A stretch of 64,000 nt of DNA, taken from Allostella sp. ATCC 35155 (GTDB lineage Bacteria; Pseudomonadota; Alphaproteobacteria; ATCC43930; Allostellaceae). The position numbers and the translations under genes are program-made. The stretch covers positions 186,001-250,000 of the forward strand of contig AP019701.1 in NCBI GenBank assembly GCA_006738865.1, read 5' to 3'. The notes under the pieces were generated by a model that saw nothing but the letters and a program-made list of their open reading frames with translations, searched no databases and was not told the DNA's origin. Of the stretch, positions 1-64,000 are shown piece after piece (position 1 is the stretch's first letter; every line of letters starts with the position of its first letter).

Positions 1-620
1 AGGGCCTCGACATCGACCTCGCACGGGCGCTGGCACAGGATCTCGGCGTGCAGGTGGAGTTCGTCGAGACGTCCTTCGCGAACTTCATGGACGATCTCGA
101 ACAGGGGCGATGCGATGTCGCCATGTTCGGGGTCGGCATCACGCCCGCCCGGCGGGAGCGTGTCGACTTCACCCGGCCCTATCTCGTGAGCGGCATATAC
201 GGCGTGGCTCCCAAGGCCAGCCGGCGCATCCGCGCCTGGGGCGACGTCGATCGCCCGGGTGTCGTCGTCGCAGTCCAGGCCGGCACCTTCATGGAGCCCT
301 TCATGCGCGACTATCTGAGCCATGCCCGGCTGATGGTGGTGCGCGCACCGCAGTCACGCGAGATCGAGGTGCAGTCGGGACGGGCCGACCTCTTCGTGAC
401 GGACTATCCCTACAGCCGCCGCATGCTCGACCAGCACGACTGGGCCCGCCTGATCGCTCCCGAGAAGCCGATCGGGCGCACGGGCTACGCCTATGCCGTC
501 GCCAAGGGGCAGCCGGAATGGCTGGCGCGTCTGGATGCCTTCGTCGCGTCGATCCGTGCCGACGGGCGCCTGGAGGCGGCCGCCCGTCGGCACGCGCTGT
601 CGCCGATCGTCGCCCGCTGA
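1..620 (+). CDS. Solute-binding protein, family 3 (amino-acid ABC type), 3' part
   Basis: This is the C-terminal part of a periplasmic binding protein; the N-terminus and signal peptide lie before the window. Reading from base 3 gives GLDIDLARALAQDLGVQVEF, the usual core of SBP_bac_3 proteins, so coding starts upstream of the GTG at 48. About 205 codons remain. They include the second lobe with a segment like RERVDFTRPYL, which in this family follows the ligand-contacting region. Proteins of this family bind polar amino acids or related acids and pass them to an ABC permease, or act as sensor domains; no permease is visible here. The gene ends convergently with leuA, and the stop codon forms the loop of a 17-bp perfect hairpin. 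The ligand cannot be predicted. Confidence 0.85.
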   Translation, partial: GLDIDLARALAQDLGVQVEFVETSFANFMDDLEQGRCDVAMFGVGITPARRERVDFTRPYLVSGIYGVAPKASRRIRAWGDVDRPGVVVAVQAGTFMEPFMRDYLSHARLMVVRAPQSREIEVQSGRADLFVTDYPYSRRMLDQHDWARLIAPEKPIGRTGYAYAVAKGQPEWLARLDAFVASIRADGRLEAAARRHALSPIVAR

Positions 621-637
621 GCGGGCGACGATCGGCG
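601..637. terminator. Perfect 17-bp hairpin with the stop codon as loop
   Basis: Arms 601-617 (CGCCGATCGTCGCCCGC) and 621-637 are exact reverse complements, separated only by TGA, the stop of the binding-protein gene. No T-run follows on either strand. It sits between convergent genes and could serve as a bidirectional transcript end or 3' RNA stabiliser. That function is inferred. Confidence 0.6.
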
Positions 638-648
638 CGTCGACCGCA

Positions 649-2557
<1,909 letters not shown>

Positions 2558-2587
2558 CGCGTCCGGTCCTGCTGCTGTCACTTCCCC

Positions 2588-2630
2588 GGCCGAGCGCGGC
2601 TCGGCCCGTCCGTCCCGATCAGAGGGACGG
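2588..2630 (-). promoter_or_regulatory. Attenuator-like helices after the leuA leader peptide
   Basis: On the minus strand the last codons of the leader peptide (CCGTCCC, 2624-2630) pair with GGGACGG (2610-2616), with the leader stop codon in the 7-nt loop. The next stretch forms GGCCGAGC/GCTCGGCC (2588-2606) with a 3-nt loop. A ribosome stalled at the upstream Leu codons or released at the stop would change access to the first helix, which is the usual logic of amino-acid attenuators. No U-tract follows the second helix, so any termination would have to be Rho-dependent or act at translation. Confidence 0.5.
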
Positions 2631-2672
2631 GGCGGTAAGTCGAAGGAGCAGGGTGAAACCGGTGTGGACCAT
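2619..2672 (-). CDS. leuL: leuA leader peptide (17 aa, Leu-rich)
   Basis: The ORF reads MVHTGFTLLLRLTAPSL, then stops. Five of 17 residues are Leu, with three consecutive Leu codons (CTG CTC CTT), then Arg and another Leu (CTT). This is the classic form of a leucine-operon leader peptide sensing charged tRNA-Leu. It sits just 3' of a good promoter: only six bases separate the -10 box from the ATG, so transcription would start at or next to the A of the start codon and the peptide would be read from a leaderless mRNA. Leaderless leader peptides are known for trpL of Sinorhizobium. The stop lies inside the first attenuator helix. Confidence 0.75.
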   Translation of the reverse strand: MVHTGFTLLLRLTAPSL

Positions 2673-2678
2673 GTCCGG

Positions 2679-2708
2679 AATATATGCATTGCGGCAGCGG
2701 AGGGTCAA
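2679..2708 (-). promoter_or_regulatory. Sigma-70 promoter of leuL-leuA
   Basis: On the minus strand TTGACC (2703-2708) and TATATT (2679-2684) are separated by 18 bp. This is one of the best housekeeping-type promoters in the window. The -35 box overlaps the 3' end of the neighbouring FkbM gene (stop at 2705-2707). The predicted start lies at about 2672, the first base of the leader peptide. Confidence 0.65.
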
Positions 2709-3514
2709 CCCGGCCAGCATTGCAGACGGCCGATGACGTCCTCGCGGGCGGCGAACACGAAGTTGGCGACGTAGGTTCGACCGGGCAGGGGCCGCTCGCC
2801 GGCCGCATCGAGGCTGGCCCGGTCCTGGTGCAACCGGGCGTCGAAGCGCTCGATCGGCTGCAGCCGGCCGTCCAGCAGGAAGAAACCGCGATAGGCGAGC
2901 GGCTCCAGCAGCGCGCGGATGGCCGCGAGCGAGCCAGGGCGATGGCGGTCTTCGACCTCCACCAGCAGGTTCGGCCGGTCGCGTTCCAGCAGGCGGCGGG
3001 CGCCGGCCAGCACGCTTGCCTCGTGCCCCTCGACGTCGATCTTGATGAAGCCGGTACGCGGGAGATCCAGATCGTCGATCCGCCGCAGGGTGATCTCTTC
3101 GTGGCGGCCCGGATAGCTCGTGCCCGCCTCGGCTTCGACGGATGCCAGGGCGGAGCGGCCGGTCGGGATGAAGAGGCGCGACCGCCCCTCGTGGTCGCTC
3201 AGCGCGCCCTGCCATACCGTCGCCCGGCCCGCCTGGATGGCGGCACCGAGCCGGCGCCGGAGCACGTCGGCCAGCCGGGGGTTGGGCTCGGCCGCCAGCA
3301 GACCGCCGGCATGGCGGATCATGAGCACGGAGTAGGCGCCATGGTTGGCGCCGACATCGATCGCCAGTTCGGCCGGATGGCACAGCAGGGGCACCAGCCG
3401 CCGCTCCGGCTCGCCGCGATCGGGAAAGAGCCAGGCCTTGGCCTGCAGCAGCATCACGAAGAGGGCGGGGCAGCGTTCCTCGATGGCTGCGCGGAGGCTG
3501 GTTCTCAAGGACAT
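2705..3514 (-). CDS. FkbM family methyltransferase (1)
   Basis: SAM-dependent methyltransferase of 269 residues. The SAM-binding motif I is IDVGANHG at residues 52-59, and the family signature IKIDVEGHE is at 157-165. FkbM proteins O-methylate sugars or polyketides. Beside the flippase and carbamoyltransferase genes, the likely target is a sugar of the exported polysaccharide. The open frame continues upstream to 3670, but MSLRTSL at 3514 fits the family length and the preceding residues look random. It is probably the last gene of the 6655-2705 minus-strand unit. Confidence 0.85.
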   Translation of the reverse strand: MSLRTSLRAAIEERCPALFVMLLQAKAWLFPDRGEPERRLVPLLCHPAELAIDVGANHGAYSVLMIRHAGGLLAAEPNPRLADVLRRRLGAAIQAGRATVWQGALSDHEGRSRLFIPTGRSALASVEAEAGTSYPGRHEEITLRRIDDLDLPRTGFIKIDVEGHEASVLAGARRLLERDRPNLLVEVEDRHRPGSLAAIRALLEPLAYRGFFLLDGRLQPIERFDARLHQDRASLDAAGERPLPGRTYVANFVFAAREDVIGRLQCWPG

Positions 3515-3608
3515 GCCGCGTGGGGGCTCCGAATTCGCTCCGGCAGCGAGAATAGAGAAGTTGGATTGCCGCAGGCGGGAAATCGCGCAACCGCCGCCTG
3601 CGGCGTCG

Positions 3609-4901
3609 CTAGAAGGCCCGGGGCATGGTCCGACGCACGGCCCAGGTCGTCCCGATCGCCCCCTGAGCAACGGTCCAGGAGCCGACGATCGCCGCTCCGA
3701 TCATGCCGAACGGGGGGATCAGGGCAGCCGAGAGGAGGATCGCGGCGGCGAGCTGGAGGAGGTTGAGGCGCTGCAGGAGGCGGCCATGCCCGGTCATGGC
3801 GAGCATCAGGTCCTGGCTGGCCAGGACGCAATTGACGAGCTGGCCGGCGGCCAGGATGACGAGCGCCGTGGCGGCGGTCTCGAAGCCGGCGCCCATCAGG
3901 CGAAGCAGGGGCTCGGGCCACAGCATCATGGCGAGGCAGACGGGCGCGCCGAGCACCGCGGTCGCATGGCGGGCCCGCCGGTTCTGGGCGCGGAGGGCGG
4001 CCCACTCCTCGCGGCGGTGCAGTTCGGCGAAGTGCGGCGCGACCATGATGCCGATCGACAGGATCACCACCCAGATCATGAGCGACATGCGGTGCGCGAT
4101 GCTGAAGGCACCGACCGCCGCCGGTGTGGCGAAGGCGCCGAGGACGAGGGCCGGGAGGGAGTTGAGCGAGACCTGGGTGATCTCGACCACGGCCAGCGGG
4201 CGGGCCGTGCGCCAGAGCGTGGGGAGTTCCGCCGGGGCATCGAGCGGGGCCGCGGCCCCCTGGTCGACGAAGCGATGGCGATCGCGGAAGACCAGAACCA
4301 GGCCGACCGCCGTCGACAGCCACAGGCCGGCCGACAACGCCCAGAGCAGGTGATCGAGCCGGTCGACGCCCAGCGCCAGCGCGCCGAGCGCGATCGACGG
4401 CCAGATCGCGTTCTGCACCACCTGCGACGCGATCCCCCGCTTCAGCCCCGTCAGGGCATAGCCGAGCGACACCGACAGCGTCTGCGGCAGGATCAGGACG
4501 GGCGACAGGGCGAGCGCATGGGCGAAGTCGGGCTGGCCGAATATGCCGGCGGCCACCGGCTCGGCCGCCAGCCAGGTGGCGATCCCGATCGCGACTGCGC
4601 CGAACGCGGTCCAGCCGGTGCCGACGAGAAGGTCGCGGCGCGCGGCGCGTCCGCGTCCCAATCCCAGTTCGGCGGCGATGTGGCGGGTCATCGCGCGCTC
4701 GAAGCCCATGCGCCCGATCGTCGCCGCGAGCGAGACCCAGGTGATGCAGAGGAAGAACTGGCCGGCATCGTGGAGGCCGAGCACCATGGCCGCGAGGATG
4801 TAGAGGCCGAGTTTGCCCAGCACCTCGACGCCGCGCACCGCAAGGCCGGCCACATACCGGCCATAGGCTGCGATCAGCGCGCGGAGGCGGGCGGTCAACA
4901 T
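3609..4901 (-). CDS. Polysaccharide flippase-like membrane protein (Wzx/MOP type)
   Basis: Polytopic protein of 430 residues with about 12 hydrophobic segments spread evenly. The N-terminal helix runs into VLGLHDAGQFFLCI, as in MATE/MOP-family flippases of the polysaccharide synthesis group. Such proteins move undecaprenyl-linked repeat units across the inner membrane. The start MLTARLR at 4901 is chosen because the frame upstream is the antisense-like shadow of the carbamoyltransferase gene. It lies 38 bp downstream of the carbamoyltransferase gene on the same strand. No specific substrate can be given. Confidence 0.82.
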   Translation of the reverse strand: MLTARLRALIAAYGRYVAGLAVRGVEVLGKLGLYILAAMVLGLHDAGQFFLCITWVSLAATIGRMGFERAMTRHIAAELGLGRGRAARRDLLVGTGWTAFGAVAIGIATWLAAEPVAAGIFGQPDFAHALALSPVLILPQTLSVSLGYALTGLKRGIASQVVQNAIWPSIALGALALGVDRLDHLLWALSAGLWLSTAVGLVLVFRDRHRFVDQGAAAPLDAPAELPTLWRTARPLAVVEITQVSLNSLPALVLGAFATPAAVGAFSIAHRMSLMIWVVILSIGIMVAPHFAELHRREEWAALRAQNRRARHATAVLGAPVCLAMMLWPEPLLRLMGAGFETAATALVILAAGQLVNCVLASQDLMLAMTGHGRLLQRLNLLQLAAAILLSAALIPPFGMIGAAIVGSWTVAQGAIGTTWAVRRTMPRAF

Positions 4902-4939
4902 CGCATTCGATCTCCGGGCGCCTGGCGCCCGGCCGGGGC

Positions 4940-6655
4940 TCAGGCCCGGGCGGGCTTCGAGACGAGGAAAGGACCGATCGCCAGATAGTTCAGGCCCGAA
5001 TTGAGGAGCACATGGTAGGCGTCCTCGGGACGGTGGACGAGCGGCAGTCCGTGCAGGTTGAGCGAGGTGTTCAGCACGCCGCCGACCCCCGCGCGCGCCT
5101 CGAAGCGGTGGATGAGATCCCAGTAGTCCGCATTGGCCTCGCGGGTCACCACCTGGGGCCGGCAGGTGCGGTCGTAGGGATGGATGCCGGCCTTCAGCAG
5201 GCGTCCTCCGGCCTCGGTCGTGTCGAAGGACAGGATCATGTAGGGCGCGGCAACCTTCTTGGGGTTGAACAGATAGTCGCCGGCGCGCTCGGCGATGATC
5301 GAGGAGGCGAAGGGCATCCAGAAATCCCGGCTCTTCACCATTTCGTTGATGACGCGGATGACCTCGGGATTGCGCGGATCCGCCAGGATCGCGCGGTTGC
5401 CCAGCGAGCGGGCGCCGAACTCCTCGCGGCCGGCAAATCGTCCCACCACTTCGCCCTGGACCAGCAGGTCGGCGACGGCCTCGTTGATCGCCGCCGGGCG
5501 CGTCACCGCCAGCGTCCCCCGCTCCAGATGGGGCGCGAGATCGCCCTCGATATCGGCCTCGGTCCATTCCGGCCCGAGATAGAAGGCGTCGATCGGGCGG
5601 ATGCTGCCGCCGCCGTCCCGTTCGGCGCGGGCGAGATAGGCCGCTCCGATGGCGTTCGTCTCGTCGCCGCAGGACGGGAAGACGAAGAGGTCCTCGACCT
5701 CCTCCAGCTCCAGGATGCGCTTGTTCGCCTTCACGTTCATGAAGACGCCGCCCGAAAGCGCGACCCGGTGCACCCCGGTCGACCGCACGGCGCGGCGGAC
5801 CAGTTCGCACAGCATCTCCTCGGTGAAGAGCTGCAGGCCGCCCATGATGGCGTCGAAGCGCTGCTCGAAGAAGATCTTATCGAGCGCCGGCTGGATGTGC
5901 ATCGTGTGCGGCACGCCCGGCCGGCGTCGCCAAGTGGGATCGCCGTTCTCGGCCCAGACGAACAGTTCGTGCAGCTGGTCGGCCATCCGGCGCGAGGCCG
6001 AAGGCGAGGCGTAGGGCGCCATGCCCATCAGCTTGTACTCGTGCTCGTTCGGCACCATGCCGGTCATGTAGGTGACCACGGCATACATCGTCCCGAAGGA
6101 GTGGCTCCAGTCCGTGGCGAAGCGCCGCTCCAGACGGTTGTCCCGGCCGATGCTGACGGTCGAGCAGAGTTCGTCGCCCGACCCGTCGACGGTGATGACC
6201 AGGACCGGCTCCTGGCGCTCGCCCTGTCCGAAATAGGCCGTCGCCGCGTGACACTCGTGGTGTTCGAACGTCCGGATCGCGTCGGGGCGGAATCCCAGCG
6301 CCTCGTAGGCCTGCTGGCGGCGCCGGCGCTTGTCGCTGCGCACCGCGTGGCGCAGGGGCGTCTGCCGGAGGAAGTTGCGCAAGGCGCCCTGCCAGCGGCC
6401 CGAATTGCGGAACAGCGTGATCCAGCCCATGCGGTCGAGCGGTGGGATCGGGAGGTGACCGGCCAGTGCCAGCACCTCGACATCGGCCGCCTTCAGGCCC
6501 TGGCGGTCAAGCAGCCAGGCGATCGAGCGCGTGGGAACTTCGTGGTAGTTCTTGATCCGGCGCGGCCGCTCTTCCTGCAGCGCGTCCAATGTTCCATCCG
6601 GCGCCAGCAGTGCCGCGGCAGCATTGTGCGAGTCGGATATGCCGAGAATGGTCAT
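4940..6655 (-). CDS. Carbamoyltransferase (NodU/CmcH family)
   Basis: Protein of 571 residues, the usual length of this family. The N-terminal ASKHA/Kae1-like domain opens with MTILGISDSHNAAAAL. It has the metal-binding HHECHAA at 132-138, VDGSGDE at 156-162 and a GDETNAIGAAYLA stretch. The C-terminal YrdC-related domain contains the conserved GREEFGARSLGNRAIL segment. These enzymes make carbamoyl-AMP from carbamoyl phosphate and ATP and transfer the carbamoyl group to a hydroxyl, as NodU does on Nod factors. In this polysaccharide locus a sugar hydroxyl is the probable acceptor. It is the first gene of the minus-strand block and is divergent from the gene at 6807. Confidence 0.92.
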   Translation of the reverse strand: MTILGISDSHNAAAALLAPDGTLDALQEERPRRIKNYHEVPTRSIAWLLDRQGLKAADVEVLALAGHLPIPPLDRMGWITLFRNSGRWQGALRNFLRQTPLRHAVRSDKRRRRQQAYEALGFRPDAIRTFEHHECHAATAYFGQGERQEPVLVITVDGSGDELCSTVSIGRDNRLERRFATDWSHSFGTMYAVVTYMTGMVPNEHEYKLMGMAPYASPSASRRMADQLHELFVWAENGDPTWRRRPGVPHTMHIQPALDKIFFEQRFDAIMGGLQLFTEEMLCELVRRAVRSTGVHRVALSGGVFMNVKANKRILELEEVEDLFVFPSCGDETNAIGAAYLARAERDGGGSIRPIDAFYLGPEWTEADIEGDLAPHLERGTLAVTRPAAINEAVADLLVQGEVVGRFAGREEFGARSLGNRAILADPRNPEVIRVINEMVKSRDFWMPFASSIIAERAGDYLFNPKKVAAPYMILSFDTTEAGGRLLKAGIHPYDRTCRPQVVTREANADYWDLIHRFEARAGVGGVLNTSLNLHGLPLVHRPEDAYHVLLNSGLNYLAIGPFLVSKPARA

Positions 6656-6766
6656 GGCGGGGTGGGCGCGGTATCGGAAGGGATCAACGCGTTCAACCTA
6701 TCGGTATTTCGACCCCCTGCATACTCCAAAGCCCGGTGCCTGGCACCCGCCTGGCCGGCCGATCGG

Positions 6767-6795
6767 TTGCTACGGCTTGGCAACACGACTATCGT
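6767..6795 (+). promoter_or_regulatory. Candidate promoter for the 6807-9658 block
   Basis: TTGCTA (6767-6772) and TATCGT (6790-6795) with a 17-bp spacer lie in the divergent gap between the carbamoyltransferase and the small secreted protein. The expected start is only about five bases before the ATG at 6807, and no Shine-Dalgarno is visible. Confidence 0.35.
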
Positions 6796-6806
6796 CCGCC
6801 CTCGTG

Positions 6807-7226
6807 ATGCGGAACCTTCCAGCCATTCTGCTTGCTCTGCTCGTGCTGGCCGCCGGTCATGCGTCGGCACAGATCCGCGAGAAGCCCGCTGCGAGCCAGA
6901 CGAGCGACGGCGAGACCACCATTCTCGACAACGAGACCGACCACAACCCGTTCGATGCCCGCAAGGAGATCCGGGAGTATTTCCGCAAGAGGCTGCCCGT
7001 GTCCTGGTGGTTCACCGACCCCTGGTTCGAAAACAGCGCCTTCACGGTCACCGTCCATATCCCGGACAATTGGCGTGGCAATCCGACCAGCGCCGTCATG
7101 CAGCTCTGCCCCGACCGCCAGAGTGCCGTGTGGCAGGAGAGCATCGATCGCGTCCACGTCCAGGCCTTCTACCGCAACCGGCCATGGCCGGGCGTCGAGT
7201 GCCGCCGGGAGCATTTCCTCTTCTGA
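6807..7226 (+). CDS. Small secreted protein of unknown function
   Basis: A 139-residue protein with a clear Sec signal peptide (MRNLPAILLALLVLAAG, cut probably after ASA near residue 21). The mature part has no repeats or membrane segments. It has two Cys (CPDRQ and VECRRE) that could form a disulfide and several Trp in the middle (SWWFTDPWF). I do not recognise the family. It is the first gene of a three-gene plus-strand group ending with a sugar transferase and a GH18 hydrolase, so a periplasmic role in polysaccharide handling is possible but not shown. The start is ATG 6807; a GTG at 6804 is also in frame. Confidence 0.7.
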   Translation: MRNLPAILLALLVLAAGHASAQIREKPAASQTSDGETTILDNETDHNPFDARKEIREYFRKRLPVSWWFTDPWFENSAFTVTVHIPDNWRGNPTSAVMQLCPDRQSAVWQESIDRVHVQAFYRNRPWPGVECRREHFLF

Positions 7227-7250
7227 TTCCAGGAATCGACGGGCCGCACA

Positions 7251-8666
7251 ATGATCCGCTGGACGCATGGGTTGATCAATCGTCTGGTGAAGCTGGCGGA
7301 CGCCGCCTTCCTCATCCTGGCGACGATGGTGACGGCCGCCTGGCTCGGCCATCCCATGCTGGCCCAGACCGTGTTCCTGGGACTGCTCGGGATCGTCGTC
7401 TACATCCAGGTTCTCGCGGTTGCTGGACTCTACCGGGTCGAACGCTACCGTCCCGGCCTGCGGCAGGTGGCTGACATCGTCTTCGGCATGGTCGTGGCCG
7501 GCATCGCCGTCGGCTTCGCCTATCACGCATTTCTCGTCGACCCGACCGGCGGGCTCGGCTGGGTGTTGACCTGGATCGCCGTGTCGACGGCGGCTGTGCT
7601 GGCCGGACGCTTCACGCTCGTCCTCTGGGGCGTGTCGCTCGCCGACCGCAATGCCGTGCTGCTGCGCCAGGTTGCGATCGTCGGTCTGGCCGACCGGGTT
7701 CCGGAGGTGCTGCGAGCGCTGAACGGCGCACCGCCCGGGCTCTATCGCGTCGCCGGAATCTTCCTGGACGACGCGGCGGGCGGGGGTGGCGATGGCGAGA
7801 TGCCGGACCGGATCGACGGCGTTCCGGTCATCGGCACGGTCGATCGCCTGTTCGGGTTCGTCCACACCTCCCCGGTCGACGTCATCATCGTGGCGCTGCC
7901 CTGGGAGTCGACGTCGCGAATCAACGCGATGATCGACCGGTTGCACCGGCTGGCGGCCGATGTCGTGGTGCCGTTCGAAAAGGATGCCTTCAATCCGCGC
8001 TTCGCGGAATTCGCCGTGGTCGCCGGCATGACGTCGTTGCGCGTCCATTATCAGCCGCTGAAGGGGTCGCTCGGCGTCTTGAAGCGGGTCGAGGACATCG
8101 TCGTCGCGGCGACCGCGCTGCTCCTCACCGCCCCGATCCTTCTGCTTGCCGCGATCGCGATCCGCCTCGATTCGCCGGGCCCGATCGTCTTCCGCCAGGA
8201 GCGGATCGGCTTCAACAACAAGCCCTTCACCATCTACAAGCTGCGCACCTTCAGCTTCGATCCGACCGACGACGGCTCGCTCGGGACCAAGCGCGACGAT
8301 CCCCGGGTGACCCGGGTCGGCGCCATCCTGCGGCGGCTCTCGATCGACGAGCTGCCGCAGCTGGTGAACGTGCTGAACGGCGACATGTCGGTGGTCGGGC
8401 CGCGCCCGCACGTTCCGAACATGCAGGTCAGCGGGCGCCAGTATTACGACGTCGTGCGCGAATATGCGGCCCGCTATCGTGTCAAGCCGGGGATCACCGG
8501 CTGGGGCCAGATCAACGGCATGCGCGGCGGCATCGACACCGTCGAGAAGGCCTCGCGCGGGGTCCGGCTCGACCTCCACTACATCGAGAACTGGTCGATC
8601 TGGTTCGATCTCCGGATCATGTTCCTGACCGTCGTCCGAGGCCTCGCCGGCCGCGACGTGTTCTGA
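7251..8666 (+). CDS. Undecaprenyl-phosphate sugar phosphotransferase (WcaJ/ExoY type)
   Basis: Membrane enzyme that starts repeat-unit assembly by moving a hexose-1-phosphate from a nucleotide sugar to undecaprenyl phosphate. The protein is 471 residues. Four N-terminal membrane segments (about 16-31, 38-60, 75-95, 101-120) are followed by a soluble nucleotide-binding-like domain starting at [14 protein letters not shown]. Then comes a membrane helix at about 283-303 and the Bac_transf catalytic domain with KLRTF (about 330), DELPQL and VVGPRPHVP. The full architecture matches WcaJ-type rather than short ExoY-type enzymes. It is the priming enzyme of the surrounding locus and overlaps the start of the GH18 gene by 1 base. 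Confidence 0.92.
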
Positions 8667-9658
8667 TGCGCCTCCGCCGGTTCCTACTTGCAGTACTGGG
8701 TGTCCTTGCGACCGGTGCGGCGGCCGCGGCGCCGTTGCCCGACAACCCGGTCGTCGCCTATCTCGCCAGCTGGTACGAGCCCGAAGCGACCCGCGGCGCG
8801 CAGACGACGCTCGCCCGGTTGCATCCGGCGATCGACGTGCTGATCCTGGGCTTCGCGCGACCGGACGCGATCTACCCGGCGAACGGCGAGTTGCGTGGCA
8901 GCGGCCTGGAGTTCCGGTTCCCGACGGCCGTCCTGCGGCAGGGCATCGGGCAGGCGAAGGCACGCAACCCGCGGCTCAAGGTGCTGCTGGCGGTCGGCGG
9001 CGCCAACTATCGGCGCTGGGACCGGCTGGATGTCGCGGCCCTGGCCCGCCTCATCGGAGAACTCGGGGCCGACGGGATCGACCTCGACTACGAGCCCGGC
9101 GATCCCGACTGCGGCCGGCGCGACGGCCGGATCGCCTGTCGGTCGGATGCGTCCTGGCGCGATCTCGTCCGCCGGTTCCGCGCCGTGCTGCCGCGCCCGC
9201 ACCTTCTGACCGTGCCGGGCTGGAGCGTGGGGGCCTATGGCGAGGGGCCCTGGACGCAGGCCAGACCGGGCAGCCCCTGGACGGGCTCGATGCTGTCCCT
9301 GCTGCGATCGCCGGAAGCGGCGCAGATCGACCTCGTCTCGATCATGGCCTACGACGCCGGCCCGTCCTTCGACCCGGTCGAGGCCTATGCCGCCTATCGT
9401 CATCATTGGCGGGGGCCGCTCGCCCTCGGCTTCCAGGTGATGCCGAGCGCCGTGCCGGGCCCGCGGACGACGCTGGACGCGGTCCGCCGGCACATCGCCG
9501 GCATCCGGGCGCTCGATCCCCGCGCCGGCGCGATGCTCTACGCCCTCAACGAAACCCTACCCGGCATCGTCGGGCCGGACAATCCGGATGCGCCGCTGCT
9601 GTTGCAGCAGATCTGCCGCTCGCTCGGTCGGGCGAACTGCGGCCGGCCGGCGCGCTGA
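8666..9658 (+). CDS. Secreted glycoside hydrolase family 18-like protein
   Basis: A 330-residue protein with a Sec signal peptide (cut near residue 21, after AAA). The GH18 catalytic motif DxxDxDxE appears as DGIDLDYE at 136-143, with the last Glu as the expected proton donor. The preceding LKVLLAVGGANY matches the SxGG strand of the barrel. A later MAYDAG matches the conserved MxYD, so the key acid residues are intact. GH18 enzymes cleave beta-1,4 bonds next to N-acetyl-hexosamines. In a polysaccharide locus it may trim or release a GlcNAc-containing polymer rather than digest chitin. The C-terminus carries a Cys pair (ICRSLGRANC). Confidence 0.88.
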   Translation: MRLRRFLLAVLGVLATGAAAAAPLPDNPVVAYLASWYEPEATRGAQTTLARLHPAIDVLILGFARPDAIYPANGELRGSGLEFRFPTAVLRQGIGQAKARNPRLKVLLAVGGANYRRWDRLDVAALARLIGELGADGIDLDYEPGDPDCGRRDGRIACRSDASWRDLVRRFRAVLPRPHLLTVPGWSVGAYGEGPWTQARPGSPWTGSMLSLLRSPEAAQIDLVSIMAYDAGPSFDPVEAYAAYRHHWRGPLALGFQVMPSAVPGPRTTLDAVRRHIAGIRALDPRAGAMLYALNETLPGIVGPDNPDAPLLLQQICRSLGRANCGRPAR

Positions 9659-9681
9659 CCCTCGCGCGGGAATCCACGGCC

Positions 9682-10545
9682 TTACCTGCCGCGTAGCGCC
9701 GGCCCATCCGGATGGTGGGCGATGACGTTGCCGAACTCGGCGGGCATCGCCTCCACCCCTTGCAGGCGGCCGTCGACCAGCCGCTGGAAGCGATAGCCGA
9801 GCGCGGCCAGCCGGTTCCATGCGGTGTCGGGAGCGGCGCCGCTGGCGATGCCGGTCGGGCAGTTGATCTCCATGACGACGATCGGGCGCCAGCGCGCGAG
9901 CGACTCCTGCGCCCCTTCGAGAACGAGGTGCTCGGCCCCCTCGACATCGATCTTGATGCAGTCGATGCGGGGCAGCGCCAGTTCCTCGGCGAGGCGATCG
10001 AGCGTGGTGGTACGCACCTTCTCGCCCGCCTCGTGCCCGTCGCCGGGAAGGAGGGAGAAGGCCTGGGGATCCTCGCCCATCGGAATGTGATGCAGGGTCG
10101 CCTCGCCCTCGGACGCCGACAGCGCCTTGGGGACCACGGTGACGTGGCGCCAGTCGTTCAGCGCCAGGTTCGCCGCGAGCTGCCGGCCGGCGTCGCTGCC
10201 GGGCTCGACCGCGACGACGCGTCCGGTGGGTCCGACGAGCCGGGCGCCCTTGAGGGCGTAGATGCCGATGTTGGCGCCGATATCGACGAAGACGTCGCCC
10301 GGTCCGACGAAAAGGTCGAGGCGGCGCAGTTCCGGCTCCGTCCAGTCGCGCAGGAGGTAGGTCGTGACCGAGGTGAAGCGCAGGTCGGCCGGTACCCGAA
10401 CCCGCTCGCCACCCTCCGTGAGCGTGAAGACCGGAGATCGGCGAACCAGGACCATGGCGGCCCATGCCGCCGCGCGCCCCAGAACCCGCAGCGGTTCGGC
10501 GCGGAATCCCGGTTGCGCCAGGAGCTTGCGGATGCGCCGGATCAT
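9682..10545 (-). CDS. FkbM family methyltransferase (2)
   Basis: SAM-dependent methyltransferase of 287 residues. VDIGANIG at 87-94 is SAM motif I, and IKIDVEGAE at 197-205 is the FkbM signature. Sequence outside the motifs differs from the FkbM protein at 2705-3514, so this is not a recent duplicate. It is the last gene of the 15701-9682 block and starts 38 bp after the Wzy-like gene, so it is likely co-transcribed and methylates a sugar of the repeat unit. The start MIRRIRK at 10545 is chosen because the frame upstream is the shadow of the polymerase gene. Confidence 0.88.
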   Translation of the reverse strand: MIRRIRKLLAQPGFRAEPLRVLGRAAAWAAMVLVRRSPVFTLTEGGERVRVPADLRFTSVTTYLLRDWTEPELRRLDLFVGPGDVFVDIGANIGIYALKGARLVGPTGRVVAVEPGSDAGRQLAANLALNDWRHVTVVPKALSASEGEATLHHIPMGEDPQAFSLLPGDGHEAGEKVRTTTLDRLAEELALPRIDCIKIDVEGAEHLVLEGAQESLARWRPIVVMEINCPTGIASGAAPDTAWNRLAALGYRFQRLVDGRLQGVEAMPAEFGNVIAHHPDGPALRGR

Positions 10546-10582
10546 CGGCCTGGCGCCGCCGGGTACAGGAAAGAGGTGGCTG

Positions 10583-11980
10583 TCACGGCGATCCCGTCTC
10601 CGAATCGCGGCCGTACTGGCGCGGCCGGGCATGGGTGATCCAGGTTCGACCCGTTCGCTGCTGAACCGTGTCGACCGCGAGCGGCGAGGGAACCCAGGGA
10701 TGCGGGCCCTGGCTGCGCAGGTAGGCTGCGACCGCCAGGATCGTCCCCAGTTCGCCCGGCGTGAAGACGAACGAATACACGGTCGAGGTGAGAAACAGGA
10801 AGAACATATAGTCGGCCAGCGCCCGGACCAGCGGCGTCCCGTCGAGGCGCGCCGTCTGCCAGGTGAAGAGCAGGCCCCCGAGATAGACCCCGACGACCAG
10901 AAGCGCCCCGACCAGGCCATATTCGAAGACGACGCCGAGCCATCCGAGGTCGGCGAGGTAGAAGTTCGGGTTGTTGAAGATTTCGGCCAGCGTGATCGAG
11001 CTGAAGCGCGTGGTGGCGCCGACGCCGAACAGCCAGCGCAGCGGGTCGCTGCCGAGAAACTCCGTGGCGGTCGCGAAGGATACCATGCGCACCGAGAGCG
11101 AGCCGCCGAGCGAGTCCGCGAACTCGAGGGCGATCGGGCCGCTGACGACCGCGATGATGCCCGACGCGGCCAGCAGCCCGCAGGCGACGAGGAAGCGGCG
11201 CAACGTGCCCCGGGTCGACGAGATGACGATCGCATAGACCACGATCACCGCCGCCAGGATCGAGATGCGCTGCTTGTAGATGATCATCTGCGAGGCGAAG
11301 ATCGCCGGGATCAGAAGGCCGACCCACCACTCCCAGTTCCGGCAGAAGCGTCGCGTGAGATAGAACAGGAAGATCATGCCGAAGAACATCGGCATGTAGA
11401 TGCGGTTGCCGCGCTCGTACTCGAACATCAGCAGCTTGCCCTTCGCCGGATCGGACCCGTACCAATCCGCGGGAGCGAAGATCCAGAGCAGCCACATGGT
11501 GATGTAGGTGAGCGCACCGAGGATCACGAAGGCGCGCGCGATCGTCGCCGGCCGGGGGCGGAGCCAGGCGAGCATGGCAGCGAAGGCGAAATAGTAGGTG
11601 AACGACCAGATCTTCACGGTGGTCGTCAGCGAATCGACGAAGCCGTTGCCGAAATAGAGCATGCCCAGCAGCGGCGACAATCCCATCGCATAGGCGAGCA
11701 GCAGGGCGAACACCGCCTTGTAGGGCAGCTCGAAGACGAACAGCGCGTAGATGCTGAGCGGCAGCATCAGGAACGGCCATGCCTTCGACAGGAAGTAGGG
11801 CACCGGCAGTTCGAGCAGGTAGTAGAAGGTCTGGCCGAAGATCGGCAGAACCAGCAGCAGGATGGCAAGGGCGCGCCGGCGCTCGTCCGGCACTGCCGTT
11901 TCCGGGGTCGAAGAGACCACCGCCGACCCGTGGGTTGGGCGGACCACGCGAAGCGAGGGCGTGCGGAGGATCGAGATCAT
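10583..11980 (-). CDS. Wzy/O-antigen-ligase-like polysaccharide polymerase
   Basis: A 465-residue protein with ten or more hydrophobic segments and a large hydrophilic stretch near the middle (from WIFAPADWYGSDP to FEYERGNRIYMP), as in Wzy polymerases and WaaL-type ligases. The late part has FGVGATTRFSS and NNPNFYLADLGWLGVVFEYGLVG, typical of this fold. It probably links lipid-borne repeat units in the periplasm. The start MISILRT at 11980 overlaps the stop of the WecG-type gene by 4 bases (ATGA), which implies translational coupling. Sequence identity in this family is low, so polymerase versus ligase is inferred from the neighbours. Confidence 0.78.
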   Translation of the reverse strand: MISILRTPSLRVVRPTHGSAVVSSTPETAVPDERRRALAILLLVLPIFGQTFYYLLELPVPYFLSKAWPFLMLPLSIYALFVFELPYKAVFALLLAYAMGLSPLLGMLYFGNGFVDSLTTTVKIWSFTYYFAFAAMLAWLRPRPATIARAFVILGALTYITMWLLWIFAPADWYGSDPAKGKLLMFEYERGNRIYMPMFFGMIFLFYLTRRFCRNWEWWVGLLIPAIFASQMIIYKQRISILAAVIVVYAIVISSTRGTLRRFLVACGLLAASGIIAVVSGPIALEFADSLGGSLSVRMVSFATATEFLGSDPLRWLFGVGATTRFSSITLAEIFNNPNFYLADLGWLGVVFEYGLVGALLVVGVYLGGLLFTWQTARLDGTPLVRALADYMFFLFLTSTVYSFVFTPGELGTILAVAAYLRSQGPHPWVPSPLAVDTVQQRTGRTWITHARPRQYGRDSETGSP

Positions 11981-12762
11981 CGCCCGCGCCCGAGGCCGAG
12001 CCGCTCGCGCAGGACGAGGCCGAGGACCGGCGGGGAATCGATGAAGGTGCGCCGGGCCAGACGCCGGGGATCCCCGAGGAGCCGGTGCATCCATTCCAGG
12101 CCGAGCCGCCGCCAGGCCGGTGGCGCCCGTTTCACCATGCCGGTCGCGAAGTGCAGCGAACTGCCGACATTGAGCCCCACGCCGACGGCGCGGCCGTCCC
12201 GCGCGACGGTATGGGACAGCCGCTCGGACGTCGGCGCGCCGACGACGACGAAGACGTAGCGCGCCGGGTTGGCGACGATGAACTCGACGCATTGCGCCTG
12301 TGCCTGCGCATTGCCCGCCAGTCCCATGGGGGGAATGTGCTGGGCGACGTGCCGGAGCCCGTATTGCGCCTGTAGCCGCTGCCGCAACTCGTCATTGCCG
12401 CCGACGATGGCGATCGGATCGTCCGGTGTGATCGTATGGCGGAGGAGATATGCGGTGAGATCGCTTCCCGCCGCCTGCTTCAGCGGCGGCCCGAGCAGCA
12501 TCCGGTTGAAGAGCCAGACCACCCGGCTGTCGAGAAGGCGCAGCCATGCGCCGTCATAGGCGGCCTGGAAGTCCGGATCGTCGGCTCGTTCCAGATGCAC
12601 GAAGTGCTGGGCATTGGGCGTGACGACATAGGCGAACGGCCGGCCGGGCGGGCGGCCGGCGATGACGGCTGCCGCCTCGGGCACGTCGAGCAGCGCGATG
12701 CGCTGGCCGAGGAACCTGCGTTCCTCGACCTGCGGCATCCCGCCCGGCGCAGCCGTGCCCAT
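11977..12762 (-). CDS. WecG/TagA/CpsF family glycosyltransferase
   Basis: A 261-residue GT26-type enzyme. Family landmarks are FAYVVTPNAQHFVHLERAD (NxxH-like acceptor region), LLGPPLKQAAGSDL with the conserved GSD, YVFVVVGAPTSERL, and the C-terminal KRAPPAWRRLGLEWMHRLL, all in the expected order. Such enzymes add an N-acetyl-mannosaminyl(uronic) or glucosyl residue to the lipid-linked primer as the second step of repeat assembly. This fits downstream of the WcaJ-type transferase in this locus. It overlaps the Wzy-like gene by 4 bases and follows the Wza-like gene after an 18-bp gap. Confidence 0.9.
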   Translation of the reverse strand: MGTAAPGGMPQVEERRFLGQRIALLDVPEAAAVIAGRPPGRPFAYVVTPNAQHFVHLERADDPDFQAAYDGAWLRLLDSRVVWLFNRMLLGPPLKQAAGSDLTAYLLRHTITPDDPIAIVGGNDELRQRLQAQYGLRHVAQHIPPMGLAGNAQAQAQCVEFIVANPARYVFVVVGAPTSERLSHTVARDGRAVGVGLNVGSSLHFATGMVKRAPPAWRRLGLEWMHRLLGDPRRLARRTFIDSPPVLGLVLRERLGLGRGR

Positions 12763-12780
12763 GTGCCTCCTGATCCGCGG

Positions 12781-13521
12781 TCAGTAGTTCTGCCGTCCGA
12801 CCGTGTAGCTGAAGGTCCGCTGGAACGGCACCACCCGGTTGATGAACTGCTCGATCCAGAGATTGACCTCGGCGATGTGGCTGCGCGGCACATAGACGAT
12901 GTCGCCCGGCGCCAGCGGCACGTCGCTCTCGTGGTCGCCCGTCTGGATGACCTCGCGGACGTTGACGGTGCGCAGCATGGGCCGGCTGTTGGCGCTGCGC
13001 CGGATCAGCACGACCTCGCCCATCCGCGCCTCCATGTCGAAGCCGCCCGCCAGGATGATGGCCTGCAGCGTGTTGAGGCGGTTGTCGCCCATGCGGTAGA
13101 CGCCCGGCGTGCGCACGGAGCCGCCGATATAGACCTTCCACGACGCCGCGTCCTCGAGCGAGACGACGACGCTCTGCGGCCGCAGGATGTTCCGGGAGCC
13201 GGCGATGATCGCGTCCTGCAGTTCCGGCAGCGTCTTGCCTTCGGCCCGGATGCGACCGGCGACCCGCACTCCGACGAACCCGTCCGGGCCGACCATGACC
13301 TCGTCGTCCATCTCCCGGGTGATGAGGAACTTCACCTTCATCTTGTCGCCGACGCCGAGGCGGAACACCGGCACATAGTCGGTCCAGCCCTGGAAGCCTT
13401 CCGGCTTGTGCTGCACGATCGTCAGCGACTGGCCCGTCTCCAGTCCCCCGGCACAGGCAGCGAGAAAAAGCAGTGCGGTCAGCGCCGCGGATCGAAGAGC
13501 TACAGCCATCGATAGACCCAC
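12781..13521 (-). CDS. Wza-like polysaccharide export lipoprotein
   Basis: Outer-membrane export component of 246 residues with a lipoprotein signal (LAAC, lipidated Cys near residue 23). The Poly_export domain starts with the conserved FRLGVGDKMKVKF and continues to about residue 135. One SLBB domain follows (WKVYIGGSVRTPGVYRM to about residue 205). It ends in a segment of about 30 residues after PGDIVYVPRS, shorter than E. coli Wza with its membrane-spanning helix. The start MGLSMAV at 13521 overlaps the co-polymerase gene by 22 bases; MAVALR at 13509 is equally possible. Confidence 0.9.
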   Translation of the reverse strand: MGLSMAVALRSAALTALLFLAACAGGLETGQSLTIVQHKPEGFQGWTDYVPVFRLGVGDKMKVKFLITREMDDEVMVGPDGFVGVRVAGRIRAEGKTLPELQDAIIAGSRNILRPQSVVVSLEDAASWKVYIGGSVRTPGVYRMGDNRLNTLQAIILAGGFDMEARMGEVVLIRRSANSRPMLRTVNVREVIQTGDHESDVPLAPGDIVYVPRSHIAEVNLWIEQFINRVVPFQRTFSYTVGRQNY

Positions 13522-15701
13522 CTTGGAATGTAGTACTTCCGCCCCGTGAAGACGAAGCCGAGCAGCCCCCCGCCCGCTTCCAGGATCATGTCGCGCAGGC
13601 GCGTCGCCGCCGGCGAACGCGTCGCCTCGGCGCGCACCACCATGATGTTCGCATCCACGATCGATGCCAGCCGCTGCATGATCGGGGAAAAGCCCTGATT
13701 GGGCCCCGCGACGACCACCACGTCATACTCCTCGCGAAGCTGCGCCATGCGACGGCGGGCTTCGATGAGGGGCGCGCGCAGGTTGCCGAGCGGCGAGTGG
13801 GCGCCGTCGGCTCCCAGCCAGAGCTGGGGAACGCCGGAGGAGGCCACCGCCAGGCTGTCCTCGCGCGTCCCGGGTGCCATGGCGGGTACCAGACCGCGGT
13901 CGCGTGCATCCCCGAAATCGATCAACAGCGTGCGCAGGCCGCGTCCGGCCGCGAATTCCTCCGCCAGCGCGCGGGTCAGCGGCCGCTTCTGCTCCTCGTT
14001 CCCGACGGAGACGATCTGGAACACGCGGAGCGCCCGGGTATCGACGGTCGTGTCGAGCAGCACGGAGGCGAGGTGGGCCAGGGCCTGCCGCGCCTGCGGG
14101 GAATCCGCCCGGTCCGCGCTCGCCGGGAACTCGGCCAGGACCGGGAGCTGGATCGACCGCTCGGCCTCCGCCGGCATGATGAAGCTGCGCCGCAGCCATG
14201 CGCCGAAGGCGCCCGCGGCCGCGCCCAGCAGCACGCCGCCGGAGATGCCGGCCACCAGCAACGGAATGCGCATGTCGCGACCCGTGATCGGCGCGGCGCC
14301 GCGCTGCACCAGGCGGACGTTGGACGAGCGCACCTGGGCCGCGTCCTCCTCGATCTTCGCGGCCTCGGCGCGCTTGACATATTGCCGGTAGGCGTCGTCC
14401 AGCACGTCGCGCCGGCGATGCAGCTCGACCAGCTTGCCGTCGGCGATGCGCAGCGCGTCCAGGCGCTTCTCGGCGTCCTCGCGCAACCGGTCCAGTTCCT
14501 TGATCTGATTGTCCAGCGCGTCGCGCTCGACCCGCAGGCTCAGGATCATGTTGGTCATGAAGCCGGCGGCGGGATTGCGGACCTCGCGGTCGGTCTGGAA
14601 GATCTTCTGCTCGGACTTGTCGCGCATCGAACGGCGCACCGTCGCGATCTTCTTCTCGATCTCGGCCAGCCCGGGATAGGTCGGGGCGTACTGCTGGGCG
14701 AGGCGGTCGCGCTCGAGCTGGAGGCGCGTCAGGACGTTGCGGTCGTCGTCGTTGGCGGTCTGGTCGGTGCGCTGGCGGAAATCGAAGACCTGGCGCGGCA
14801 GGGCCGCCGCCTGGCGCTCCGCCTCCTCGAGCTGCGCCATGATCGCCGCCTGGCGCTCGCTCACCTGCCGCCGTCGCTGCAGCAGGTTGTCGAGCTGGTT
14901 GGCGGCCAGGATGCGATCCTGTTCGATGTCGATGACGTTGGCCGCGGTCTTGAGCGCCTGGATCTCGGCATCGGTCGCCTCCAGCTGCGCCTTGAAGCGC
15001 GCAACCTCGGATGCCAGGAACGGTGCGCGCGGATTGTCGAAGATTTCGCGGCGGAGGTCGCGATAGAACGCGATCAGCGTATCGACGGCCTGGATCGCCA
15101 TCTCGCGATCGGGGTGGCGGAAGCTGATGCGGACGACGTTGGACTCGGATTCGACGTTGGCGCGCAGATCGCGACGGAACAGCTCCATCGCCTTGTCCAT
15201 GCGCTCGGCCGGCTCGGTCGGCGGCAGCAACCCGTCGAAGCGGCCCTCGATGATCTCGGGGTAGAGCCTCGCCATCCCGAGCTTCTCGATCGTCTGGCGG
15301 ACGACGCCGGCGCTCGTGATGATCTCGACCTCCGACTGGACCGACTTCAGCCCCTCGATCGAGAGCACCGCAGGGCCGGTGTCGGTGACGTTCTGGTTCC
15401 CGGTCACCTCGCGGTTGACCAGGACCATCATCAGCCCGTCCGCGGTGTACTGCGTCTTCGCGAAATAGGCCGCGGCGCCGGCCACCAGGACGGGCAGCAG
15501 CGCCGTCAGCAGGATGAGGCGGCGGTGGTAGAAGGCGACGACCAGCAGGTCGCGCAGCGTGAATGCCTCGCGTCGCGTGATGCTGCCCCGCCAGCCGCCG
15601 GATTGCGGCCGGTCGGCTCCCGCCACCGCGCCTGCCGTGCCCGCCGGCTGCGGCAGTCCGCCGGCCCCGATACCTTCATTGGAAGCGTTAACCATCGACA
15701 T
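13500..15701 (-). CDS. GumC/Wzc-like co-polymerase with degenerate kinase domain
   Basis: A 733-residue inner-membrane chain-length/export regulator. It has a cytoplasmic N-terminus of about 58 residues, a Wzz domain between membrane helices at about 61-80 and 476-500, and a long coiled-coil region in the periplasmic part. The C-terminal segment (about 560-733) has the fold pattern of a bacterial tyrosine kinase: RTLLIDFGDARD is like Walker A', and EYDVVVVAGP is like Walker B. The Walker A position, however, reads SVGNEEQKRPLTR and lacks the GKS/T needed to hold ATP. The C-terminus has only a few Tyr (RKYYIPRWVYRWL), not a Tyr cluster. It is probably a structural co-polymerase without kinase activity. 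First gene of the 15701-9682 block. Confidence 0.88.
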   Translation of the reverse strand: MSMVNASNEGIGAGGLPQPAGTAGAVAGADRPQSGGWRGSITRREAFTLRDLLVVAFYHRRLILLTALLPVLVAGAAAYFAKTQYTADGLMMVLVNREVTGNQNVTDTGPAVLSIEGLKSVQSEVEIITSAGVVRQTIEKLGMARLYPEIIEGRFDGLLPPTEPAERMDKAMELFRRDLRANVESESNVVRISFRHPDREMAIQAVDTLIAFYRDLRREIFDNPRAPFLASEVARFKAQLEATDAEIQALKTAANVIDIEQDRILAANQLDNLLQRRRQVSERQAAIMAQLEEAERQAAALPRQVFDFRQRTDQTANDDDRNVLTRLQLERDRLAQQYAPTYPGLAEIEKKIATVRRSMRDKSEQKIFQTDREVRNPAAGFMTNMILSLRVERDALDNQIKELDRLREDAEKRLDALRIADGKLVELHRRRDVLDDAYRQYVKRAEAAKIEEDAAQVRSSNVRLVQRGAAPITGRDMRIPLLVAGISGGVLLGAAAGAFGAWLRRSFIMPAEAERSIQLPVLAEFPASADRADSPQARQALAHLASVLLDTTVDTRALRVFQIVSVGNEEQKRPLTRALAEEFAAGRGLRTLLIDFGDARDRGLVPAMAPGTREDSLAVASSGVPQLWLGADGAHSPLGNLRAPLIEARRRMAQLREEYDVVVVAGPNQGFSPIMQRLASIVDANIMVVRAEATRSPAATRLRDMILEAGGGLLGFVFTGRKYYIPRWVYRWL

Positions 15702-16138
15702 CCTCGACCGTGCCCGGCATTCCTGGACGGCGCCCGCGTGTGAGCAGCCCCCGGCGCCGGTACAAGAGAACGGGCGACGGTATCTCCCTCGTTCGTCGGC
15801 AGCGCATGGTTGCGTTCAGCTTCAGAGCGATATCTGCCCCAACCTCTTCGACCCGCACTCGAATAGCGACAAACGGGTTGCGAGTCGAATCCTTCGGGAC
15901 CGGCCCGAAGGCAGAAAAGGCATACAAATCAGAAGCCGCCCTTATTGTCGTGCCGGGCCGCAACATTCGTGCCGCCCGCCCCCGGCACCGTCGGAGACGC
16001 CCAATGGCGGATATCCGGGGAAATGCTCCGATCCTGCGGTCGCCTCACCCCGGCCAGGTCGCCGCATTTTGCGAATCGCCCGTCCGATCCTGCGACGCCC
16101 GGCCACCGGATTCGCCGATTGCGAATTCGGTGGCCGGT
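15702..16138. other. 437-bp intergenic region upstream of the polysaccharide block
   Basis: This gap lies 5' of the co-polymerase gene and 3' of the class II aldolase gene (both minus strand). It holds the aldolase terminator-like hairpin at 16101-16135. It also holds a stem-loop CCTTCGGG/CCCGAAGG at 15891-15911, which would be in the 5' leader of the polysaccharide mRNA. Its centre is less GC-rich than its surroundings. No convincing sigma-70 promoter was found, although a promoter for the 15701-9682 block must lie here or in the aldolase gene. Open frames across it look random. Confidence 0.5.
16101..16135 (-). terminator. 15-bp hairpin after the class II aldolase gene
   Basis: GGCCACCGGATTCGC (16101-16115) pairs with 16121-16135 around a 5-nt loop with one G-T wobble. 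It begins 4 bases after the aldolase stop on the minus strand. No T-run follows, as for the other hairpins in this window. Confidence 0.55.
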
Positions 16139-16912
16139 TCAGTTGCGCCAGCCGGGCTGGGTCTCGTCGAGCAGCCGCAGCATCGCCGGCCACATGCGCA
16201 GCCCCGTGCGGGTGGGGTCGGTGCTGGTGCTGAACTGGCCGGCGGTATGGCGCGCAACGGCCTCGGGCGGCAACCGGTAGGGACGGCCCGTCGCCAGCAC
16301 GTCCATCTGCACCCGCGCCGCCTGCTCGAGATAGTACATGAGATAAAATGCGGCGGCCGGCGTATGGCCGACCGTCAGCAGACCGTGGTTGCGCAGGATC
16401 AGCACCGGATGGGCGCCGAGGTCGCGACCGAGCCGCTCCTGCTCGTCCATGTCGAGGGCGACCCCTTCATAGTCGTGGTATCCGACCTTGCCGTGGAACT
16501 CGAGCGCGAACTGGTTCAGCGGCAGCAGGCCTTCCTCCAGGCAGGACAGGGCGATGCCGGCGCGGGTGTGGGTGTGCACGGCGCAGCTGATCTCCGGCCG
16601 GGCCTGCAGCACCGCGCTGTGGATGACGTAGCCGGCCGCGTTGGCGGGATAGTTGGACGGCCCGCGCAACTCGCCATCATAGGACATCTTGACGAGGCTC
16701 GACGGCGTGATCTCGCCGAAGAGCAGGCCATAGGGGTTGATGAGGAAGGTGTCGCTCTCGCCCGGCACCCGGACCGAGGCATGGGTGAAGATGGTGTCGT
16801 CCATCCCGTAATGGGCGAGGAGGCGATAGACCGCGGCGAGGTGAAGGCGCGCGTCGGCCTCGGTCGCGATGGCGCCGGCGGCGGGCGGCGCGTCGGAAAC
16901 GACGGTGGTCAT
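16139..16912 (-). CDS. Class II aldolase/adducin family protein (1)
   Basis: A 257-residue metal-dependent aldolase-fold protein. The zinc ligands are recognisable: VHTHTRAG gives the HxH pair and LRNHGLL the third His, with a Glu-containing stretch (FEFHGKV-like ALEFHGKVGYHD) between them. The family includes fuculose-phosphate aldolase, ribulose-phosphate epimerase and decarboxylases, and substrate cannot be read from the motifs. The N-terminus DDTIFTHASVRVPG is typical of the adducin-like subgroup common in proteobacterial catabolic loci. It stands alone, divergent from yqeY. It is only distantly similar to the second aldolase at 22256. Confidence 0.88.
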   Translation of the reverse strand: MTTVVSDAPPAAGAIATEADARLHLAAVYRLLAHYGMDDTIFTHASVRVPGESDTFLINPYGLLFGEITPSSLVKMSYDGELRGPSNYPANAAGYVIHSAVLQARPEISCAVHTHTRAGIALSCLEEGLLPLNQFALEFHGKVGYHDYEGVALDMDEQERLGRDLGAHPVLILRNHGLLTVGHTPAAAFYLMYYLEQAARVQMDVLATGRPYRLPPEAVARHTAGQFSTSTDPTRTGLRMWPAMLRLLDETQPGWRN

Positions 16913-16999
16913 GGGCGGGGGATCATCCTGCAGGTCGGAGGCGGTGGGTCCGGTCGGCGATCATGCCGTCCCCGGACGCCGCCGGCCAGCCCGGAGAGT

Positions 17000-17028
17000 T
17001 TGCCGCAGGGGCGCCCTTCCGGTAAGTT
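17000..17028 (+). promoter_or_regulatory. Candidate promoter for yqeY-dnaG-rpoD
   Basis: TTGCCG (17000-17005), a 17-bp spacer and TAAGTT (17023-17028) lie 45 bp before the yqeY start. The gap contains no other obvious sigma-70-like pair on the plus strand. Confidence 0.45.
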
Positions 17029-17072
17029 GCCGGCGTTCCATTGCAGAAGCCTCCCCGGGAGGGAACCGATCG

Positions 17073-17528
17073 ATGTTGCGGGCGCGCCTCAGCGAGGCCC
17101 TGAAGACCGCCATGCGGGATCGCGATCAGACCGCCGTGTCGACCGTGCGGCTGATCCTGGCCGCCCTCAAGGACCGCGACATCGCCGCGCGCGGCAAGGG
17201 CAATGCCGAGGGCATCGGCGAGCCGGAAATCCTGCAGCTGCTGCAGTCGATGGTGAAGCAGCGGCGGGAGAGCATCGAGCTCTATGCCAAGGGCGGGCGG
17301 CAGGATCTGGTCGACCAGGAAGCGCGCGAGATCGTGGTCATCGAGCGCTTCATGCCGCAGCAGATGGACGAGGCCGCCATGTCGGCCGCGATCGCCGCCG
17401 TCGTCGCCGAAGCCGGCGCGACCGGGATCAAGGACATGGGGCGGGTCATGACCCTGCTGCGCGAGCGCCACGCCGGACAGATGGATTTCGCGCGTGCCAG
17501 CCAGCTCGTGAAGCAGGCGCTCGCCTGA
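17073..17528 (+). CDS. yqeY: GatB/YqeY domain protein
   Basis: A 151-residue helical protein with the whole YqeY fold: MLRARLSEALKTAMRDRD at the N-terminus, the central EILQLLQSMVKQRRESIELY and a C-terminal MDFARASQLVKQALA. The domain resembles the tRNA-binding tail of amidotransferase GatB, and the precise function is not established. GGGAGG lies about 10 nt before ATG 17073; the open frame upstream is unsupported. It precedes dnaG by 34 bp, the order yqeY-dnaG-rpoD being common in alphaproteobacteria. Confidence 0.93.
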   Translation: MLRARLSEALKTAMRDRDQTAVSTVRLILAALKDRDIAARGKGNAEGIGEPEILQLLQSMVKQRRESIELYAKGGRQDLVDQEAREIVVIERFMPQQMDEAAMSAAIAAVVAEAGATGIKDMGRVMTLLRERHAGQMDFARASQLVKQALA

Positions 17529-17562
17529 CGCTGCGCACGGGCCGCCGGAGGGGGAGCACGCC

Positions 17563-19464
17563 CTGGCCTTTCCGCCATCATTCCTGGACGAACTGAAGTC
17601 GCGGGTCGGCCTGGCGGCGACCATCGGCCGGCGGGTGCGGCTGGTGCGCGCGGGCACGGTCATGAAGGGGCTCTGCCCCTTCCACCAGGAGAAGACGCCG
17701 TCCTTCACCGTCGACGAGCGGCGCGGTTCCTTCCACTGCTTCGGCTGCGGCGCCCACGGCAACGCCATCGACTTCGTCATGCGCGCCGAGAATCTCGGCT
17801 TCCGCGAGGCGGTCGAGCGGCTGGCGGGCGAGGCCGGAATGCCGATCCCGGTCGAGAGCCCGGCCCAGCGCGCCCGCGAGGACCGGCTCGCCGGACTGCA
17901 CGACGTTCTGGAGGCGGCTGCCGATTGCTTCTGCGAGAGCCTCGCGGACCGGCGGAGCGGCGCGGAAGCCAAGGCCTATCTCGATCGCCGGGGCCTCGAC
18001 GCCGCAGCGATCGAGCGCTTCGGCATCGGCTTCGCGCCCGCCGCCAGGACGCGCCTCAAGGAGGCGCTCGCGGGCCGGTTTCCCGAGGAGAAGCTGGTCG
18101 AGGCGGGCCTGCTCGTGCGCCCGGACGGGGGCGGGGCGACCTACGACCGTTTCCGCGGCCGCGTCATCTTTCCGATCCACGACCCGCGCGGCCGCCTCGT
18201 CGGCTTCGGCGGCCGGATCATCGGCGAGGGCGAGCCCAAGTACCTCAACTCGCCGGAGACCGAGCTCTTCCAGAAGGGCCGGTTGCTCTACGGCTACCAC
18301 CGGGCGGCGCCGGCGGCGCGGCGGTCGGCCGAGGTGGTGGCGGTCGAGGGCTACATGGACGTGATCGCGCTGCATCTGGCCGGCGTCGAGACGGCGGTGG
18401 CGCCGCTCGGCACCGCGCTGACCGAGCAGCAGCTGGCGCTGCTCTGGCGCTTGGCGCCCGAGCCGATCCTGTGCTTCGACGGGGATGCCGCCGGCGCGCG
18501 CGCGGCCGCCCGCGCGGCCGAGCGCGCACTGCCGATGCTGAAGGCCGGCCAGTCCCTGCGCTTCGCGACGCTGCCGCCGGGCGAGGATCCGGACAGCCTC
18601 GCCCGCAGCCAGGGCCCGGCTGCGGTGCGCGCGGTGCTGGACGCCGCCCGCCCGCTGGGAGACGTGCTCCTGGCGGGGGAGATGGCGGGACAGCCCGTCG
18701 ACACGCCGGAGCGTCGCGCCGGGCTGCGCCGCCGGCTGCGCGAGCTGGCCGGGCGCATCGACGACCGCGACACCCAGGCGGAATACCAGGCCGAGTTCCA
18801 GCGCCGCTGCGACGCGGCCTTCGGAACGCGGCCGCAGCGGCAGGCCTATCAGGGCGGGCAGGGCTATCCGGGAGGACGGGCACCCTACCTGCGGCGGCCC
18901 GACGGGCCGTGGCGCGGCGGCCCGCGCCCATTCCCGGTGCCGCTGCCCGAGTCGGTCCCGCCGCCCGTTCCGGACCGCTGGCGCGTCCATGAGAGCCGCT
19001 TGCTGCTCCTGGCGATTCGCGACGGGCCGACCCTGGCCGAGGTCGCCGAAGGGGCCGGTGCCATGGCCTGTCGCGACCCGGCCCTGGAGGCGCTGCGCCG
19101 CGATCTCGTCGCCGCGCTCGGCGGAGAACGGCTTGACTCCCGCGCGATCGAGCGCCATTTGACGGAACTAGGCCACGGCCCGACCCTGGAACGGCTGCGC
19201 GGCTCGGCGGCTCGGCATGGCTGGGCCAGCATCGGCTCCGAGACGTCTCCCGAGGAAGCGCTATATCACTGGCGTCATTCGCAGGTCGCGTGGCAACTCG
19301 ACGAGATACAGAGCGAGATTGCGCTGGCCGAGCGCGACTTCGATGCCGATCCCAGCGATCGGCTGGTGCGGCTTGCGGCCCAGCGGGCCGAACTGCTCCG
19401 TTATCGCGTGGAGCTCGAACTGGAACGGGACACGCTGAGACAGGCGGCTGCGGGCGGATTGTGA
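17563..19464 (+). CDS. dnaG: DNA primase
   Basis: Makes RNA primers for replication. The zinc domain has CPFH...CFGC (about residues 38-64) and the TOPRIM core has [10 protein letters not shown] and [11 protein letters not shown]. The C-terminal third is the DnaB-interacting region, about 633 residues in all. The N-terminal family block [16 protein letters not shown] is in frame upstream of the first GTG (17635). The only start that includes it and sits 6-7 nt after a strong GGAGGGGGAG is CTG at 17563; no ATG, GTG or TTG is available there. Starting at 17635 would cut 24 conserved residues. A Gly/Pro/Arg-rich linker (about 425-460) separates the TOPRIM and C-terminal regions. Confidence 0.93.
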
Positions 19465-19479
19465 ACCCGGCGGCAGGAT

Positions 19480-19494
19480 ATTAGGGGGCCTAAT
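19480..19494 (+). promoter_or_regulatory. Inverted repeat covering the rpoD ribosome binding site
   Basis: ATTAGG-GGG-CCTAAT (19480-19494) is a perfect 6-bp inverted repeat. Its centre (AGGGGGCC) is the only Shine-Dalgarno candidate for rpoD (ATG 19499). If folded, the helix would hide the ribosome site. Whether it has a regulatory role is not known. Confidence 0.4.
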
Positions 19495-19498
19495 CGAT

Positions 19499-21427
<1,929 letters not shown>

Positions 21428-21442
21428 GCGGCGGGAAGCCCG

Positions 21443-21709
21443 ATGCCGACGGTCGCGATCTTTTTCGGGATCGTCGTGCAGATGTATTATCGGGACCATC
21501 CGCCGCCGCACGTCCACGCCTACTATCAGGGGTTCGAGGCGCTGATAGCCGTCGAGACCGGGGAGACGATCGCCGGCGCCTTGCCTGCCAAGGCCGCCCG
21601 CATCGTTGCCGACTGGGTGCTTGCCCGGCGCGTCGAACTCCTGGCCAACTGGGACCGCGCGCGCCGTCATGAGCCGCTTCTCCAGGTTCCAGGGGCCGAC
21701 ATGTCATGA
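21443..21709 (+). CDS. DUF4160 family protein
   Basis: An 88-residue protein with the hallmark [25 protein letters not shown], in which the DHxPPHxH-like stretch is the family core. The rest is short and helical ([23 protein letters not shown]). DUF4160 proteins have no settled function and very often sit beside DUF2442 proteins, as here. The stop overlaps the DUF2442 start by 4 bases, so the two are translationally coupled. The gene begins 15 bp after rpoD, an unusual place for such an accessory pair. A toxin-antitoxin-like role has been suspected for such pairs but is not shown. Confidence 0.85.
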
Positions 21710-21978
21710 TCGAGATCGTGAAGGTGCTTTCGGTGCTGCCGCTGGGACCGTCCCGGCTGCGTATCCGCTTTTCCGACGGATCCTGGGGCGAGCATGATTT
21801 CGCGCGGTTCTTCGCCGAGGGCGGGCCGATGGTCCGCGAAGTTCGGGAGCAGGGGACGTTCGCGGCAGTGTTCCTACAAATGGGCACGCTGACCTGGCCG
21901 AACGGTTTGGCACTGGACAGTATCGCCCTGCATGCCGAGATGTCGGACGCAGGCGAGTTGGTCCGCCCGGCGGCGTAG
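21706..21978 (+). CDS. DUF2442 family protein
   Basis: A 90-residue protein with the DUF2442 pattern: IVKVLSVLPLGPSRLRIRFSDG, then DFARFF and the end block TLTWPNGLALDSIALH (WPNGxDxxPDxLY-like). These small proteins are thought to bind nucleic acid or a partner, with function unproven. It overlaps the DUF4160 gene by 4 bases (ATGA). A rho-independent-type terminator follows at 22126-22160, so the rpoD transcript may extend through both genes. Confidence 0.85.
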   Translation: MIEIVKVLSVLPLGPSRLRIRFSDGSWGEHDFARFFAEGGPMVREVREQGTFAAVFLQMGTLTWPNGLALDSIALHAEMSDAGELVRPAA

Positions 21979-22125
21979 ACGGCGGACCGTCCGCCGGGCA
22001 GCCGCAGGAAGTCGAACTTCTGGACGAACGGTTGCGCCTGTCTTTGTTGGCGATGCTTGTGGATTGAGCGGCGACGATCTTTCCGGCGCTGCTGGAACAC
22101 CAAGTCTCCCAATCCGGCCAGACGA

Positions 22126-22160
22126 CCCTCCGGCGGCGACGCCGGAGGGGATTCCTTTTT
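22126..22160 (+). terminator. Rho-independent terminator after the rpoD/DUF2442 unit
   Basis: CCCTCCGGC (22126-22134) pairs with GCCGGAGGG (22141-22149) around a 6-nt loop, followed by GATTCCTTTTT. This is the clearest intrinsic terminator in the window and one of the few hairpins here with a T-run. Confidence 0.75.
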
Positions 22161-22181
22161 CGGCCCACCCTTCCGTCCCGG

Positions 22182-22212
22182 TTGACACGCACCCGTCCGG
22201 CACCGCCAAATC
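22182..22212 (+). promoter_or_regulatory. Weak candidate promoter for the second aldolase gene
   Basis: A consensus TTGACA lies at 22182-22187. The -10 region is poor: CAAATC at 22207-22212 with a 19-bp spacer is the best match. It sits just after the terminator and 44 bp before ATG 22256, the right place for a new transcription unit. Confidence 0.35.
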
Positions 22213-22255
22213 TGGGCATCCGATCCAATTCGATCGACCGACCGGGAGCCCCGAT

Positions 22256-23014
22256 ATGCCCGACGATGCCAAGCCGCTCTATCAGGTAAACGAGTACACG
22301 CCCGATCCCGCCGTCGTCTTCGACCGGGCGGTCGCGGCCACCTATGTCCGCTATGCGCGGATGATGGTCGCCCGCGGCTATGTCCAGAGTTCGCTCGGCG
22401 GCATGGCCGTGCGCGTCGCCCATCCCGACCATCCGGACGGCATCTGCTACGCCAAGCCGCAGGGCATCTCGCTGGAGGAGATGGAGGAGGACGACCTCGT
22501 CATCACCGACATCCCGTTCGGCCGCGTCCTCTCCGGCACCCGGGCGACCACCGTCGGCCACCAGATGAACCGCGAGATCCTGCGCCTCAGGCCCGACGTC
22601 AACTGCGTCATCCACCTGCATCACGACGAGACGATCGCCTTCCTGGCCGCCGGCCACGAGGAGATCCGCTCGACGTCGCTGACCTTCTCCTACCTGATGC
22701 AGAAGCCGGCCCACTACCTGCCCGCCCACCTCAACGTCGAGGAGGACGTGGCGCCGATCAAGACGTTCATCCAGGACACCAACTGCATCATCATGCGCCG
22801 CCACGGCTTCACCGTGCTCGGCCGCACGGTCTCGGAGGCCTATCACCGCACCAACGTCCTGGTGTCGGAGGTGAAGCGCAACGTCATCGTCGAGACGCTG
22901 GCCGCCGTGAAGGGCACCACGCCCGAGTATCTCTCCAAGGAGGACATGGAATGGATGTTCAAGCGCGGCGACGCCGTGGTCTATCCCTCGCTCATCCGCC
23001 GGGACGGCCGCTGA
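22256..23014 (+). CDS. Class II aldolase/adducin family protein (2)
   Basis: A 252-residue aldolase-fold protein. Metal ligands are seen in VIHLHHDETIAFLA (HxH) and MRRHGFTVLG. The N-terminal GYVQSSLGGMAVRV matches the phosphate- or substrate-binding loop of the family. The stop overlaps the start of a Bug-type solute receptor gene by one base (TGATG), so the two are coupled. The enzyme probably acts on the compound that the receptor brings in, probably a hydroxy-acid or carboxylate, although that chemistry is inferred from context only. The start ATG 22256 was chosen over the longer open frame, whose upstream residues run through the terminator region. Confidence 0.88.
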   Translation: MPDDAKPLYQVNEYTPDPAVVFDRAVAATYVRYARMMVARGYVQSSLGGMAVRVAHPDHPDGICYAKPQGISLEEMEEDDLVITDIPFGRVLSGTRATTVGHQMNREILRLRPDVNCVIHLHHDETIAFLAAGHEEIRSTSLTFSYLMQKPAHYLPAHLNVEEDVAPIKTFIQDTNCIIMRRHGFTVLGRTVSEAYHRTNVLVSEVKRNVIVETLAAVKGTTPEYLSKEDMEWMFKRGDAVVYPSLIRRDGR

Positions 23015-23970
23015 TGCGCGCGTTCGTCCTGCTGCCGCTGGCGGCCCTGCTGCTGGCCGCGCCCGCCGCGGCCGACACCTATCCGTCCAAGCCGATCCGG
23101 CTGGTGGTGCCGTTCCCGGCCGGCGGCGGCACCGACGTCGTCGCCCGCATCGTCGCCAACGGCATCCAGCCGGCGCTGGGCCAGACGGTCGTGGTCGAGA
23201 ATCGCGGCGGCGCCGGCGGCACCGTCGGGGCGGATGTCGTCGCCAAGGCGGCGCCCGACGGTTACACCATCGGCATCGCCACCAGCAGCACCCATCCGGC
23301 CTCGGTCGTGCTGCGGAAGAACGTGCCCTATGACCCGGTCAAGAACTTCGCGCCGATCGGCAAGATCGGCACGACGCCCTACATGCTCATCTCCGGCCTC
23401 GAGGTGCCGGCCAAGACGCTGTCCGAATACATCGCCTGGACCAAGGCCAATCCCGGCAAGGCCAACTACGCCTCGGTCGGCGTCAGCACGTTGGGCTACC
23501 TCCTGTCCGAACAGCTCAAGATCGTGACCGGGATGGACCTGACCCACATCGCCTATCGCGGCGCCTCGCAGGCCTATCCCGACCTCATCTCGAACAACAT
23601 CCAGGGCTTCCTCGACAACCCGACCGGCTCGGCCGGCCTGGTGCGTGACGGCAAGCTCCGCGCCTATGCGGTGACGGCGAAGTCGGCGGTGCTGCCCGAC
23701 GTCCCGACCTTCGCCGAGGCCGGCGTGAAGGGCTTCGACACGACCTTCTGGTACGGCTATGTCGCGCCCGCGGGCACGCCGCCCGCGATCGTCGAGCGCC
23801 TCTCGAAGGCGGTGGCGGATTTCGTGCGCTCGCCCGCCGGCCGGGCCGAGCTCGGCGCCAAGGACGTGACCGCGGTCGGCAGCACGCCGGCCGAGTTCGC
23901 CGAGACCATCCGCAGCGACCGTGCCCGCTGGCAGGCGCTGGCCGACCGGCTCGGCATCAAGCCGGAGTAG
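23014..23970 (+). CDS. Bug-type receptor of a tripartite tricarboxylate transporter (orphan)
   Basis: A 318-residue periplasmic binding protein with a signal peptide (cut after AAA near residue 21). It has the TctC/Bug signatures YPSKPIRLVVPFPAGGGTDVV, VVVENRGGAGGTVGADVVAK and SAPDGYT-like KAAPDGYT. These receptors bind carboxylates such as citrate, glutarate or aromatic acids and normally pass them to TctAB membrane proteins. No TctA/TctB lies next to it; the only pair in the window is at 59421-61395. It starts one base inside the aldolase gene, which suggests that aldolase substrate and ligand are related. Confidence 0.93.
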   Translation: MRAFVLLPLAALLLAAPAAADTYPSKPIRLVVPFPAGGGTDVVARIVANGIQPALGQTVVVENRGGAGGTVGADVVAKAAPDGYTIGIATSSTHPASVVLRKNVPYDPVKNFAPIGKIGTTPYMLISGLEVPAKTLSEYIAWTKANPGKANYASVGVSTLGYLLSEQLKIVTGMDLTHIAYRGASQAYPDLISNNIQGFLDNPTGSAGLVRDGKLRAYAVTAKSAVLPDVPTFAEAGVKGFDTTFWYGYVAPAGTPPAIVERLSKAVADFVRSPAGRAELGAKDVTAVGSTPAEFAETIRSDRARWQALADRLGIKPE

Positions 23971-24072
23971 ACGACCCGAGGGGAAACGGGGGTGCCGGGC
24001 GGCGCGGCGATTGCGCCGCGCCGCCCGGCTGCTATTTTGCGCAAAAGCTCCTACCCCTCCCAGAGGTCTCCC

Positions 24073-24924
24073 ATGTCGGATTCGCAGCAGGACGCCGCGC
24101 AGCGTCGCAAGAAGATGTATCAGCGCGGCGCCACCACCGTCTTCGCCTGCAAGGCCGATCCGCGCTTTTCCTACTGCATGTATGTGCCGGACAGCTTCGA
24201 CGAGGATCCGGCCGGCCACACCCTGATCGTCACCGTGCACGGCACCGGCCGCACCATGGGCGTCTATCGCGACGGCTTCGCGGAGTTCTGCCGCTGGAAC
24301 CGCTGCCTCGTGCTGTCGCCGCTGTTCCCGGTCGGCGTATTGGGCGACGACAATCCCGAGGGCTTCAAGTACATGCGCGAGGGCGACATCCGCTACGACC
24401 GGGTGCTGCTCGCGATGGTCGACGAGATCGGCCAGAAGCTCGAGGCGCGCTTCGACCGCTTCATGATGTTCGGCTTCTCGGGCGGCGGACACTTCGTCCA
24501 CCGCTTCCTCTACCTCCATCCCGACCGGCTGCTGGCGACCTCGATCGGGGCGCCCGGCGCGGTGACGCTGATCGACCCGACGCGGGACTTCTGGGTCGGC
24601 ACCCGCAACATGAAGGAATTGTTCGGGACCGAGCTCGACCTCGATGCGATGCGCAAGGTCGCGGTCCAGATGGTCGTCGGCGGCGCCGACATCGAGACCT
24701 GGGAGATCGACTACAAGCCCGGCAGCGTCAACTACATGGACGGCATCAACGACACCGGGCGGACGCGGATCGAGCGCAACACGGCGCTGAAGAAGAATTT
24801 CGAGGCGCACGGCATCGCCGTCCGGCAGGACATCGTGCCGAACGTGCCCCATGACGGCGCCAAGGTCCTGCCGGTGGTGCAGGACTTCTTCGTCGACGTC
24901 CTGAAGCGCCACCGCAACAGCTGA
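24073..24924 (+). CDS. Alpha/beta hydrolase
   Basis: A 283-residue serine-hydrolase-fold protein. The nucleophile elbow is GFSGG (MMFGFSGGGHFVHRF), with VTVHGTGRTMG as the oxyanion loop and a His near the C-terminus (NVPHDGAK) as the catalytic base. There is no signal peptide, so it is cytoplasmic. The overall layout resembles the PHB-depolymerase/LpqC-like esterase group. It lies 102 bp after the Bug receptor on the same strand and may belong to the same unit. A GC-rich inverted repeat, with no T-run, follows from about 24930. Substrate unknown. Confidence 0.85.
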   Translation: MSDSQQDAAQRRKKMYQRGATTVFACKADPRFSYCMYVPDSFDEDPAGHTLIVTVHGTGRTMGVYRDGFAEFCRWNRCLVLSPLFPVGVLGDDNPEGFKYMREGDIRYDRVLLAMVDEIGQKLEARFDRFMMFGFSGGGHFVHRFLYLHPDRLLATSIGAPGAVTLIDPTRDFWVGTRNMKELFGTELDLDAMRKVAVQMVVGGADIETWEIDYKPGSVNYMDGINDTGRTRIERNTALKKNFEAHGIAVRQDIVPNVPHDGAKVLPVVQDFFVDVLKRHRNS

Positions 24925-24999
24925 TCGGGAGGCGGACGGCCGGATCGCTCCGTCCGTCCGCCCGCCAATCGCGCGTCGATCGTTCGCGCCGCCGGCACG

Positions 25000-25029
25000 T
25001 TGTCACCGCCCGACGATCATGCTCTACAA
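25000..25029 (+). promoter_or_regulatory. Candidate tRNA promoter
   Basis: TTGTCA (25000-25005) and CTACAA (25024-25029) are 18 bp apart and end 24 bp before the tRNA. The spacing and location fit a tRNA promoter. Confidence 0.4.
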
Positions 25030-25053
25030 GGGCCGCGATCCCGTCTCGGGCAT

Positions 25054-25129
25054 GGGCCTGTAGTTCAGCGGTCAGAACGCGCCGCTCATAACGGTGTTGT
25101 CGCAGGTTCGAATCCTGCCGGGCCCACCA
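25054..25129 (+). tRNA. tRNA with CAT anticodon, probably tRNA-Ile2
   Basis: A 76-nt cloverleaf with CCA encoded. The acceptor GGGCCTG/CGGGCCC has one G-T pair; the D stem is GTTC/GAAC, the anticodon stem CGCCG/CGGTG with loop CTCATAA, and the T stem GCAGG/CCTGC with TTCGAAT. Anticodon CAT can be Met, fMet or Ile (with lysidine at C34). A paired first acceptor base pair (G1-C72) rules out fMet. The GGGCC acceptor resembles Ile2 tRNAs more than elongator Met tRNAs. tRNA call certain, Ile identity likely. Confidence 0.95.
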
Positions 25130-25185
25130 TCGCTGCCTCGTCGTCTGCGACCTCGTCCGCCCCAACCTCAGGGGGCTTGCCGCTT

Positions 25186-25413
25186 ATGGCGACCCCTGCG
25201 ATTCCCGAGGACGACTTCCTCACCGGCGCCTTCCGCCTCGGCGCCCAGCTCTTCGCCCGCGAGGGCGCCGACGTCCAGATCTCGACCGAGGATCGCGACA
25301 ACTTCATTAAGAACATGGTCACGATCCGCGCCGAGGAACGGCTCGCGCTGGGCGTCTACCGGCCGGAGGCCTTCATCCACGGGGAGTTCCAGTCGGCCGG
25401 CTCGGTGACCTGA
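25186..25413 (+). CDS. Small hypothetical protein (75 aa)
   Basis: A 75-residue protein starting MATPAIPEDDFLTGAFRLGA, with no signal peptide or membrane segment and a regular acidic/basic pattern. I do not recognise a family. AGGGGG lies about 13 nt upstream of ATG 25186. It lies 56 bp after the tRNA and is followed 5 bp later by a perfect 12-bp hairpin shared with the convergent gene. Codon use looks like the bulk genome, so it is probably a resident gene rather than part of the AT-richer islet to its right. Confidence 0.65.
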   Translation: MATPAIPEDDFLTGAFRLGAQLFAREGADVQISTEDRDNFIKNMVTIRAEERLALGVYRPEAFIHGEFQSAGSVT

Positions 25414-25418
25414 CGGTC

Positions 25419-25446
25419 GCGGGCGGGGACCGCCGTCCCCGCCCGC
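25419..25446. terminator. Perfect 12-bp GC hairpin between convergent genes
   Basis: GCGGGCGGGGAC (25419-25430) and GTCCCCGCCCGC (25435-25446) pair exactly around CGCC. No T-run on either strand. It lies exactly between the two convergent stops at 25413 and 25454. Confidence 0.6.
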
Positions 25447-25453
25447 TGCAAGA

Positions 25454-25885
25454 TCACTTGTACTTCACCATCGGGCCATTCAGGACGCACTTCGACCAGC
25501 CCCGGACACCGATCCTGCGCATGCCGCTACCGGACTCAGCGACGGCTTGCAGGCACACCGTCTTGGGCAACGTGATCCCGGTGCCAGGAATGATCTCCTC
25601 CGGGTTGCTGAAGGTGATCGGGCAGCTCCGGTCGATGTCGCCGGCGAGCGGTCCATTCCAGCTCGTTGCATTACGGACGAGCTTGTCCTTGTTGATGACG
25701 TAGCCGGCAGGTGCCGTCTGGCAGCTGGGATTTTCTGCCGCACAGCCGTGTCCGCGCCCGCTGGCGCTGACGCCATCCGTTGTGCATTCCGAGGCAAGAT
25801 TGATTTGAACCATGTCAGCTTGCGCGAAAGCCGGTCCACCTGCGACTGCCGCGATCAAAGCGGCCACCGTTGCAATCGACTTCAT
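25454..25885 (-). CDS. Secreted protein of unknown function
   Basis: A 143-residue protein with a Sec signal peptide (MKSIATVAALIAAVAGGPAFA, cut near residue 21). The mature part has six Cys, several in close pairs (SECTTDGV, GCAAENPSCQ), so it is likely disulfide-bonded in the periplasm or outside the cell. I do not recognise a family. It has a good AGGAGGA Shine-Dalgarno and is slightly less GC-rich than its neighbours to the left. A palindrome (CATCAAAATTGATG, 25951-25964) lies 66 bp upstream and might be an operator. Confidence 0.72.
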   Translation of the reverse strand: MKSIATVAALIAAVAGGPAFAQADMVQINLASECTTDGVSASGRGHGCAAENPSCQTAPAGYVINKDKLVRNATSWNGPLAGDIDRSCPITFSNPEEIIPGTGITLPKTVCLQAVAESGSGMRRIGVRGWSKCVLNGPMVKYK

Positions 25886-25944
25886 CCTTCCTCCTGTGCT
25901 ACCTTTGATGGTGGTTGAAGGATGTTGTATGCGCGGTGTGTTTT

Positions 25945-25970
25945 GCGCAACATCAAAATTGATGATGCGC
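25945..25970. promoter_or_regulatory. Palindrome upstream of the secreted protein gene
   Basis: CATCAAAATTGATG (25951-25964) is a perfect 14-bp palindrome within a larger imperfect one whose outer arms are GCGCAA and GATGCGC. It lies in the 138-bp gap between two minus-strand genes, 66 bp upstream of ATG 25885, a plausible operator position. No regulator gene is adjacent. Confidence 0.4.
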
Positions 25971-26023
25971 TGAGATCGGATCGCCCCGCAATTATTGTCT
26001 ATATTTAGAGTTCTGATGAACCG

Positions 26024-26947
26024 CTAAGAATCCATCTCGGTGCTAAGATGAATTGGGTTTCCGACACCCCGAGATTTGAATATCTCATGGGCCTTCCATT
26101 CGCTGCCAGCATCGTCGGACTCAATTTCCTCGATTAAAGATGTCGTGCCATAGTAAGTGCCATCAGGATTTCGGTAGCGAGGAACTATCTCTGTGCCAGA
26201 CATTTGATATTTAGATACGCTTACGCTCTTCACTGTCTCGGGATTGTTCGGAAACGAGTATGTGGCAGATATCGAGATATCAAATTCCACCGAAGACGGT
26301 ACGGATATTTCCTCAAGAAACTCCCTCATATTGAATTCATGTCTAACGTACACAGTATTTGGAGTCGTTGCTGCAACGGCAATTGGATGTTTGAAGGCCC
26401 AGGTTTCATGTCGGTCGATTGTTTTACGATATCCACGGTCTTGGTGAGAAATCGTGGTCGTGACATGAAAATTAAGCTCGGTAGCTGGGTATGATCCAGA
26501 TTTATGGTATTCCAGCTTGAGATGGAGTAGCAGATTGAACCCTCGAACTTTTATGCCTCGTCCTGATTCCGGTATCGTGCAAGTAACCCAAGGACGAAGT
26601 GCCAAAGTGTGATGCTCCCGATCCTGATCTATCACCTTCCGTGTTTGTGATAGAGATCGGCGAAAGAGCACGATCTGTACGCCGAGCGACAGTAGCGTAG
26701 CAAGCGATAGGAAGAGTGCCAGTCGGGCGCTCTCAGCGCTGGATGCCGCTGCCTTCGTAGAATTGATCTGTTGGCAGATCGAAGCTTCGTTGAACGAGCG
26801 GGGGAACGAACAGTTTGGCTGGCCCCAGGATTCGACCTCCTCTGCCCTGTCGGCCCGATTCAATGTGCCGCACGAGGAAAGGCCTGCGAAGCCAAGTGCC
26901 GCCGTAGCGAAATACACAAGCCAACGAAAAGTGACCATTCCGCGCAT
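26024..26947 (-). CDS. AT-rich orphan membrane protein
   Basis: A 307-residue protein clearly poorer in GC than every other gene in the window, hence probably acquired. A first hydrophobic segment (about 8-24) ends in LSSC, which could be a lipobox. A second helix lies at about 75-96 (LALFLSLATLLSLGVQIVLF) and is followed by a basic/coiled stretch (RRSLSQTRKVIDQDREH). The rest is a beta-rich domain with ALRPWVTC and SGSYPATELNF. That resembles many orphan two-helix proteins in which an AYV-like motif precedes a GxTPA-type strand. Function unknown. It lies in the gap between a tRNA and the korCAB operon, with no integrase or transposase. Confidence 0.7.
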   Translation of the reverse strand: MRGMVTFRWLVYFATAALGFAGLSSCGTLNRADRAEEVESWGQPNCSFPRSFNEASICQQINSTKAAASSAESARLALFLSLATLLSLGVQIVLFRRSLSQTRKVIDQDREHHTLALRPWVTCTIPESGRGIKVRGFNLLLHLKLEYHKSGSYPATELNFHVTTTISHQDRGYRKTIDRHETWAFKHPIAVAATTPNTVYVRHEFNMREFLEEISVPSSVEFDISISATYSFPNNPETVKSVSVSKYQMSGTEIVPRYRNPDGTYYGTTSLIEEIESDDAGSEWKAHEIFKSRGVGNPIHLSTEMDS

Positions 26948-26988
26948 TCTAACAAACCGCCGGTTCGTTCGTGAAGGGGACCAAGTTT

Positions 26989-27195
26989 ATGCGGGTAACT
27001 TCCAGAAAGGCCTTTCGCGGCCGGCCCGGTGAGGGCATCGCCGGCCGCGTCCGCCGCAACACGATTCTCCACGTCGATGCGCATCGCGCCCGCGCGCTGG
27101 AGGCGCGTGGCCTCGTCGTGCGGATGGTCGAGCCGGCGCCGGTGGCAAGTCATTGGGTATCGACGCGTGTTCGCCGGCGAGTTCCTTCGCGCTGA
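26989..27195 (+). CDS. Small basic protein, possibly phage-derived
   Basis: A 68-residue, Arg-rich protein starting MRVTSRKAFRGRPGEGIAG. AAGGGGA lies about 9 nt before ATG 26989. The middle (VRRNTILHVDAHRARALEAR) followed by GLVVRMVEPAP resembles short phage morphogenesis-module proteins that end with a turn of the type 'A..L...GLV..V'. The match is by eye only. It is divergent from the AT-rich gene but itself GC-rich. It could be a remnant of a mobile element or a spurious frame. Confidence 0.4.
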   Translation: MRVTSRKAFRGRPGEGIAGRVRRNTILHVDAHRARALEARGLVVRMVEPAPVASHWVSTRVRRRVPSR

Positions 27196-27332
27196 CGGGC
27201 CTGACGACCTCGTCTCGCCCCTCCTGCCGCCTTGCGAAACTTCGTTGCGGCTGCCGGGCCCTTGGTGCAAGCTTCTGTCGCTGAAAGGCTCCGCCAGAGG
27301 GCCGACCGAGGGGCTGAGGAAGGACGCTTTTC

Positions 27333-29153
27333 ATGGATGGTCACGGGCCGGCGGGCGTCGGCGGAGTTCCGCCTACCGATACCGGCAATCCCAACTACTT
27401 CCACAAGGTCGTCGACTGCCAGTGGGCGTGTCCCGCCCATACGCCGGTGCCCGAATATATCCGCCTCATCGCGGCCGGCCGGTACTCCGACGCCTACATG
27501 GTCAACTGGAAGTCCAACGTCTTCCCCGGAATCCTGGGCCGGACCTGCGACCGGCCGTGCGAGCCCGCCTGCCGGCGCGGCCGGGTCGAGGACGAGCCGG
27601 TCGCCATCTGCCGCCTGAAGCGCGTCGCCGCCGACTACAAGGACGATATCCGTGATCGCCTGCCGACGATCCCGGTCGCGAAGAACGGCAAGCGGGTCGC
27701 CCTCGTCGGGGCGGGGCCGGCATCGCTGACCGTCGCGCGCGACCTGATGCCGCTCGGCTACCATTGCGTCGTCTTCGACCGCGACCCCAAGGCCGGCGGC
27801 ATGATCCGCACGCAGATCCCGCGCTTCCGCCTGCCGGAGGAGGTGATCGACGAGGAGGTCGGCTACATCACCGGCATGGGGGTGGAGACGCGGCTCGGCG
27901 GCGAGGTCACCAGCCTCAAGGCGGTGCTGGACGAGGGCTTCGACGCCGTCTTCGTCGGCACCGGCGCGCCGCGCGGCAAGGATCTCGACCTGCCCGGCCG
28001 GCAGGAGGCGGCGGCCAACATCCATGTCGGGATCGAGTGGCTGTCCAGCGTCTCCTTCGGCCATATCGAGCGCATCGGCCGGCGCGTCATCGTGCTCGGC
28101 GGCGGCAACACCGCGATGGATTGCTGCCGCTCGGCCCGGCGCCTCGGCGGCGAGGAGGTCAAGGTCATCGTCCGCTCGGGCTACGAGGAGATGAAGGCCT
28201 CGCCCTGGGAGAAGGAGGACGCGACCCACGAGGGCATCCCGATCCTCAACTACATGGTGCCCAAGGCTTTCCTGCACGAAGGCGGCCGGCTGACCGGCAT
28301 GCTCTTCGAGAAGGTCCGGGCCGAGTACGACGAGAAGGGCCGGCGCCGGCTGGTGCCGACCGGCGAGCCGGACGAACGCGTCGACTGCGACGACGTGCTG
28401 ATCGCGGTCGGCCAGGAGAACGCCTTTCCCTGGATCGAGGGCGACTCCGGCGTGGAGTTCGACCGCTGGGGCCTGCCCCAGCTCGACGCCGTCACCTTCC
28501 AGTCGACCAACCCGCGGGTCTTCTTCGGCGGCGACAGCGCCTTCGGGCCGAAGAACATCATCTGGGCGGTGGCCCACGGCCACGAGGCCGCCATCTCGAT
28601 CGACCGCTTCTGCAAGGGCGAGCCGGTCGGCGAGCGGCCGCCGCCGGTCGTGGAGACATCGAGCCAGAAGATGGGCATCCACGAGTGGAGCTACGACAAC
28701 GACATCTCGGCCGCCCACCGCTTCCGGGTGCCCTGGGCCGAGCCCGAGAAGACGCTGCGCTCGATCGCCGTCGAGGTCGAACTCGGCTTCGATCCCAAGC
28801 TCGCCTTCGCGGAGGCGCAGCGCTGCCTCAACTGCGACGTGCAGACCATCTTCACCGACCAGCTCTGCATCGAGTGCGACGCCTGCGCCGACATCTGCCC
28901 GGTCGACTGCATCACCTTCACCCCGAACGGGCCGGAGGCCGAGCTGCGTGGGCGTCTCAATGCGCCGGCGGCCGACCTCACCCAGTCGCTCTACGTCTCG
29001 GGCGATCTCAAGACGGGCCGCGTCATGGTCAAGGACGAGGACGTCTGCCTGCATTGCGGCCTGTGCGCCGAGCGTTGCCCGACCGGCGCCTGGGACATGC
29101 AGAAGTTCCTCATCGAGATGACGCACGCGGGGCACGCATGTCGGAGCCACTGA
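27333..29153 (+). CDS. korC: KorC: NAD(P)-linked FAD/Fe-S subunit of 2-oxoacid oxidoreductase
   Basis: A 606-residue GltD-like flavoprotein. An N-terminal Fe-S domain has CQWACPAHTP and CDRPCEPACRRG. The FAD site is VALVGAGPASL (about 128) and the pyridine-nucleotide site is VIVLGGGNTAMDCC (about 252). Two C-terminal 4Fe-4S motifs are CIECDACADICPVDC and CLHCGLCAERCPTG. In Azoarcus and Thauera, KorC of this kind couples the KorAB 2-oxoglutarate oxidoreductase to NADP. Here it comes first and overlaps korA by 16 bases. GAGGAAGGA precedes ATG 27333. By homology it moves electrons between ferredoxin-type clusters and NAD(P)H, with direction depending on metabolism. Confidence 0.88.
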   Translation: MDGHGPAGVGGVPPTDTGNPNYFHKVVDCQWACPAHTPVPEYIRLIAAGRYSDAYMVNWKSNVFPGILGRTCDRPCEPACRRGRVEDEPVAICRLKRVAADYKDDIRDRLPTIPVAKNGKRVALVGAGPASLTVARDLMPLGYHCVVFDRDPKAGGMIRTQIPRFRLPEEVIDEEVGYITGMGVETRLGGEVTSLKAVLDEGFDAVFVGTGAPRGKDLDLPGRQEAAANIHVGIEWLSSVSFGHIERIGRRVIVLGGGNTAMDCCRSARRLGGEEVKVIVRSGYEEMKASPWEKEDATHEGIPILNYMVPKAFLHEGGRLTGMLFEKVRAEYDEKGRRRLVPTGEPDERVDCDDVLIAVGQENAFPWIEGDSGVEFDRWGLPQLDAVTFQSTNPRVFFGGDSAFGPKNIIWAVAHGHEAAISIDRFCKGEPVGERPPPVVETSSQKMGIHEWSYDNDISAAHRFRVPWAEPEKTLRSIAVEVELGFDPKLAFAEAQRCLNCDVQTIFTDQLCIECDACADICPVDCITFTPNGPEAELRGRLNAPAADLTQSLYVSGDLKTGRVMVKDEDVCLHCGLCAERCPTGAWDMQKFLIEMTHAGHACRSH

Positions 29154-31006
29154 CCCACCAGCACCCGGTCCGCCCCTCGGCGACGGACCGGACCAACGAC
29201 TTCGTCGTCAAGTTCGCCAACGTCAACGGTTCGGGATCCGCCAGCGCCAACCTGCTATTCGCGCGCTCCATCATCCGCATGGGCGTGCCGGTCGTGGCCC
29301 GCAACATCTTTCCCTCGAACATCCAGGGGCTGCCGACCTGGTACGAGGTGCGGGTGACCGAACGCGGCTGGCGCGGCGCGCGCGGCGGCGTCGACCTGAT
29401 GGTCGCGATGAACCCGCAGACCTGGGACAAGGATGTCGAGGGCATCGACCCCGGCGGCTATCTCTTCTACGACTCGACCAAGCCGATGCCGCCGTCGAAG
29501 TTCCGGCCGGACATCACCGTGCTGGGCGTGCCGCTGACCGCGATCTGCAACCGCGTCTACACCGACAGCCGGCAGCGCCAGCTCTTCAAGAACATCATCT
29601 ATGTCGGCGCCCTGTCGGCCCTGCTCGACATCGACCCGGCGGTCATCGAGCAGCTCATCGGCGAGCAGTTCAAGGGCAAGGACAAGCTGATCCGCCCGAA
29701 CATCGATGCCCTCCACATGGGCCGCGAATATGCCCTGCAGGAGTTTCCCTGCCCGCTGCCGCTGCGGGTGCGCAAGGCCGACGCCGTCGGCGACCGCATC
29801 TTCGTCGACGGCAACGCGGCGGCGGCGCTGGGCGCCGTCTATGGCGGGGCCACCGTCTGCGCCTGGTACCCGATCACGCCCTCCTCGTCCCTGGCGGAGG
29901 CCTTCCAGCGCCACTGCCGCCGCTTCCGCGGCGAGGAGGAGCGCAACAAGTACGCGATCGTCCAGGCCGAGGACGAGCTCGCCTCGATCGGCATGGTGAT
30001 CGGCGCCGGCTGGAACGGCGCCCGCGCCTTCACCTCGACCTCCGGCCCCGGCATCTCGCTGATGCAGGAGTTCCTCGGGCTGGCCTATTTCGCCGAAATC
30101 CCGGCGGTCGTGTTCGACGTCCAGCGCGGCGGGCCCTCGACCGGGATGCCGACCCGCACCCAGCAGTCGGACCTGCTGGCCTGCGCCTACGCCTCGCACG
30201 GCGACACCAAGCATGTCCTGCTGCTGCCCGAGGATCCGCACGAGGCGTTCGAGATGGGGGCGGCGGCCTTCGACCTCGCCGACCGGCTGCAGACGCCGGT
30301 CTTCGTCATGCTCGACCTCGACATCGGCATGAACGAATGGCTCTGCCGCCCCTTCCAGTGGGACGATTCCCGCCGCCTGGACCGCGGCAAGGTCATGACG
30401 CGCGAGATGCTGGATTCGGGGATGGATTTCGGCCGCTATCTCGACGTCGACGGCGACGGCATCCCCTTCCGCACCTATCCCGGCACCCACCCGACCCGCG
30501 GCTCCTACTTCACCCGCGGCACGACGCGCGACCGCTATGCCCGCTACAGCGAGGAGGGGCCGGTCTACGTCGACAACATGGAGCGGCTGACGCGCAAGTT
30601 CGACACGGCCAAGGCGCTGGTCCCGGCCCCGGTCGAACGCCGCGCGGCCGAGCCGACGCGGGTCGGCGTCATCCATTTCGGCTCGACCGGGGCCGCGATG
30701 GAGGAGGCGCTGGAGGCGCTCGCCGGGCGCGGCATCCATCTCGACACGCTGCGGCTGCGCGCCTTCCCCTTCGCGGACACGGTGGCCGAGTTCGTGCGCC
30801 GGCACGAGGTCGTCTTCGTGATCGAGCAGAATCGCGACGCGCAGATGCGCACGCTGCTGGTCTCCGAGCTCGATCTCGACCCGGCTCGCCTCGCCTCGGT
30901 GCGCCATTTCGACGGCACCCCGATCACCGCCCGCTTCATCGTCGATGCGGTCGAGGCGGCCCTGCCCGACCACAATGTCGTCCCGCTCCGGAAGGCGGCC
31001 CCATGA
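29138..31006 (+). CDS. korA: 2-oxoacid:acceptor oxidoreductase alpha subunit (gamma-alpha fusion)
   Basis: A 622-residue protein. The N-terminal gamma domain (about residues 20-205) carries IFPSNIQGLPTWYEVRV and RGGVDLMVAMN. The pyrimidine/alpha domain begins at YPITPSSSLAEAF (about 245) and contains the catalytic-loop region TSTSGPGISLM. The last quarter is the domain II part (FGSTGAAMEEALEAL). This gamma-alpha fusion is typical of two-subunit KorAB enzymes that oxidise 2-oxoglutarate or related 2-oxoacids to acyl-CoA. Its stop overlaps korB by 4 bases. Substrate (2-oxoglutarate rather than pyruvate or branched-chain) is inferred from the KorC partner. Confidence 0.92.
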   Translation: MSEPLTHQHPVRPSATDRTNDFVVKFANVNGSGSASANLLFARSIIRMGVPVVARNIFPSNIQGLPTWYEVRVTERGWRGARGGVDLMVAMNPQTWDKDVEGIDPGGYLFYDSTKPMPPSKFRPDITVLGVPLTAICNRVYTDSRQRQLFKNIIYVGALSALLDIDPAVIEQLIGEQFKGKDKLIRPNIDALHMGREYALQEFPCPLPLRVRKADAVGDRIFVDGNAAAALGAVYGGATVCAWYPITPSSSLAEAFQRHCRRFRGEEERNKYAIVQAEDELASIGMVIGAGWNGARAFTSTSGPGISLMQEFLGLAYFAEIPAVVFDVQRGGPSTGMPTRTQQSDLLACAYASHGDTKHVLLLPEDPHEAFEMGAAAFDLADRLQTPVFVMLDLDIGMNEWLCRPFQWDDSRRLDRGKVMTREMLDSGMDFGRYLDVDGDGIPFRTYPGTHPTRGSYFTRGTTRDRYARYSEEGPVYVDNMERLTRKFDTAKALVPAPVERRAAEPTRVGVIHFGSTGAAMEEALEALAGRGIHLDTLRLRAFPFADTVAEFVRRHEVVFVIEQNRDAQMRTLLVSELDLDPARLASVRHFDGTPITARFIVDAVEAALPDHNVVPLRKAAP

Positions 31007-32058
31007 CCTACCTCACGAAGCCCCGCTTCCATCACCCGAAGCTGCCGACCAACGCGCTCGGCTACACCCGGCGCGACTATGAAGGGGCGATCTCGACGCT
31101 GTGCGCCGGCTGCGGCCATGATTCGATCAGCGCCGCCATCATCCAGGCCTGCTTCGAGCTCGACCTGCCGCCGCACCGCATCGCCAAGCTGTCGGGCATC
31201 GGCTGCTCGTCGAAGACGCCGACCTATTTCCTCGGCGCCAGCCACGGCTTCAACAGTGTCCATGGCCGCATGCCTTCGGTGCTGACGGGCGCCAACCTCG
31301 CCAACCGCGACCTCGTCTATCTCGGCGTCTCGGGCGACGGCGACAGCGCCTCGATCGGCCTCGGGCAGTTCGCCCATTCGATCCGGCGCGGCGTCAACAT
31401 GCTCTACATCGTCGAGAACAACGGCGTGTACGGGCTGACCAAGGGCCAGTTCTCCGCCACCGCCGACAAGGGTTCGCTCAGCAAGCGGGGGGCGGCCAAC
31501 CACGACCAGCCGATCGACCTCGCCTCGATGGCGCTGCTCCTCGGCGCCAGCTACGTCGCGCGCGGCTTCTCCGGCGACAAGGACCAGCTCGTGCCCCTGA
31601 TCAAGGCGGGGCTGCGGCACAAGGGGGCCGCCTTCATCGACTGCATCAGCCCCTGCGTCGCCTTCAACAACCATCCGGGCTCGACCAAGAGCTTCGATTT
31701 CGTGCGGGAGCACAACGAGGCGGTCAACCGCCTCGACGTCATGGTCGAGCGCGCCCCGATCGAGACCGAATATGCGCCGGGCGAAACCGTGGAGGTGACG
31801 CAGCACGACGGCACGGTGCTGCGCCTGAGGAAGCTCGACGCCGACTACGACCCGCGCGACCGGGCGGCCGCCATCGGCTACCTGCAGCAGCAGGAGGCGA
31901 AGGGCGAGGTGGTGACGGGCCTGCTCTATGTCGATCCCGACGCCGCCGACATGCACGACGCCCTGGCGACGATCGAGCGGCCGCTCAACGCGCTCGACGA
32001 CGCGGCCCTGGTTCCCGGAGCAAAGGCGCTCGACAAGCTGAACGCCTCGCTGCGGTAG
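31003..32058 (+). CDS. korB: 2-oxoacid:acceptor oxidoreductase beta subunit
   Basis: A 351-residue TPP-binding subunit. CAGCGHDS (about 30) and GIGCSSKTP supply cluster ligands. The TPP motif is GDGDSASIGLGQFAHSIRRG ending in ENNGVYGLTKGQ. SPCVAFNNH is near the family position of the last Cys. With korA it forms the catalytic core, with the Fe-S cluster passing electrons to KorC. It is coupled to korA by an ATGA overlap and ends 6 bp before the convergent SMR gene, with no hairpin in between. Confidence 0.93.
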   Translation: MTYLTKPRFHHPKLPTNALGYTRRDYEGAISTLCAGCGHDSISAAIIQACFELDLPPHRIAKLSGIGCSSKTPTYFLGASHGFNSVHGRMPSVLTGANLANRDLVYLGVSGDGDSASIGLGQFAHSIRRGVNMLYIVENNGVYGLTKGQFSATADKGSLSKRGAANHDQPIDLASMALLLGASYVARGFSGDKDQLVPLIKAGLRHKGAAFIDCISPCVAFNNHPGSTKSFDFVREHNEAVNRLDVMVERAPIETEYAPGETVEVTQHDGTVLRLRKLDADYDPRDRAAAIGYLQQQEAKGEVVTGLLYVDPDAADMHDALATIERPLNALDDAALVPGAKALDKLNASLR

Positions 32059-32064
32059 GGCGCG

Positions 32065-32391
32065 TCAGGGCCGATCCTCGACGCCGCCGAGCCCGGCGAC
32101 CCCGATGCCGATCAGTACGATTGCGAGGATCTTCATCGGACCGACCGGTTCGGCAAGCGCCACGGCGCCGTAGATCGCGACGCCGGCCGTCCCGATCCCG
32201 ACCCAGACCGGGTAGGCGACGGAGACCGGCAGCGAGCGCAAGGCGAGTGACAGCATGGCGAGGCTGAGGGCCGCCGTCGCCAGGCCGACGGCGGTCGGCA
32301 CCGGTCGGGAGAAGCCCGCCGATGCCTTCAGGGCCGCGGCCCAGACGATCTCCAGCACCCCGGCGGCCACCAGCAGGACCCAGGCCGTCAC
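32065..32391 (-). CDS. SMR family exporter, SugE/Gdx-like
   Basis: A 108-residue protein with four membrane helices. The membrane-embedded Glu of the SMR family is in LLVAAGVLEIVWAAALK. The following KASAGFSRPVPTAVGL and the block RSLPVSVAYPVWVGIGTAG match the SugE/Gdx branch (guanidinium or quaternary-ammonium export) better than EmrE. No guanidine riboswitch-like leader is seen: the gene is directly behind the SDR gene (4-base overlap), so the two are expressed together from the TetR-controlled gap at 33144-33225. Confidence 0.85.
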   Translation of the reverse strand: MTAWVLLVAAGVLEIVWAAALKASAGFSRPVPTAVGLATAALSLAMLSLALRSLPVSVAYPVWVGIGTAGVAIYGAVALAEPVGPMKILAIVLIGIGVAGLGGVEDRP

Positions 32392-33143
32392 GCCGTCGCC
32401 CCGCCGTCGGCTGCGACCACGGCGCCGGTCACGAATGCGGCCGCCGGACTGGCGAGAAATGCCACGACGGCGGCGACGTCCTGCGGGCGGCCATACCGGC
32501 CGAGCGCGAGGAGCGCGCGCTCTCCGTCCGCCTGCGGCCCGTCGGCCGGGTTCATGTCGGTGTCGATCGACCCGGGATTGACGAGGTTGACGGTGATGCC
32601 GCGCGGGCCGAGTTCGCGCGCCAGCGACTTTGTCAGACCGACGAGTGCCGCCTTGCTCATCGCGTAGAGCGTGACCCCGGCCGCCGGCGCATGCACGCCG
32701 AGCGATGATCCGATCGAGATGATGCGGCCGCCTTCGCCCATGGCCGGGAGGGCTGCCTGTGCCATGCGGTATGGCGCGCGGGCGTGGAGGGCCAGGACTT
32801 CGTCGATCGCCGCGATCGTCATCTCCTCGATCGGGCCATAGGGGAAGACGCCCGCATTGTTGACCAGGATGTCAAGGCGGCCGCAGCGCGCGACGACCGA
32901 AGCCACCGCGCGAATGCTACTGCCGTCGTCCCGGTGATCGGCCTCCAGGGCGAAGGACGTCGGCCCGTCCTGGCTGATGACCGCGGCCAGTCGCCGGGCG
33001 GCATCGGCCGAGGCGCGATAGGTGATGGCAACCGTCGCTCCCCGCTCCGCCAGGGCGCGTGCCGTGGCGGCCCCCACGCCGCGGCTTCCTCCGGTGACGA
33101 GCGCCACCTTGCCTTCCAGGTCTCTCATTCCTGCGCCATCCAT
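32388..33143 (-). CDS. SDR family oxidoreductase
   Basis: A short-chain dehydrogenase of 251 residues. It has cofactor motif TGGSRGVG (about 17-24), NNAG (about 94), and the catalytic Ser plus YAMSK (Tyr and Lys, about 160-164). A C-terminal GAVVAADGGATA completes the classical fold. Preference between NADH and NADPH is unclear. The start may be ATG 33143 or ATG 33128 (MRDLEGK); the shorter form fits the family length better. It is divergent from a TetR gene across a gap holding a perfect palindrome, and overlaps the SMR gene by 4 bases, so it is likely under TetR control. Substrate unknown. Confidence 0.9.
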   Translation of the reverse strand: MDGAGMRDLEGKVALVTGGSRGVGAATARALAERGATVAITYRASADAARRLAAVISQDGPTSFALEADHRDDGSSIRAVASVVARCGRLDILVNNAGVFPYGPIEEMTIAAIDEVLALHARAPYRMAQAALPAMGEGGRIISIGSSLGVHAPAAGVTLYAMSKAALVGLTKSLARELGPRGITVNLVNPGSIDTDMNPADGPQADGERALLALGRYGRPQDVAAVVAFLASPAAAFVTGAVVAADGGATA

Positions 33144-33146
33144 AAT

Positions 33147-33160
33147 GTACCTATAGGTAC
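33147..33160. promoter_or_regulatory. TetR operator candidate
   Basis: GTACCTATAGGTAC is a perfect 14-bp palindrome in the 82-bp gap between the SDR gene (minus) and the TetR gene (plus). On the minus strand TTGACG (33184-33189) and TAGATT (33162-33167), 16 bp apart, would start transcription at about 33155, inside the palindrome. A bound repressor would therefore block the SDR-SMR unit. Confidence 0.6.
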
Positions 33161-33225
33161 GAATCTATGGGCTTGCGGTCCGGCGTCAAGCTATTATTTA
33201 TCGACCGGTATGAAATGGAGCGGCG

Positions 33226-33840
33226 ATGGCAAGCAGCGGACGGCCGCGCGCGTTCGATCGTCTGCGGGCGCTCGAAGCGGCGATGGAAGTGTTCTGGGAG
33301 CGTGGATACGAGGGAACGACGCTGGCCGACCTGACCGCGGCCATGGGCATCAACAGACCCAGCCTCTATGGCGCCTTCGGCAACAAGGAAGACCTCTTCT
33401 GCGAGGCGTTGGCCCTGTACGAGGCGCGCGAGGGGGCAGTCATCACCGCGGGCCTGACGGAAGCGCCGACCGCTCGGGCAGCGATCGCGACAACGCTGGG
33501 TCACAATGCGAAGGTCTATGTCGAGGAGGGTCGGCCGCGCGGATGCATGATCGTCCTGTCGTCACTGGTCGGCACCCCGGAGAGTGCGCCCGTCCGCGCC
33601 CTCCTGGCGGCACGGCGCCAGGCCGGTGAGGATGAATTGCGTGCCCGGATTGCCCGCGGTCAGGGCGAAGGCGACGTGCCGGCCGAAGCGGACCCGGCGC
33701 AATTGGCCGCCTTCTACAGCACGATCCTGCAAGGCATGTCGGTGGCGGCCCGTGACGGCGCCGACCGCGCACGGCTCGACGGCATCGTGGCGAACGCGAT
33801 GGCCTGCTGGCCGGCTGGCCGCGCCGGGACGGACGGCTGA
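33226..33840 (+). CDS. TetR/AcrR family regulator
   Basis: A 204-residue repressor-type protein. The N-terminal helix-turn-helix runs ALEAAMEVFWERGYEGTTL, then DLTAAMGINRPSLYGAFGNKEDLF, the standard TetR recognition unit ending near residue 55. The C-terminal ligand domain has the TetR_C pattern of the YafC/AefR-like group, with GRPRGCMIVLSSL near the middle. It is divergent from the SDR-SMR unit and probably represses both itself and them through GTACCTATAGGTAC. The inducing ligand is unknown. Its 3' end forms half of a hairpin shared with the VOC gene. Confidence 0.9.
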   Translation: MASSGRPRAFDRLRALEAAMEVFWERGYEGTTLADLTAAMGINRPSLYGAFGNKEDLFCEALALYEAREGAVITAGLTEAPTARAAIATTLGHNAKVYVEEGRPRGCMIVLSSLVGTPESAPVRALLAARRQAGEDELRARIARGQGEGDVPAEADPAQLAAFYSTILQGMSVAARDGADRARLDGIVANAMACWPAGRAGTDG

Positions 33841-33860
33841 TCCGGCGGCGGATCAGCCGT
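33833..33860. terminator. 12-bp hairpin spanning both stop codons
   Basis: ACGGCTGATCCG (33833-33844) and CGGATCAGCCGT (33849-33860) pair exactly around GCGG. The stem includes the stop codons of the TetR gene (33838-33840) and of the convergent VOC gene (33853-33855). No T-run. Confidence 0.6.
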
Positions 33861-34242
33861 TCCAGCCGGCCGGCGCCTGCTCGTTCTCGGCGAAGTCGAA
33901 TTCGACCTTCGCGCCGGCGGGATCGCGGGTGAAGAGTTGCCAGGTGCCGCCGCCGGCGAGGCGGCGCAGCTCGTAGTCGTGGCCGGCCGCCGTCAGCCGC
34001 TCGGCCACCCCCGGCAGGTCGACCGCGGAGAAGGCCATGTGGTCGAGGAGGCCGTCCTTCTGGTCCAGCTTGCCCCGTGCGATGACGTGCAGGATCGCGG
34101 TGTCGCCGGAATAGAGCCAGGCGCCGGGAAAGGTGAAGGGCGGCCGCCAGCCCGGGTTCAGCCCGAACATGCCGTAGAACTTGACCGTCGCGTCGAGGTC
34201 GTCCGTCAGCACGGTGAAGTGGTTCATCGCGGTGATGCCCAT
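33853..34242 (-). CDS. VOC family (glyoxalase/dioxygenase fold) protein
   Basis: A 129-residue protein with two beta-alpha-beta-beta-beta modules. The first is NHFTVLTDDLDATVKFYGMFGL with a conserved N-terminal His. The second begins LLDHMAFSAVDLPGVAERL with another metal-type His. It ends KVEFDFAENEQ with a Glu at the usual metal position. The residues for a metal centre are thus present, but VOC proteins catalyse many reactions (isomerase, dioxygenase, thiol transfer) and the substrate cannot be told. It is on the same strand as the MFS gene 36 bp upstream. Confidence 0.85.
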   Translation of the reverse strand: MGITAMNHFTVLTDDLDATVKFYGMFGLNPGWRPPFTFPGAWLYSGDTAILHVIARGKLDQKDGLLDHMAFSAVDLPGVAERLTAAGHDYELRRLAGGGTWQLFTRDPAGAKVEFDFAENEQAPAGWNG

Positions 34243-34278
34243 GCGCCTCTCCCTGGTCCCCAGTGACCTGCGGCGAGT

Positions 34279-35526
34279 CTACGCCGAACGCTCGACCCGA
34301 TCGACCCGGCTGATGGTGCGCAGCTGCGGGAACCAGCGCTGCCACAGCCATGCCACCGCCACCGTCCCGACGCCTCCGGCGACGACGGCGGGCACCACCC
34401 CGATCGCGGCTGCCATGATGCCGGCGCGGAAGGCGCCGAGTTCGTTCGAGGCGCCGATGAAGACCATGTTGACCGCATTCACCCGGCCGCGCAGATGGTC
34501 GGGCGTCCAGAGCTGGATCAGCGTCTCGCGGACATAGACGCTGACCATGTCGCCGGCACCCATCAGGAGGAGCGCCACCACCGACAGCCAGGTCCAGGTC
34601 GAGAGGCCGAAGACCGCGGCGAAGAAGCCGAAGGCGGCGACACCCGCGAACATCAGGATGCCGGCCCGTGCCCGGATCGGGTGGCGCGCCAGCCACAGCG
34701 CCATCAGCAGGGCGCCGATGCCGGGTGCCGCCCGCAGCACGCCGAGGCCGAGCGGCCCGACATGCAGGATGTCGCTGGCGTAGGCCGGCAATAGCGCCAC
34801 CGCCCCGCCCAGCAGCACCGCGAAGAGGTCGAGCGAGATCGCCCCCAGCACGACCTTCTCGTGCCAGATGTAGCGGAAGCCGGCGCTGAGAGCGCGCCAG
34901 TCGGCGCCCGGTGCCAGACCGGCGCGCGGCATCGCCGGTATCAGCATGGTCAGCAGCACGGCCGCCAGCATCAGCCCGGCGGCGGCGGCGAACGGCAGGC
35001 TCGGGGCGAGCCCGTAGAGAAGGCCGCCGGCGACCGGCCCCAGGATCGTCGCCACCTGCCAGGAGGAGGTGGACCAGGCGACCGCAGTCGCCAGCTCGGC
35101 CGCCGGGACGACGTTGGGGATGATCGACTGCGAGGCCGGCCCGAAGAAGGCGCGCGCCGTGCCGAAGAGGACGAGGAGCGCGAAGATGGGCCAGGTCCGC
35201 CCGTCCCCCGCGAGGATCAGCCCGAGGAGTCCGCCGACGCAGAGCACCTGCGCCAGGATGCAGATGGCCATGACCCAGCGTCGGTCGAAACGGTCGGCGA
35301 CCGGGCCCGTGACGAAGATCAGGGCCGGGAAGGGCAGGAACTGGAACAGGCCGACGAGCCCGAGGTCGAGCGGGTCGCGCGTCAGGCTGTAGACGTACCA
35401 GCCGACCGAGACGCTGACGAACTGGGCGGCGAAGGCGGTGAGGAAGCGGCCGGCCCAATAGACGGTGAAGCCGCGGTGGCGGAAGACGCCGAGCGATCGC
35501 CCGCCCGGCTCGGCAAGGTCGGACAT
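34279..35526 (-). CDS. MFS exporter (EntS-like, MFS_3 group)
   Basis: A 415-residue transporter with twelve membrane helices. It starts FRHRGFTVYWAGRFLTAFAAQ as in EntS-type exporters, with a PVADRFDRRWVM loop after helix 2 matching motif A (GxxxDRxxRR). A break near residue 210 separates the two halves. EntS-type members export siderophores or drugs. The gene lies 11 bp downstream of soxG, and the VOC gene follows, so it may be read with the sarcosine oxidase operon, although a functional link is not obvious. Confidence 0.88.
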   Translation of the reverse strand: MSDLAEPGGRSLGVFRHRGFTVYWAGRFLTAFAAQFVSVSVGWYVYSLTRDPLDLGLVGLFQFLPFPALIFVTGPVADRFDRRWVMAICILAQVLCVGGLLGLILAGDGRTWPIFALLVLFGTARAFFGPASQSIIPNVVPAAELATAVAWSTSSWQVATILGPVAGGLLYGLAPSLPFAAAAGLMLAAVLLTMLIPAMPRAGLAPGADWRALSAGFRYIWHEKVVLGAISLDLFAVLLGGAVALLPAYASDILHVGPLGLGVLRAAPGIGALLMALWLARHPIRARAGILMFAGVAAFGFFAAVFGLSTWTWLSVVALLLMGAGDMVSVYVRETLIQLWTPDHLRGRVNAVNMVFIGASNELGAFRAGIMAAAIGVVPAVVAGGVGTVAVAWLWQRWFPQLRTISRVDRVERSA

Positions 35527-35536
35527 GGGGACGGGC

Positions 35537-36103
35537 TTAGTGGGTGCCGGCGAACTCGGCGGCGGAATCCGTCAGCCACTCCAGGAACGGCACGGCATAG
35601 CTGGAGCCGACGACCAGCTCGTAGGCGGGCGTCGCGTCGCGCTGCAGCAGGACGGCCCCGACCTGCGCCATCGGGGTGACGGCCGCCTGCCCGGGGCCGA
35701 ACTGCGCCGGATGGAGGTCGAGGCGGCAGCCCTTGGCCAGCACCCGGGGTGCCGCGGCACCGGCGAGGCGGACCCGCGTCTTGCCGTGCGACTGGTCGAC
35801 GACCGAGGCGGCGCCGGCCGCGGTCTCGACGAGGCGGCGGGCGAGCGCACCCTCGGCCCCGCGCGGGGCCATCACCAGCCAGGTCTCCGGCCGGATCCAG
35901 ACGGCGGTCGTGTCGCCCGATGCGGCGAAGCGGCCGGGTGGGGGGAGGTCGAGCCCGAACTCCGCGCGGATGGCGGCGGCGAGATCGCCGGCGCGTCCGC
36001 GTCGGGCGGCGATGTCGACGATCGCCGATGGCAGCTCGGCGATCATCGGGTGCGCCGGCACCGCCACGACGGAAAGGGGCGAGCGCGGCTCAGCTGCGCA
36101 CAC
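35537..36103 (-). CDS. soxG: Sarcosine oxidase gamma subunit
   Basis: A 188-residue small subunit of the heterotetrameric sarcosine oxidase. It has an N-terminal SPLSVVAVPAHPM leader, the mid-block WIRPETWLVMAPRG and C-terminal LLQRDATPAYELVVGSSYAVPFLEWL, the last being the most conserved stretch of SoxG. The subunit is related to the GcvT-like fold. The GTG start at 36103 lies 14 bases inside soxA; no ATG fits upstream. It is the fourth gene of soxB-soxD-soxA-soxG. Confidence 0.9.
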   Translation of the reverse strand: MCAAEPRSPLSVVAVPAHPMIAELPSAIVDIAARRGRAGDLAAAIRAEFGLDLPPPGRFAASGDTTAVWIRPETWLVMAPRGAEGALARRLVETAAGAASVVDQSHGKTRVRLAGAAAPRVLAKGCRLDLHPAQFGPGQAAVTPMAQVGAVLLQRDATPAYELVVGSSYAVPFLEWLTDSAAEFAGTH

Positions 36104-39035
36104 GGGCGTTCTCCGGGTCGACGAAATGCGGGCTGGAGATCTCGACCTCGACCGCCTCGTTCATCAAGGGAAAGGCGGCGACGAGGCGCTGGCCGTGGCG
36201 GTCCGCGTCGCCCGACAGCATGGCGAGCCCGATCCAGCCGCCGGGCTCGACCGAGCGGGTGACGCTGGTGATCCAGCCCAGGCTGCGGTCCGAGCCCGGC
36301 TCGACGAGGTGGGCGCCCGGCCGGATCTGGCGCTCACGATCGACCGCGCGCACGCCGACGAGGCGCGGGCGCGCGGGGTCGGTCAGCCCCGGCCGCCCGG
36401 CCAGCACCTTGCCGACGAAGTCGCCCTTCTTGGCCATCTTCCCCAGCCCGACGTCGCGCATCGTCGTCTGGCCGTTCAGCTCCGCGCCGGCGACATGGCC
36501 CTTCTCGATGCGCAGCAGGCCGAGCGCCTCGACCCCGTAGGGCTCGATGCCGAACTCTGCGCCGGCGGCCAGGATCGCCTCCCACACGGCGAGCGCATAA
36601 CCGGCCGGCGTCGCCACCTCGAAGGCGAGCTCGCCCGAGAAGCTGATGCGGAAGACGCGGACCGGGCAGCCGGCGAGCGTCGCGTCCGCCACGCCCATGA
36701 AGGGCAGGCCGGCATCGGAGATATCCAGGCCCGCGATGACCTTCGCCAGGGTTCGTCTCGCCTCCGGCCCGGCGACCGACATCGACGCCCACTGGTCGGT
36801 CACCGATGCGAACTGCACGTCGAGTTCGGGCCAAACGGTCTGGGCATGGAACTCCATGTGTTCCATCACCCGGCCGGCATTGGCGGTCGTGGTGGTGACG
36901 AAGAAATGGTCCGGGGCGAGGCGGCTGGTGGTGCCGTCGTCCATGACCATCCCGTCCTCGCGCAGCATCAGCCCGTAGCGCGCCTTGCCGACGGGCAGGG
37001 TCGAGAAGGTGTTGGTGTAGAGCCGGTCGAGGAAGGTGGCGGCGTCGCTGCCCTGGACGTCGATCTTGCCGAGTGTCGAGACGTCGCAGATGCCGACCGC
37101 CTGCCGCACCGCGCGGCCCTCGCGCAGGATGGCGTCCCAGGGGGCTTCGCCGGGCCGGGCGTAGAAGGCGGGGCGCAGCCAGAGCCCGGCCTCCATGAAC
37201 TCCGCACCGCGGCGGGCGTGCCAGTCGTGCAGCATGGTCCGGCGGATCGGCGCGAAGGCCCGGCCGCGATGATGGCCGGCGACCGCACCCCAGGTGACCG
37301 GCGAGACATAGGGGCGATAGGTCGGCATGCCGACCACGGCGACCGTCTCGCCGCGCGCCTCGGCCAGCACGGCCGCGCCGACCAGCCCGCCGGTCTTGCC
37401 CTGGTCGGTCGCCATGGCGTGGGTCGTATAGCGCTTGGCGTGCTCGATATGGCGATAGCCCTCGCGATGGGCGAGGCGGATGTCGGCGGTGGTGACGTCG
37501 TGCTGCAGGTCGACGAAGGACTTGCCGCGCGCCCGCACCTCCCAGAAGGGGGCGACGGTCGCGTCCGGGTCGTCGCCCTCCGGCAGGGCGAAGGCGGCCT
37601 TGGCCGCGAAGCCGGCCGCGGATGCCGCCGCCTGGCCGGCGGCGAGGCCGTCGCGGGCGGCGGCCGCGATGCCGAAGCAGCCGCGGGCGCCGCCGGCCGA
37701 GCGCTGGCCCGGCGCATCGCCCGGCACGAAGGCGGCGATGCGATCGTCCCAGCGCATGGCCGTGCGCGACTGGCTGGCGAGCTGGATCGCCGGCCCGTAG
37801 CCGCCGGAGACGCAGAGCAGGTCGGCATCGATCTGGAAGGCGCCGGCGCTGCCGATCGCCCGCGCCTCGACGCTGTAGATGCCGCGGCCGCCATGGCCGC
37901 CGGTCACCTCGTGCCCGGCCAGGACCTCGAACCCCTGCCGTCGGGCGGCGGCGGCGGCCGGTCCCAGCGGCCGGGGGTCGACCACGGTCACGCGCTCCGC
38001 GCCCGCCTCGGCCAGGGCGGCGAGGGTGCCGTAGGCTTCGTCGTTGTTGGCGAAGAGCACGGCGCGGCTGCCGGCGAGCACGCCGAAGCGGCGGGCATAG
38101 GTGCGGGCGGCACCGGCCAGCATCACGCCCGGCCGGTCGTTGCCGGGAAACGCGATCAGCCGCTCGTCGGCGCCGGTCGCCAGAACCACCTCGCCGGCGC
38201 GGATCGTCCAGTAGCGCTGGCGCGGCTGGTGCGCCGGCGGCACCGGCAGATGGTCGGCCACCCGCTCCAGCGCCCCCAGCATGTTCTGCTCGTAATAGCC
38301 GAAGACCGTCGTCCGCAGCGTCGTCGTGACGTTGGGCAGGGCCGCCAGCGCCGCCAGCGCCTCCTGCCGCCAGGCCTCCTGCCCGGGCTCGCAGAGGAGG
38401 CCGCCGCCCGCCAGGAAGTCCTGCTCGGCCAGGATGACCCGCGCACCCGCCTCGCCGGCGGCGCGTGCGGCGGCGAGGCCCGCGACGCCGGACCCGACGA
38501 CCAGCACGTCGCAATGGGCGTGGCAGGCCTCGTAATGGTCGGGGTCGGGCAGGGCCGATGCTCGGCCCAGACCCGCGGCGCGACGGATCGCCGGCTCGTA
38601 GACCTTCTCCCAGAAGGCGGCTGGCCACATGAAGGTCTTGTAGTAGAACCCGGCCGGCAGGAAGCGCGACAGGGCCGAGTTCACGCACATCAGGTCGAGC
38701 GCCAGCGACGGCCAGCGGTTCTGGCTCCGGGCGACGAGCCCGTCATGCAGCTCGACGGTCGTCACCTTGCTGTTCGGCGTCGCCCGCGCACCGGTGCCGA
38801 TGCCGGCCAGCGCGTTCGGCTCCTCCGGCCCGGCGGTGTAGATTCCGCGCGGCCGGTGATACTTGAAGCTGCGGCCGACGATGCGCACGCCTGCCGCCAG
38901 CAGGGCCGAGGCGAGCGTATCGCCGGGATGGCCCTGATAGGCGCGCCCGTCGAAGCGGAAGGTCAGGCTACGGTCGCGGTCGACATGGCCGCCCTTGCGG
39001 GTGCGCAGGCGCGGCCGGCGGGGCAGCTCGATCAT
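36090..39035 (-). CDS. soxA: Sarcosine oxidase alpha subunit
   Basis: A 981-residue subunit, the usual size. The N-terminal Fer2_4-like part has GHPGDTLASALLAAGVRIV and the FKYHRPRGI stretch. The NAD-binding domain has LVVGSGVAGLAAARAAG (about 180) and VVLATGADERL. The C-terminal aminomethyltransferase (GcvT) half carries FVDLQHDVTTADI-like and AKKGDFVGK segments and binds tetrahydrofolate. With SoxB, D and G it oxidises sarcosine to glycine, H2O2 and 5,10-methylene-tetrahydrofolate. The start MIELPRRPR at 39035 overlaps soxD by 4 bases (ATGA). The frame upstream of 39035 is a shadow of soxD. Confidence 0.95.
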   Translation of the reverse strand: MIELPRRPRLRTRKGGHVDRDRSLTFRFDGRAYQGHPGDTLASALLAAGVRIVGRSFKYHRPRGIYTAGPEEPNALAGIGTGARATPNSKVTTVELHDGLVARSQNRWPSLALDLMCVNSALSRFLPAGFYYKTFMWPAAFWEKVYEPAIRRAAGLGRASALPDPDHYEACHAHCDVLVVGSGVAGLAAARAAGEAGARVILAEQDFLAGGGLLCEPGQEAWRQEALAALAALPNVTTTLRTTVFGYYEQNMLGALERVADHLPVPPAHQPRQRYWTIRAGEVVLATGADERLIAFPGNDRPGVMLAGAARTYARRFGVLAGSRAVLFANNDEAYGTLAALAEAGAERVTVVDPRPLGPAAAAARRQGFEVLAGHEVTGGHGGRGIYSVEARAIGSAGAFQIDADLLCVSGGYGPAIQLASQSRTAMRWDDRIAAFVPGDAPGQRSAGGARGCFGIAAAARDGLAAGQAAASAAGFAAKAAFALPEGDDPDATVAPFWEVRARGKSFVDLQHDVTTADIRLAHREGYRHIEHAKRYTTHAMATDQGKTGGLVGAAVLAEARGETVAVVGMPTYRPYVSPVTWGAVAGHHRGRAFAPIRRTMLHDWHARRGAEFMEAGLWLRPAFYARPGEAPWDAILREGRAVRQAVGICDVSTLGKIDVQGSDAATFLDRLYTNTFSTLPVGKARYGLMLREDGMVMDDGTTSRLAPDHFFVTTTTANAGRVMEHMEFHAQTVWPELDVQFASVTDQWASMSVAGPEARRTLAKVIAGLDISDAGLPFMGVADATLAGCPVRVFRISFSGELAFEVATPAGYALAVWEAILAAGAEFGIEPYGVEALGLLRIEKGHVAGAELNGQTTMRDVGLGKMAKKGDFVGKVLAGRPGLTDPARPRLVGVRAVDRERQIRPGAHLVEPGSDRSLGWITSVTRSVEPGGWIGLAMLSGDADRHGQRLVAAFPLMNEAVEVEISSPHFVDPENARVRS

Positions 39036-39307
39036 TCCGCAGGAACCGGCAGGGAGTCGCCGGCCTTGCCGGTGCCAGCGATCTCGTGGGTCATGGTGTG
39101 GCGCACCACCTTCACGAACTGGCGGCAGCCGCCGGCATGGTGCCACCATTCGGTATGCCAGCCGCGCGGGTTGGCGCGCGTGTAGACATAGTCGTAGAAG
39201 GCGTCGATCCCCGCGTCGTGGGCCGGGCGGCGGACGGTGGCGTCGCCGCGATAGGCGAATTCCGCCTCGTCGCGCGGGCCGCACCAGGGACAATCGATGC
39301 GATGCAT
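39032..39307 (-). CDS. soxD: Sarcosine oxidase delta subunit
   Basis: A 91-residue zinc-binding small subunit. The CPWCGPRDEAEF motif gives the first Cys pair, HH and C in WWHHAGGC give further zinc ligands, and RQFVKVVRHTMTHEI is conserved in SoxD. It stabilises the complex rather than taking part in catalysis. It lies between soxB (13 bp before it) and soxA (4-base overlap). Confidence 0.95.
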   Translation of the reverse strand: MHRIDCPWCGPRDEAEFAYRGDATVRRPAHDAGIDAFYDYVYTRANPRGWHTEWWHHAGGCRQFVKVVRHTMTHEIAGTGKAGDSLPVPAE

Positions 39308-39320
39308 GGCGGCGGCCTCC

Positions 39321-40574
39321 TCACTGCGCCCAGGGCCAGGGGCCGACGCCGCGCTCGTCCATCAGGCGGCCGTCGCGGAAGCGCTCGATGGTCATGCTGG
39401 CGTTGAGCCGGTGCGGCTCGTCCTTCGCGATGGTGTGCGCGAAGCACCAGCCCGAGCCGGGGGTCGCCTTGAAGCCGCCGTAGCACCAGCCGCCATTGAG
39501 GTAGAGGCCCTCGACGGGGGTGCGGCAGATGAGGGGCGAGCCGTCCATCGTCATGTCCATCACCCCGCCCCATTGCCGCAGCACGCGCAGGCGCGACAGG
39601 CAGGGCATCATCGAAACGCCGGCGGCGAAGACATGCTCCACCATCTGCAGCGTGCCGCGCTGGGCATAGGAATTGTAGCCGTCGAGGTCGCCGCCGAAGA
39701 CGAGCCCGCCCTTGTCCGACTGGCTGATGTAGAAGTGCCCGGCGCCGAAGGTGACCACGGTGTCGACCAGCGGCTTCAGACCTTCGGTCACGAAGGCCTG
39801 GAGGACGTGGCTCTCGATCGGCAGGCGGAGGCCCGCCATCGCCGCGACGCGCGAGGTGTTGCCGGCGACCGCCATGCCGACCTTGCCGGCGGCGATCGGC
39901 CCGCGCGTCGTCTCGACCCCGGTGACGCGGCCGCCCTCGCGGCGGATGCCCGTCACCTCGCAATGCTGGATGATGTCGACGCCGAGCCGGTCGGCCGCGC
40001 GCGCGAAGCCCCAGGCGACGGCGTCGTGCCGGGCGGTGCCGCCGCGCCGCTGCAGCAGGCCGCCCATGACCGGGAAGCGGGCATTGTCGAAGTCCAGCAG
40101 CGGCACCATCGCCCGCACCTGCTCGCGGTCGAGCAGTTCGGCATCGACGCCGATGAGGCGCATCGAGTTGCCGCGACGGGCGGCGGCGTGCTTCTGCGCG
40201 TCCGAGTGGAAGAGGTTGAGGACGCCGCGCTGGCTCATCATGACGTTGAAGTTGAGATCCTGCTCCAGCCCCTCCCAGAGCTTCAGCGACCATTCGTAGA
40301 AATGGTTGTTCTCAGGCAGGAGGTAGTTGGAGCGCACGATCGTGGTGTTGCGCCCGGTGTTGCCGAGTCCGATCGGCCCCTTCTCGAGCACGGCGACGTT
40401 GGTGATGCCGTGCTCCTTGGCGAGATAGTAGGCGCTGGCGAGGCCGTGGCCGCCGCCGCCGATGATGATGACGTCATAGGACGGCTTCGGCGCCGGGTCG
40501 CGCCATGCGCGGCCCCAGCCGGCATGGCCGCCCAGCGCCTTGGTCAGAAGGCCGAAGGCCGAATATCGCGTCAT
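39321..40574 (-). CDS. soxB: Sarcosine oxidase beta subunit
   Basis: A 417-residue subunit holding the catalytic FAD and a covalent flavin in characterised members. The FAD-binding motif is DVIIIGGGGHGLASAYYLA at about 34-52. GNTGRNTTIVRSNYL is the conserved block after it, and GLYLNGGWCYGGFKATPGSG near the C-terminus includes the conserved Trp-Cys-Gly region. It is the first gene of soxBDAG. The longer open frame upstream is not supported. Upstream lie two palindromes (40582-40595 and 40604-40616) in the divergent gap to the imelysin gene. Confidence 0.95.
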   Translation of the reverse strand: MTRYSAFGLLTKALGGHAGWGRAWRDPAPKPSYDVIIIGGGGHGLASAYYLAKEHGITNVAVLEKGPIGLGNTGRNTTIVRSNYLLPENNHFYEWSLKLWEGLEQDLNFNVMMSQRGVLNLFHSDAQKHAAARRGNSMRLIGVDAELLDREQVRAMVPLLDFDNARFPVMGGLLQRRGGTARHDAVAWGFARAADRLGVDIIQHCEVTGIRREGGRVTGVETTRGPIAAGKVGMAVAGNTSRVAAMAGLRLPIESHVLQAFVTEGLKPLVDTVVTFGAGHFYISQSDKGGLVFGGDLDGYNSYAQRGTLQMVEHVFAAGVSMMPCLSRLRVLRQWGGVMDMTMDGSPLICRTPVEGLYLNGGWCYGGFKATPGSGWCFAHTIAKDEPHRLNASMTIERFRDGRLMDERGVGPWPWAQ

Positions 40575-40581
40575 GTGGTGC

Positions 40582-40616
40582 CGGAAGCGCTTCCGAATGC
40601 CCAGTGTCCGCGACAC
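40582..40616. promoter_or_regulatory. Two palindromes upstream of soxB
   Basis: CGGAAGCGCTTCCG (40582-40595) is a perfect 14-bp palindrome 7 bp from the soxB start. GTGTC-CGC-GACAC (40604-40616) is a second one 8 bp further on. Their place directly upstream of soxBDAG suggests operator sites or a leader hairpin. No adjacent regulator gene identifies the protein. Confidence 0.4.
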
Positions 40617-40692
40617 GCTAAGGGCGATGGGCGACGCGCGCAATCGGGGTCGCATCGCCTCGCGCGGCGCATTGCCGCATCGCCCGCTGCTA

Positions 40693-40721
40693 CTGACAGT
40701 CATAATCACTTGCACTATGGT
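40693..40721 (+). promoter_or_regulatory. Candidate promoter of the imelysin cluster
   Basis: CTGACA (40693-40698) and TATGGT (40716-40721) are separated by 17 bp and lie 37 bp before the GTG start of the first imelysin gene. The spacer contains CATAATCA, which is AT-rich for this genome. I could not match it with confidence to a Fur or Irr box. Confidence 0.4.
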
Positions 40722-40757
40722 CCGCCTCTGCCAGCAGCCAGGAGGAGTAGCCAGACC

Positions 40758-42053
40758 GTGACCATCGCACAGCCCATCTTCGCCAAGCCCCTCGCGGCGA
40801 TCGGCATCCTGGTCGCGTTCGCTGTCGCGGCCCCGGCACAGGCGGCCGACAAGCGGCAGATCGCGGCGACCTATGGCGACATCGCCCAGGCGATGTACCA
40901 GGACGCCCATGCCGGCGCCGTGACCTTGAAGACGGCCGTCGATGCCCTGGTGAAGGAGCCGGGTGAAGCCGCCATGACGGCGGCCCGGAAGGCCTGGATC
41001 GACGCCCGCGTCCCCTACCAGCAGACCGAGGTCTTCCGCTTCGGCAACGCCATCGTCGACGAGTGGGAAGGCAAGGTGAACGGCTGGCCGCTCGACGAAG
41101 GGCTGATCGACTATGTCGATCCCGCCTATGGCGAGGAGAGCGACGCCAATCCCCTCTACACGGCCAACATCATCGCCAAGCCGAAGATCCGGTTCGGTGG
41201 CAAGACCATCGATGCGACCCGCATCACCAAGAAGCTGATCTCGACCCGGCTGCACGAGCTGGGCGGCATCGAGGCCAACGTCGCGACCGGCTGGCACGCG
41301 GTCGAGTTCCTGCTCTGGGGGCAGGATCTGAACGGCACCGACGCCGGCGCCGGCAACCGCCCCTGGACCGACTATGCGAAGGGCAGCGCCTGCACCAACG
41401 GCAACTGCGAGCGGCGGGCCCGATACCTCACGGTCGCGACCGACCTCCTGGTCGACGACCTTGCCTGGATGGTCAAGCAATGGGCGAAGGGCGGCAAGGC
41501 TCGCAAGGCGCTCCTCAAGGGCGGGCCGGACGGCGCCGTCTCGACCATCCTGACCGGCATCGGCAGCCTGTCCTATGGCGAGTTGGCCGGCGAGCGGATG
41601 AAGCTCGGCCTCATGCTGCACGACCCCGAGGAGGAGCATGACTGCTTCTCGGACAACACGCACAACAGCCACTACTACAACGTCGCCGGCATGCGCGCGG
41701 TCTGGTTCGGCGAGTACCGGCGGACCGGCGGCACGGTCGTCAAGGGACCGTCGCCGGCCGACCTCGCCCGGGCGACCGATCCCGCCCTCGCCGACGAGAT
41801 GAAGGCCAAGCTCGACGCCACCGAGGCCGCGATGCGCACGCTGAAGGAGCGCGCCGAGACCAAGGAGGCCTACGACCAGATGATCGGGCCGGACAATCGG
41901 GAGGGCAATGCGGTCGTCCAGGCGGCGATCGACCGGCTGACCGACCAGACCAAGTCGCTGGAGCGGGTGGTGGCGGCCCTCAAGCTGAAGCCGATCCAGT
42001 TCGAAGGCTCCGAGAGCCTCGACGATCCGGCGAAGGTCTTCCAGAAGAAGTGA
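40758..42053 (+). CDS. Imelysin family (M75, IrpA-like) protein
   Basis: A 431-residue secreted protein. The signal peptide ends near ...AVAAPAQAA (about residue 29). The imelysin motif GxHxxE is present as GWHAVEFLLWG, and a Cys pair (CTNGNC) sits mid-protein. Such IrpA-type proteins were named as iron-regulated and are found in the periplasm or outer membrane; they are thought to bind iron and are not proven peptidases. The start is GTG 40758, about 8 nt after AGGAGGAG. It is followed 4 bp later by the di-haem oxidoreductase gene, then a second imelysin and a DUF1513 gene, a recurrent iron-associated neighbourhood. Confidence 0.92.
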   Translation: MTIAQPIFAKPLAAIGILVAFAVAAPAQAADKRQIAATYGDIAQAMYQDAHAGAVTLKTAVDALVKEPGEAAMTAARKAWIDARVPYQQTEVFRFGNAIVDEWEGKVNGWPLDEGLIDYVDPAYGEESDANPLYTANIIAKPKIRFGGKTIDATRITKKLISTRLHELGGIEANVATGWHAVEFLLWGQDLNGTDAGAGNRPWTDYAKGSACTNGNCERRARYLTVATDLLVDDLAWMVKQWAKGGKARKALLKGGPDGAVSTILTGIGSLSYGELAGERMKLGLMLHDPEEEHDCFSDNTHNSHYYNVAGMRAVWFGEYRRTGGTVVKGPSPADLARATDPALADEMKAKLDATEAAMRTLKERAETKEAYDQMIGPDNREGNAVVQAAIDRLTDQTKSLERVVAALKLKPIQFEGSESLDDPAKVFQKK

Positions 42054-42057
42054 TCCC

Positions 42058-43503
42058 ATGATCCGGCGTATCGCCTTCGCGATCGGACTTCTGTTTCCGG
42101 CCGCCGCCGCTCCGGCGGCGGCCGATCCGATCGACTTCTCCCGGCCCGAACCGGGCGAGGAGGATGCCGGCGGGGCTGCGACCGGCCGGCATCCGCTGAC
42201 CACCAGCGTCTTCTCCCATCCCTCGGCGAACATCTCCTTCGAGCGCCAGCTCGACTTCAAGGTCGGCGACGGCATCTTCCGCAAGCTCTGGGTCTCCGCG
42301 CCGAGCTCGACCCGCTCGTCGGACGGGCTCGGCCCGCTGTGGAACGCCCGGTCCTGCCAGTCCTGCCATCTGAAGGACGGGCGGGGCCGCGTGCCGGCGC
42401 CGGGCGAGGCGGCCGTCTCGCTGTTCCTGCGGCTCTCGATTCCACCCCAGACGGACGAGCAGCGCCGAGCCCTCGCGCAGCAGGAAGCGTCCCTCGTGCC
42501 CGAGCCGACCTATGGCGGCCAGCTGCAGAACTTCTCGGTCCAGGGCCATCTGGCCGAGGGCACGATGGATCTGTCCTACCGGGAGGAGCCGGTGCGGCTC
42601 GCCGACGGGACGGTCGTCTCCCTGCGGCACCCGACCTACGGCGTTTCCGGGCTGAACTACGGGCCGCTGCACCCCGAGACGATGCTGTCGCCGCGCCTCG
42701 CGCCGCCGATGATCGGCATGGGGCTGCTGGAACTGATCGAGGAGCGGGACATCCTCGCCGGGGTCGACCCGGACGACCGCGACGGCGACGGCATCACCGG
42801 CCGTGCCAACCGCATCTGGTCGCGCGAGTTCCTGCGCCCGATGCTCGGCCGCTTCGGCTGGAAGGCGGGGCAGCCGACCGTCGCGCAGCAGGTGGTCGAG
42901 GCCTTCGCCGGCGACATGGGGCTGTCGACGCCGTTGTTCCGCGATCCGTGGGGGGACTGCACGGCGGCCCAGGCGCGTTGCCGCGCGGCGCCGCACGGTG
43001 CCCATGGCGAGGGCGCCGTCGAGGTGGTGCCGAAGATGTTCGACCTCGTCGTCTTCTATTCCCGCCATCTCGCGGTGCCGGCCCGCCGCGATGTCGCCGC
43101 CCCCGAGGTGCTGGCGGGCAAGCGTCAGTTCCATGCGGCCGGCTGCGCTGCCTGCCACCGGCCGAGCTTCGTCACCGGCAGCCATCTCGACCGCCCGGAA
43201 CTGTCCGGCCAGCGCATCTGGCCCTACACCGACCTGCTGCTCCACGACATGGGCGAAGGGCTGGCGGACGGCCGGCCCGAGGGTCTGGCCGACGGCCGCG
43301 AGTGGCGCACGCCGCCGCTCTGGGGCCTCGGGCTGACCGAACGCGTCAACGGCAACAGCTTCTATCTCCATGACGGCCGGGCGCGCTCGCCGCTCGAAGC
43401 GATCCTGTGGCACGGCGGCGAGGCCCAGGCGGCGCGCGATCGCGTCGTGGCGATGAGCCGTCCGGAGCGCGAGGCGCTGCTCGCCTTCCTCCGATCCCTC
43501 TAG
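42058..43503 (+). CDS. Di-haem oxidoreductase (DHOR family)
   Basis: A 481-residue secreted c-type cytochrome. A signal peptide ends after AAAD (about residue 23). Two haem motifs are visible: CQSCH (about 99-103) and CAACH (about 362-366). GDGITGRANRIWSREF and GWKAGQPTVAQQVVEAFAGDMG are typical of the thiol-oxidoreductase-like (DUF1111/DHOR) family. These proteins resemble cytochrome c peroxidases at the C-terminus and their substrate is not settled. The gene sits between the two imelysin genes, suggesting a redox step (for example iron reduction or oxidation) in the same pathway. Confidence 0.92.
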   Translation: MIRRIAFAIGLLFPAAAAPAAADPIDFSRPEPGEEDAGGAATGRHPLTTSVFSHPSANISFERQLDFKVGDGIFRKLWVSAPSSTRSSDGLGPLWNARSCQSCHLKDGRGRVPAPGEAAVSLFLRLSIPPQTDEQRRALAQQEASLVPEPTYGGQLQNFSVQGHLAEGTMDLSYREEPVRLADGTVVSLRHPTYGVSGLNYGPLHPETMLSPRLAPPMIGMGLLELIEERDILAGVDPDDRDGDGITGRANRIWSREFLRPMLGRFGWKAGQPTVAQQVVEAFAGDMGLSTPLFRDPWGDCTAAQARCRAAPHGAHGEGAVEVVPKMFDLVVFYSRHLAVPARRDVAAPEVLAGKRQFHAAGCAACHRPSFVTGSHLDRPELSGQRIWPYTDLLLHDMGEGLADGRPEGLADGREWRTPPLWGLGLTERVNGNSFYLHDGRARSPLEAILWHGGEAQAARDRVVAMSRPEREALLAFLRSL

Positions 43504-43532
43504 CACCCGATTCCAAGATAGGAGGCGTCCCC

Positions 43533-44630
43533 ATGGTACGCCGGCTCTTCCTCCGCCTGTTCCTGATCCTGGCCTTTGCGCCCGCCGCATCGTCGGCCGC
43601 GGAACTCGACGAGGCCGGTCATCGCCGCCTCGTGGAGGCGGTCGCGACGCACTATGTCGTGCCGCGCTACGCGGCGCTGGAGACGGCGACGGCCGATCTC
43701 GATGCGGCGGCACGCGCCTTCTGCGCCGGTCCGGAGCGGACGCGGCTGGTCGAACTGCGGCGCCGCTACGGCGAGGCTTCGGATGCGTGGCAGCGCATCC
43801 AGCATGTCCGCTTCGGGCCGGTCGAATATTTCTCGCGTTCGGCCCGCTTCGCCTTCTGGCCCGATCCGCGCAACAGCGTCGGCCGTGCCCTGGCGGACCT
43901 CCTGAAGGCGGATGCCGGGCGGCTGGCGCCCGAGGCCTTCGGCCGCGGCAATGTCGCCGGGCAGGGCTTTCCGGCGCTCGAGCGCCTCGTCTTCGCCGAT
44001 GGTGCCGAAGACCGGCTCATGGCGGGGAACGCGGACGCCGGTCGCCGCTGCGCCGTCCTTGCGGCGATTGCGGCCAACCTCGCCCGCATGGCCGCCGACG
44101 TCCATCACGAGTGGGTCGGGGGCGACCGGCCGTTCCTGGAGGTGCTGCGCCATGCCGGCACCTCGGACTCGCCCTACCAGCATCCGCGCGAGGCGACCCT
44201 CGACTTCGTGAAGGCCCTGCACATGGCGGTCGAACTCGTCTCCGACCACAAGCTCGCGCGGCCGCTCGGCGCCACGCCGGCGGCGGCGCGGCCGCGCCTG
44301 GCGGAGGCCTGGCGCAGCGACCGCTCGCTCGCCAACGTCCGCATCGATCTCGCCGCCGGCGCGGAACTCTACGAGACCGGCTTCGCCGACGCGGTCCGTT
44401 CCCTCGGCGACGCGGCGCTCGACGACCTGATCCGCCGCGCCTTCGCCCAGAGCCGCGCCACCGCCGATCGCATCGCGCCGTCGCTCGAGGCGGCGGTCGC
44501 GGATGCCGGCGGCCGCGCGGAGGTCGAGCGGCTGGTGCAGGAGACGGCGGCGCTGAAGGCCCTGGTGGCGCAGCGGCTGACCGCGACCCTGGGCATCCCG
44601 CTCGGCTTCAACGCCCTCGACGGCGACTGA
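43533..44630 (+). CDS. Imelysin family protein (2)
   Basis: A 365-residue imelysin-type protein with a signal peptide (MVRRLFLRLFLILAFAPAASS). Landmarks are DAWQRIQHVRFGPVEYF (family acceptor helix), SARFAFWPDPRNSVGRAL, which replaces the GxHxxE of the IrpA type, and ADVHHEW near the middle. It is shorter than and clearly different from the first imelysin gene. It starts at ATG 43533 after GGAGG, 29 bp behind the di-haem gene. It probably forms part of a periplasmic iron-binding set with it and the DUF1513 protein. A strong inverted repeat follows the stop. Confidence 0.88.
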   Translation: MVRRLFLRLFLILAFAPAASSAAELDEAGHRRLVEAVATHYVVPRYAALETATADLDAAARAFCAGPERTRLVELRRRYGEASDAWQRIQHVRFGPVEYFSRSARFAFWPDPRNSVGRALADLLKADAGRLAPEAFGRGNVAGQGFPALERLVFADGAEDRLMAGNADAGRRCAVLAAIAANLARMAADVHHEWVGGDRPFLEVLRHAGTSDSPYQHPREATLDFVKALHMAVELVSDHKLARPLGATPAAARPRLAEAWRSDRSLANVRIDLAAGAELYETGFADAVRSLGDAALDDLIRRAFAQSRATADRIAPSLEAAVADAGGRAEVERLVQETAALKALVAQRLTATLGIPLGFNALDGD

Positions 44631-44677
44631 TGCCGGTTCCGAAGAGCGATGACTCATGGCGCTGGCCAGCGACTGTG

Positions 44678-44759
44678 CGTCCCTCGACTTCGCTCGGGAT
44701 GAGGTAGGCCATTGTTCAGATTAAGGATTTCCGCTCATCCCGAGCGAAGTCGAGGGACG
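44678..44759. repeat. 25-bp perfect inverted repeat (REP-like element)
   Basis: The arms 44678-44702 (starting CGTCCCTCGACTTCGC) and 44735-44759 are exact reverse complements, with a 32-bp AT-richer loop between them. It lies between the second imelysin and DUF1513 genes. The arm core CCCTCGACTTCGCTCGGG matches a dispersed palindrome that I recall from many high-GC proteobacterial genomes. Only one copy is seen in this window. It would form a long hairpin in RNA (possible terminator) or DNA. Confidence 0.85.
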
Positions 44760-44818
44760 CGACGGCATCAATGACGGGCCGTTCCGCTCCCACCGGATTT
44801 GGAATCAGGAGGCTCCCC

Positions 44819-45931
44819 GTGAATCGCGATCGTCGACGGATCCTCGCGGGCGGCCTCGCCGCCTGCTTCCTGCCGCGGCTCGCCCGGGCGCGCGCCGAGG
44901 CCCCGATCCGGCTGCTCGGCGCCCGGGTCGCGGCCGGCCGGCGCTTCTTCGCCACGGCCTTCGACGCCGAGGGCGAGGCCGCCTTCGACCTGCCGCTGCC
45001 GGCCCGGGGGCACGGCTTCGCCCAACGGCCGGGGCATGCCGAAGCCGTCGCCTGCGCCCGCCGGCCGGGAACCTGGCTCGCCGTCATCGACACGGCGTCC
45101 GGCCGCATCCGGCATCAGGTGCCCAATGCGGGCGAACGCCGCTTCAACGGCCACGGCGCCTTCTCGGCCGACGGCAGCCTCTTCTTCGCGACCGAGACCG
45201 ACCACGCGGCGGGGCGCGGCGTCGTCGGCGTCTATGCGGCCGACCGCGGCTACGCGCCGGTCGGTGCCTGGCCGTCGGGCGGGCTCGACCCGCACGATCT
45301 GCGCCTGTTGCCCGACGGGCGGACGCTGGTCGTCGCCAATGGCGGCATCGTCACGGATCTCGCGGCACCGCGCATGAAGCTGAACACCACGGGCATGGAT
45401 TCGAACCTGACCTATCTCGACGCCGGGACCGGGCGAATCCAGGACACGGTGCGGCCGCCGCCGGAACTGCGGTCGCTCGGCCTGCGCCATCTCTCCATCG
45501 CCGCGGACGGCAGTGTCTGCTTCGCCGCGCAGTACGAGGGGCCGGGCATCGACCTCGTGCCGCTGGTCGGAACGCATCGTCCCGGCGAGCGCGAACTGCG
45601 CTTCTTCGCGGCGCCGGCACCGGAGGTGCGGGCCATGCGGCAGTATTGCGGCAGCGCCGCGATCGACCATGGCGGGCGGGTTCTCGGCGTCTCCTCGCCG
45701 CGCGGCAACCGCGCCACCTTCTGGGACGTGGCCGACGGTCGCATCCTCGCCTCGGCGGAGATCGCGGACGGCTGCGGCATCGCGTGGCTGGCGGCGGGCC
45801 GCTTCGCCGTCGCCAGCGGCCTCGGCGGCGTGCGCGACGTGGAGGCCGCGAGCGGCGAGGGCGGGATGCTGCGCGGTGGGGCGGCCGTCGCCGGCCGCTG
45901 GGACAACCACCTGCTGACGCTCAGCGCCTGA
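44819..45931 (+). CDS. DUF1513 family protein (Tat-type signal)
   Basis: A 370-residue protein, probably a beta-propeller. The N-terminus has RDRRRILAGGLAACFL, which resembles a twin-arginine signal. The body shows repeated blade-like motifs (RRFNGHGAFSADGSLFFATE, DPHDLRLLPDGRTLVVANGG, LRHLSIAADGSVCFAAQYEG). DUF1513 proteins accompany imelysin and di-haem genes, as here, and may bind a metal or cofactor in the periplasm. GTG 44819 is chosen as start because AGGAGG lies 6 nt before it; the upstream ATG 44771 has no ribosome site. Its 3' end overlaps the convergent sulfatase by 11 bases. Confidence 0.88.
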   Translation: MNRDRRRILAGGLAACFLPRLARARAEAPIRLLGARVAAGRRFFATAFDAEGEAAFDLPLPARGHGFAQRPGHAEAVACARRPGTWLAVIDTASGRIRHQVPNAGERRFNGHGAFSADGSLFFATETDHAAGRGVVGVYAADRGYAPVGAWPSGGLDPHDLRLLPDGRTLVVANGGIVTDLAAPRMKLNTTGMDSNLTYLDAGTGRIQDTVRPPPELRSLGLRHLSIAADGSVCFAAQYEGPGIDLVPLVGTHRPGERELRFFAAPAPEVRAMRQYCGSAAIDHGGRVLGVSSPRGNRATFWDVADGRILASAEIADGCGIAWLAAGRFAVASGLGGVRDVEAASGEGGMLRGGAAVAGRWDNHLLTLSA

Positions 45932-47171
45932 CGGCGGCCGCCGTCGCCTCCAGGATCTGCTCGGCCGCCTCCACGGCGACGGCATCGCCGCTGTCGGCGC
46001 CGAGCTGGCGCATGCGTTCCGCCAGGCGGCGCAACGGACCGCGCGGCTGCGGCACGCGCTCCATCAGGTTGTGCTGCTCCCGCGGGTCGACGCGCAGATC
46101 GAAGATGGCCGGGGGGCGACCCTGGCGCAGGATCAGCTTGGCATCCGCGGTCCGCACGGCGCGATGGACCCGCACGCGTCCGTCCGGGTCCTGGTCGCCG
46201 CGTGTCTGGTTCTGCAGCAGCAGCGCGCTCCGCCAGGGATGGTCGTCGCCCTCCAGCAGCGGCAGCAGGCTGGCGCTCGGCCCGTCGCCCGCAGGGGCCG
46301 GCAGGCCGACCAGGGCGCGCATGGTGGGCGCCACGTCCATCAGCCCGACCAGATGGCGCGAGCGGCGACCGCCGTCCGGCAGGCCGCCCGGGGGGACGAG
46401 GATCATCGGAATGCGGACCGTCTCGTCGAGCAGGTTGCGCTTCAGGTTCTCCTCGTCGTCCAGCTGCATGCGCTGGCCGTGGTCGGAGCAGAAGACGACG
46501 GCCGTCCGCTGGGCGCGCCCGGAGCGATCGAGCGCGTCGAGCAACCGCCCGACGCAGTCGTCGATCGCACGGACGGCACCGAAGTAGCCCGGTCGCGGTG
46601 CCCCGCCGTGCGCAGCGCGATAGGCGCTCGGCGGATCGAACGGCGGATGGGGCGGGTAGTATGAAACCACCATGCAGAGCGGCCGGCGGCCGTCGTCGCG
46701 CTCCAGGACATCGATCGCCTGGGCGGTCTCGGCGAAGGGGCGATAGGTCTTGGGCCCCTCGGCGCCGCCGAGCCAGTGCGGCAGCTTGGAATTGTAGCCG
46801 CCCCAGACCTCGATGCCGGGCGGGGCTTCCTCCCCGAGGTGCCACTTGCCGATATAGACGGTGCGGTAGCCGGCCTCGGCGAGGTCGGGAAAGACCGAAC
46901 GGCTGCCGGTGACGGCCAGGGCGTCGGGTACCCGGTAGACGTTGTCCCTCACCCCGTGCTGGTGGGCGTAGAGCCCGGTCCACAGGGACGCGCGGGCGGG
47001 CGAGCAGATCGGCACCGGCGTGAAGGCCAGGGGAAAGAGCACGCCCCGCTCGGCGAGGCGGTCGAGATGCGGGGTCTGGACGTGGACGGCGCCGAGGCAG
47101 CCGAGCGTATCGGCCCGCTGCTGGTCGGTCATGACGACGAGGATGTCGGGACGATCGGGCATGGCGGCCAT
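45921..47171 (-). CDS. Sulfatase family hydrolase
   Basis: A 416-residue alkaline-phosphatase-fold sulfatase, with metal/active-site motif DILVVMTDQQRAD at the N-terminus. The formylglycine site CSPAR (C-x-P-x-R) follows a PVPI stretch about 60 residues in and fits the Cys-type activation signal. YIGKWHLG and FCSDHGQRM carry further metal ligands. No signal peptide is evident, so it may be cytoplasmic. ATG 47171 (MAAMPDR) or ATG 47162 (MPDRPDIL) are likely starts; the frame also allows TTG 47183 inside a palindrome. Substrate could be a sulfate ester, phosphonate or choline sulfate; this cannot be resolved. Confidence 0.88.
   Translation of the reverse strand: MAAMPDRPDILVVMTDQQRADTLGCLGAVHVQTPHLDRLAERGVLFPLAFTPVPICSPARASLWTGLYAHQHGVRDNVYRVPDALAVTGSRSVFPDLAEAGYRTVYIGKWHLGEEAPPGIEVWGGYNSKLPHWLGGAEGPKTYRPFAETAQAIDVLERDDGRRPLCMVVSYYPPHPPFDPPSAYRAAHGGAPRPGYFGAVRAIDDCVGRLLDALDRSGRAQRTAVVFCSDHGQRMQLDDEENLKRNLLDETVRIPMILVPPGGLPDGGRRSRHLVGLMDVAPTMRALVGLPAPAGDGPSASLLPLLEGDDHPWRSALLLQNQTRGDQDPDGRVRVHRAVRTADAKLILRQGRPPAIFDLRVDPREQHNLMERVPQPRGPLRRLAERMRQLGADSGDAVAVEAAEQILEATAAAVRR
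45930..45945. terminator. 16-bp palindrome at the convergent DUF1513/sulfatase ends
   Basis: GACGGCGGCCGCCGTC is a perfect palindrome covering the last bases of the DUF1513 stop and the sulfatase C-terminal codons. It may act as a GC hairpin end for both genes, as with the other convergent hairpins. Confidence 0.35.
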
Positions 47172-47176
47172 GGGTA

Positions 47177-47190
47177 CGGGCAATTGCCCG
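47177..47190. promoter_or_regulatory. Palindrome at the sulfatase start
   Basis: CGGGCAATTGCCCG (47177-47190) is a perfect 14-bp palindrome just upstream of the sulfatase ATG at 47171. On the minus strand a TATAGT box (47192-47197) precedes it, so the palindrome would lie at or just after the transcription start. Candidate operator. Confidence 0.35.
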
Positions 47191-47207
47191 CACTATAGCC
47201 CGGGAGT

Positions 47208-47240
47208 GCGGGCGGCGGGCGTCTTCCGCCCGCCGCCCGC
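47208..47240 (-). terminator. 14-bp hairpin after the TPP-enzyme gene
   Basis: GCGGGCGGCGGGCG (47208-47221) and 47227-47240 pair exactly around TCTTC, starting 13 bases past the TPP-enzyme stop on the minus strand. No T-run. It separates that gene from the downstream sulfatase. Confidence 0.6.
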
Positions 47241-47252
47241 TCTATTCCGGCG

Positions 47253-48950
47253 TCAGGCGACCCACTCGGAGACCGGTGCCTTGGCGTCCTGCAGGGGCTG
47301 GGCGTGGATGTCGACCAGCGTCGGGCCGTCGGCTTCCAGGGCCTTGCGCAGCGTGCCTTCCAGGTCGGCTGGGTCCTTCACCGTCCAGGCCTTGACGCCG
47401 AACGCCTCGGCCACCTTGGCGTGGTCGGTGCGCGAGAAGTCGACCGAATAGTAGCGCGCGTCGAAGCCGGTCTTCTGGCCGGCCTTGATCCAGCCATAGA
47501 CGCTGTTCGAGAAGACGATCATCGTCAGCGGCACCTTCTGGCGCACGATCGTCTCCATCTCGCCGACCGTGAAGCCGAACGAGCCGTCGCCCATGATCGA
47601 CAGCACCTTCGAATGCGGCCGGCCGTACCAGGCACCGACCGCGGCCGACATGGAATAGCCGAGCGCGCCGTGGGCGCGGTTCGAGATGAAGTGGCGCCCC
47701 GCCTGCTTGAACTCGTAGTAGCCCGAGAAGTAGGGGCAGGGCGTGCCGGGATCGCAGACCAGCACGGCGTCGTTCGGCAGCAGCTTCTGCAGGGTGGCGA
47801 CCACCCGCTCGGGCCGGATCGGGGTCTCGTCCGAGGCGGCGAGCGCGGCGAAGGCGCCGAACTTCTCGCGCTTGGCCTTGGCGACGGCGGCGGCGTCGAG
47901 CAGCCGGCCCATGGCCGGGCGCGGCGCCGTCTTGACCGCGGCCAGGATCGCCTCCAGCGCCAGGCGCGCGTCCGACAGCATCGCCACCTCGGTCTTGTAG
48001 GTGGCGCCGAAGACGCCGGGGTCGGCGTCGATGTGGATGACCGGTGCCGAGCCCGGCAGCGGGTGCCGCCAGCGCTCGGTCGTGACCGAGCCGGCGCGGC
48101 AGCCGACGAAGACGACGAGGTCGGCCATGTCGACCAGCGCGCGCGTCATCGGCGTGCCGCCGTTAGAGCCGACGACGCCGGTCGCCAGCGGGTGGTCCTC
48201 GGGGATCGAGCCCTGGCCCGAGATGGTGGTCGCGACCGGCGCGCCCAGCCACTCGGCGAGCTGGGTCAGGGCCGCCTCGCCGCCGGCGATGACGACGCCG
48301 CCGCCGCAGATGAAGAGGGGGTTCTTCGCCGCCAGCAGGGCGTCGGCGGCGCGCGCCACCATCTCCGGGTCCGGTCCGAAGCGGCGCGAGGGGAAGCTGC
48401 CGAGCGAGCGGTCGGCCCAGACGTCGGCCTCGTCGACCGGGTCCTTCTGCACGTCGAAGGGCAGGCCGATATGGGCCGCGCCCGGCTTGGCGCTGGTCAT
48501 GTGGGTGAAGGCCGAGCGCACGACCTTGGGGATGTCGACGGCGCGGTTGAGGACGCGGTTCCACTTCGCCAGCGGGCGGAACATCGCCTCCTGGTCGAGC
48601 TCGGTCAGCGTGTAGCGGCCGCGGCCGCCGACCGAGATGTCGGTCGTCACGGCGAGGATCGGAATCGAGGACTCGTTGGCCTCGACGACCCCGGGAAGAA
48701 TATAGGTGGCGCCGCCGCCGGACGGGCCTTCGCAGATGCCGACCTTGCCGGTGACGCGGGCATAGCCGTCCGCCATGTAGCCGGCCGAGCGCTCGTCGCG
48801 CGTCAGGATATGGGTCATGCCATGGTCGAGGCGGTAGAGCGCGTCGTACAGCGGCAGGCTGGTATCGCCGCACAGGCCGAAGACGTGCTTGACGTCATGC
48901 CCCTGCAGCAACCGGACGAAGGCTTCGGCGCCGGAAAGCTGGTTGCTCAT
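47253..48950 (-). CDS. Acetolactate-synthase-like TPP-dependent enzyme
   Basis: A 565-residue three-domain TPP enzyme. The catalytic Glu is in LTRDERSAGYMADGYARV (about residue 50). A middle domain follows (LFICGGGVVIAGGEAAL). The TPP-binding motif is GDGSFGFTVGEMETIV...MIVFSN in the C-terminal domain. The FAD-binding residues typical of true acetolactate synthases cannot be confirmed, so decarboxylase, ligase or acetyltransferase activity are all possible. The start MSNQLSG at 48950 follows AAGGGA by 8 nt. It is divergent from the FCD-GntR gene, with a GTATAC site between them. This arrangement suggests direct control by that regulator. Confidence 0.9.
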   Translation of the reverse strand: MSNQLSGAEAFVRLLQGHDVKHVFGLCGDTSLPLYDALYRLDHGMTHILTRDERSAGYMADGYARVTGKVGICEGPSGGGATYILPGVVEANESSIPILAVTTDISVGGRGRYTLTELDQEAMFRPLAKWNRVLNRAVDIPKVVRSAFTHMTSAKPGAAHIGLPFDVQKDPVDEADVWADRSLGSFPSRRFGPDPEMVARAADALLAAKNPLFICGGGVVIAGGEAALTQLAEWLGAPVATTISGQGSIPEDHPLATGVVGSNGGTPMTRALVDMADLVVFVGCRAGSVTTERWRHPLPGSAPVIHIDADPGVFGATYKTEVAMLSDARLALEAILAAVKTAPRPAMGRLLDAAAVAKAKREKFGAFAALAASDETPIRPERVVATLQKLLPNDAVLVCDPGTPCPYFSGYYEFKQAGRHFISNRAHGALGYSMSAAVGAWYGRPHSKVLSIMGDGSFGFTVGEMETIVRQKVPLTMIVFSNSVYGWIKAGQKTGFDARYYSVDFSRTDHAKVAEAFGVKAWTVKDPADLEGTLRKALEADGPTLVDIHAQPLQDAKAPVSEWVA

Positions 48951-48975
48951 GTTGGTCCCTTCTGCGAACGGCAGC

Positions 48976-49003
48976 TTGCTCGTCATACGTCTCTGTATAC
49001 AAT
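48976..49003 (+). promoter_or_regulatory. Promoter/operator of the GntR gene (GTATAC site 1)
   Basis: TGTATACA (48994-49001) lies in the 63-bp gap between the TPP-enzyme and GntR starts. It overlaps a plus-strand -10 box TACAAT (48998-49003) with TTGCTC (48976-48981) 16 bp upstream. An FCD-GntR dimer bound here would block the -10 box, an autoregulation design. The same GTATAC core occurs at 54119, 59292 and 59392. Confidence 0.55.
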
Positions 49004-49013
49004 GCGGCCGGCA

Positions 49014-49766
49014 ATGGAAAGACAACCCCTCGGCCGCCCCCGGCCCCGACCCCAGCGTCGAGCCCGCCCGCAGGCGAACCTGTCGGAACGCGCCTACGAG
49101 CAGCTGCGGACGATGGCCATCACCTATCAGTTCCGGCCGCTGGAGCGCCTGGCGGAAGCCGATCTGTGCCGCCGCCTCAAGGTCAGCCGCACCCCGATCC
49201 GCGAGGCGCTGAACCGTCTCGTCACGGAAGGCTTCCTCGTCTTCACCCCGAACCGGGGCTTCCAGTGCCGCCCGCTCGACGCCAAGGAGATCTTCGACCT
49301 CTACGAGGTGCGGCGCTCGCTCGAGGTGGCGGCGGTGCGCCTCGCCGCCGAGCGCGCGACCGACGCCGAGCTGGAGGAACTGGACCAGTTCCTGCGCGCC
49401 AGCCGGGCCGCGCCGGCCGAAGCCTCGGTGGTCGATCTCGTCGGCCTGGACGAGGCCTTCCACGAGCGCATCGCCGGCTTCTCGCGCAATTCCGAGCTGC
49501 TGCACATCCTGCGCAACATCAACGCCCGCATCCGCTTCTGCCGCTGGATCGACATGGAGAACGGCCGCCGCGCCGCGACCCAGACCGAGCATGCCGAGGT
49601 GCTGGCGGCTCTCGTCGCCCGCGACGCGGAGCGCTGCGCGGAGATCATGACCGGCCATATCACCCGCCGGCTCGACCAGATCGTCGACGTCATCCGCGAG
49701 GGCTATGCCCGCATCTACATGGGCGCCTATGCCGGCGCCGAAACCGGCCGCTCGCGCGCCGGCTGA
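49014..49766 (+). CDS. GntR family regulator, FCD subgroup
   Basis: A 250-residue regulator. The N-terminal winged helix runs from LSERAYEQLRTMAITYQF to SRTPIREALNRLVTEGFLV (about residues 25-75). The C-terminal FCD domain contains YEVRRSLEVAAVRLAAE, ...DEAFHERIAGFSRN (metal-site Asp/His) and TEHAEVLAALVARD (second His), so the ligand pocket with a metal is intact. Such proteins usually bind organic acids and repress catabolic genes. The start is taken at 49014; 49002 is in frame but lies at the predicted -10 box. It probably controls its divergent TPP-enzyme gene and other units that carry GTATAC sites. Confidence 0.92.
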   Translation: MERQPLGRPRPRPQRRARPQANLSERAYEQLRTMAITYQFRPLERLAEADLCRRLKVSRTPIREALNRLVTEGFLVFTPNRGFQCRPLDAKEIFDLYEVRRSLEVAAVRLAAERATDAELEELDQFLRASRAAPAEASVVDLVGLDEAFHERIAGFSRNSELLHILRNINARIRFCRWIDMENGRRAATQTEHAEVLAALVARDAERCAEIMTGHITRRLDQIVDVIREGYARIYMGAYAGAETGRSRAG

Positions 49767-49819
49767 ACGATCTCTCCCTATTCACTAGACCCCACACGCT
49801 TGACATCGGAGTGCACGAC

Positions 49820-51211
49820 ATGGCGACGCGCGGTTCCGGTCCGCTGACCGAGGCTTGGGCCAAACTGGTGGCGGGCTTCTCCGCCGATTCCGTGCCCGCC
49901 GACGTGCGGGCGCGGGCGATTCAGATGATCCTCGACGGCAGCGGTGCGCTGCTCGCCGCCTCCGACCCGAAGATCTCGACCGGCCGGCGCATCGCCGGCT
50001 TCGTCGAAGGGCTGGGCGGGGCGCCGCAGGCCAGCATCGTCGGCCACGGCTTCCGCACCAGCGTCGTCAATGCCGCGCTCGCCAACGGCACCATGGGCTA
50101 TGCCTGCGACGTCGAACCGCACCACCCGGAGGGCGTGCTGCACCCGATCGCGGTCATGGTGCCGGCGGCGCTGGCGCTGGCCGAGCATCTCGGCAAGCCG
50201 GGCAAGGATCTGGTCGCGGCCGTCATCCTCGGCTGCGAACTGGAGTACCGGCTGTCGATGGCGCTGGGCCCGGTCGAGCAGTACAATCTCGGCTTCCATC
50301 CGTCGGCCGTCTGCGGCTGCTTCGGCGCCACCGCGGCGGCGGCCTTCCTGCTCGGCCTCGACGCCGACCAGACGACCAAGGCGCTCGGGCTGGCCGGCTG
50401 CCAGGCCTCCGGCCTGATGGCGTGGGAGTCGGACGAGACGGAGAACTCGCGCCCGTTCCAGATGGGCATGGCGGCGCGCAACGGCGTCACCGCGGCGATG
50501 CTGGCGTCCCAGGGCTTCGGCGGCCCGCTCGGCATCTTCGACCACGGCCATACGGTCTTCGGCGCCTTCAGCCGCAATCCCGCGCAGCACCACCTGACCG
50601 ACGAGCTCGGCACGCGCTGGGACGGCATCATGGAGCTGGCGATCAAGCCCTACTCCAGCGTCTCCTTCCTCCATCCGGGCCTCGACACGCTGCTCGGCAT
50701 CGCCCGCGCGAACAAGCTGGCGATCGAGGATGTCGATTCGATCGTCCTGCGCTTCCCGTCGTCGGGCACCCACTGCATCGACGACAACCCGCTGAAGAGC
50801 CACTGCGCGCAGTACATCCTGCCGGTGGCGCTGTCGAAGGAGGGGCTGCGCGTCGCCGACCTCTTCACCGACCGCCGCCTCTCCGACCCCGAGGTCGCAC
50901 GCCTGTCGGGGCGCGTCACGGTGGTCAAGGACGACGAGCTCGATAAGGGCTTCCCCAACCTCTACGACACGATCGTCGAGGTGAAGACCAGGGCCGGCCA
51001 GACCTACTCGGAGAAGAACGGCATCGCCCGCGGCTATCCCGAGGCGCCGCTGAGCGAGGCCGAGGTGCGGGCGAAGTTCGACCGCCTGACCGCGGCGGTC
51101 GCGGGTCCCAAGCGCAGCGCCGACCTTGCGGCCGCGATCGAGGGCCTGTGGAGCGCCCCCGGCGTCGGCACCTATGCCGCGCTCATGGGCGCCAAGCCGG
51201 ACCACGCGTGA
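49820..51211 (+). CDS. MmgE/PrpD family protein
   Basis: A 463-residue protein of the 2-methylcitrate dehydratase/iminodisuccinate epimerase superfamily. Landmarks are ANGTMGYACDVEPHHPEGVLHP (active-site His region), GFHPSAVCGCFGATAAAAFLLG and LAIKPYSSVSFLHPGLDTL. The first stretch matches the catalytic loop of the family (NxxxxHxxD-like). One-base overlap with the aspartate-dehydrogenase-like gene (TGATG) couples the two. Members act on dicarboxylates or their imines, which fits the partner, but the reaction here is unknown. CGGAG is about 9 nt upstream of ATG 49820. Confidence 0.9.
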   Translation: MATRGSGPLTEAWAKLVAGFSADSVPADVRARAIQMILDGSGALLAASDPKISTGRRIAGFVEGLGGAPQASIVGHGFRTSVVNAALANGTMGYACDVEPHHPEGVLHPIAVMVPAALALAEHLGKPGKDLVAAVILGCELEYRLSMALGPVEQYNLGFHPSAVCGCFGATAAAAFLLGLDADQTTKALGLAGCQASGLMAWESDETENSRPFQMGMAARNGVTAAMLASQGFGGPLGIFDHGHTVFGAFSRNPAQHHLTDELGTRWDGIMELAIKPYSSVSFLHPGLDTLLGIARANKLAIEDVDSIVLRFPSSGTHCIDDNPLKSHCAQYILPVALSKEGLRVADLFTDRRLSDPEVARLSGRVTVVKDDELDKGFPNLYDTIVEVKTRAGQTYSEKNGIARGYPEAPLSEAEVRAKFDRLTAAVAGPKRSADLAAAIEGLWSAPGVGTYAALMGAKPDHA

Positions 51212-52026
51212 TGGCGCGGCTCCGGGTCGGGCTGGCGGGCTTCGGCAGCGTCGGGCAGTTCCTCGCCCGGCGCCTCGACGAGGGCGCCCTGCCGCAGGTC
51301 GAGCTGACGGCGATCACCGCGCGCGACCTCGAGAAGGCGGCGGCGAACGCGGCCGGCCTCGCGATCAAGCCGCGCATCGTGCCGCTCGCCGAGCTGCCGG
51401 CGCTGGCCGACGTCGTCGTCGAGTGCGCCACCGCCGACTCCTTCCCGGAGGTCGCGCGCACGGTGCTCGAGGCTGGGCGGACGCTGGTGGCGCTCAGCGC
51501 CGGCGGCGTGCCGGCCTTCCCGGACATGGTCGATTTCGCCGAGCGCCATGGCGGCCGCATCCGCATCGCCAGCGGCGCCCTGCCGGGCCTCGATTCGATC
51601 CGATCGGCGGCGGAAGGGACGATCCGCGAGGTCCGCCTCTTCTCGCGGATCAAGCCCGGCTCGTTCATCGGGGAGGAGTATCTCGAAAGCCGTGGCTTCG
51701 ACTTCCGGCAGCCGCCGGCGGCGGCGGTCAAGGTGTTCGAGGGCTCGGCCGGGGAGGCGGCGGCCGCCTTCCCGCGGCACTTCAACGTTGCCATCTCACT
51801 CAGCCTCGCCGGCATCGGCTTCGACCGCACGCGCGTCGAGATCTGGGCCGACCCCGATATCCCGGGCGCCATCCACACGGTCGAGGTCGAGGCGGACGAG
51901 ATCGTGCTGTCCCTGACGAGCCGCAACCGGCCGTCGGCCACCAACCCCAAGACCAGCCGCATCATCGCCCCCAGCGTGCTGGCGGCGCTGCGCTCCATGG
52001 TCGCGCCGCTGCACGTCGGGAGCTGA
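51211..52026 (+). CDS. L-aspartate dehydrogenase-like protein (DUF108 family)
   Basis: A 271-residue NAD(P)-dependent dehydrogenase. The nucleotide-binding motif is LRVGLAGFGSVGQFLARRL, with ATADSFPEVARTVLEAGR and LSAGGVPAFPD next. The C-terminal DUF108 domain carries FPRHFNVAISLSLAGIGFDRT, matching the active-site Asn/His region of AspDH. Such enzymes interconvert oxaloacetate/iminosuccinate and L-aspartate, and many act in NAD or D-aspartate metabolism. Directly behind the MmgE/PrpD gene, it may reduce or oxidise an imino-dicarboxylate. A 13-bp hairpin with one mismatch overlaps its end and the convergent gene. Confidence 0.9.
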   Translation: MARLRVGLAGFGSVGQFLARRLDEGALPQVELTAITARDLEKAAANAAGLAIKPRIVPLAELPALADVVVECATADSFPEVARTVLEAGRTLVALSAGGVPAFPDMVDFAERHGGRIRIASGALPGLDSIRSAAEGTIREVRLFSRIKPGSFIGEEYLESRGFDFRQPPAAAVKVFEGSAGEAAAAFPRHFNVAISLSLAGIGFDRTRVEIWADPDIPGAIHTVEVEADEIVLSLTSRNRPSATNPKTSRIIAPSVLAALRSMVAPLHVGS

Positions 52027-52033
52027 TGAGGGA

Positions 52034-52063
52034 GGCGGGGGTCAGCGCAGGCTGACCTCCGCC
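52034..52063. terminator. 13-bp hairpin between convergent genes
   Basis: GGCGGGGGTCAGC (52034-52046) and GCTGACCTCCGCC (52051-52063) pair with one mismatch around GCAG. The stem covers the stop codon of the PNPOx-like gene (52042). No T-run. Confidence 0.5.
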
Positions 52064-52527
52064 ACCTTGTCGCGATACTCCTTCTTCGGATCGGCGCCGA
52101 ACAGCATCTTGATGCCGGCGATCAGGCTCGATGCGTCGAGCCAGATCTCCGCCCGCTCGGGGTCGAAGCGCAGCAGGGTCAGCTTCGGGTCGTCCTTGCC
52201 GCCCTCGTACCAGGCGGCGACGAAGCGGTTCCACAGCCGGTCGATGACGGCCCGGTCATTGTCGACCGACAGGCTGCCATGGACCGTCGCGAAGAGGTCG
52301 TGCCCCTTGTCGGCGAAGGTGGCAATCGCCCGGTTGCCCTTCGGCAATGCCTGGACGATGCCGTTGTCGCGGGCGGTGAAGAACCAGATCGGGCCGCTTT
52401 CGTCCTCGAACTGCGCGGTCATCGGGTGCGCATGCCCGTCCTCCACCCCGTCGATGCCGAGCATCATCGTTCGGTCCGAGGCGAGCGCCTTCCAGAACTT
52501 CGCCTCGATCTCCTGCGGTGTCGCCAT
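52042..52527 (-). CDS. Pyridoxamine-phosphate-oxidase-fold (general stress) protein
   Basis: A 161-residue flavin-binding split-barrel protein. MMLGIDGVEDGHAHPMTAQF is the first strand pair. DNGIVQALPKGNRAIATFADKGHDLFATVHG is the flavin-contact stretch of the general-stress-protein-26 subgroup. The C-terminal WLDASSLIAGIKMLFGAD matches that group too. These proteins bind FMN or FAD and have no settled reaction. It is a single gene convergent with the AspDH-like gene. Confidence 0.9.
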   Translation of the reverse strand: MATPQEIEAKFWKALASDRTMMLGIDGVEDGHAHPMTAQFEDESGPIWFFTARDNGIVQALPKGNRAIATFADKGHDLFATVHGSLSVDNDRAVIDRLWNRFVAAWYEGGKDDPKLTLLRFDPERAEIWLDASSLIAGIKMLFGADPKKEYRDKVAEVSLR

Positions 52528-52596
52528 GGTGCGGAACTCCTTGATCGTCGTTGCCGACTGAACCGGCCGCGGCGACCAGGAGTTCCGACCGATGGC

Positions 52597-54054
52597 TCAG
52601 GCGTACTCGTGCAGCGGCGCGAAGCGGAAGGGCAGGCGGGCCAGGTCGACGCCGGCCGGACCGGGCGTATCGACCTCGACGAAGGCGCGGCAGACCGGCC
52701 CGTAGGCGGCGCGGAAATGGTTCTTCGCCTTGATGCAGAAGAGCCGGACCTGGGCGAGGTCGATCCCGTGCAGGTCCATGTAGCCAAGGTCGTTCACCGG
52801 CTCGCGCTTCTCGGTGACGATGATGTCGACCTGCCCGACGCGCAGCACGGCGGTATGGCCGAGCCGCGTCTCGACGCCGCGCAGCATCGGCCCGCGATTG
52901 ACGAAGACGCCGTCCGTCAGGCGCACCACTTCGGCGTCGATCGGCACCGGCGGGCCGAAATCCCCCGTGATGCGGCCGCCGAGCGTGCCCCGGACGCGGC
53001 CGCCCACACCGGCCTCCCGGGCGCGGGCGACCGTCGCCGGGTCGAAGAAGAAGGCGAAGATACTGGGCTCGGCGGGGGCGAGGTCGAGCAGCGCCTGCAG
53101 CAGGCCGGGCGTGTCGGCGATCCCGCCCGAATAGATGTTGTCGGCGGCCTCGACGACGGCGACCGGGCCGGTGCCGAGCGCCAGCGCCTGCCGCAACCCT
53201 TCCTCCGGGCCCGGACGGACCACGGCGAATTCGGGCGCCTTGCGCCGGATCGCCTCCGCCATCGTCTCGGCGGCGCGGCGGGCCGCGTCATGGTCGCCGT
53301 CGGCGTAGACCATGACCGAGGCGCCGGTGTTGGGCGTGTCCGCCCAGGGGAAGCCGCCGAAGGGCGTGACGTCGAGGATCGGGCCCTGCGTCAGGTCGCG
53401 GGCGATCGCCTCCAGGTCCTTCATCGGCCCGTCGGCCGTCCGCATGTTGTGGCTGTGGATGATGCGGCCGGCCCGCAGGATGACGCCCGTCGGCTTCAGC
53501 CGCCCCTCGACGGTGGCGACGAGCATCCCCAGCACCTTCTCGCCGACCTCGAACATGTCGATGTGGGGCAGCGTCTTGTAGCCGGCCGCGACGTCCGCGA
53601 TGTCCGCGATCTCGGGCGCCATGTTGGCGTGCATGTCGAAGCTGGCGCCGATCGGGACGGGTCCGACGGTCGCGCGCACCATCCGCAGTACGTCGAGGTC
53701 GGGCGTGCGCCGCCGTTCGGTCGCCAGCGCCCCGTGCAGCGACAGGTAGACGGCGTCCCAGCGCCGCGCCGCCAGGCCCGCACGCACCTCCTCCAGGAAG
53801 GCGTCGAAGAGGCCGTCATCCATCGGGCCGCCCGGCTGGGCCGCGGCGCAGCGGAGAACCTCGACCTGCCAGCCGGGGTTGGCGTCGGCGAAGGCCGCGA
53901 CGGCGCCGAGTTCGGTCGGCGTGCCGCGGAAGCGGTCGAGGACGGCGGGGCCGGCCGCCCATTCGCTGTTCTCGAAATCGGCCAGCACGCTCGGCACCGG
54001 CGAGAAGGAATTGACCTCGAGCCAGATGCGGGCGACGGCGAGTGTGCGCGGCAT
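52597..54054 (-). CDS. M81 family metallopeptidase (MlrC-like)
   Basis: A 485-residue two-domain hydrolase. The N-terminal MlrC domain has AVARIWLEVNSFSP, the metal-type VYLSLHGAL and GASFDMHANM, and PHIDMFEVGEKV with further His/Asp ligands. The C-terminal DUF1485 domain begins near GPVAVVEAADNIYSGG. The family is named from microcystinase C, which cuts a linear peptide or amide, and many relatives are found with dipeptide-type ABC transporters, as here. The start is ATG 54054, divergent from the ABC receptor with GTATAC site 2 between them. It may hydrolyse the imported compound in the cytoplasm (no signal peptide). Confidence 0.9.
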   Translation of the reverse strand: MPRTLAVARIWLEVNSFSPVPSVLADFENSEWAAGPAVLDRFRGTPTELGAVAAFADANPGWQVEVLRCAAAQPGGPMDDGLFDAFLEEVRAGLAARRWDAVYLSLHGALATERRRTPDLDVLRMVRATVGPVPIGASFDMHANMAPEIADIADVAAGYKTLPHIDMFEVGEKVLGMLVATVEGRLKPTGVILRAGRIIHSHNMRTADGPMKDLEAIARDLTQGPILDVTPFGGFPWADTPNTGASVMVYADGDHDAARRAAETMAEAIRRKAPEFAVVRPGPEEGLRQALALGTGPVAVVEAADNIYSGGIADTPGLLQALLDLAPAEPSIFAFFFDPATVARAREAGVGGRVRGTLGGRITGDFGPPVPIDAEVVRLTDGVFVNRGPMLRGVETRLGHTAVLRVGQVDIIVTEKREPVNDLGYMDLHGIDLAQVRLFCIKAKNHFRAAYGPVCRAFVEVDTPGPAGVDLARLPFRFAPLHEYA

Positions 54055-54115
54055 GGGATCTCCCGGGTCCATACGATCGAGCCCGATCGCTCGACCAACG
54101 CATATTGCATTCTGT

Positions 54116-54127
54116 TCCGTATACAAT
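54116..54127. promoter_or_regulatory. GTATAC site 2, between M81 and the ABC genes
   Basis: CCGTATACAAT (core GTATAC at 54119-54124) lies in the 135-bp gap between the divergent M81 and ABC-receptor genes, about 66-71 bp from each. It resembles the site before the GntR gene in its right half (TATACAAT). Confidence 0.5.
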
Positions 54128-54189
54128 CTACGCTGCCGTTGGCGGATGGCCGCGAGACGCGGCCGGCAACCATCTCGAAGGGGGTCTCG

Positions 54190-55782
54190 ATGGCGCGCTT
54201 GCGTACGTTGGTGGCCGGCACGGCCGGAATCCTGTTGGCTTCGGCACTGGCCGGAGAGACCCTGGCGCAGGCGCCGACGCCTGCGCGCGGCGGCACGATG
54301 AACATCATCATCTCGCCCGAACCGCCGACCCTGATGCTCGGCATCAACCAGACGACGCCCGCCGCCATCGTCGGCGGCAAGATCTACGAGAGCCTGCTGC
54401 GCTACGACCTCGACCTGAAGCCGATGCCGGGCCTCGCCAAGTCCTGGACGGTATCGCCGGACGGCAAGACCTACACCTTCAAGCTGCAGGAAGGGGTGAA
54501 GTGGCACGACGGCAAGCCCTTCACGGCGGACGATGTCGTCTTCAGCGCCAAGACCTACCTGACGACGACGCATCCGCGCTCGCGGCCGATCTTCCAACGC
54601 GCCGAGGAAATCTCCGCACCCGACCCGCTGACGGTCGTCTTCAAGCTGAAGGGGCCGTTCGCACCCTTCATCATGGCCTGGGAGCCGAGCACGGCGCCGA
54701 TCGTGCCGAAGCACATCTACGAGGGCACCGACTTCCGCGCCAATCCCGCCAACGCCAAGCCGATCGGGACCGGGCCCTTCAAGCTGAAGGAGTGGGTGCG
54801 CGGGTCGCACATCCATCTCGTGCGCAACGACGACTACTGGCAGAAGGGCAAGCCCTACCTCGACGACATCTACTACCGGGTGCTGCCGGACGCGAGCGCG
54901 CGCGTCGTCGCCATGGAGACCGGCCAGACCCACCTCTCGGCCTTCGCCGACATCGAGACCTTCGAGGTGCCGCGGCTGAAGGCGATGCCGCACCTGGAGA
55001 TGACGACCAAGGGCTACGAGTACCTCGCCCAGATGGTCTGGCTCGACTTCAACCTGCGCAAGCCGCCCTTCGACGACCGGCGCTTCCGCCAGGCGGTCTA
55101 CCATGCGATCGACCGCAACTTCCTGCGCGACCGGGTCTGGTTCGGGCTCGGCAAGCTGGCGACGGGGCCGATCCATTCCAGCATCCCGCACTACGACGCC
55201 AACGTGCCGGAATACCCCTTCGACCCGAAGAAGGCGGAGGCCCTGCTCGACGAGATGGGCCTGAAGCGCGGGTCGGACGGCGTGCGCGCCCGGGTGACGA
55301 TGGACCAGCTGCCCTATGGCGACGTCTATGTCCGCGCGGGCGAGTACATCCGCCAGGCCCTCGGCCGCGTCGGCATCCAGGTGTCGCTGCGCAGCGCCGA
55401 CGTGGCGACCTGGGGCGACCGGGTGCGGAACTGGGACTACGACATGACGCTCCAGGTGCTGAGCCAGCTCGGCCATCCGGCGCTCGGTGTCTCCCGGCTC
55501 TACATCTCCAGCAACATCCGCAAGGGCGTGCTCTTCAGCAACGTCAACGGCTACACCAACCCGCGGATCGACGAGCTCTTCGACAAGGCGGCGGTCGCCG
55601 CCGACCCGAAGCAGTCGCAGGCGATGTACAGCGAGATCCAGCGCATCCTCGTCGGGGACGTGCCGGTCGCATGGCTGCTCGAGCTCGAATTCCCGACCTT
55701 CGTCGACAAGCGCTTCCGCAACGTCGTCACCTCCGCGATCGGCGTGCGCGACGGCTTCGCCGACGTCTACATGCAGCGCTGA
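54190..55782 (+). CDS. Dipeptide/nickel-type ABC transporter receptor (SBP_bac_5)
   Basis: A 530-residue periplasmic receptor with signal peptide (MARLRTLVAGTAGILLASAL, cut after LAQ near residue 27). Family block VKWHDGKPFTADDVVFS, with GTGPFKLKEWVRG and NDDYWQKGKPYLDDI, is typical of peptide/oligopeptide receptors, which also bind opines, nickel or other amides. It is the first gene of an ABC operon with two permeases and a fused ATPase, directly across from the M81 peptidase gene. Ligand unknown; the M81 partner points to a peptide-like or amide compound. Confidence 0.93.
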   Translation: MARLRTLVAGTAGILLASALAGETLAQAPTPARGGTMNIIISPEPPTLMLGINQTTPAAIVGGKIYESLLRYDLDLKPMPGLAKSWTVSPDGKTYTFKLQEGVKWHDGKPFTADDVVFSAKTYLTTTHPRSRPIFQRAEEISAPDPLTVVFKLKGPFAPFIMAWEPSTAPIVPKHIYEGTDFRANPANAKPIGTGPFKLKEWVRGSHIHLVRNDDYWQKGKPYLDDIYYRVLPDASARVVAMETGQTHLSAFADIETFEVPRLKAMPHLEMTTKGYEYLAQMVWLDFNLRKPPFDDRRFRQAVYHAIDRNFLRDRVWFGLGKLATGPIHSSIPHYDANVPEYPFDPKKAEALLDEMGLKRGSDGVRARVTMDQLPYGDVYVRAGEYIRQALGRVGIQVSLRSADVATWGDRVRNWDYDMTLQVLSQLGHPALGVSRLYISSNIRKGVLFSNVNGYTNPRIDELFDKAAVAADPKQSQAMYSEIQRILVGDVPVAWLLELEFPTFVDKRFRNVVTSAIGVRDGFADVYMQR

Positions 55783-55846
55783 TGCCGGCAGCACAGGCGG
55801 GGCGGCGGGCGGCGACGCCCGCCGCACTCCGAGGGAAGAGGGGGTC

Positions 55847-56824
55847 GTGGAGCGGCTGGAATACATCGCCCAGCGGTTGTTGAAGGGCGTCCTGGTGCTG
55901 ATCGGGATCGTCGTCCTCAACTTCCTGCTGATCCGGCTGGCGCCGGGCGACCCCGCGGCCGTGATGGCCGGCGAGGCCGGCGCGGCGGACGAACTATTTC
56001 TCCAGCAGCTGCGGCAGCAGTTCGGCCTCGACCGGCCGCTGTGGGAGCAGCTCTGGGCCTACCTGTCCAACATCCTCTCGTTCGATTTCGGCTTCTCCTA
56101 CCGGCAGCAGCGGCCGGTGATCGACCTGCTGGCGGAGCGGCTGCCCCCGACCCTGCTGCTGACGGGCACCGCCTTCGTGCTGTCGCTCGCGGCCGGCGTC
56201 ACCCTGGGGGTGATGGCGGCACGCCGCGCCGGGCGCTGGTCGGACTCCGCGATCACCGTGGTGGCGCTCTTCTTCTATGCGACGCCGCTCTTCTGGGTCG
56301 GGCTGATGGGCGTCTTTCTCTTCTCGGTCACGCTGGGCTGGCTGCCCGCCTTCGGCATGGCCTCGGTCGGCGTGACGCTGACCGGCTTCGACCACGTGGC
56401 CGATCTCGCCCGCCATCTCCTCATGCCGGCGCTGACGCTGGCCCTCTTCCACATGGCGGTCTACGCCCGCATGACGCGCGCCTCGATGCTCGAGGTCCGC
56501 GACCAGGACTTCGTGCGCACGGCCCGGGCCAAGGGGGTGGGGGAGGGGCGCATCCTGCGCCGCCACGTCCTGCGCAATGCCATCCTGCCAGTCGTGACCA
56601 TCGCCGGCATGAAGGCGGGCTATCTCCTCGGCGGCTCGATCGTGGTCGAGACGGTGTTCGCCTGGCCCGGCATCGGGCGGCTCGCCTACGAAGCGGTGCT
56701 GCAGCGCGACTACAACGTGCTGCTGGGGGTCTTCCTGGTGACGTCGGCGGTCGTCATCGCCGTCAACCTGGCAACCGACGTGGTCTATTCCCTCGTCGAT
56801 CCGCGCATCGAGCTCGGGGCCTAG
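55847..56824 (+). CDS. Dipeptide-type ABC permease, DppB-like
   Basis: A 325-residue permease with six membrane helices. The N-terminus has the DppB-type block NFLLIRLAPGDPAAVMAG, then a large periplasmic loop. The EAA motif is RMTRASMLEVRDQDFVRTAR/AKGVGEGRILRRHVLRNAILP, through which the ATPase contacts the permease. No ATG fits; GTG 55847 lies behind GAGGGAAGAGGGGG. It follows the receptor by 64 bp and precedes the second permease by 6 bp. Confidence 0.9.
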   Translation: MERLEYIAQRLLKGVLVLIGIVVLNFLLIRLAPGDPAAVMAGEAGAADELFLQQLRQQFGLDRPLWEQLWAYLSNILSFDFGFSYRQQRPVIDLLAERLPPTLLLTGTAFVLSLAAGVTLGVMAARRAGRWSDSAITVVALFFYATPLFWVGLMGVFLFSVTLGWLPAFGMASVGVTLTGFDHVADLARHLLMPALTLALFHMAVYARMTRASMLEVRDQDFVRTARAKGVGEGRILRRHVLRNAILPVVTIAGMKAGYLLGGSIVVETVFAWPGIGRLAYEAVLQRDYNVLLGVFLVTSAVVIAVNLATDVVYSLVDPRIELGA

Positions 56825-56830
56825 CCGGCG

Positions 56831-57667
56831 ATGACCGAGTTCTGGCGGCGCTACCGCCGCAACAAGGGCGCGGTGGCGGGGCTCGTCGTCCTCGCGCTCA
56901 TCCTGCTGGTGGCGGCCCTGGGGCCGCTCGCTTGGCCCGGCAGCCCCTGGGACATGGCCGGGGTACCGTTCCAGCCGCCCTTCTCGGCCGAGCACCCGCT
57001 CGGCACCGACACGCTCGGCCGCGACGTCGCCACCGGGATCGTCCACGGCGCCCGGGTCTCGCTCCTGATCGGCTTCGTCGCGACCTTGGCGGCGCTCGGC
57101 GTGGGGGTGGTGGTCGGCGCCGTCGCCGGCTATTTCGGCGGGCGGGTCGACGATGTCGCGATGCGCCTGACCGAGTTCTTCCAGACCATCCCGAGCTTCG
57201 TCTTCGCGGTCGTGCTCGTTGCCATCTTCACGCCCGGCATCGGCTCGATCGTGGCCGCGATCGCCACGGTGAGCTGGCCGGCGGTGGCCCGGCTGGTACG
57301 CGGCGAGTTCCTCACCCTGCGGACGCGCGAGTTCGTCCAGGCCTCGGTCGTGCTCGGGCGCTCGGCGCGGCACATCATCTTCGTCGAGATCCTGCCCAAC
57401 GCCATCTCGCCCATCATCGTCTCGGGCTCGTTGATGGTGGCGACGGCGATCCTCGTCGAATCCTCGCTCAGCTTCCTCGGCCTTGGCGACCCCAACATGA
57501 TGAGCTGGGGCTACATGATCGGCGCCTCCCGGTCGGTGGTGCGGCTCGCCTGGTGGTGCAGCTTCTTCCCCGGCCTCGCCATCCTCCTGACCGTCCTTGC
57601 CCTCAACCTGGTCGGCGAGGGGCTGAGCGACGCGCTCAACCCGCGCCTGTCGCGGGAAGGCCGATGA
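56831..57667 (+). CDS. Dipeptide-type ABC permease, DppC-like
   Basis: A 278-residue permease with a cytoplasmic start FWRRYRRNKGAVAGLVVLAL and six membrane helices. HPLGTDTLGRDVATGIVHGARVSLLIG is the DppC hallmark. The EAA motif is near REFVQASVVLGRSARHIIFVEILPNAISP. It ends with an ATGA overlap with the ATPase gene, so stoichiometric translation is expected. It pairs with the DppB-like permease upstream. Confidence 0.94.
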   Translation: MTEFWRRYRRNKGAVAGLVVLALILLVAALGPLAWPGSPWDMAGVPFQPPFSAEHPLGTDTLGRDVATGIVHGARVSLLIGFVATLAALGVGVVVGAVAGYFGGRVDDVAMRLTEFFQTIPSFVFAVVLVAIFTPGIGSIVAAIATVSWPAVARLVRGEFLTLRTREFVQASVVLGRSARHIIFVEILPNAISPIIVSGSLMVATAILVESSLSFLGLGDPNMMSWGYMIGASRSVVRLAWWCSFFPGLAILLTVLALNLVGEGLSDALNPRLSREGR

Positions 57668-59277
57668 CGACCGAGCCGCTGCTCCGCGTCCGCGACCTGC
57701 GGGTGGCGCTGCCGGCGGGCGGCGACCGGGCGAACGCGGTCGACGATGTCGGTTTCGACCTGGCGGCCGGCGAGATCCTCTGCATCGTCGGCGAGTCCGG
57801 GTCGGGCAAGTCCCTCACCGCCTCGGCCATCATGGGCCTCCTGCCGCGCTCCGTCCGGGTCGCGGGTGGCTCGGTCGAACTCGGCGGCACCGACCTCCTG
57901 CGCCTCTCGGAGGACGAGATGCGCGACCGCCGCGGGCGCCTCGTCGGCATGATCTTCCAGGAGCCGATGACCGCGCTCAATCCGCTGATGCGGGTCGGCG
58001 ACCAGATCGACGAGGTGCTGGCGGTCCATACCGACCTGCCGGAGGCCGCGCGCCGGCAGCGGGTGGTCGAGCTGATGGCCAGCGTCAACCTGCCCGACCC
58101 CGAGCAGCTGCGGCAGGCGTTCCCGTTCCGCCTCTCCGGCGGCCAGCGCCAACGGGTGATGATCGCGATGGCCCTGGCGCTGGGCCCGTCGCTGCTGATC
58201 GCCGACGAGCCGACGACCGCGCTCGACGTCACGACCCAGAAGCAGATCCTGGCGCTCATCAGGCAGGTCCAGGCCGAGCGCGGGATGGGCGTGCTCTTCA
58301 TCACCCACGATTTCGGCGTCGTCGCCGAGATCGCCGACCGGGTGGCGGTGATGCAGCATGGCCGGCTCGTCGAGATCGGCCCCGTCGCGCAGGTCCTGAA
58401 CCGGCCGGAGCATCCCTATACGCGCTCCCTCATCGCGGCCGTGCCGCGGCTGGAGCCGCGCGCCGCGCGCGTGGTCGACGGCGTCCCGACCCTGGTCGCC
58501 CGGGCACTGACCAAGACCTACCGCACCGCGGGCGGCCTCTTCGTCCGCCGCCGCGTCGTCGAGGCCGTGAAGTCGGTCGATCTCGAGATCCGGCAGGGCG
58601 AGACCCTGGGCGTGGTCGGCGAGTCCGGCTCCGGCAAGTCGACGCTGGGGCGGCTCCTGGTGCGCCTGCTGCCGGCCGACGGCGGGTCCGTCGCGTTCCG
58701 CGGCACCGACCTGCTGACCGCGCCGCCGGGTCGCCTTCGGGCGCTGCGGCGTGACGTGCAGATGGTGTTCCAGGATCCCTATGCCTCGCTCAATCCGCGT
58801 CGGCGGATCGGCGCCATCGTCGCGGACGGGCTCCTCGCCCAGGGGCGGCCGCGGGCGGAGGCGCTGGCGCGCGCCGCCGAACTGCTGGGGCTGGTCGGCC
58901 TCGATCCCGCGGGCGTCGACCGCTATCCGCACGAATTCTCCGGCGGGCAACGCCAGCGCATCGGGATCGCGCGGGCGCTGGCGCTGGAGCCGAAGCTGCT
59001 GATCGCCGACGAACCGGTATCGGCGCTCGACGTCTCGGTCCAGGCCCAGGTGCTGGACCTTCTCAACGACGTCCGGCGGCGCTTCGACCTCGCGATGCTG
59101 TTCATCACCCACGACCTCCGCGTGGCGGCCCAGGTCTGCGACCGGATCGCCGTCATGCGCCGGGGCGAGATCGTCGAGACCGGCCCGACCGCGGCGATCT
59201 TCGGCGCCCCGCAGCATCCCTATACCCGCGAGCTGCTCGATGCCGTTCCGGGCCGCGGCTGGGTCGCTCCGGCCTGA
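57664..59277 (+). CDS. Fused dipeptide-type ABC ATPase (DppD-DppF in one chain)
   Basis: A 537-residue protein with two complete nucleotide-binding domains. Domain 1 has Walker A GESGSGKS (about 41-48), signature LSGGQRQRV, Walker B LLIADEP and His-switch FITHDF. Domain 2 repeats these as GESGSGKST (about 320), FSGGQRQRI, LLIADEP and FITHDL. Both also carry the HPYTR(S/E)L tail of oligopeptide ATPases near the ends (EHPYTRSLI; QHPYTRELL). Both sites look catalytically intact. This is the fused form of the two ATPases that are separate genes in E. coli. Last gene of the ABC operon. Confidence 0.96.
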   Translation: MTTEPLLRVRDLRVALPAGGDRANAVDDVGFDLAAGEILCIVGESGSGKSLTASAIMGLLPRSVRVAGGSVELGGTDLLRLSEDEMRDRRGRLVGMIFQEPMTALNPLMRVGDQIDEVLAVHTDLPEAARRQRVVELMASVNLPDPEQLRQAFPFRLSGGQRQRVMIAMALALGPSLLIADEPTTALDVTTQKQILALIRQVQAERGMGVLFITHDFGVVAEIADRVAVMQHGRLVEIGPVAQVLNRPEHPYTRSLIAAVPRLEPRAARVVDGVPTLVARALTKTYRTAGGLFVRRRVVEAVKSVDLEIRQGETLGVVGESGSGKSTLGRLLVRLLPADGGSVAFRGTDLLTAPPGRLRALRRDVQMVFQDPYASLNPRRRIGAIVADGLLAQGRPRAEALARAAELLGLVGLDPAGVDRYPHEFSGGQRQRIGIARALALEPKLLIADEPVSALDVSVQAQVLDLLNDVRRRFDLAMLFITHDLRVAAQVCDRIAVMRRGEIVETGPTAAIFGAPQHPYTRELLDAVPGRGWVAPA

Positions 59278-59288
59278 TCGTCGTCCGG

Positions 59289-59300
59289 TCGGTATACAAT
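59289..59300. promoter_or_regulatory. GTATAC site 3, after the ABC operon and before tctB
   Basis: CGGTATACAAT has its core at 59292-59297, in the 143-bp gap between the ABC operon end and the tctB-like gene. Same right half TATACAAT(C) as sites 1 and 2. Confidence 0.5.
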
Positions 59301-59388
59301 CGCGATCCTGGTCAGATGATCGGCAGATTCGTCTAGAGCCCTGTATTTTCGGCCCCGGAGAGTCGTTTCCGCTTTTCGACCGATCAGA

Positions 59389-59402
59389 TTCGTATACGAT
59401 CT
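59389..59402. promoter_or_regulatory. GTATAC site 4, upstream of tctB
   Basis: TTCGTATACGATC, core 59392-59397, 23 bp before the tctB start. It lies 100 bp after site 3, so two regulator dimers could loop or bind in tandem around the promoter of the Tct operon. Confidence 0.5.
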
Positions 59403-59420
59403 TGTCCCGAAAGGTGGGGC

Positions 59421-59879
59421 ATGGCGCGATCCATCCATCCCGATATCCTGGCGGCCCTGTTCTTCGCGTCGGTCGGCGGCGTCGGGATCGCCGCGGCCGG
59501 CAGCCTCGAGCGCGGCACCACGATGCGGATGGGACCGGGCTACCTGCCGACGGCCGTTGGCGTCCTGCTGCTCCTGCTTTCGACGGGCCTTGCGCTCCGC
59601 GCCGTCGCGGCGCGGTCCGGGGCCGGCGACGACGAGGGGCCGGTCGTCTGGCGCCTCGGCCCGATCGCGGCGATCCTGGCCGCGCTCGGCGCATTCTCCC
59701 TGCTGATCGACCCGGTCGGCCTGATCGGGGCGACGCTGGCGCTGGTGGTGGCGGCGCGCTTCGCCGAGCGCCCGCTGCGTCCGCTCGAGACCGGGGCGCT
59801 GGCCGTCGCCGCCGCCGGCTTCAGCGCGCTGGTCTTCGTCGAGCTGCTGCAGCTGCCGATCGCCCTATGGCCCGACTGA
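59421..59879 (+). CDS. tctB: TctB-like small membrane protein
   Basis: A 152-residue protein with four membrane helices, starting MARSIHPDILAALFFASVGG. It has the TctB-type RGTTMRMGPGYLPTAVGV motif after helix 1. It is the small membrane component of tripartite tricarboxylate transporters and pairs with TctA. It lies 4 bp before the tctA-like gene. AAAGGTGGGG precedes ATG 59421. Confidence 0.88.
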   Translation: MARSIHPDILAALFFASVGGVGIAAAGSLERGTTMRMGPGYLPTAVGVLLLLLSTGLALRAVAARSGAGDDEGPVVWRLGPIAAILAALGAFSLLIDPVGLIGATLALVVAARFAERPLRPLETGALAVAAAGFSALVFVELLQLPIALWPD

Positions 59880-59883
59880 CCCT

Positions 59884-61395
59884 ATGACCGGGCTGGAGGA
59901 CATCGCGAGCCATCTCGGGCTCGGCCTCGGCGTCGCCCTGACGCCGGCCAACCTGCTCTATTGCCTGCTCGGCGCCCTGCTCGGGACGCTGATCGGCGTG
60001 CTGCCGGGGCTGGGGCCGGCAACCACCATCGCCATGCTCCTGCCGGTCACCTTCCACCTGTCGCCGATCGGCGGCCTCATCATGCTGGCCGGCATCTACT
60101 ACGGCGCCCAGTACGGCGGCTCGATCACCTCGATCCTGGTCAACATCCCGGGCGAGTCCTCGTCCGTCGTCACCTGCCTCGACGGCCATGCGATGACCCG
60201 CCAGGGGCGCTCCGGCGCCGCACTGGCGACGGCCGCGCTCGGCTCCTTCTTCGCCGGCTGCGTCGCGACGCTGCTGGTCGCACTCTTCGCGCCGCCACTG
60301 ACCGACCTGGTGCAGCTCTTCGGCGCGGCGGAGTACTTCGCGCTGATGACGCTCGGGCTGGTGGCCGCCGTCGTGCTGGCCCAGGGCTCGGTGCTGAAGG
60401 CCCTCCTGATGATCCTGCTCGGGCTCATGCTGGGCTTCGTCGGCACCGACGTGAACAGCGGCGCCCACCGTCTCACATTCGGCCTGGACGCGCTGGCCGA
60501 CGGCATCGGCTTCATCCCCCTCGCGATGGGGGTCTTCGGCATCGCCGAGATCGCGAGCCATCTCGAGCGCTCGGGCGGCGGTGGGCTCGCGGCGGCGATC
60601 ACGCGCCTGTGGCCGACGAAGGACGACTTCCGCCGCGCCACCCCGGCGGTCGTGCGCGGCACCGGTGTCGGCGCCCTGCTCGGCATCCTGCCGGGTGGCG
60701 GCGCCATCCTCGGATCCTTCGCGGCCTACACGCTGGAGAAGCGGCTTGCGAAGGAGCCGGCGCGCTTCGGCAACGGCGCCATCGAAGGCGTCGCGGCGCC
60801 GGAATCGGCCAACAATGCCGCGGCCCAGACCTCATTCATCCCCTTGCTCACCCTCGGGATCCCCTCCAACGGGGTGATGGCGCTGATGGTGGGCGCGATG
60901 ATGATCCACGGCATCACGCCGGGCCCGACCGTCATCGACGAGCAGCCGGAGCTGTTCTGGGGGATCATCGCCAGCATGTGGGTGGCGAACCTGATGCTGG
61001 TCGTCATCAACCTGCCGCTGGTCGGCGTCTGGGCGCGTCTGACGCGCGTGCCGTACCGCTTCCTGTTCCCCGCCGTGCTGCTGTTCTGCGCCATCGGCGC
61101 CTACAGCTACGCCCACAGCGTCTTCGACGTCCTGCTGACCATGGTGTTCGGCCTGATGGGCTACGCGCTGCTGAAGCTGCGCTGCGAGCCCGCGCCGCTG
61201 CTGCTGGCCTTCGTCCTTGGCCCGATGATGGAGGAGCATCTGCGCCGCGCGCTGCTGATCGGCCGCGGCGATCCGGCCGTCTTCGTCACCCGGCCGCTCA
61301 GCGCCGCGATCCTGGCGCTGGCCGCAGTGCTGCTCGTCGTCACCGTCCTGCCCGCGATCCGCGGCCTGCGCCGGACCGCATTCCGCGAGGAGTAG
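59884..61395 (+). CDS. tctA: TctA-like permease
   Basis: A 503-residue integral membrane protein with about twelve helices. TctA landmarks are GVLPGLGPATTIAMLLPVTF, YYGAQYGGSITSILVNIPGE and the repeat-related GTGVGALLGILPGGGAILGSF with EGVAAPESANNAAA in the second half. The two GxLPGxG segments belong to the internal repeat. It imports carboxylates using an ion gradient together with TctB and a Bug receptor. The receptor gene follows 35 bp later. The substrate is not fixed by sequence. Confidence 0.95.
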   Translation: MTGLEDIASHLGLGLGVALTPANLLYCLLGALLGTLIGVLPGLGPATTIAMLLPVTFHLSPIGGLIMLAGIYYGAQYGGSITSILVNIPGESSSVVTCLDGHAMTRQGRSGAALATAALGSFFAGCVATLLVALFAPPLTDLVQLFGAAEYFALMTLGLVAAVVLAQGSVLKALLMILLGLMLGFVGTDVNSGAHRLTFGLDALADGIGFIPLAMGVFGIAEIASHLERSGGGGLAAAITRLWPTKDDFRRATPAVVRGTGVGALLGILPGGGAILGSFAAYTLEKRLAKEPARFGNGAIEGVAAPESANNAAAQTSFIPLLTLGIPSNGVMALMVGAMMIHGITPGPTVIDEQPELFWGIIASMWVANLMLVVINLPLVGVWARLTRVPYRFLFPAVLLFCAIGAYSYAHSVFDVLLTMVFGLMGYALLKLRCEPAPLLLAFVLGPMMEEHLRRALLIGRGDPAVFVTRPLSAAILALAAVLLVVTVLPAIRGLRRTAFREE

Positions 61396-61430
61396 TTTCC
61401 CGGACCATCGAGAAAGAGGAGGGCCCGAAC

Positions 61431-62411
61431 ATGCCGTCGCCGACGCTCAAAGCCGTATCCGCCGCCCTGGGGGCGCTTCTCGCCCTCGCTGCCCCGCCGG
61501 CCGCCGCCCAGGCCTGGCCGGCCAAGCCGATCACGCTGGTCGTGCCCTTCCCGGCCGGAGGCACCACCGACGTGCTGGCGCGCATCTTCGCCGAGCGCAT
61601 GAGCGCCGATCTCGGCCAGCGCGTCGTCGTGGAGAACCGCGGCACGGCCGGCGGCACCACCGCGGCCGCCCATGTCGCGCGCTCGGCGCCCGACGGCTAC
61701 ACGATGTTCATCAGCAACGTGTCGACCCACGCGCTGGCGCCGAACCTCTACAAGAACCTGACCTATGACACGCTGACCGCCTTCGCGCCCGTGGCGCTGA
61801 TGACGACCTCCGCCGGCGTCCTGGCCGCCCATCCCGGCTTTCCGGCGAAGGACGTCAAGGAGATGGCGGCGCTGGTCAAGGCGAACCCGGGCAAGTTCAA
61901 CTATGCCTCCCCGGGCAACGGCACGGGCGGCCATCTCGGGATGGAGCGGTTCCGCAGCATGGCCGGCCTCGACATGGTGCATATTCCCTACAACGGCTCC
62001 GGCCCGGCGCGGAACGCCGTGCTCGCGGGCGAGCCGCCGGTGATGTTCGAGAACATCCAGACGACCATCTCGCTGCACAAGTCGGGCAAGCTGCGGGTAC
62101 TCGCCGTGGCGGCCGACAAGCGCTCCGCCGCGCTGCCCGACGTGCCGACGATGGCCGAGCAGGGCTTCCCGCTCAACGTCTCGTCCTGGACCGCCTTCTT
62201 CGTTCCGGCCGGCACGCCGCAGCCGGTCATCGACCGGCTCCACGCCAGCGCCCTCGTCGCCCTGCGCCACGAGGACACCCAGCGCCGCCTCAAGGATCTC
62301 AGCACCGACAGCGTCGGATCGACTCCGGCCGAGCTCGCCGCCTTCGTGAAGTCCGAGTACGACGGCTGGGGAGCGGTCATCCGCGCGCAGGGCCTGAAGA
62401 TCGACAACTGA
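61431..62411 (+). CDS. Bug-type receptor of the Tct transporter
   Basis: A 326-residue periplasmic receptor with a signal peptide (cut after AAAQA near residue 27). YPAKPI-like WPAKPITLVVPFPAGGTTDVLAR, VVVENRGTAGGTTAAAHVAR and SAPDGYT mark the Bug/TctC family. ANPGKFNYASPGNGTGGHL is the loop that closes over the ligand. It follows tctBA and should serve that transporter. It is clearly different from the orphan receptor at 23014. AGGAGG-type ribosome site upstream of ATG 61431. Confidence 0.95.
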   Translation: MPSPTLKAVSAALGALLALAAPPAAAQAWPAKPITLVVPFPAGGTTDVLARIFAERMSADLGQRVVVENRGTAGGTTAAAHVARSAPDGYTMFISNVSTHALAPNLYKNLTYDTLTAFAPVALMTTSAGVLAAHPGFPAKDVKEMAALVKANPGKFNYASPGNGTGGHLGMERFRSMAGLDMVHIPYNGSGPARNAVLAGEPPVMFENIQTTISLHKSGKLRVLAVAADKRSAALPDVPTMAEQGFPLNVSSWTAFFVPAGTPQPVIDRLHASALVALRHEDTQRRLKDLSTDSVGSTPAELAAFVKSEYDGWGAVIRAQGLKIDN

Positions 62412-62436
62412 GCGCCCGGCGCAAAGGAGATCCGCC

Positions 62437-63255
62437 ATGAATGCCATCGAGGGAGTCCTGGAGCGCGAGCCGACGCTCGAGGAATACGGCCGCATGACGC
62501 CGGCGGAGGTCCGCCAGGTCATGCGGGAGAACCGCTTCACCCTGCGCACCACCCGGAACGTCGCGCTGGGCCATGTGCAGTGCGCGCTGGTCGTCCTGCC
62601 GAAGTCGCTCGCCTTCGACTTCCTGCTCTTCTGCCAGCGCAACCAGCGCCCCTGCCCGGTGCTGGACGTGACCGATCCGGGCAATCCCGAGCCGAAGCGG
62701 ATTGCGCCGGGCGCCGACCTGCGGACCGACAGTCCCGGCTACTCGGTCTATCGGAACGGCGTGCTGGAGGGGTACCGGACCGACATCGTCGATCTGTGGC
62801 GTAACGATTCGGTCGCCTTCTGCATCGGCTCCAACACCTCCTGCGACCTCGCCCTGCGGCGGGCGGGCGTCCAGACCGAGCGCAATCGCTGGGTCTTGCG
62901 GACCTCCGTCCCGACCGAGCCCGCAGGGCCGTTCCATGGGCCGCTCGTCGTCACCATGCGCTGGCTGAAGCCCCAGGAGGCGCTGATCGCGACGCAGCTC
63001 ACCGGGCGGTTCCCATTCAACCACGGGGCGCCGATTCATATCGGCGACCCGGCGGCCCTCGGCTGCGACCTCGAGCGGCCGATGATGGGCGATCCGGTGC
63101 CGCCCATCCCGAAGGACGTGGTGCCCGTCTTCTGGGCATGCAGCATGACCCCGCAGGCGGTCGCGGAGGTGTCCGGGATCGAGCTGATGATCACCTCGGC
63201 GCCGTCCAAGGGATTGATTTCGGACCTCGTGTCCGACCGCGTCTGCGCGCCCTGA
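62437..63255 (+). CDS. DUF1445 / D-glutamate-cyclase-like putative hydro-lyase
   Basis: A 272-residue protein of the YcsI/DUF1445 family. Landmarks are HVQCALVVLPKSLAFDFL, FCIGSNTSCDLALRRAGV and PVPPIPKDVVPVFWACSMTPQ. The mammalian relative converts D-glutamate to 5-oxo-proline, and bacterial members are called putative hydro-lyases. AAGGAGAT before ATG 62437 is an excellent ribosome site. It is 25 bp after the Bug receptor and closes the Tct unit, so the transported compound may be a D-amino acid or related carboxylate. No signal peptide. Confidence 0.9.
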   Translation: MNAIEGVLEREPTLEEYGRMTPAEVRQVMRENRFTLRTTRNVALGHVQCALVVLPKSLAFDFLLFCQRNQRPCPVLDVTDPGNPEPKRIAPGADLRTDSPGYSVYRNGVLEGYRTDIVDLWRNDSVAFCIGSNTSCDLALRRAGVQTERNRWVLRTSVPTEPAGPFHGPLVVTMRWLKPQEALIATQLTGRFPFNHGAPIHIGDPAALGCDLERPMMGDPVPPIPKDVVPVFWACSMTPQAVAEVSGIELMITSAPSKGLISDLVSDRVCAP

Positions 63256-63350
63256 AGGGTGTAGCCGCACGCGGCGATTGAGGAGCGGGCGGGCCTCGTC
63301 CCGATTGCGGTGCGGGGCCCGCCAGTGCTGAAAAAACGTGCAGGATGCGA

Positions 63351-63376
63351 ACGAAATTTCACTGTCATAATTTCGT
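63351..63376 (+). promoter_or_regulatory. Inverted repeat upstream of the second sulfatase
   Basis: ACGAAATT (63351-63358) and AATTTCGT (63369-63376) form an 8-bp inverted repeat with a 10-bp spacer, in an AT-rich patch unusual for this window. An AT-rich -10-like region (AAATATG) follows at 63380-63386. It is a candidate promoter/operator for the sulfatase at 63443. No regulator is visible in the window. Confidence 0.4.
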
Positions 63377-63442
63377 CAGAAATATGTAGGCTGACGCTGA
63401 TAAGAGGCGGTCACCGCCGCAGCCGGGAGAGGCAACGCATCC

Positions 63443-64000
63443 ATGGGCCGACCGAAGAACGTACTGCTGATCGTGGTCGATCAGTGGCGCGGGGATCATC
63501 TCGCTTGCCTCGGAATGGAGAACCTGCGCACGCCGAATCTCGACCGGCTGTGCCGTGAAGGGGTCACCTTCCGCAACCACTTCACCCAGACCGCGCCTTG
63601 CGGCCCGGCGCGCGCCTCGCTGCTGACCGGCCTCTACCAGATGAACCATCGGGCGGTGCAGAACACCATCCCGCTGGACGATCGCCATGACACGCTGGGC
63701 CGGGCGCTGCGCCGCATCGGCTACGATCCGGCGCTGGTCGGCTATACGACGACGACGCCGGACCCGCGCACGACGGGCCCGGACGATCCCCGTTTCAAGA
63801 TCCTGGGCGACCTGATGGACGGGTTCCGCTCGGTCGGGCCGTTCGAGCCCGCGATGGACGGCTACTTCGGCTGGGTCGCCGGCAAGGACTTCCCGCTGCC
63901 GCAGCCGCGCGCCGACATCTGGATGCCGGAGGGCGACGATGCCGTGCCGGGTCCGACGCCGCGCCCCTCGCGCATCCCGGCCGAGCTCAGCGACACCGCC
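63443..64000 (+). CDS. Sulfatase family hydrolase (2), 5' part
   Basis: The first 186 codons of a sulfatase that runs off the window. The N-terminus MGRPKNVLLIVVDQWRGDHL holds the metal-binding Asp residues, PNLDRLCREGVTF follows, and the formylglycine site is CGPAR (C-x-P-x-R), preceded by HFTQTA. These match Cys-type sulfatases. No signal peptide is seen. Compared with the sulfatase at 45921 it is a different subfamily (site context CGPARASLLTGLY against CSPARASLWTGLY). Its start at 63443 follows GGGAGAGG by about 9 nt. Confidence 0.88.
   Translation, partial: MGRPKNVLLIVVDQWRGDHLACLGMENLRTPNLDRLCREGVTFRNHFTQTAPCGPARASLLTGLYQMNHRAVQNTIPLDDRHDTLGRALRRIGYDPALVGYTTTTPDPRTTGPDDPRFKILGDLMDGFRSVGPFEPAMDGYFGWVAGKDFPLPQPRADIWMPEGDDAVPGPTPRPSRIPAELSDTA

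Follow-up and report, generated by a model that had tools for sequence, protein, structure and literature searches.

A conserved MmgE/PrpD–aspartate dehydrogenase gene module in Allostella and other alphaproteobacteria, probably for breakdown of an unusual aspartate-like amino acid

The stretch analysed here (the window) is 64,000 nucleotides of Allostella sp. ATCC 35155 and corresponds to positions 186001–250000 of a 5.34-Mb single-contig genome. It contains two overlapping genes of the same orientation, coding for a 463-residue protein of the MmgE/PrpD superfamily and a 271-residue protein of the aspartate dehydrogenase (AspDH) family. The TGA stop codon of the first (51209–51211) and the ATG start codon of the second (51211) have a single A in common, giving the sequence TGATG within ...CACGCGTGATGGCG..., and the coupling of the two genes noted in an earlier, sequence-only reading of this DNA is confirmed. 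The same reading placed a thiamine diphosphate (ThDP, TPP) enzyme, an M81 protein and a DUF1445 protein nearby, and all three are present. The genes and features are as follows:

47253–48950 (−): ThDP (TPP)-dependent enzyme, acetolactate-synthase-like (PF02775, PF00205, PF02776)
48993–49002 (no strand assigned): operator-like box CTGTATACAA, the sole match in the window to TTGTATACAA (one mismatch; 0.04 expected)
49014–49766 (+): GntR/FCD transcriptional regulator, upstream of the MmgE gene and in the same direction (PF00392, PF07729)
49820–51211 (+): MmgE/PrpD-superfamily protein, predicted two-base epimerase (H108/Y155; PF03972, PF19305, residues, model match to 2hp3)
51211–52026 (+): AspDH-family oxidoreductase of a distinct clade (PF01958, PRK13302, tree, clade residues)
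52042–52527 (−): PNPOx-like gene, between the AspDH and M81 genes
52597–54054 (−): M81/MlrC-type metallopeptidase family protein (PF07364, PF07171)
54190–59277 (+): oligopeptide (Opp)-type ABC importer (SBP_bac_5), with substrate-binding protein (SBP) 54190–55782, permeases 55844–56824 and 56831–57667, and ATPase 57664–59277, all (+)
59421–62411 (+): tripartite tricarboxylate transporter, with TctB 59421–59879, TctA 59884–61395 and TctC 61431–62411 (PF03401)
62437–63255 (+): DUF1445/UPF0317 protein (D-Glu_cyclase family), putative hydro-lyase (PF07286; PDB relatives 3db9 and 2pif)

The first protein of the pair belongs to the MmgE/PrpD superfamily both by its Pfam domains (PF03972, 203 bits, E=5e-60; PF19305, 91 bits, E=8e-26; both over cut-off) and by its fold. 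It does not reach the threshold of the NCBIfam PrpD (2-methylcitrate dehydratase) equivalogs, scoring 21–27 bits against cut-offs of 458–950. The structure model (mean pLDDT 88) has iminodisuccinate epimerase as its best match (2hp3, TM 0.86) and also matches CAD and PrpD structures; since the scores of iminodisuccinate epimerase, bsIRG1 and CAD are similar, a function assigned from the nearest PDB relative was rejected. The proposed bases of iminodisuccinate epimerase are H99 and Y145 (PMC7347537), an additional Tyr is the mark of two-base members of the family (PMC12290011), and mammalian CAD is without this Tyr base (PMC7347537; PMC12290011). In sequence alignment H108 and Y155 fall at the H99 and Y145 positions and are invariant in all 24 orthologs, such that the protein carries both the catalytic His and the additional Tyr. 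The Tyr base also occurs in about half of the distant MmgE proteins (30 of 57), B. subtilis ‘IRG1’ among them; it is expected for an epimerase and is not proof of epimerisation. H160, K276 and H285 are retained, and R211, Q214 and E99-P100 stand in place of the usual Lys, His and Asp-Asp. Arg211 is found in 24/24 orthologs, whereas Lys occupies this position in 50 of the 57 distant proteins and in iminodisuccinate epimerase, bsIRG1 and CAD; the family's carboxylate-binding set, which includes this first Lys (K202 of the P. aeruginosa isomerase), is thus incomplete here. The protein is predicted to be a two-base epimerase with carboxylate-pocket residues of its own.

Another related enzyme is the (S)-(R)-methylsuccinate isomerase of the PA0881 type, a member of the same superfamily for which a His/Tyr two-base mechanism is proposed, and whose gene also lies in a catabolic cluster for a substituted succinate (PMC12290011). 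The isomerase gene adjoins itaconate/methylsuccinate CoA genes, of which the present module has none. Roughly one in five prokaryote species carries MmgE/PrpD homologs, most of them uncharacterised; the substrates of all characterised members have a four-carbon 1,4-dicarboxylate core in common (PMC12290011).

The second protein matches PF01958 (91 bits, E=6e-26) and scores 256.1 bits with the NCBIfam model PRK13302, just above its cut-off of 253, and therefore has both the Asp_DH_C domain and an above-threshold match to an L-aspartate dehydrogenase model. Its structure model (mean pLDDT 89) best matches the AspDHs 2dc1 (A. fulgidus, TM 0.74) and 1j5p (T. maritima, TM 0.72), and it resembles these L-aspartate dehydrogenase/NadX proteins in fold, NAD-binding domain, Asp_DH_C domain and NPKT motif. 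In the AspDH tree, however, it falls into a separate, MmgE-linked clade, which is long-stemmed and supported at 100/100. Across this clade, positions that the other AspDHs of its order and class keep have changed, from A-N to R189-H190, from R to G219 and from G to S249, and A120 and P125 are further differences from L-aspartate dehydrogenase/NadX. His222 is the equivalent of the catalytic His189 of A. fulgidus AspDH and is present here and in most clade members, but is lost in three (L094, L097 and G095). The L094 and L097 proteins have Met at this position. The AspDH of P. aeruginosa is PA3505. The sequence-only reading described AspDH as acting on iminosuccinate/oxaloacetate; the family assignment stands, but with the protein in a diverged clade, plain L-aspartate/oxaloacetate cannot be assumed as its substrate.

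The pairing of these genes recurs beyond this one genome. A contig scan with six MmgE orthologs as queries identified 27 ortholog loci with 59–91% best-segment identity (next matches at most 39%), nearly all of them alphaproteobacterial. Because L078/L105 and L090/L091 are near copies, and L083, L088, L089 and L098 are contigs also found in the genome searches, the number of independent loci is slightly below 27. An AspDH gene is present at 21 of the 27, and at 16 it is the next gene downstream on the same strand; where the starts can be called, the two genes mostly have a stop/start overlap and are otherwise no more than 20 bp apart. Six loci have no AspDH gene nearby, and two of these (L092 and L102) end at or inside the MmgE gene. 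Among 53 more distant MmgE loci there is not one with this AspDH, M81 or DUF1445. Of 385 genomes sampled evenly over the class, only four have the MmgE subfamily (G000, G095, G108 and G128), and AspDHs of at least 55% identity occur in exactly these four, including G095, where the two genes are on separate contigs and the AspDH keeps the clade residues. Identical sets of four would arise by chance with a probability of about 1e-9 if labels are taken as independent, with genome kinship uncorrected. Spacing, ortholog loci and class-wide co-occurrence all indicate that the pairing is more than chance, and that the module is real, conserved and recurring across distantly related alphaproteobacteria.

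Several neighbouring genes recur with the pair, as counted by tblastn and gene clustering over 29 loci (the 27 loci, the window and a Shinella record). The ThDP enzyme is present at 11 of the 29, DUF1445 at 10 and M81 at nine, and large and small subunits of aconitase X (AcnX) are found at about 11; either AcnX or DUF1445 is present in most of the fuller clusters. TctC is also among the recurring genes, and the full Opp importer set is present in L105 as well. In L099 the genes for AcnX, ThDP enzyme, a protein like the Asp/Glu racemases, SDR, MmgE and AspDH are consecutive, and an alanine racemase gene adjoins AcnX. In Shinella sp. PSBB067 (Rhizobiaceae) MmgE, AspDH and ThDP enzyme genes are contiguous, accompanied by an ABC importer of the polar-amino-acid type and by a regulator of the FCD type. 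Parts of polar-amino-acid importers are also present at L079–L082, a DadA-like oxidase at L078/L105, and an Asp/Glu-racemase-like protein (NCBIfam PRK07475), which has no PDB relative by sequence, at six MmgE loci and in four further Stella clusters (see below). L094/L097 code for an ectoine-hydrolase-like M24 protein that scores below its NCBIfam cut-off; there, the M24 gene and one for a small protein with no Pfam match precede the MmgE-AspDH pair. A DUF6917 protein is encoded beside the clusters at L077, L078, L083, L085 and L105. The PNPOx-like gene was dropped as a module member, since a single further Stella species was found to have it.

The operator-like box lies between the divergently oriented ThDP and GntR genes, and occupies the equivalent place in the Stella-type loci L042, L044/L088 and L102. 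In L078/L105 and L085 it is located upstream of GntR. Two other Stella species have a second copy ahead of TctB, and in L078/L105 there is a copy between the SBP and DUF1445 genes; no second TTGTATACAA copy was found within the window. These placements link the ThDP enzyme, GntR-MmgE-AspDH, TctBAC and DUF1445, and the module genes are probably co-regulated, with the local GntR protein a candidate for binding the box. The grouping of genes put forward in the sequence-only reading thus corresponds to a conserved and probably co-regulated module, given its recurrence in other loci and the common box.

Stella contains a second AspDH gene (G000:C1:2265567), whose product is 68% identical to the first and lies inside the MmgE-linked clade. 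It is part of a second cluster (L039, G000:C1:2255600–2275500) together with genes for AcnX, a racemase-like protein, an SDR, a TAXI-TRAP transporter and a VOC protein, a gene set shared by each of the genus's four genomes (the comparison genomes include three others of the genus, one of them, by its locus, Stella (Allostella) vacuolata ATCC 43931). L067/L089 combine parts of the two Stella clusters in one locus, and the second cluster may be the missing half of a shared pathway. From cis-3-hydroxy-L-proline, type-I AcnX forms an imine by dehydration, which a reductase then reduces (PMC8184944, PMC5144071), and the presence of AcnX together with AspDH would parallel this arrangement. In the relatives and in the second Stella cluster, as in the known AcnX system (LhpI), an AcnX family member has as neighbours a gene for an amino/imino acid oxidoreductase linked to NAD(P)H and genes of the racemase type, although the present AcnX consists of two separate subunits, reaches 260 bits where the LhpI cut-off is 700, and has an AspDH-like partner. 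Separately, a distant AspDH-like gene (about 31% identity) at L041 (G000:C1:4868600–4888500) has a further ThDP enzyme, an SDR, a GMC oxidoreductase and an Opp importer as its neighbours, and an association of AspDH-like and ThDP genes therefore recurs outside the MmgE-linked clade.

We propose catabolism of an unusual aspartate-like amino acid as the probable function of the MmgE-AspDH module. The common C4-dicarboxylate core of MmgE/PrpD substrates, taken with an AspDH family acting on an amino-C4-dicarboxylate, points to a substituted or non-L aspartate, and we put at about even (roughly 0.5) the chance that this is a catabolic module for an aspartate-related amino-dicarboxylate other than plain L-aspartate, in which epimerase, dehydrogenase and ThDP enzyme act in that order. 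A precursor would be imported and, where needed, hydrolysed by the M81 protein; the MmgE/PrpD protein would epimerise a carbon adjoining a carboxylate through His108 and Tyr155 to give the stereoisomer accepted by AspDH; and the modified AspDH would oxidise the amine to an imine/2-oxo acid (or reduce an imine that a dehydratase supplies). The 2-oxo acid from the AspDH step would then be cleaved or decarboxylated by the ThDP enzyme, which is a natural next enzyme if that acid is other than plain oxaloacetate. A hydroxylated form may be dehydrated by DUF1445 in Stella, or by two-subunit AcnX elsewhere and in the second Stella cluster. The order and overlap of the genes, their conservation and co-occurrence, the residues and the operator-like box are observations; the reactions, with their order, direction and substrate, are all inferred. 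The stereochemistry-related neighbours – the Asp/Glu-racemase-like protein, the alanine racemase of L099 and the DadA-like oxidase of L078/L105 – support the proposal. Against it stand the loss of the His222 equivalent in three members of the AspDH clade and the six MmgE loci without a nearby AspDH gene. Moreover, the accessory genes vary by locus (AcnX or DUF1445; M81 or other hydrolases), so a single common substrate is not certain and the loci may serve different ones. The acidic amino acid of the sequence-only reading accords with the racemase families, the polar-amino-acid importers and the two epimerase bases; its further specification as N-substituted or D-configured goes beyond these findings, and that interpretation is partly supported.

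Several more specific explanations must be weighed against this proposal. The substrate could be at least one stereoisomer of 3-hydroxyaspartate, with AcnX or DUF1445 forming iminosuccinate, AspDH acting as an imine reductase to give L-aspartate, and MmgE and the racemase-like protein adjusting stereochemistry. The dehydration of cis-3-hydroxy-L-proline by type-I AcnX is equivalent (PMC8184944, PMC5144071), a dehydratase candidate is present in most fuller clusters, and loss of the canonical His in some AspDH clade members would fit imine reduction; but the scheme leaves the ThDP enzyme without a role and the altered AspDH residues speak for a substrate different from plain iminosuccinate, and we consider it rather unlikely. 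An iminosuccinate-like intermediate, and the reduction of it, would be a feature in common with the beta-hydroxyaspartate cycle. The known enzymes of that cycle (BhcB/BhcD) are of families other than those here. Catabolism of D-aspartate (or D-glutamate), with MmgE as racemase, AspDH deaminating the L-form to oxaloacetate and DUF1445 as D-glutamate cyclase, is less probable still. The racemase-family and DadA-like neighbours and the polar-amino-acid importers of related loci are in keeping with it, as is the Pfam name of DUF1445, which the sequence-only reading had also adopted. That protein does belong to the PF07286 family, but it scores 265.6 against a cut-off of 324 with the nearest NCBIfam model (putative hydro-lyase), and D-glutamate cyclase, which would turn D-Glu into 5-oxo-D-proline, is therefore a family name only; moreover, the AspDH clade is diverged, and oxaloacetate needs neither a ThDP enzyme nor a dehydratase.

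Degradation of iminodisuccinate or ethylenediamine-disuccinate (EDDS)-type compounds, both named as test substrates in the sequence-only reading, would make MmgE an iminodisuccinate epimerase and AspDH the enzyme removing the released aspartate. The Agrobacterium epimerase (PDB 2hp0/2hp3) is indeed the nearest solved structure, with the same fold and His/Tyr bases and with K276 and H160 in common, but identity is only about 25%, its K, H and D-D correspond to R211, Q214 and E99-P100 here, and no aspartase/fumarase-type C-N lyase is among the genes at 45.9–63.4 kb, all of which are accounted for. The differing pocket and the lack of this lyase make such substrates very unlikely. The least credible alternative is that AspDH is an ordinary NadX providing iminosuccinate for NAD synthesis, with MmgE an unrelated neighbour. 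It accords with AspDH family membership, but the NadX model TIGR03855 scores 130.3 against a cut-off of 206.6, there are no nad genes among those identified at 45.9–63.4 kb, and, in contrast to L-aspartate dehydrogenase/NadX with its ties to NAD genes, this separate clade has a conserved link to MmgE and is tied to the ThDP enzyme and AcnX/DUF1445.

The enzyme families are known, but the module as a set is apparently undescribed. As the sequence-only reading anticipated, the literature collection searched gave no described pathway with this gene set, no published description of the module, and no paper pairing MmgE or aconitase X with aspartate dehydrogenase. Our fuller and more tentative suggestion, which we hold somewhat short of even odds, is of an undescribed catabolic route to which an unusual aspartate-like amino acid is the substrate: an MmgE/PrpD epimerase of new specificity would be followed by a re-specialised AspDH and the ThDP enzyme, with two-subunit AcnX and DUF1445 as interchangeable dehydratases. 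If true, it would provide first functions for bacterial two-subunit AcnX, for DUF1445/UPF0317 in this setting and for the AspDH clade; no established substrate for bacterial two-subunit AcnX or bacterial DUF1445 was found in the literature and databases searched. With these families in a conserved and apparently co-regulated module next to a dehydrogenase whose expected substrate is an amino-dicarboxylate, the search for substrates narrows to a short list, and several uncharacterised families become testable together.

Sulfatase-family genes are located on both outer sides of the region, at 45921–47183 (−) and 63443–64000 (+, running off the window). The first comes immediately after the ThDP gene, with which it shares its strand, and was not seen at that position in other Stella species; both were dropped as module members, as neither was recovered beside the module in relatives. 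Further left, at 40758–45931, is a run of four genes that by eye are imelysin-like, di-haem-peroxidase-like, imelysin-like and DUF1513-like, and that looks like an operon of the iron-uptake type; it is conserved adjoining the ThDP gene in Stella relatives and in L102.
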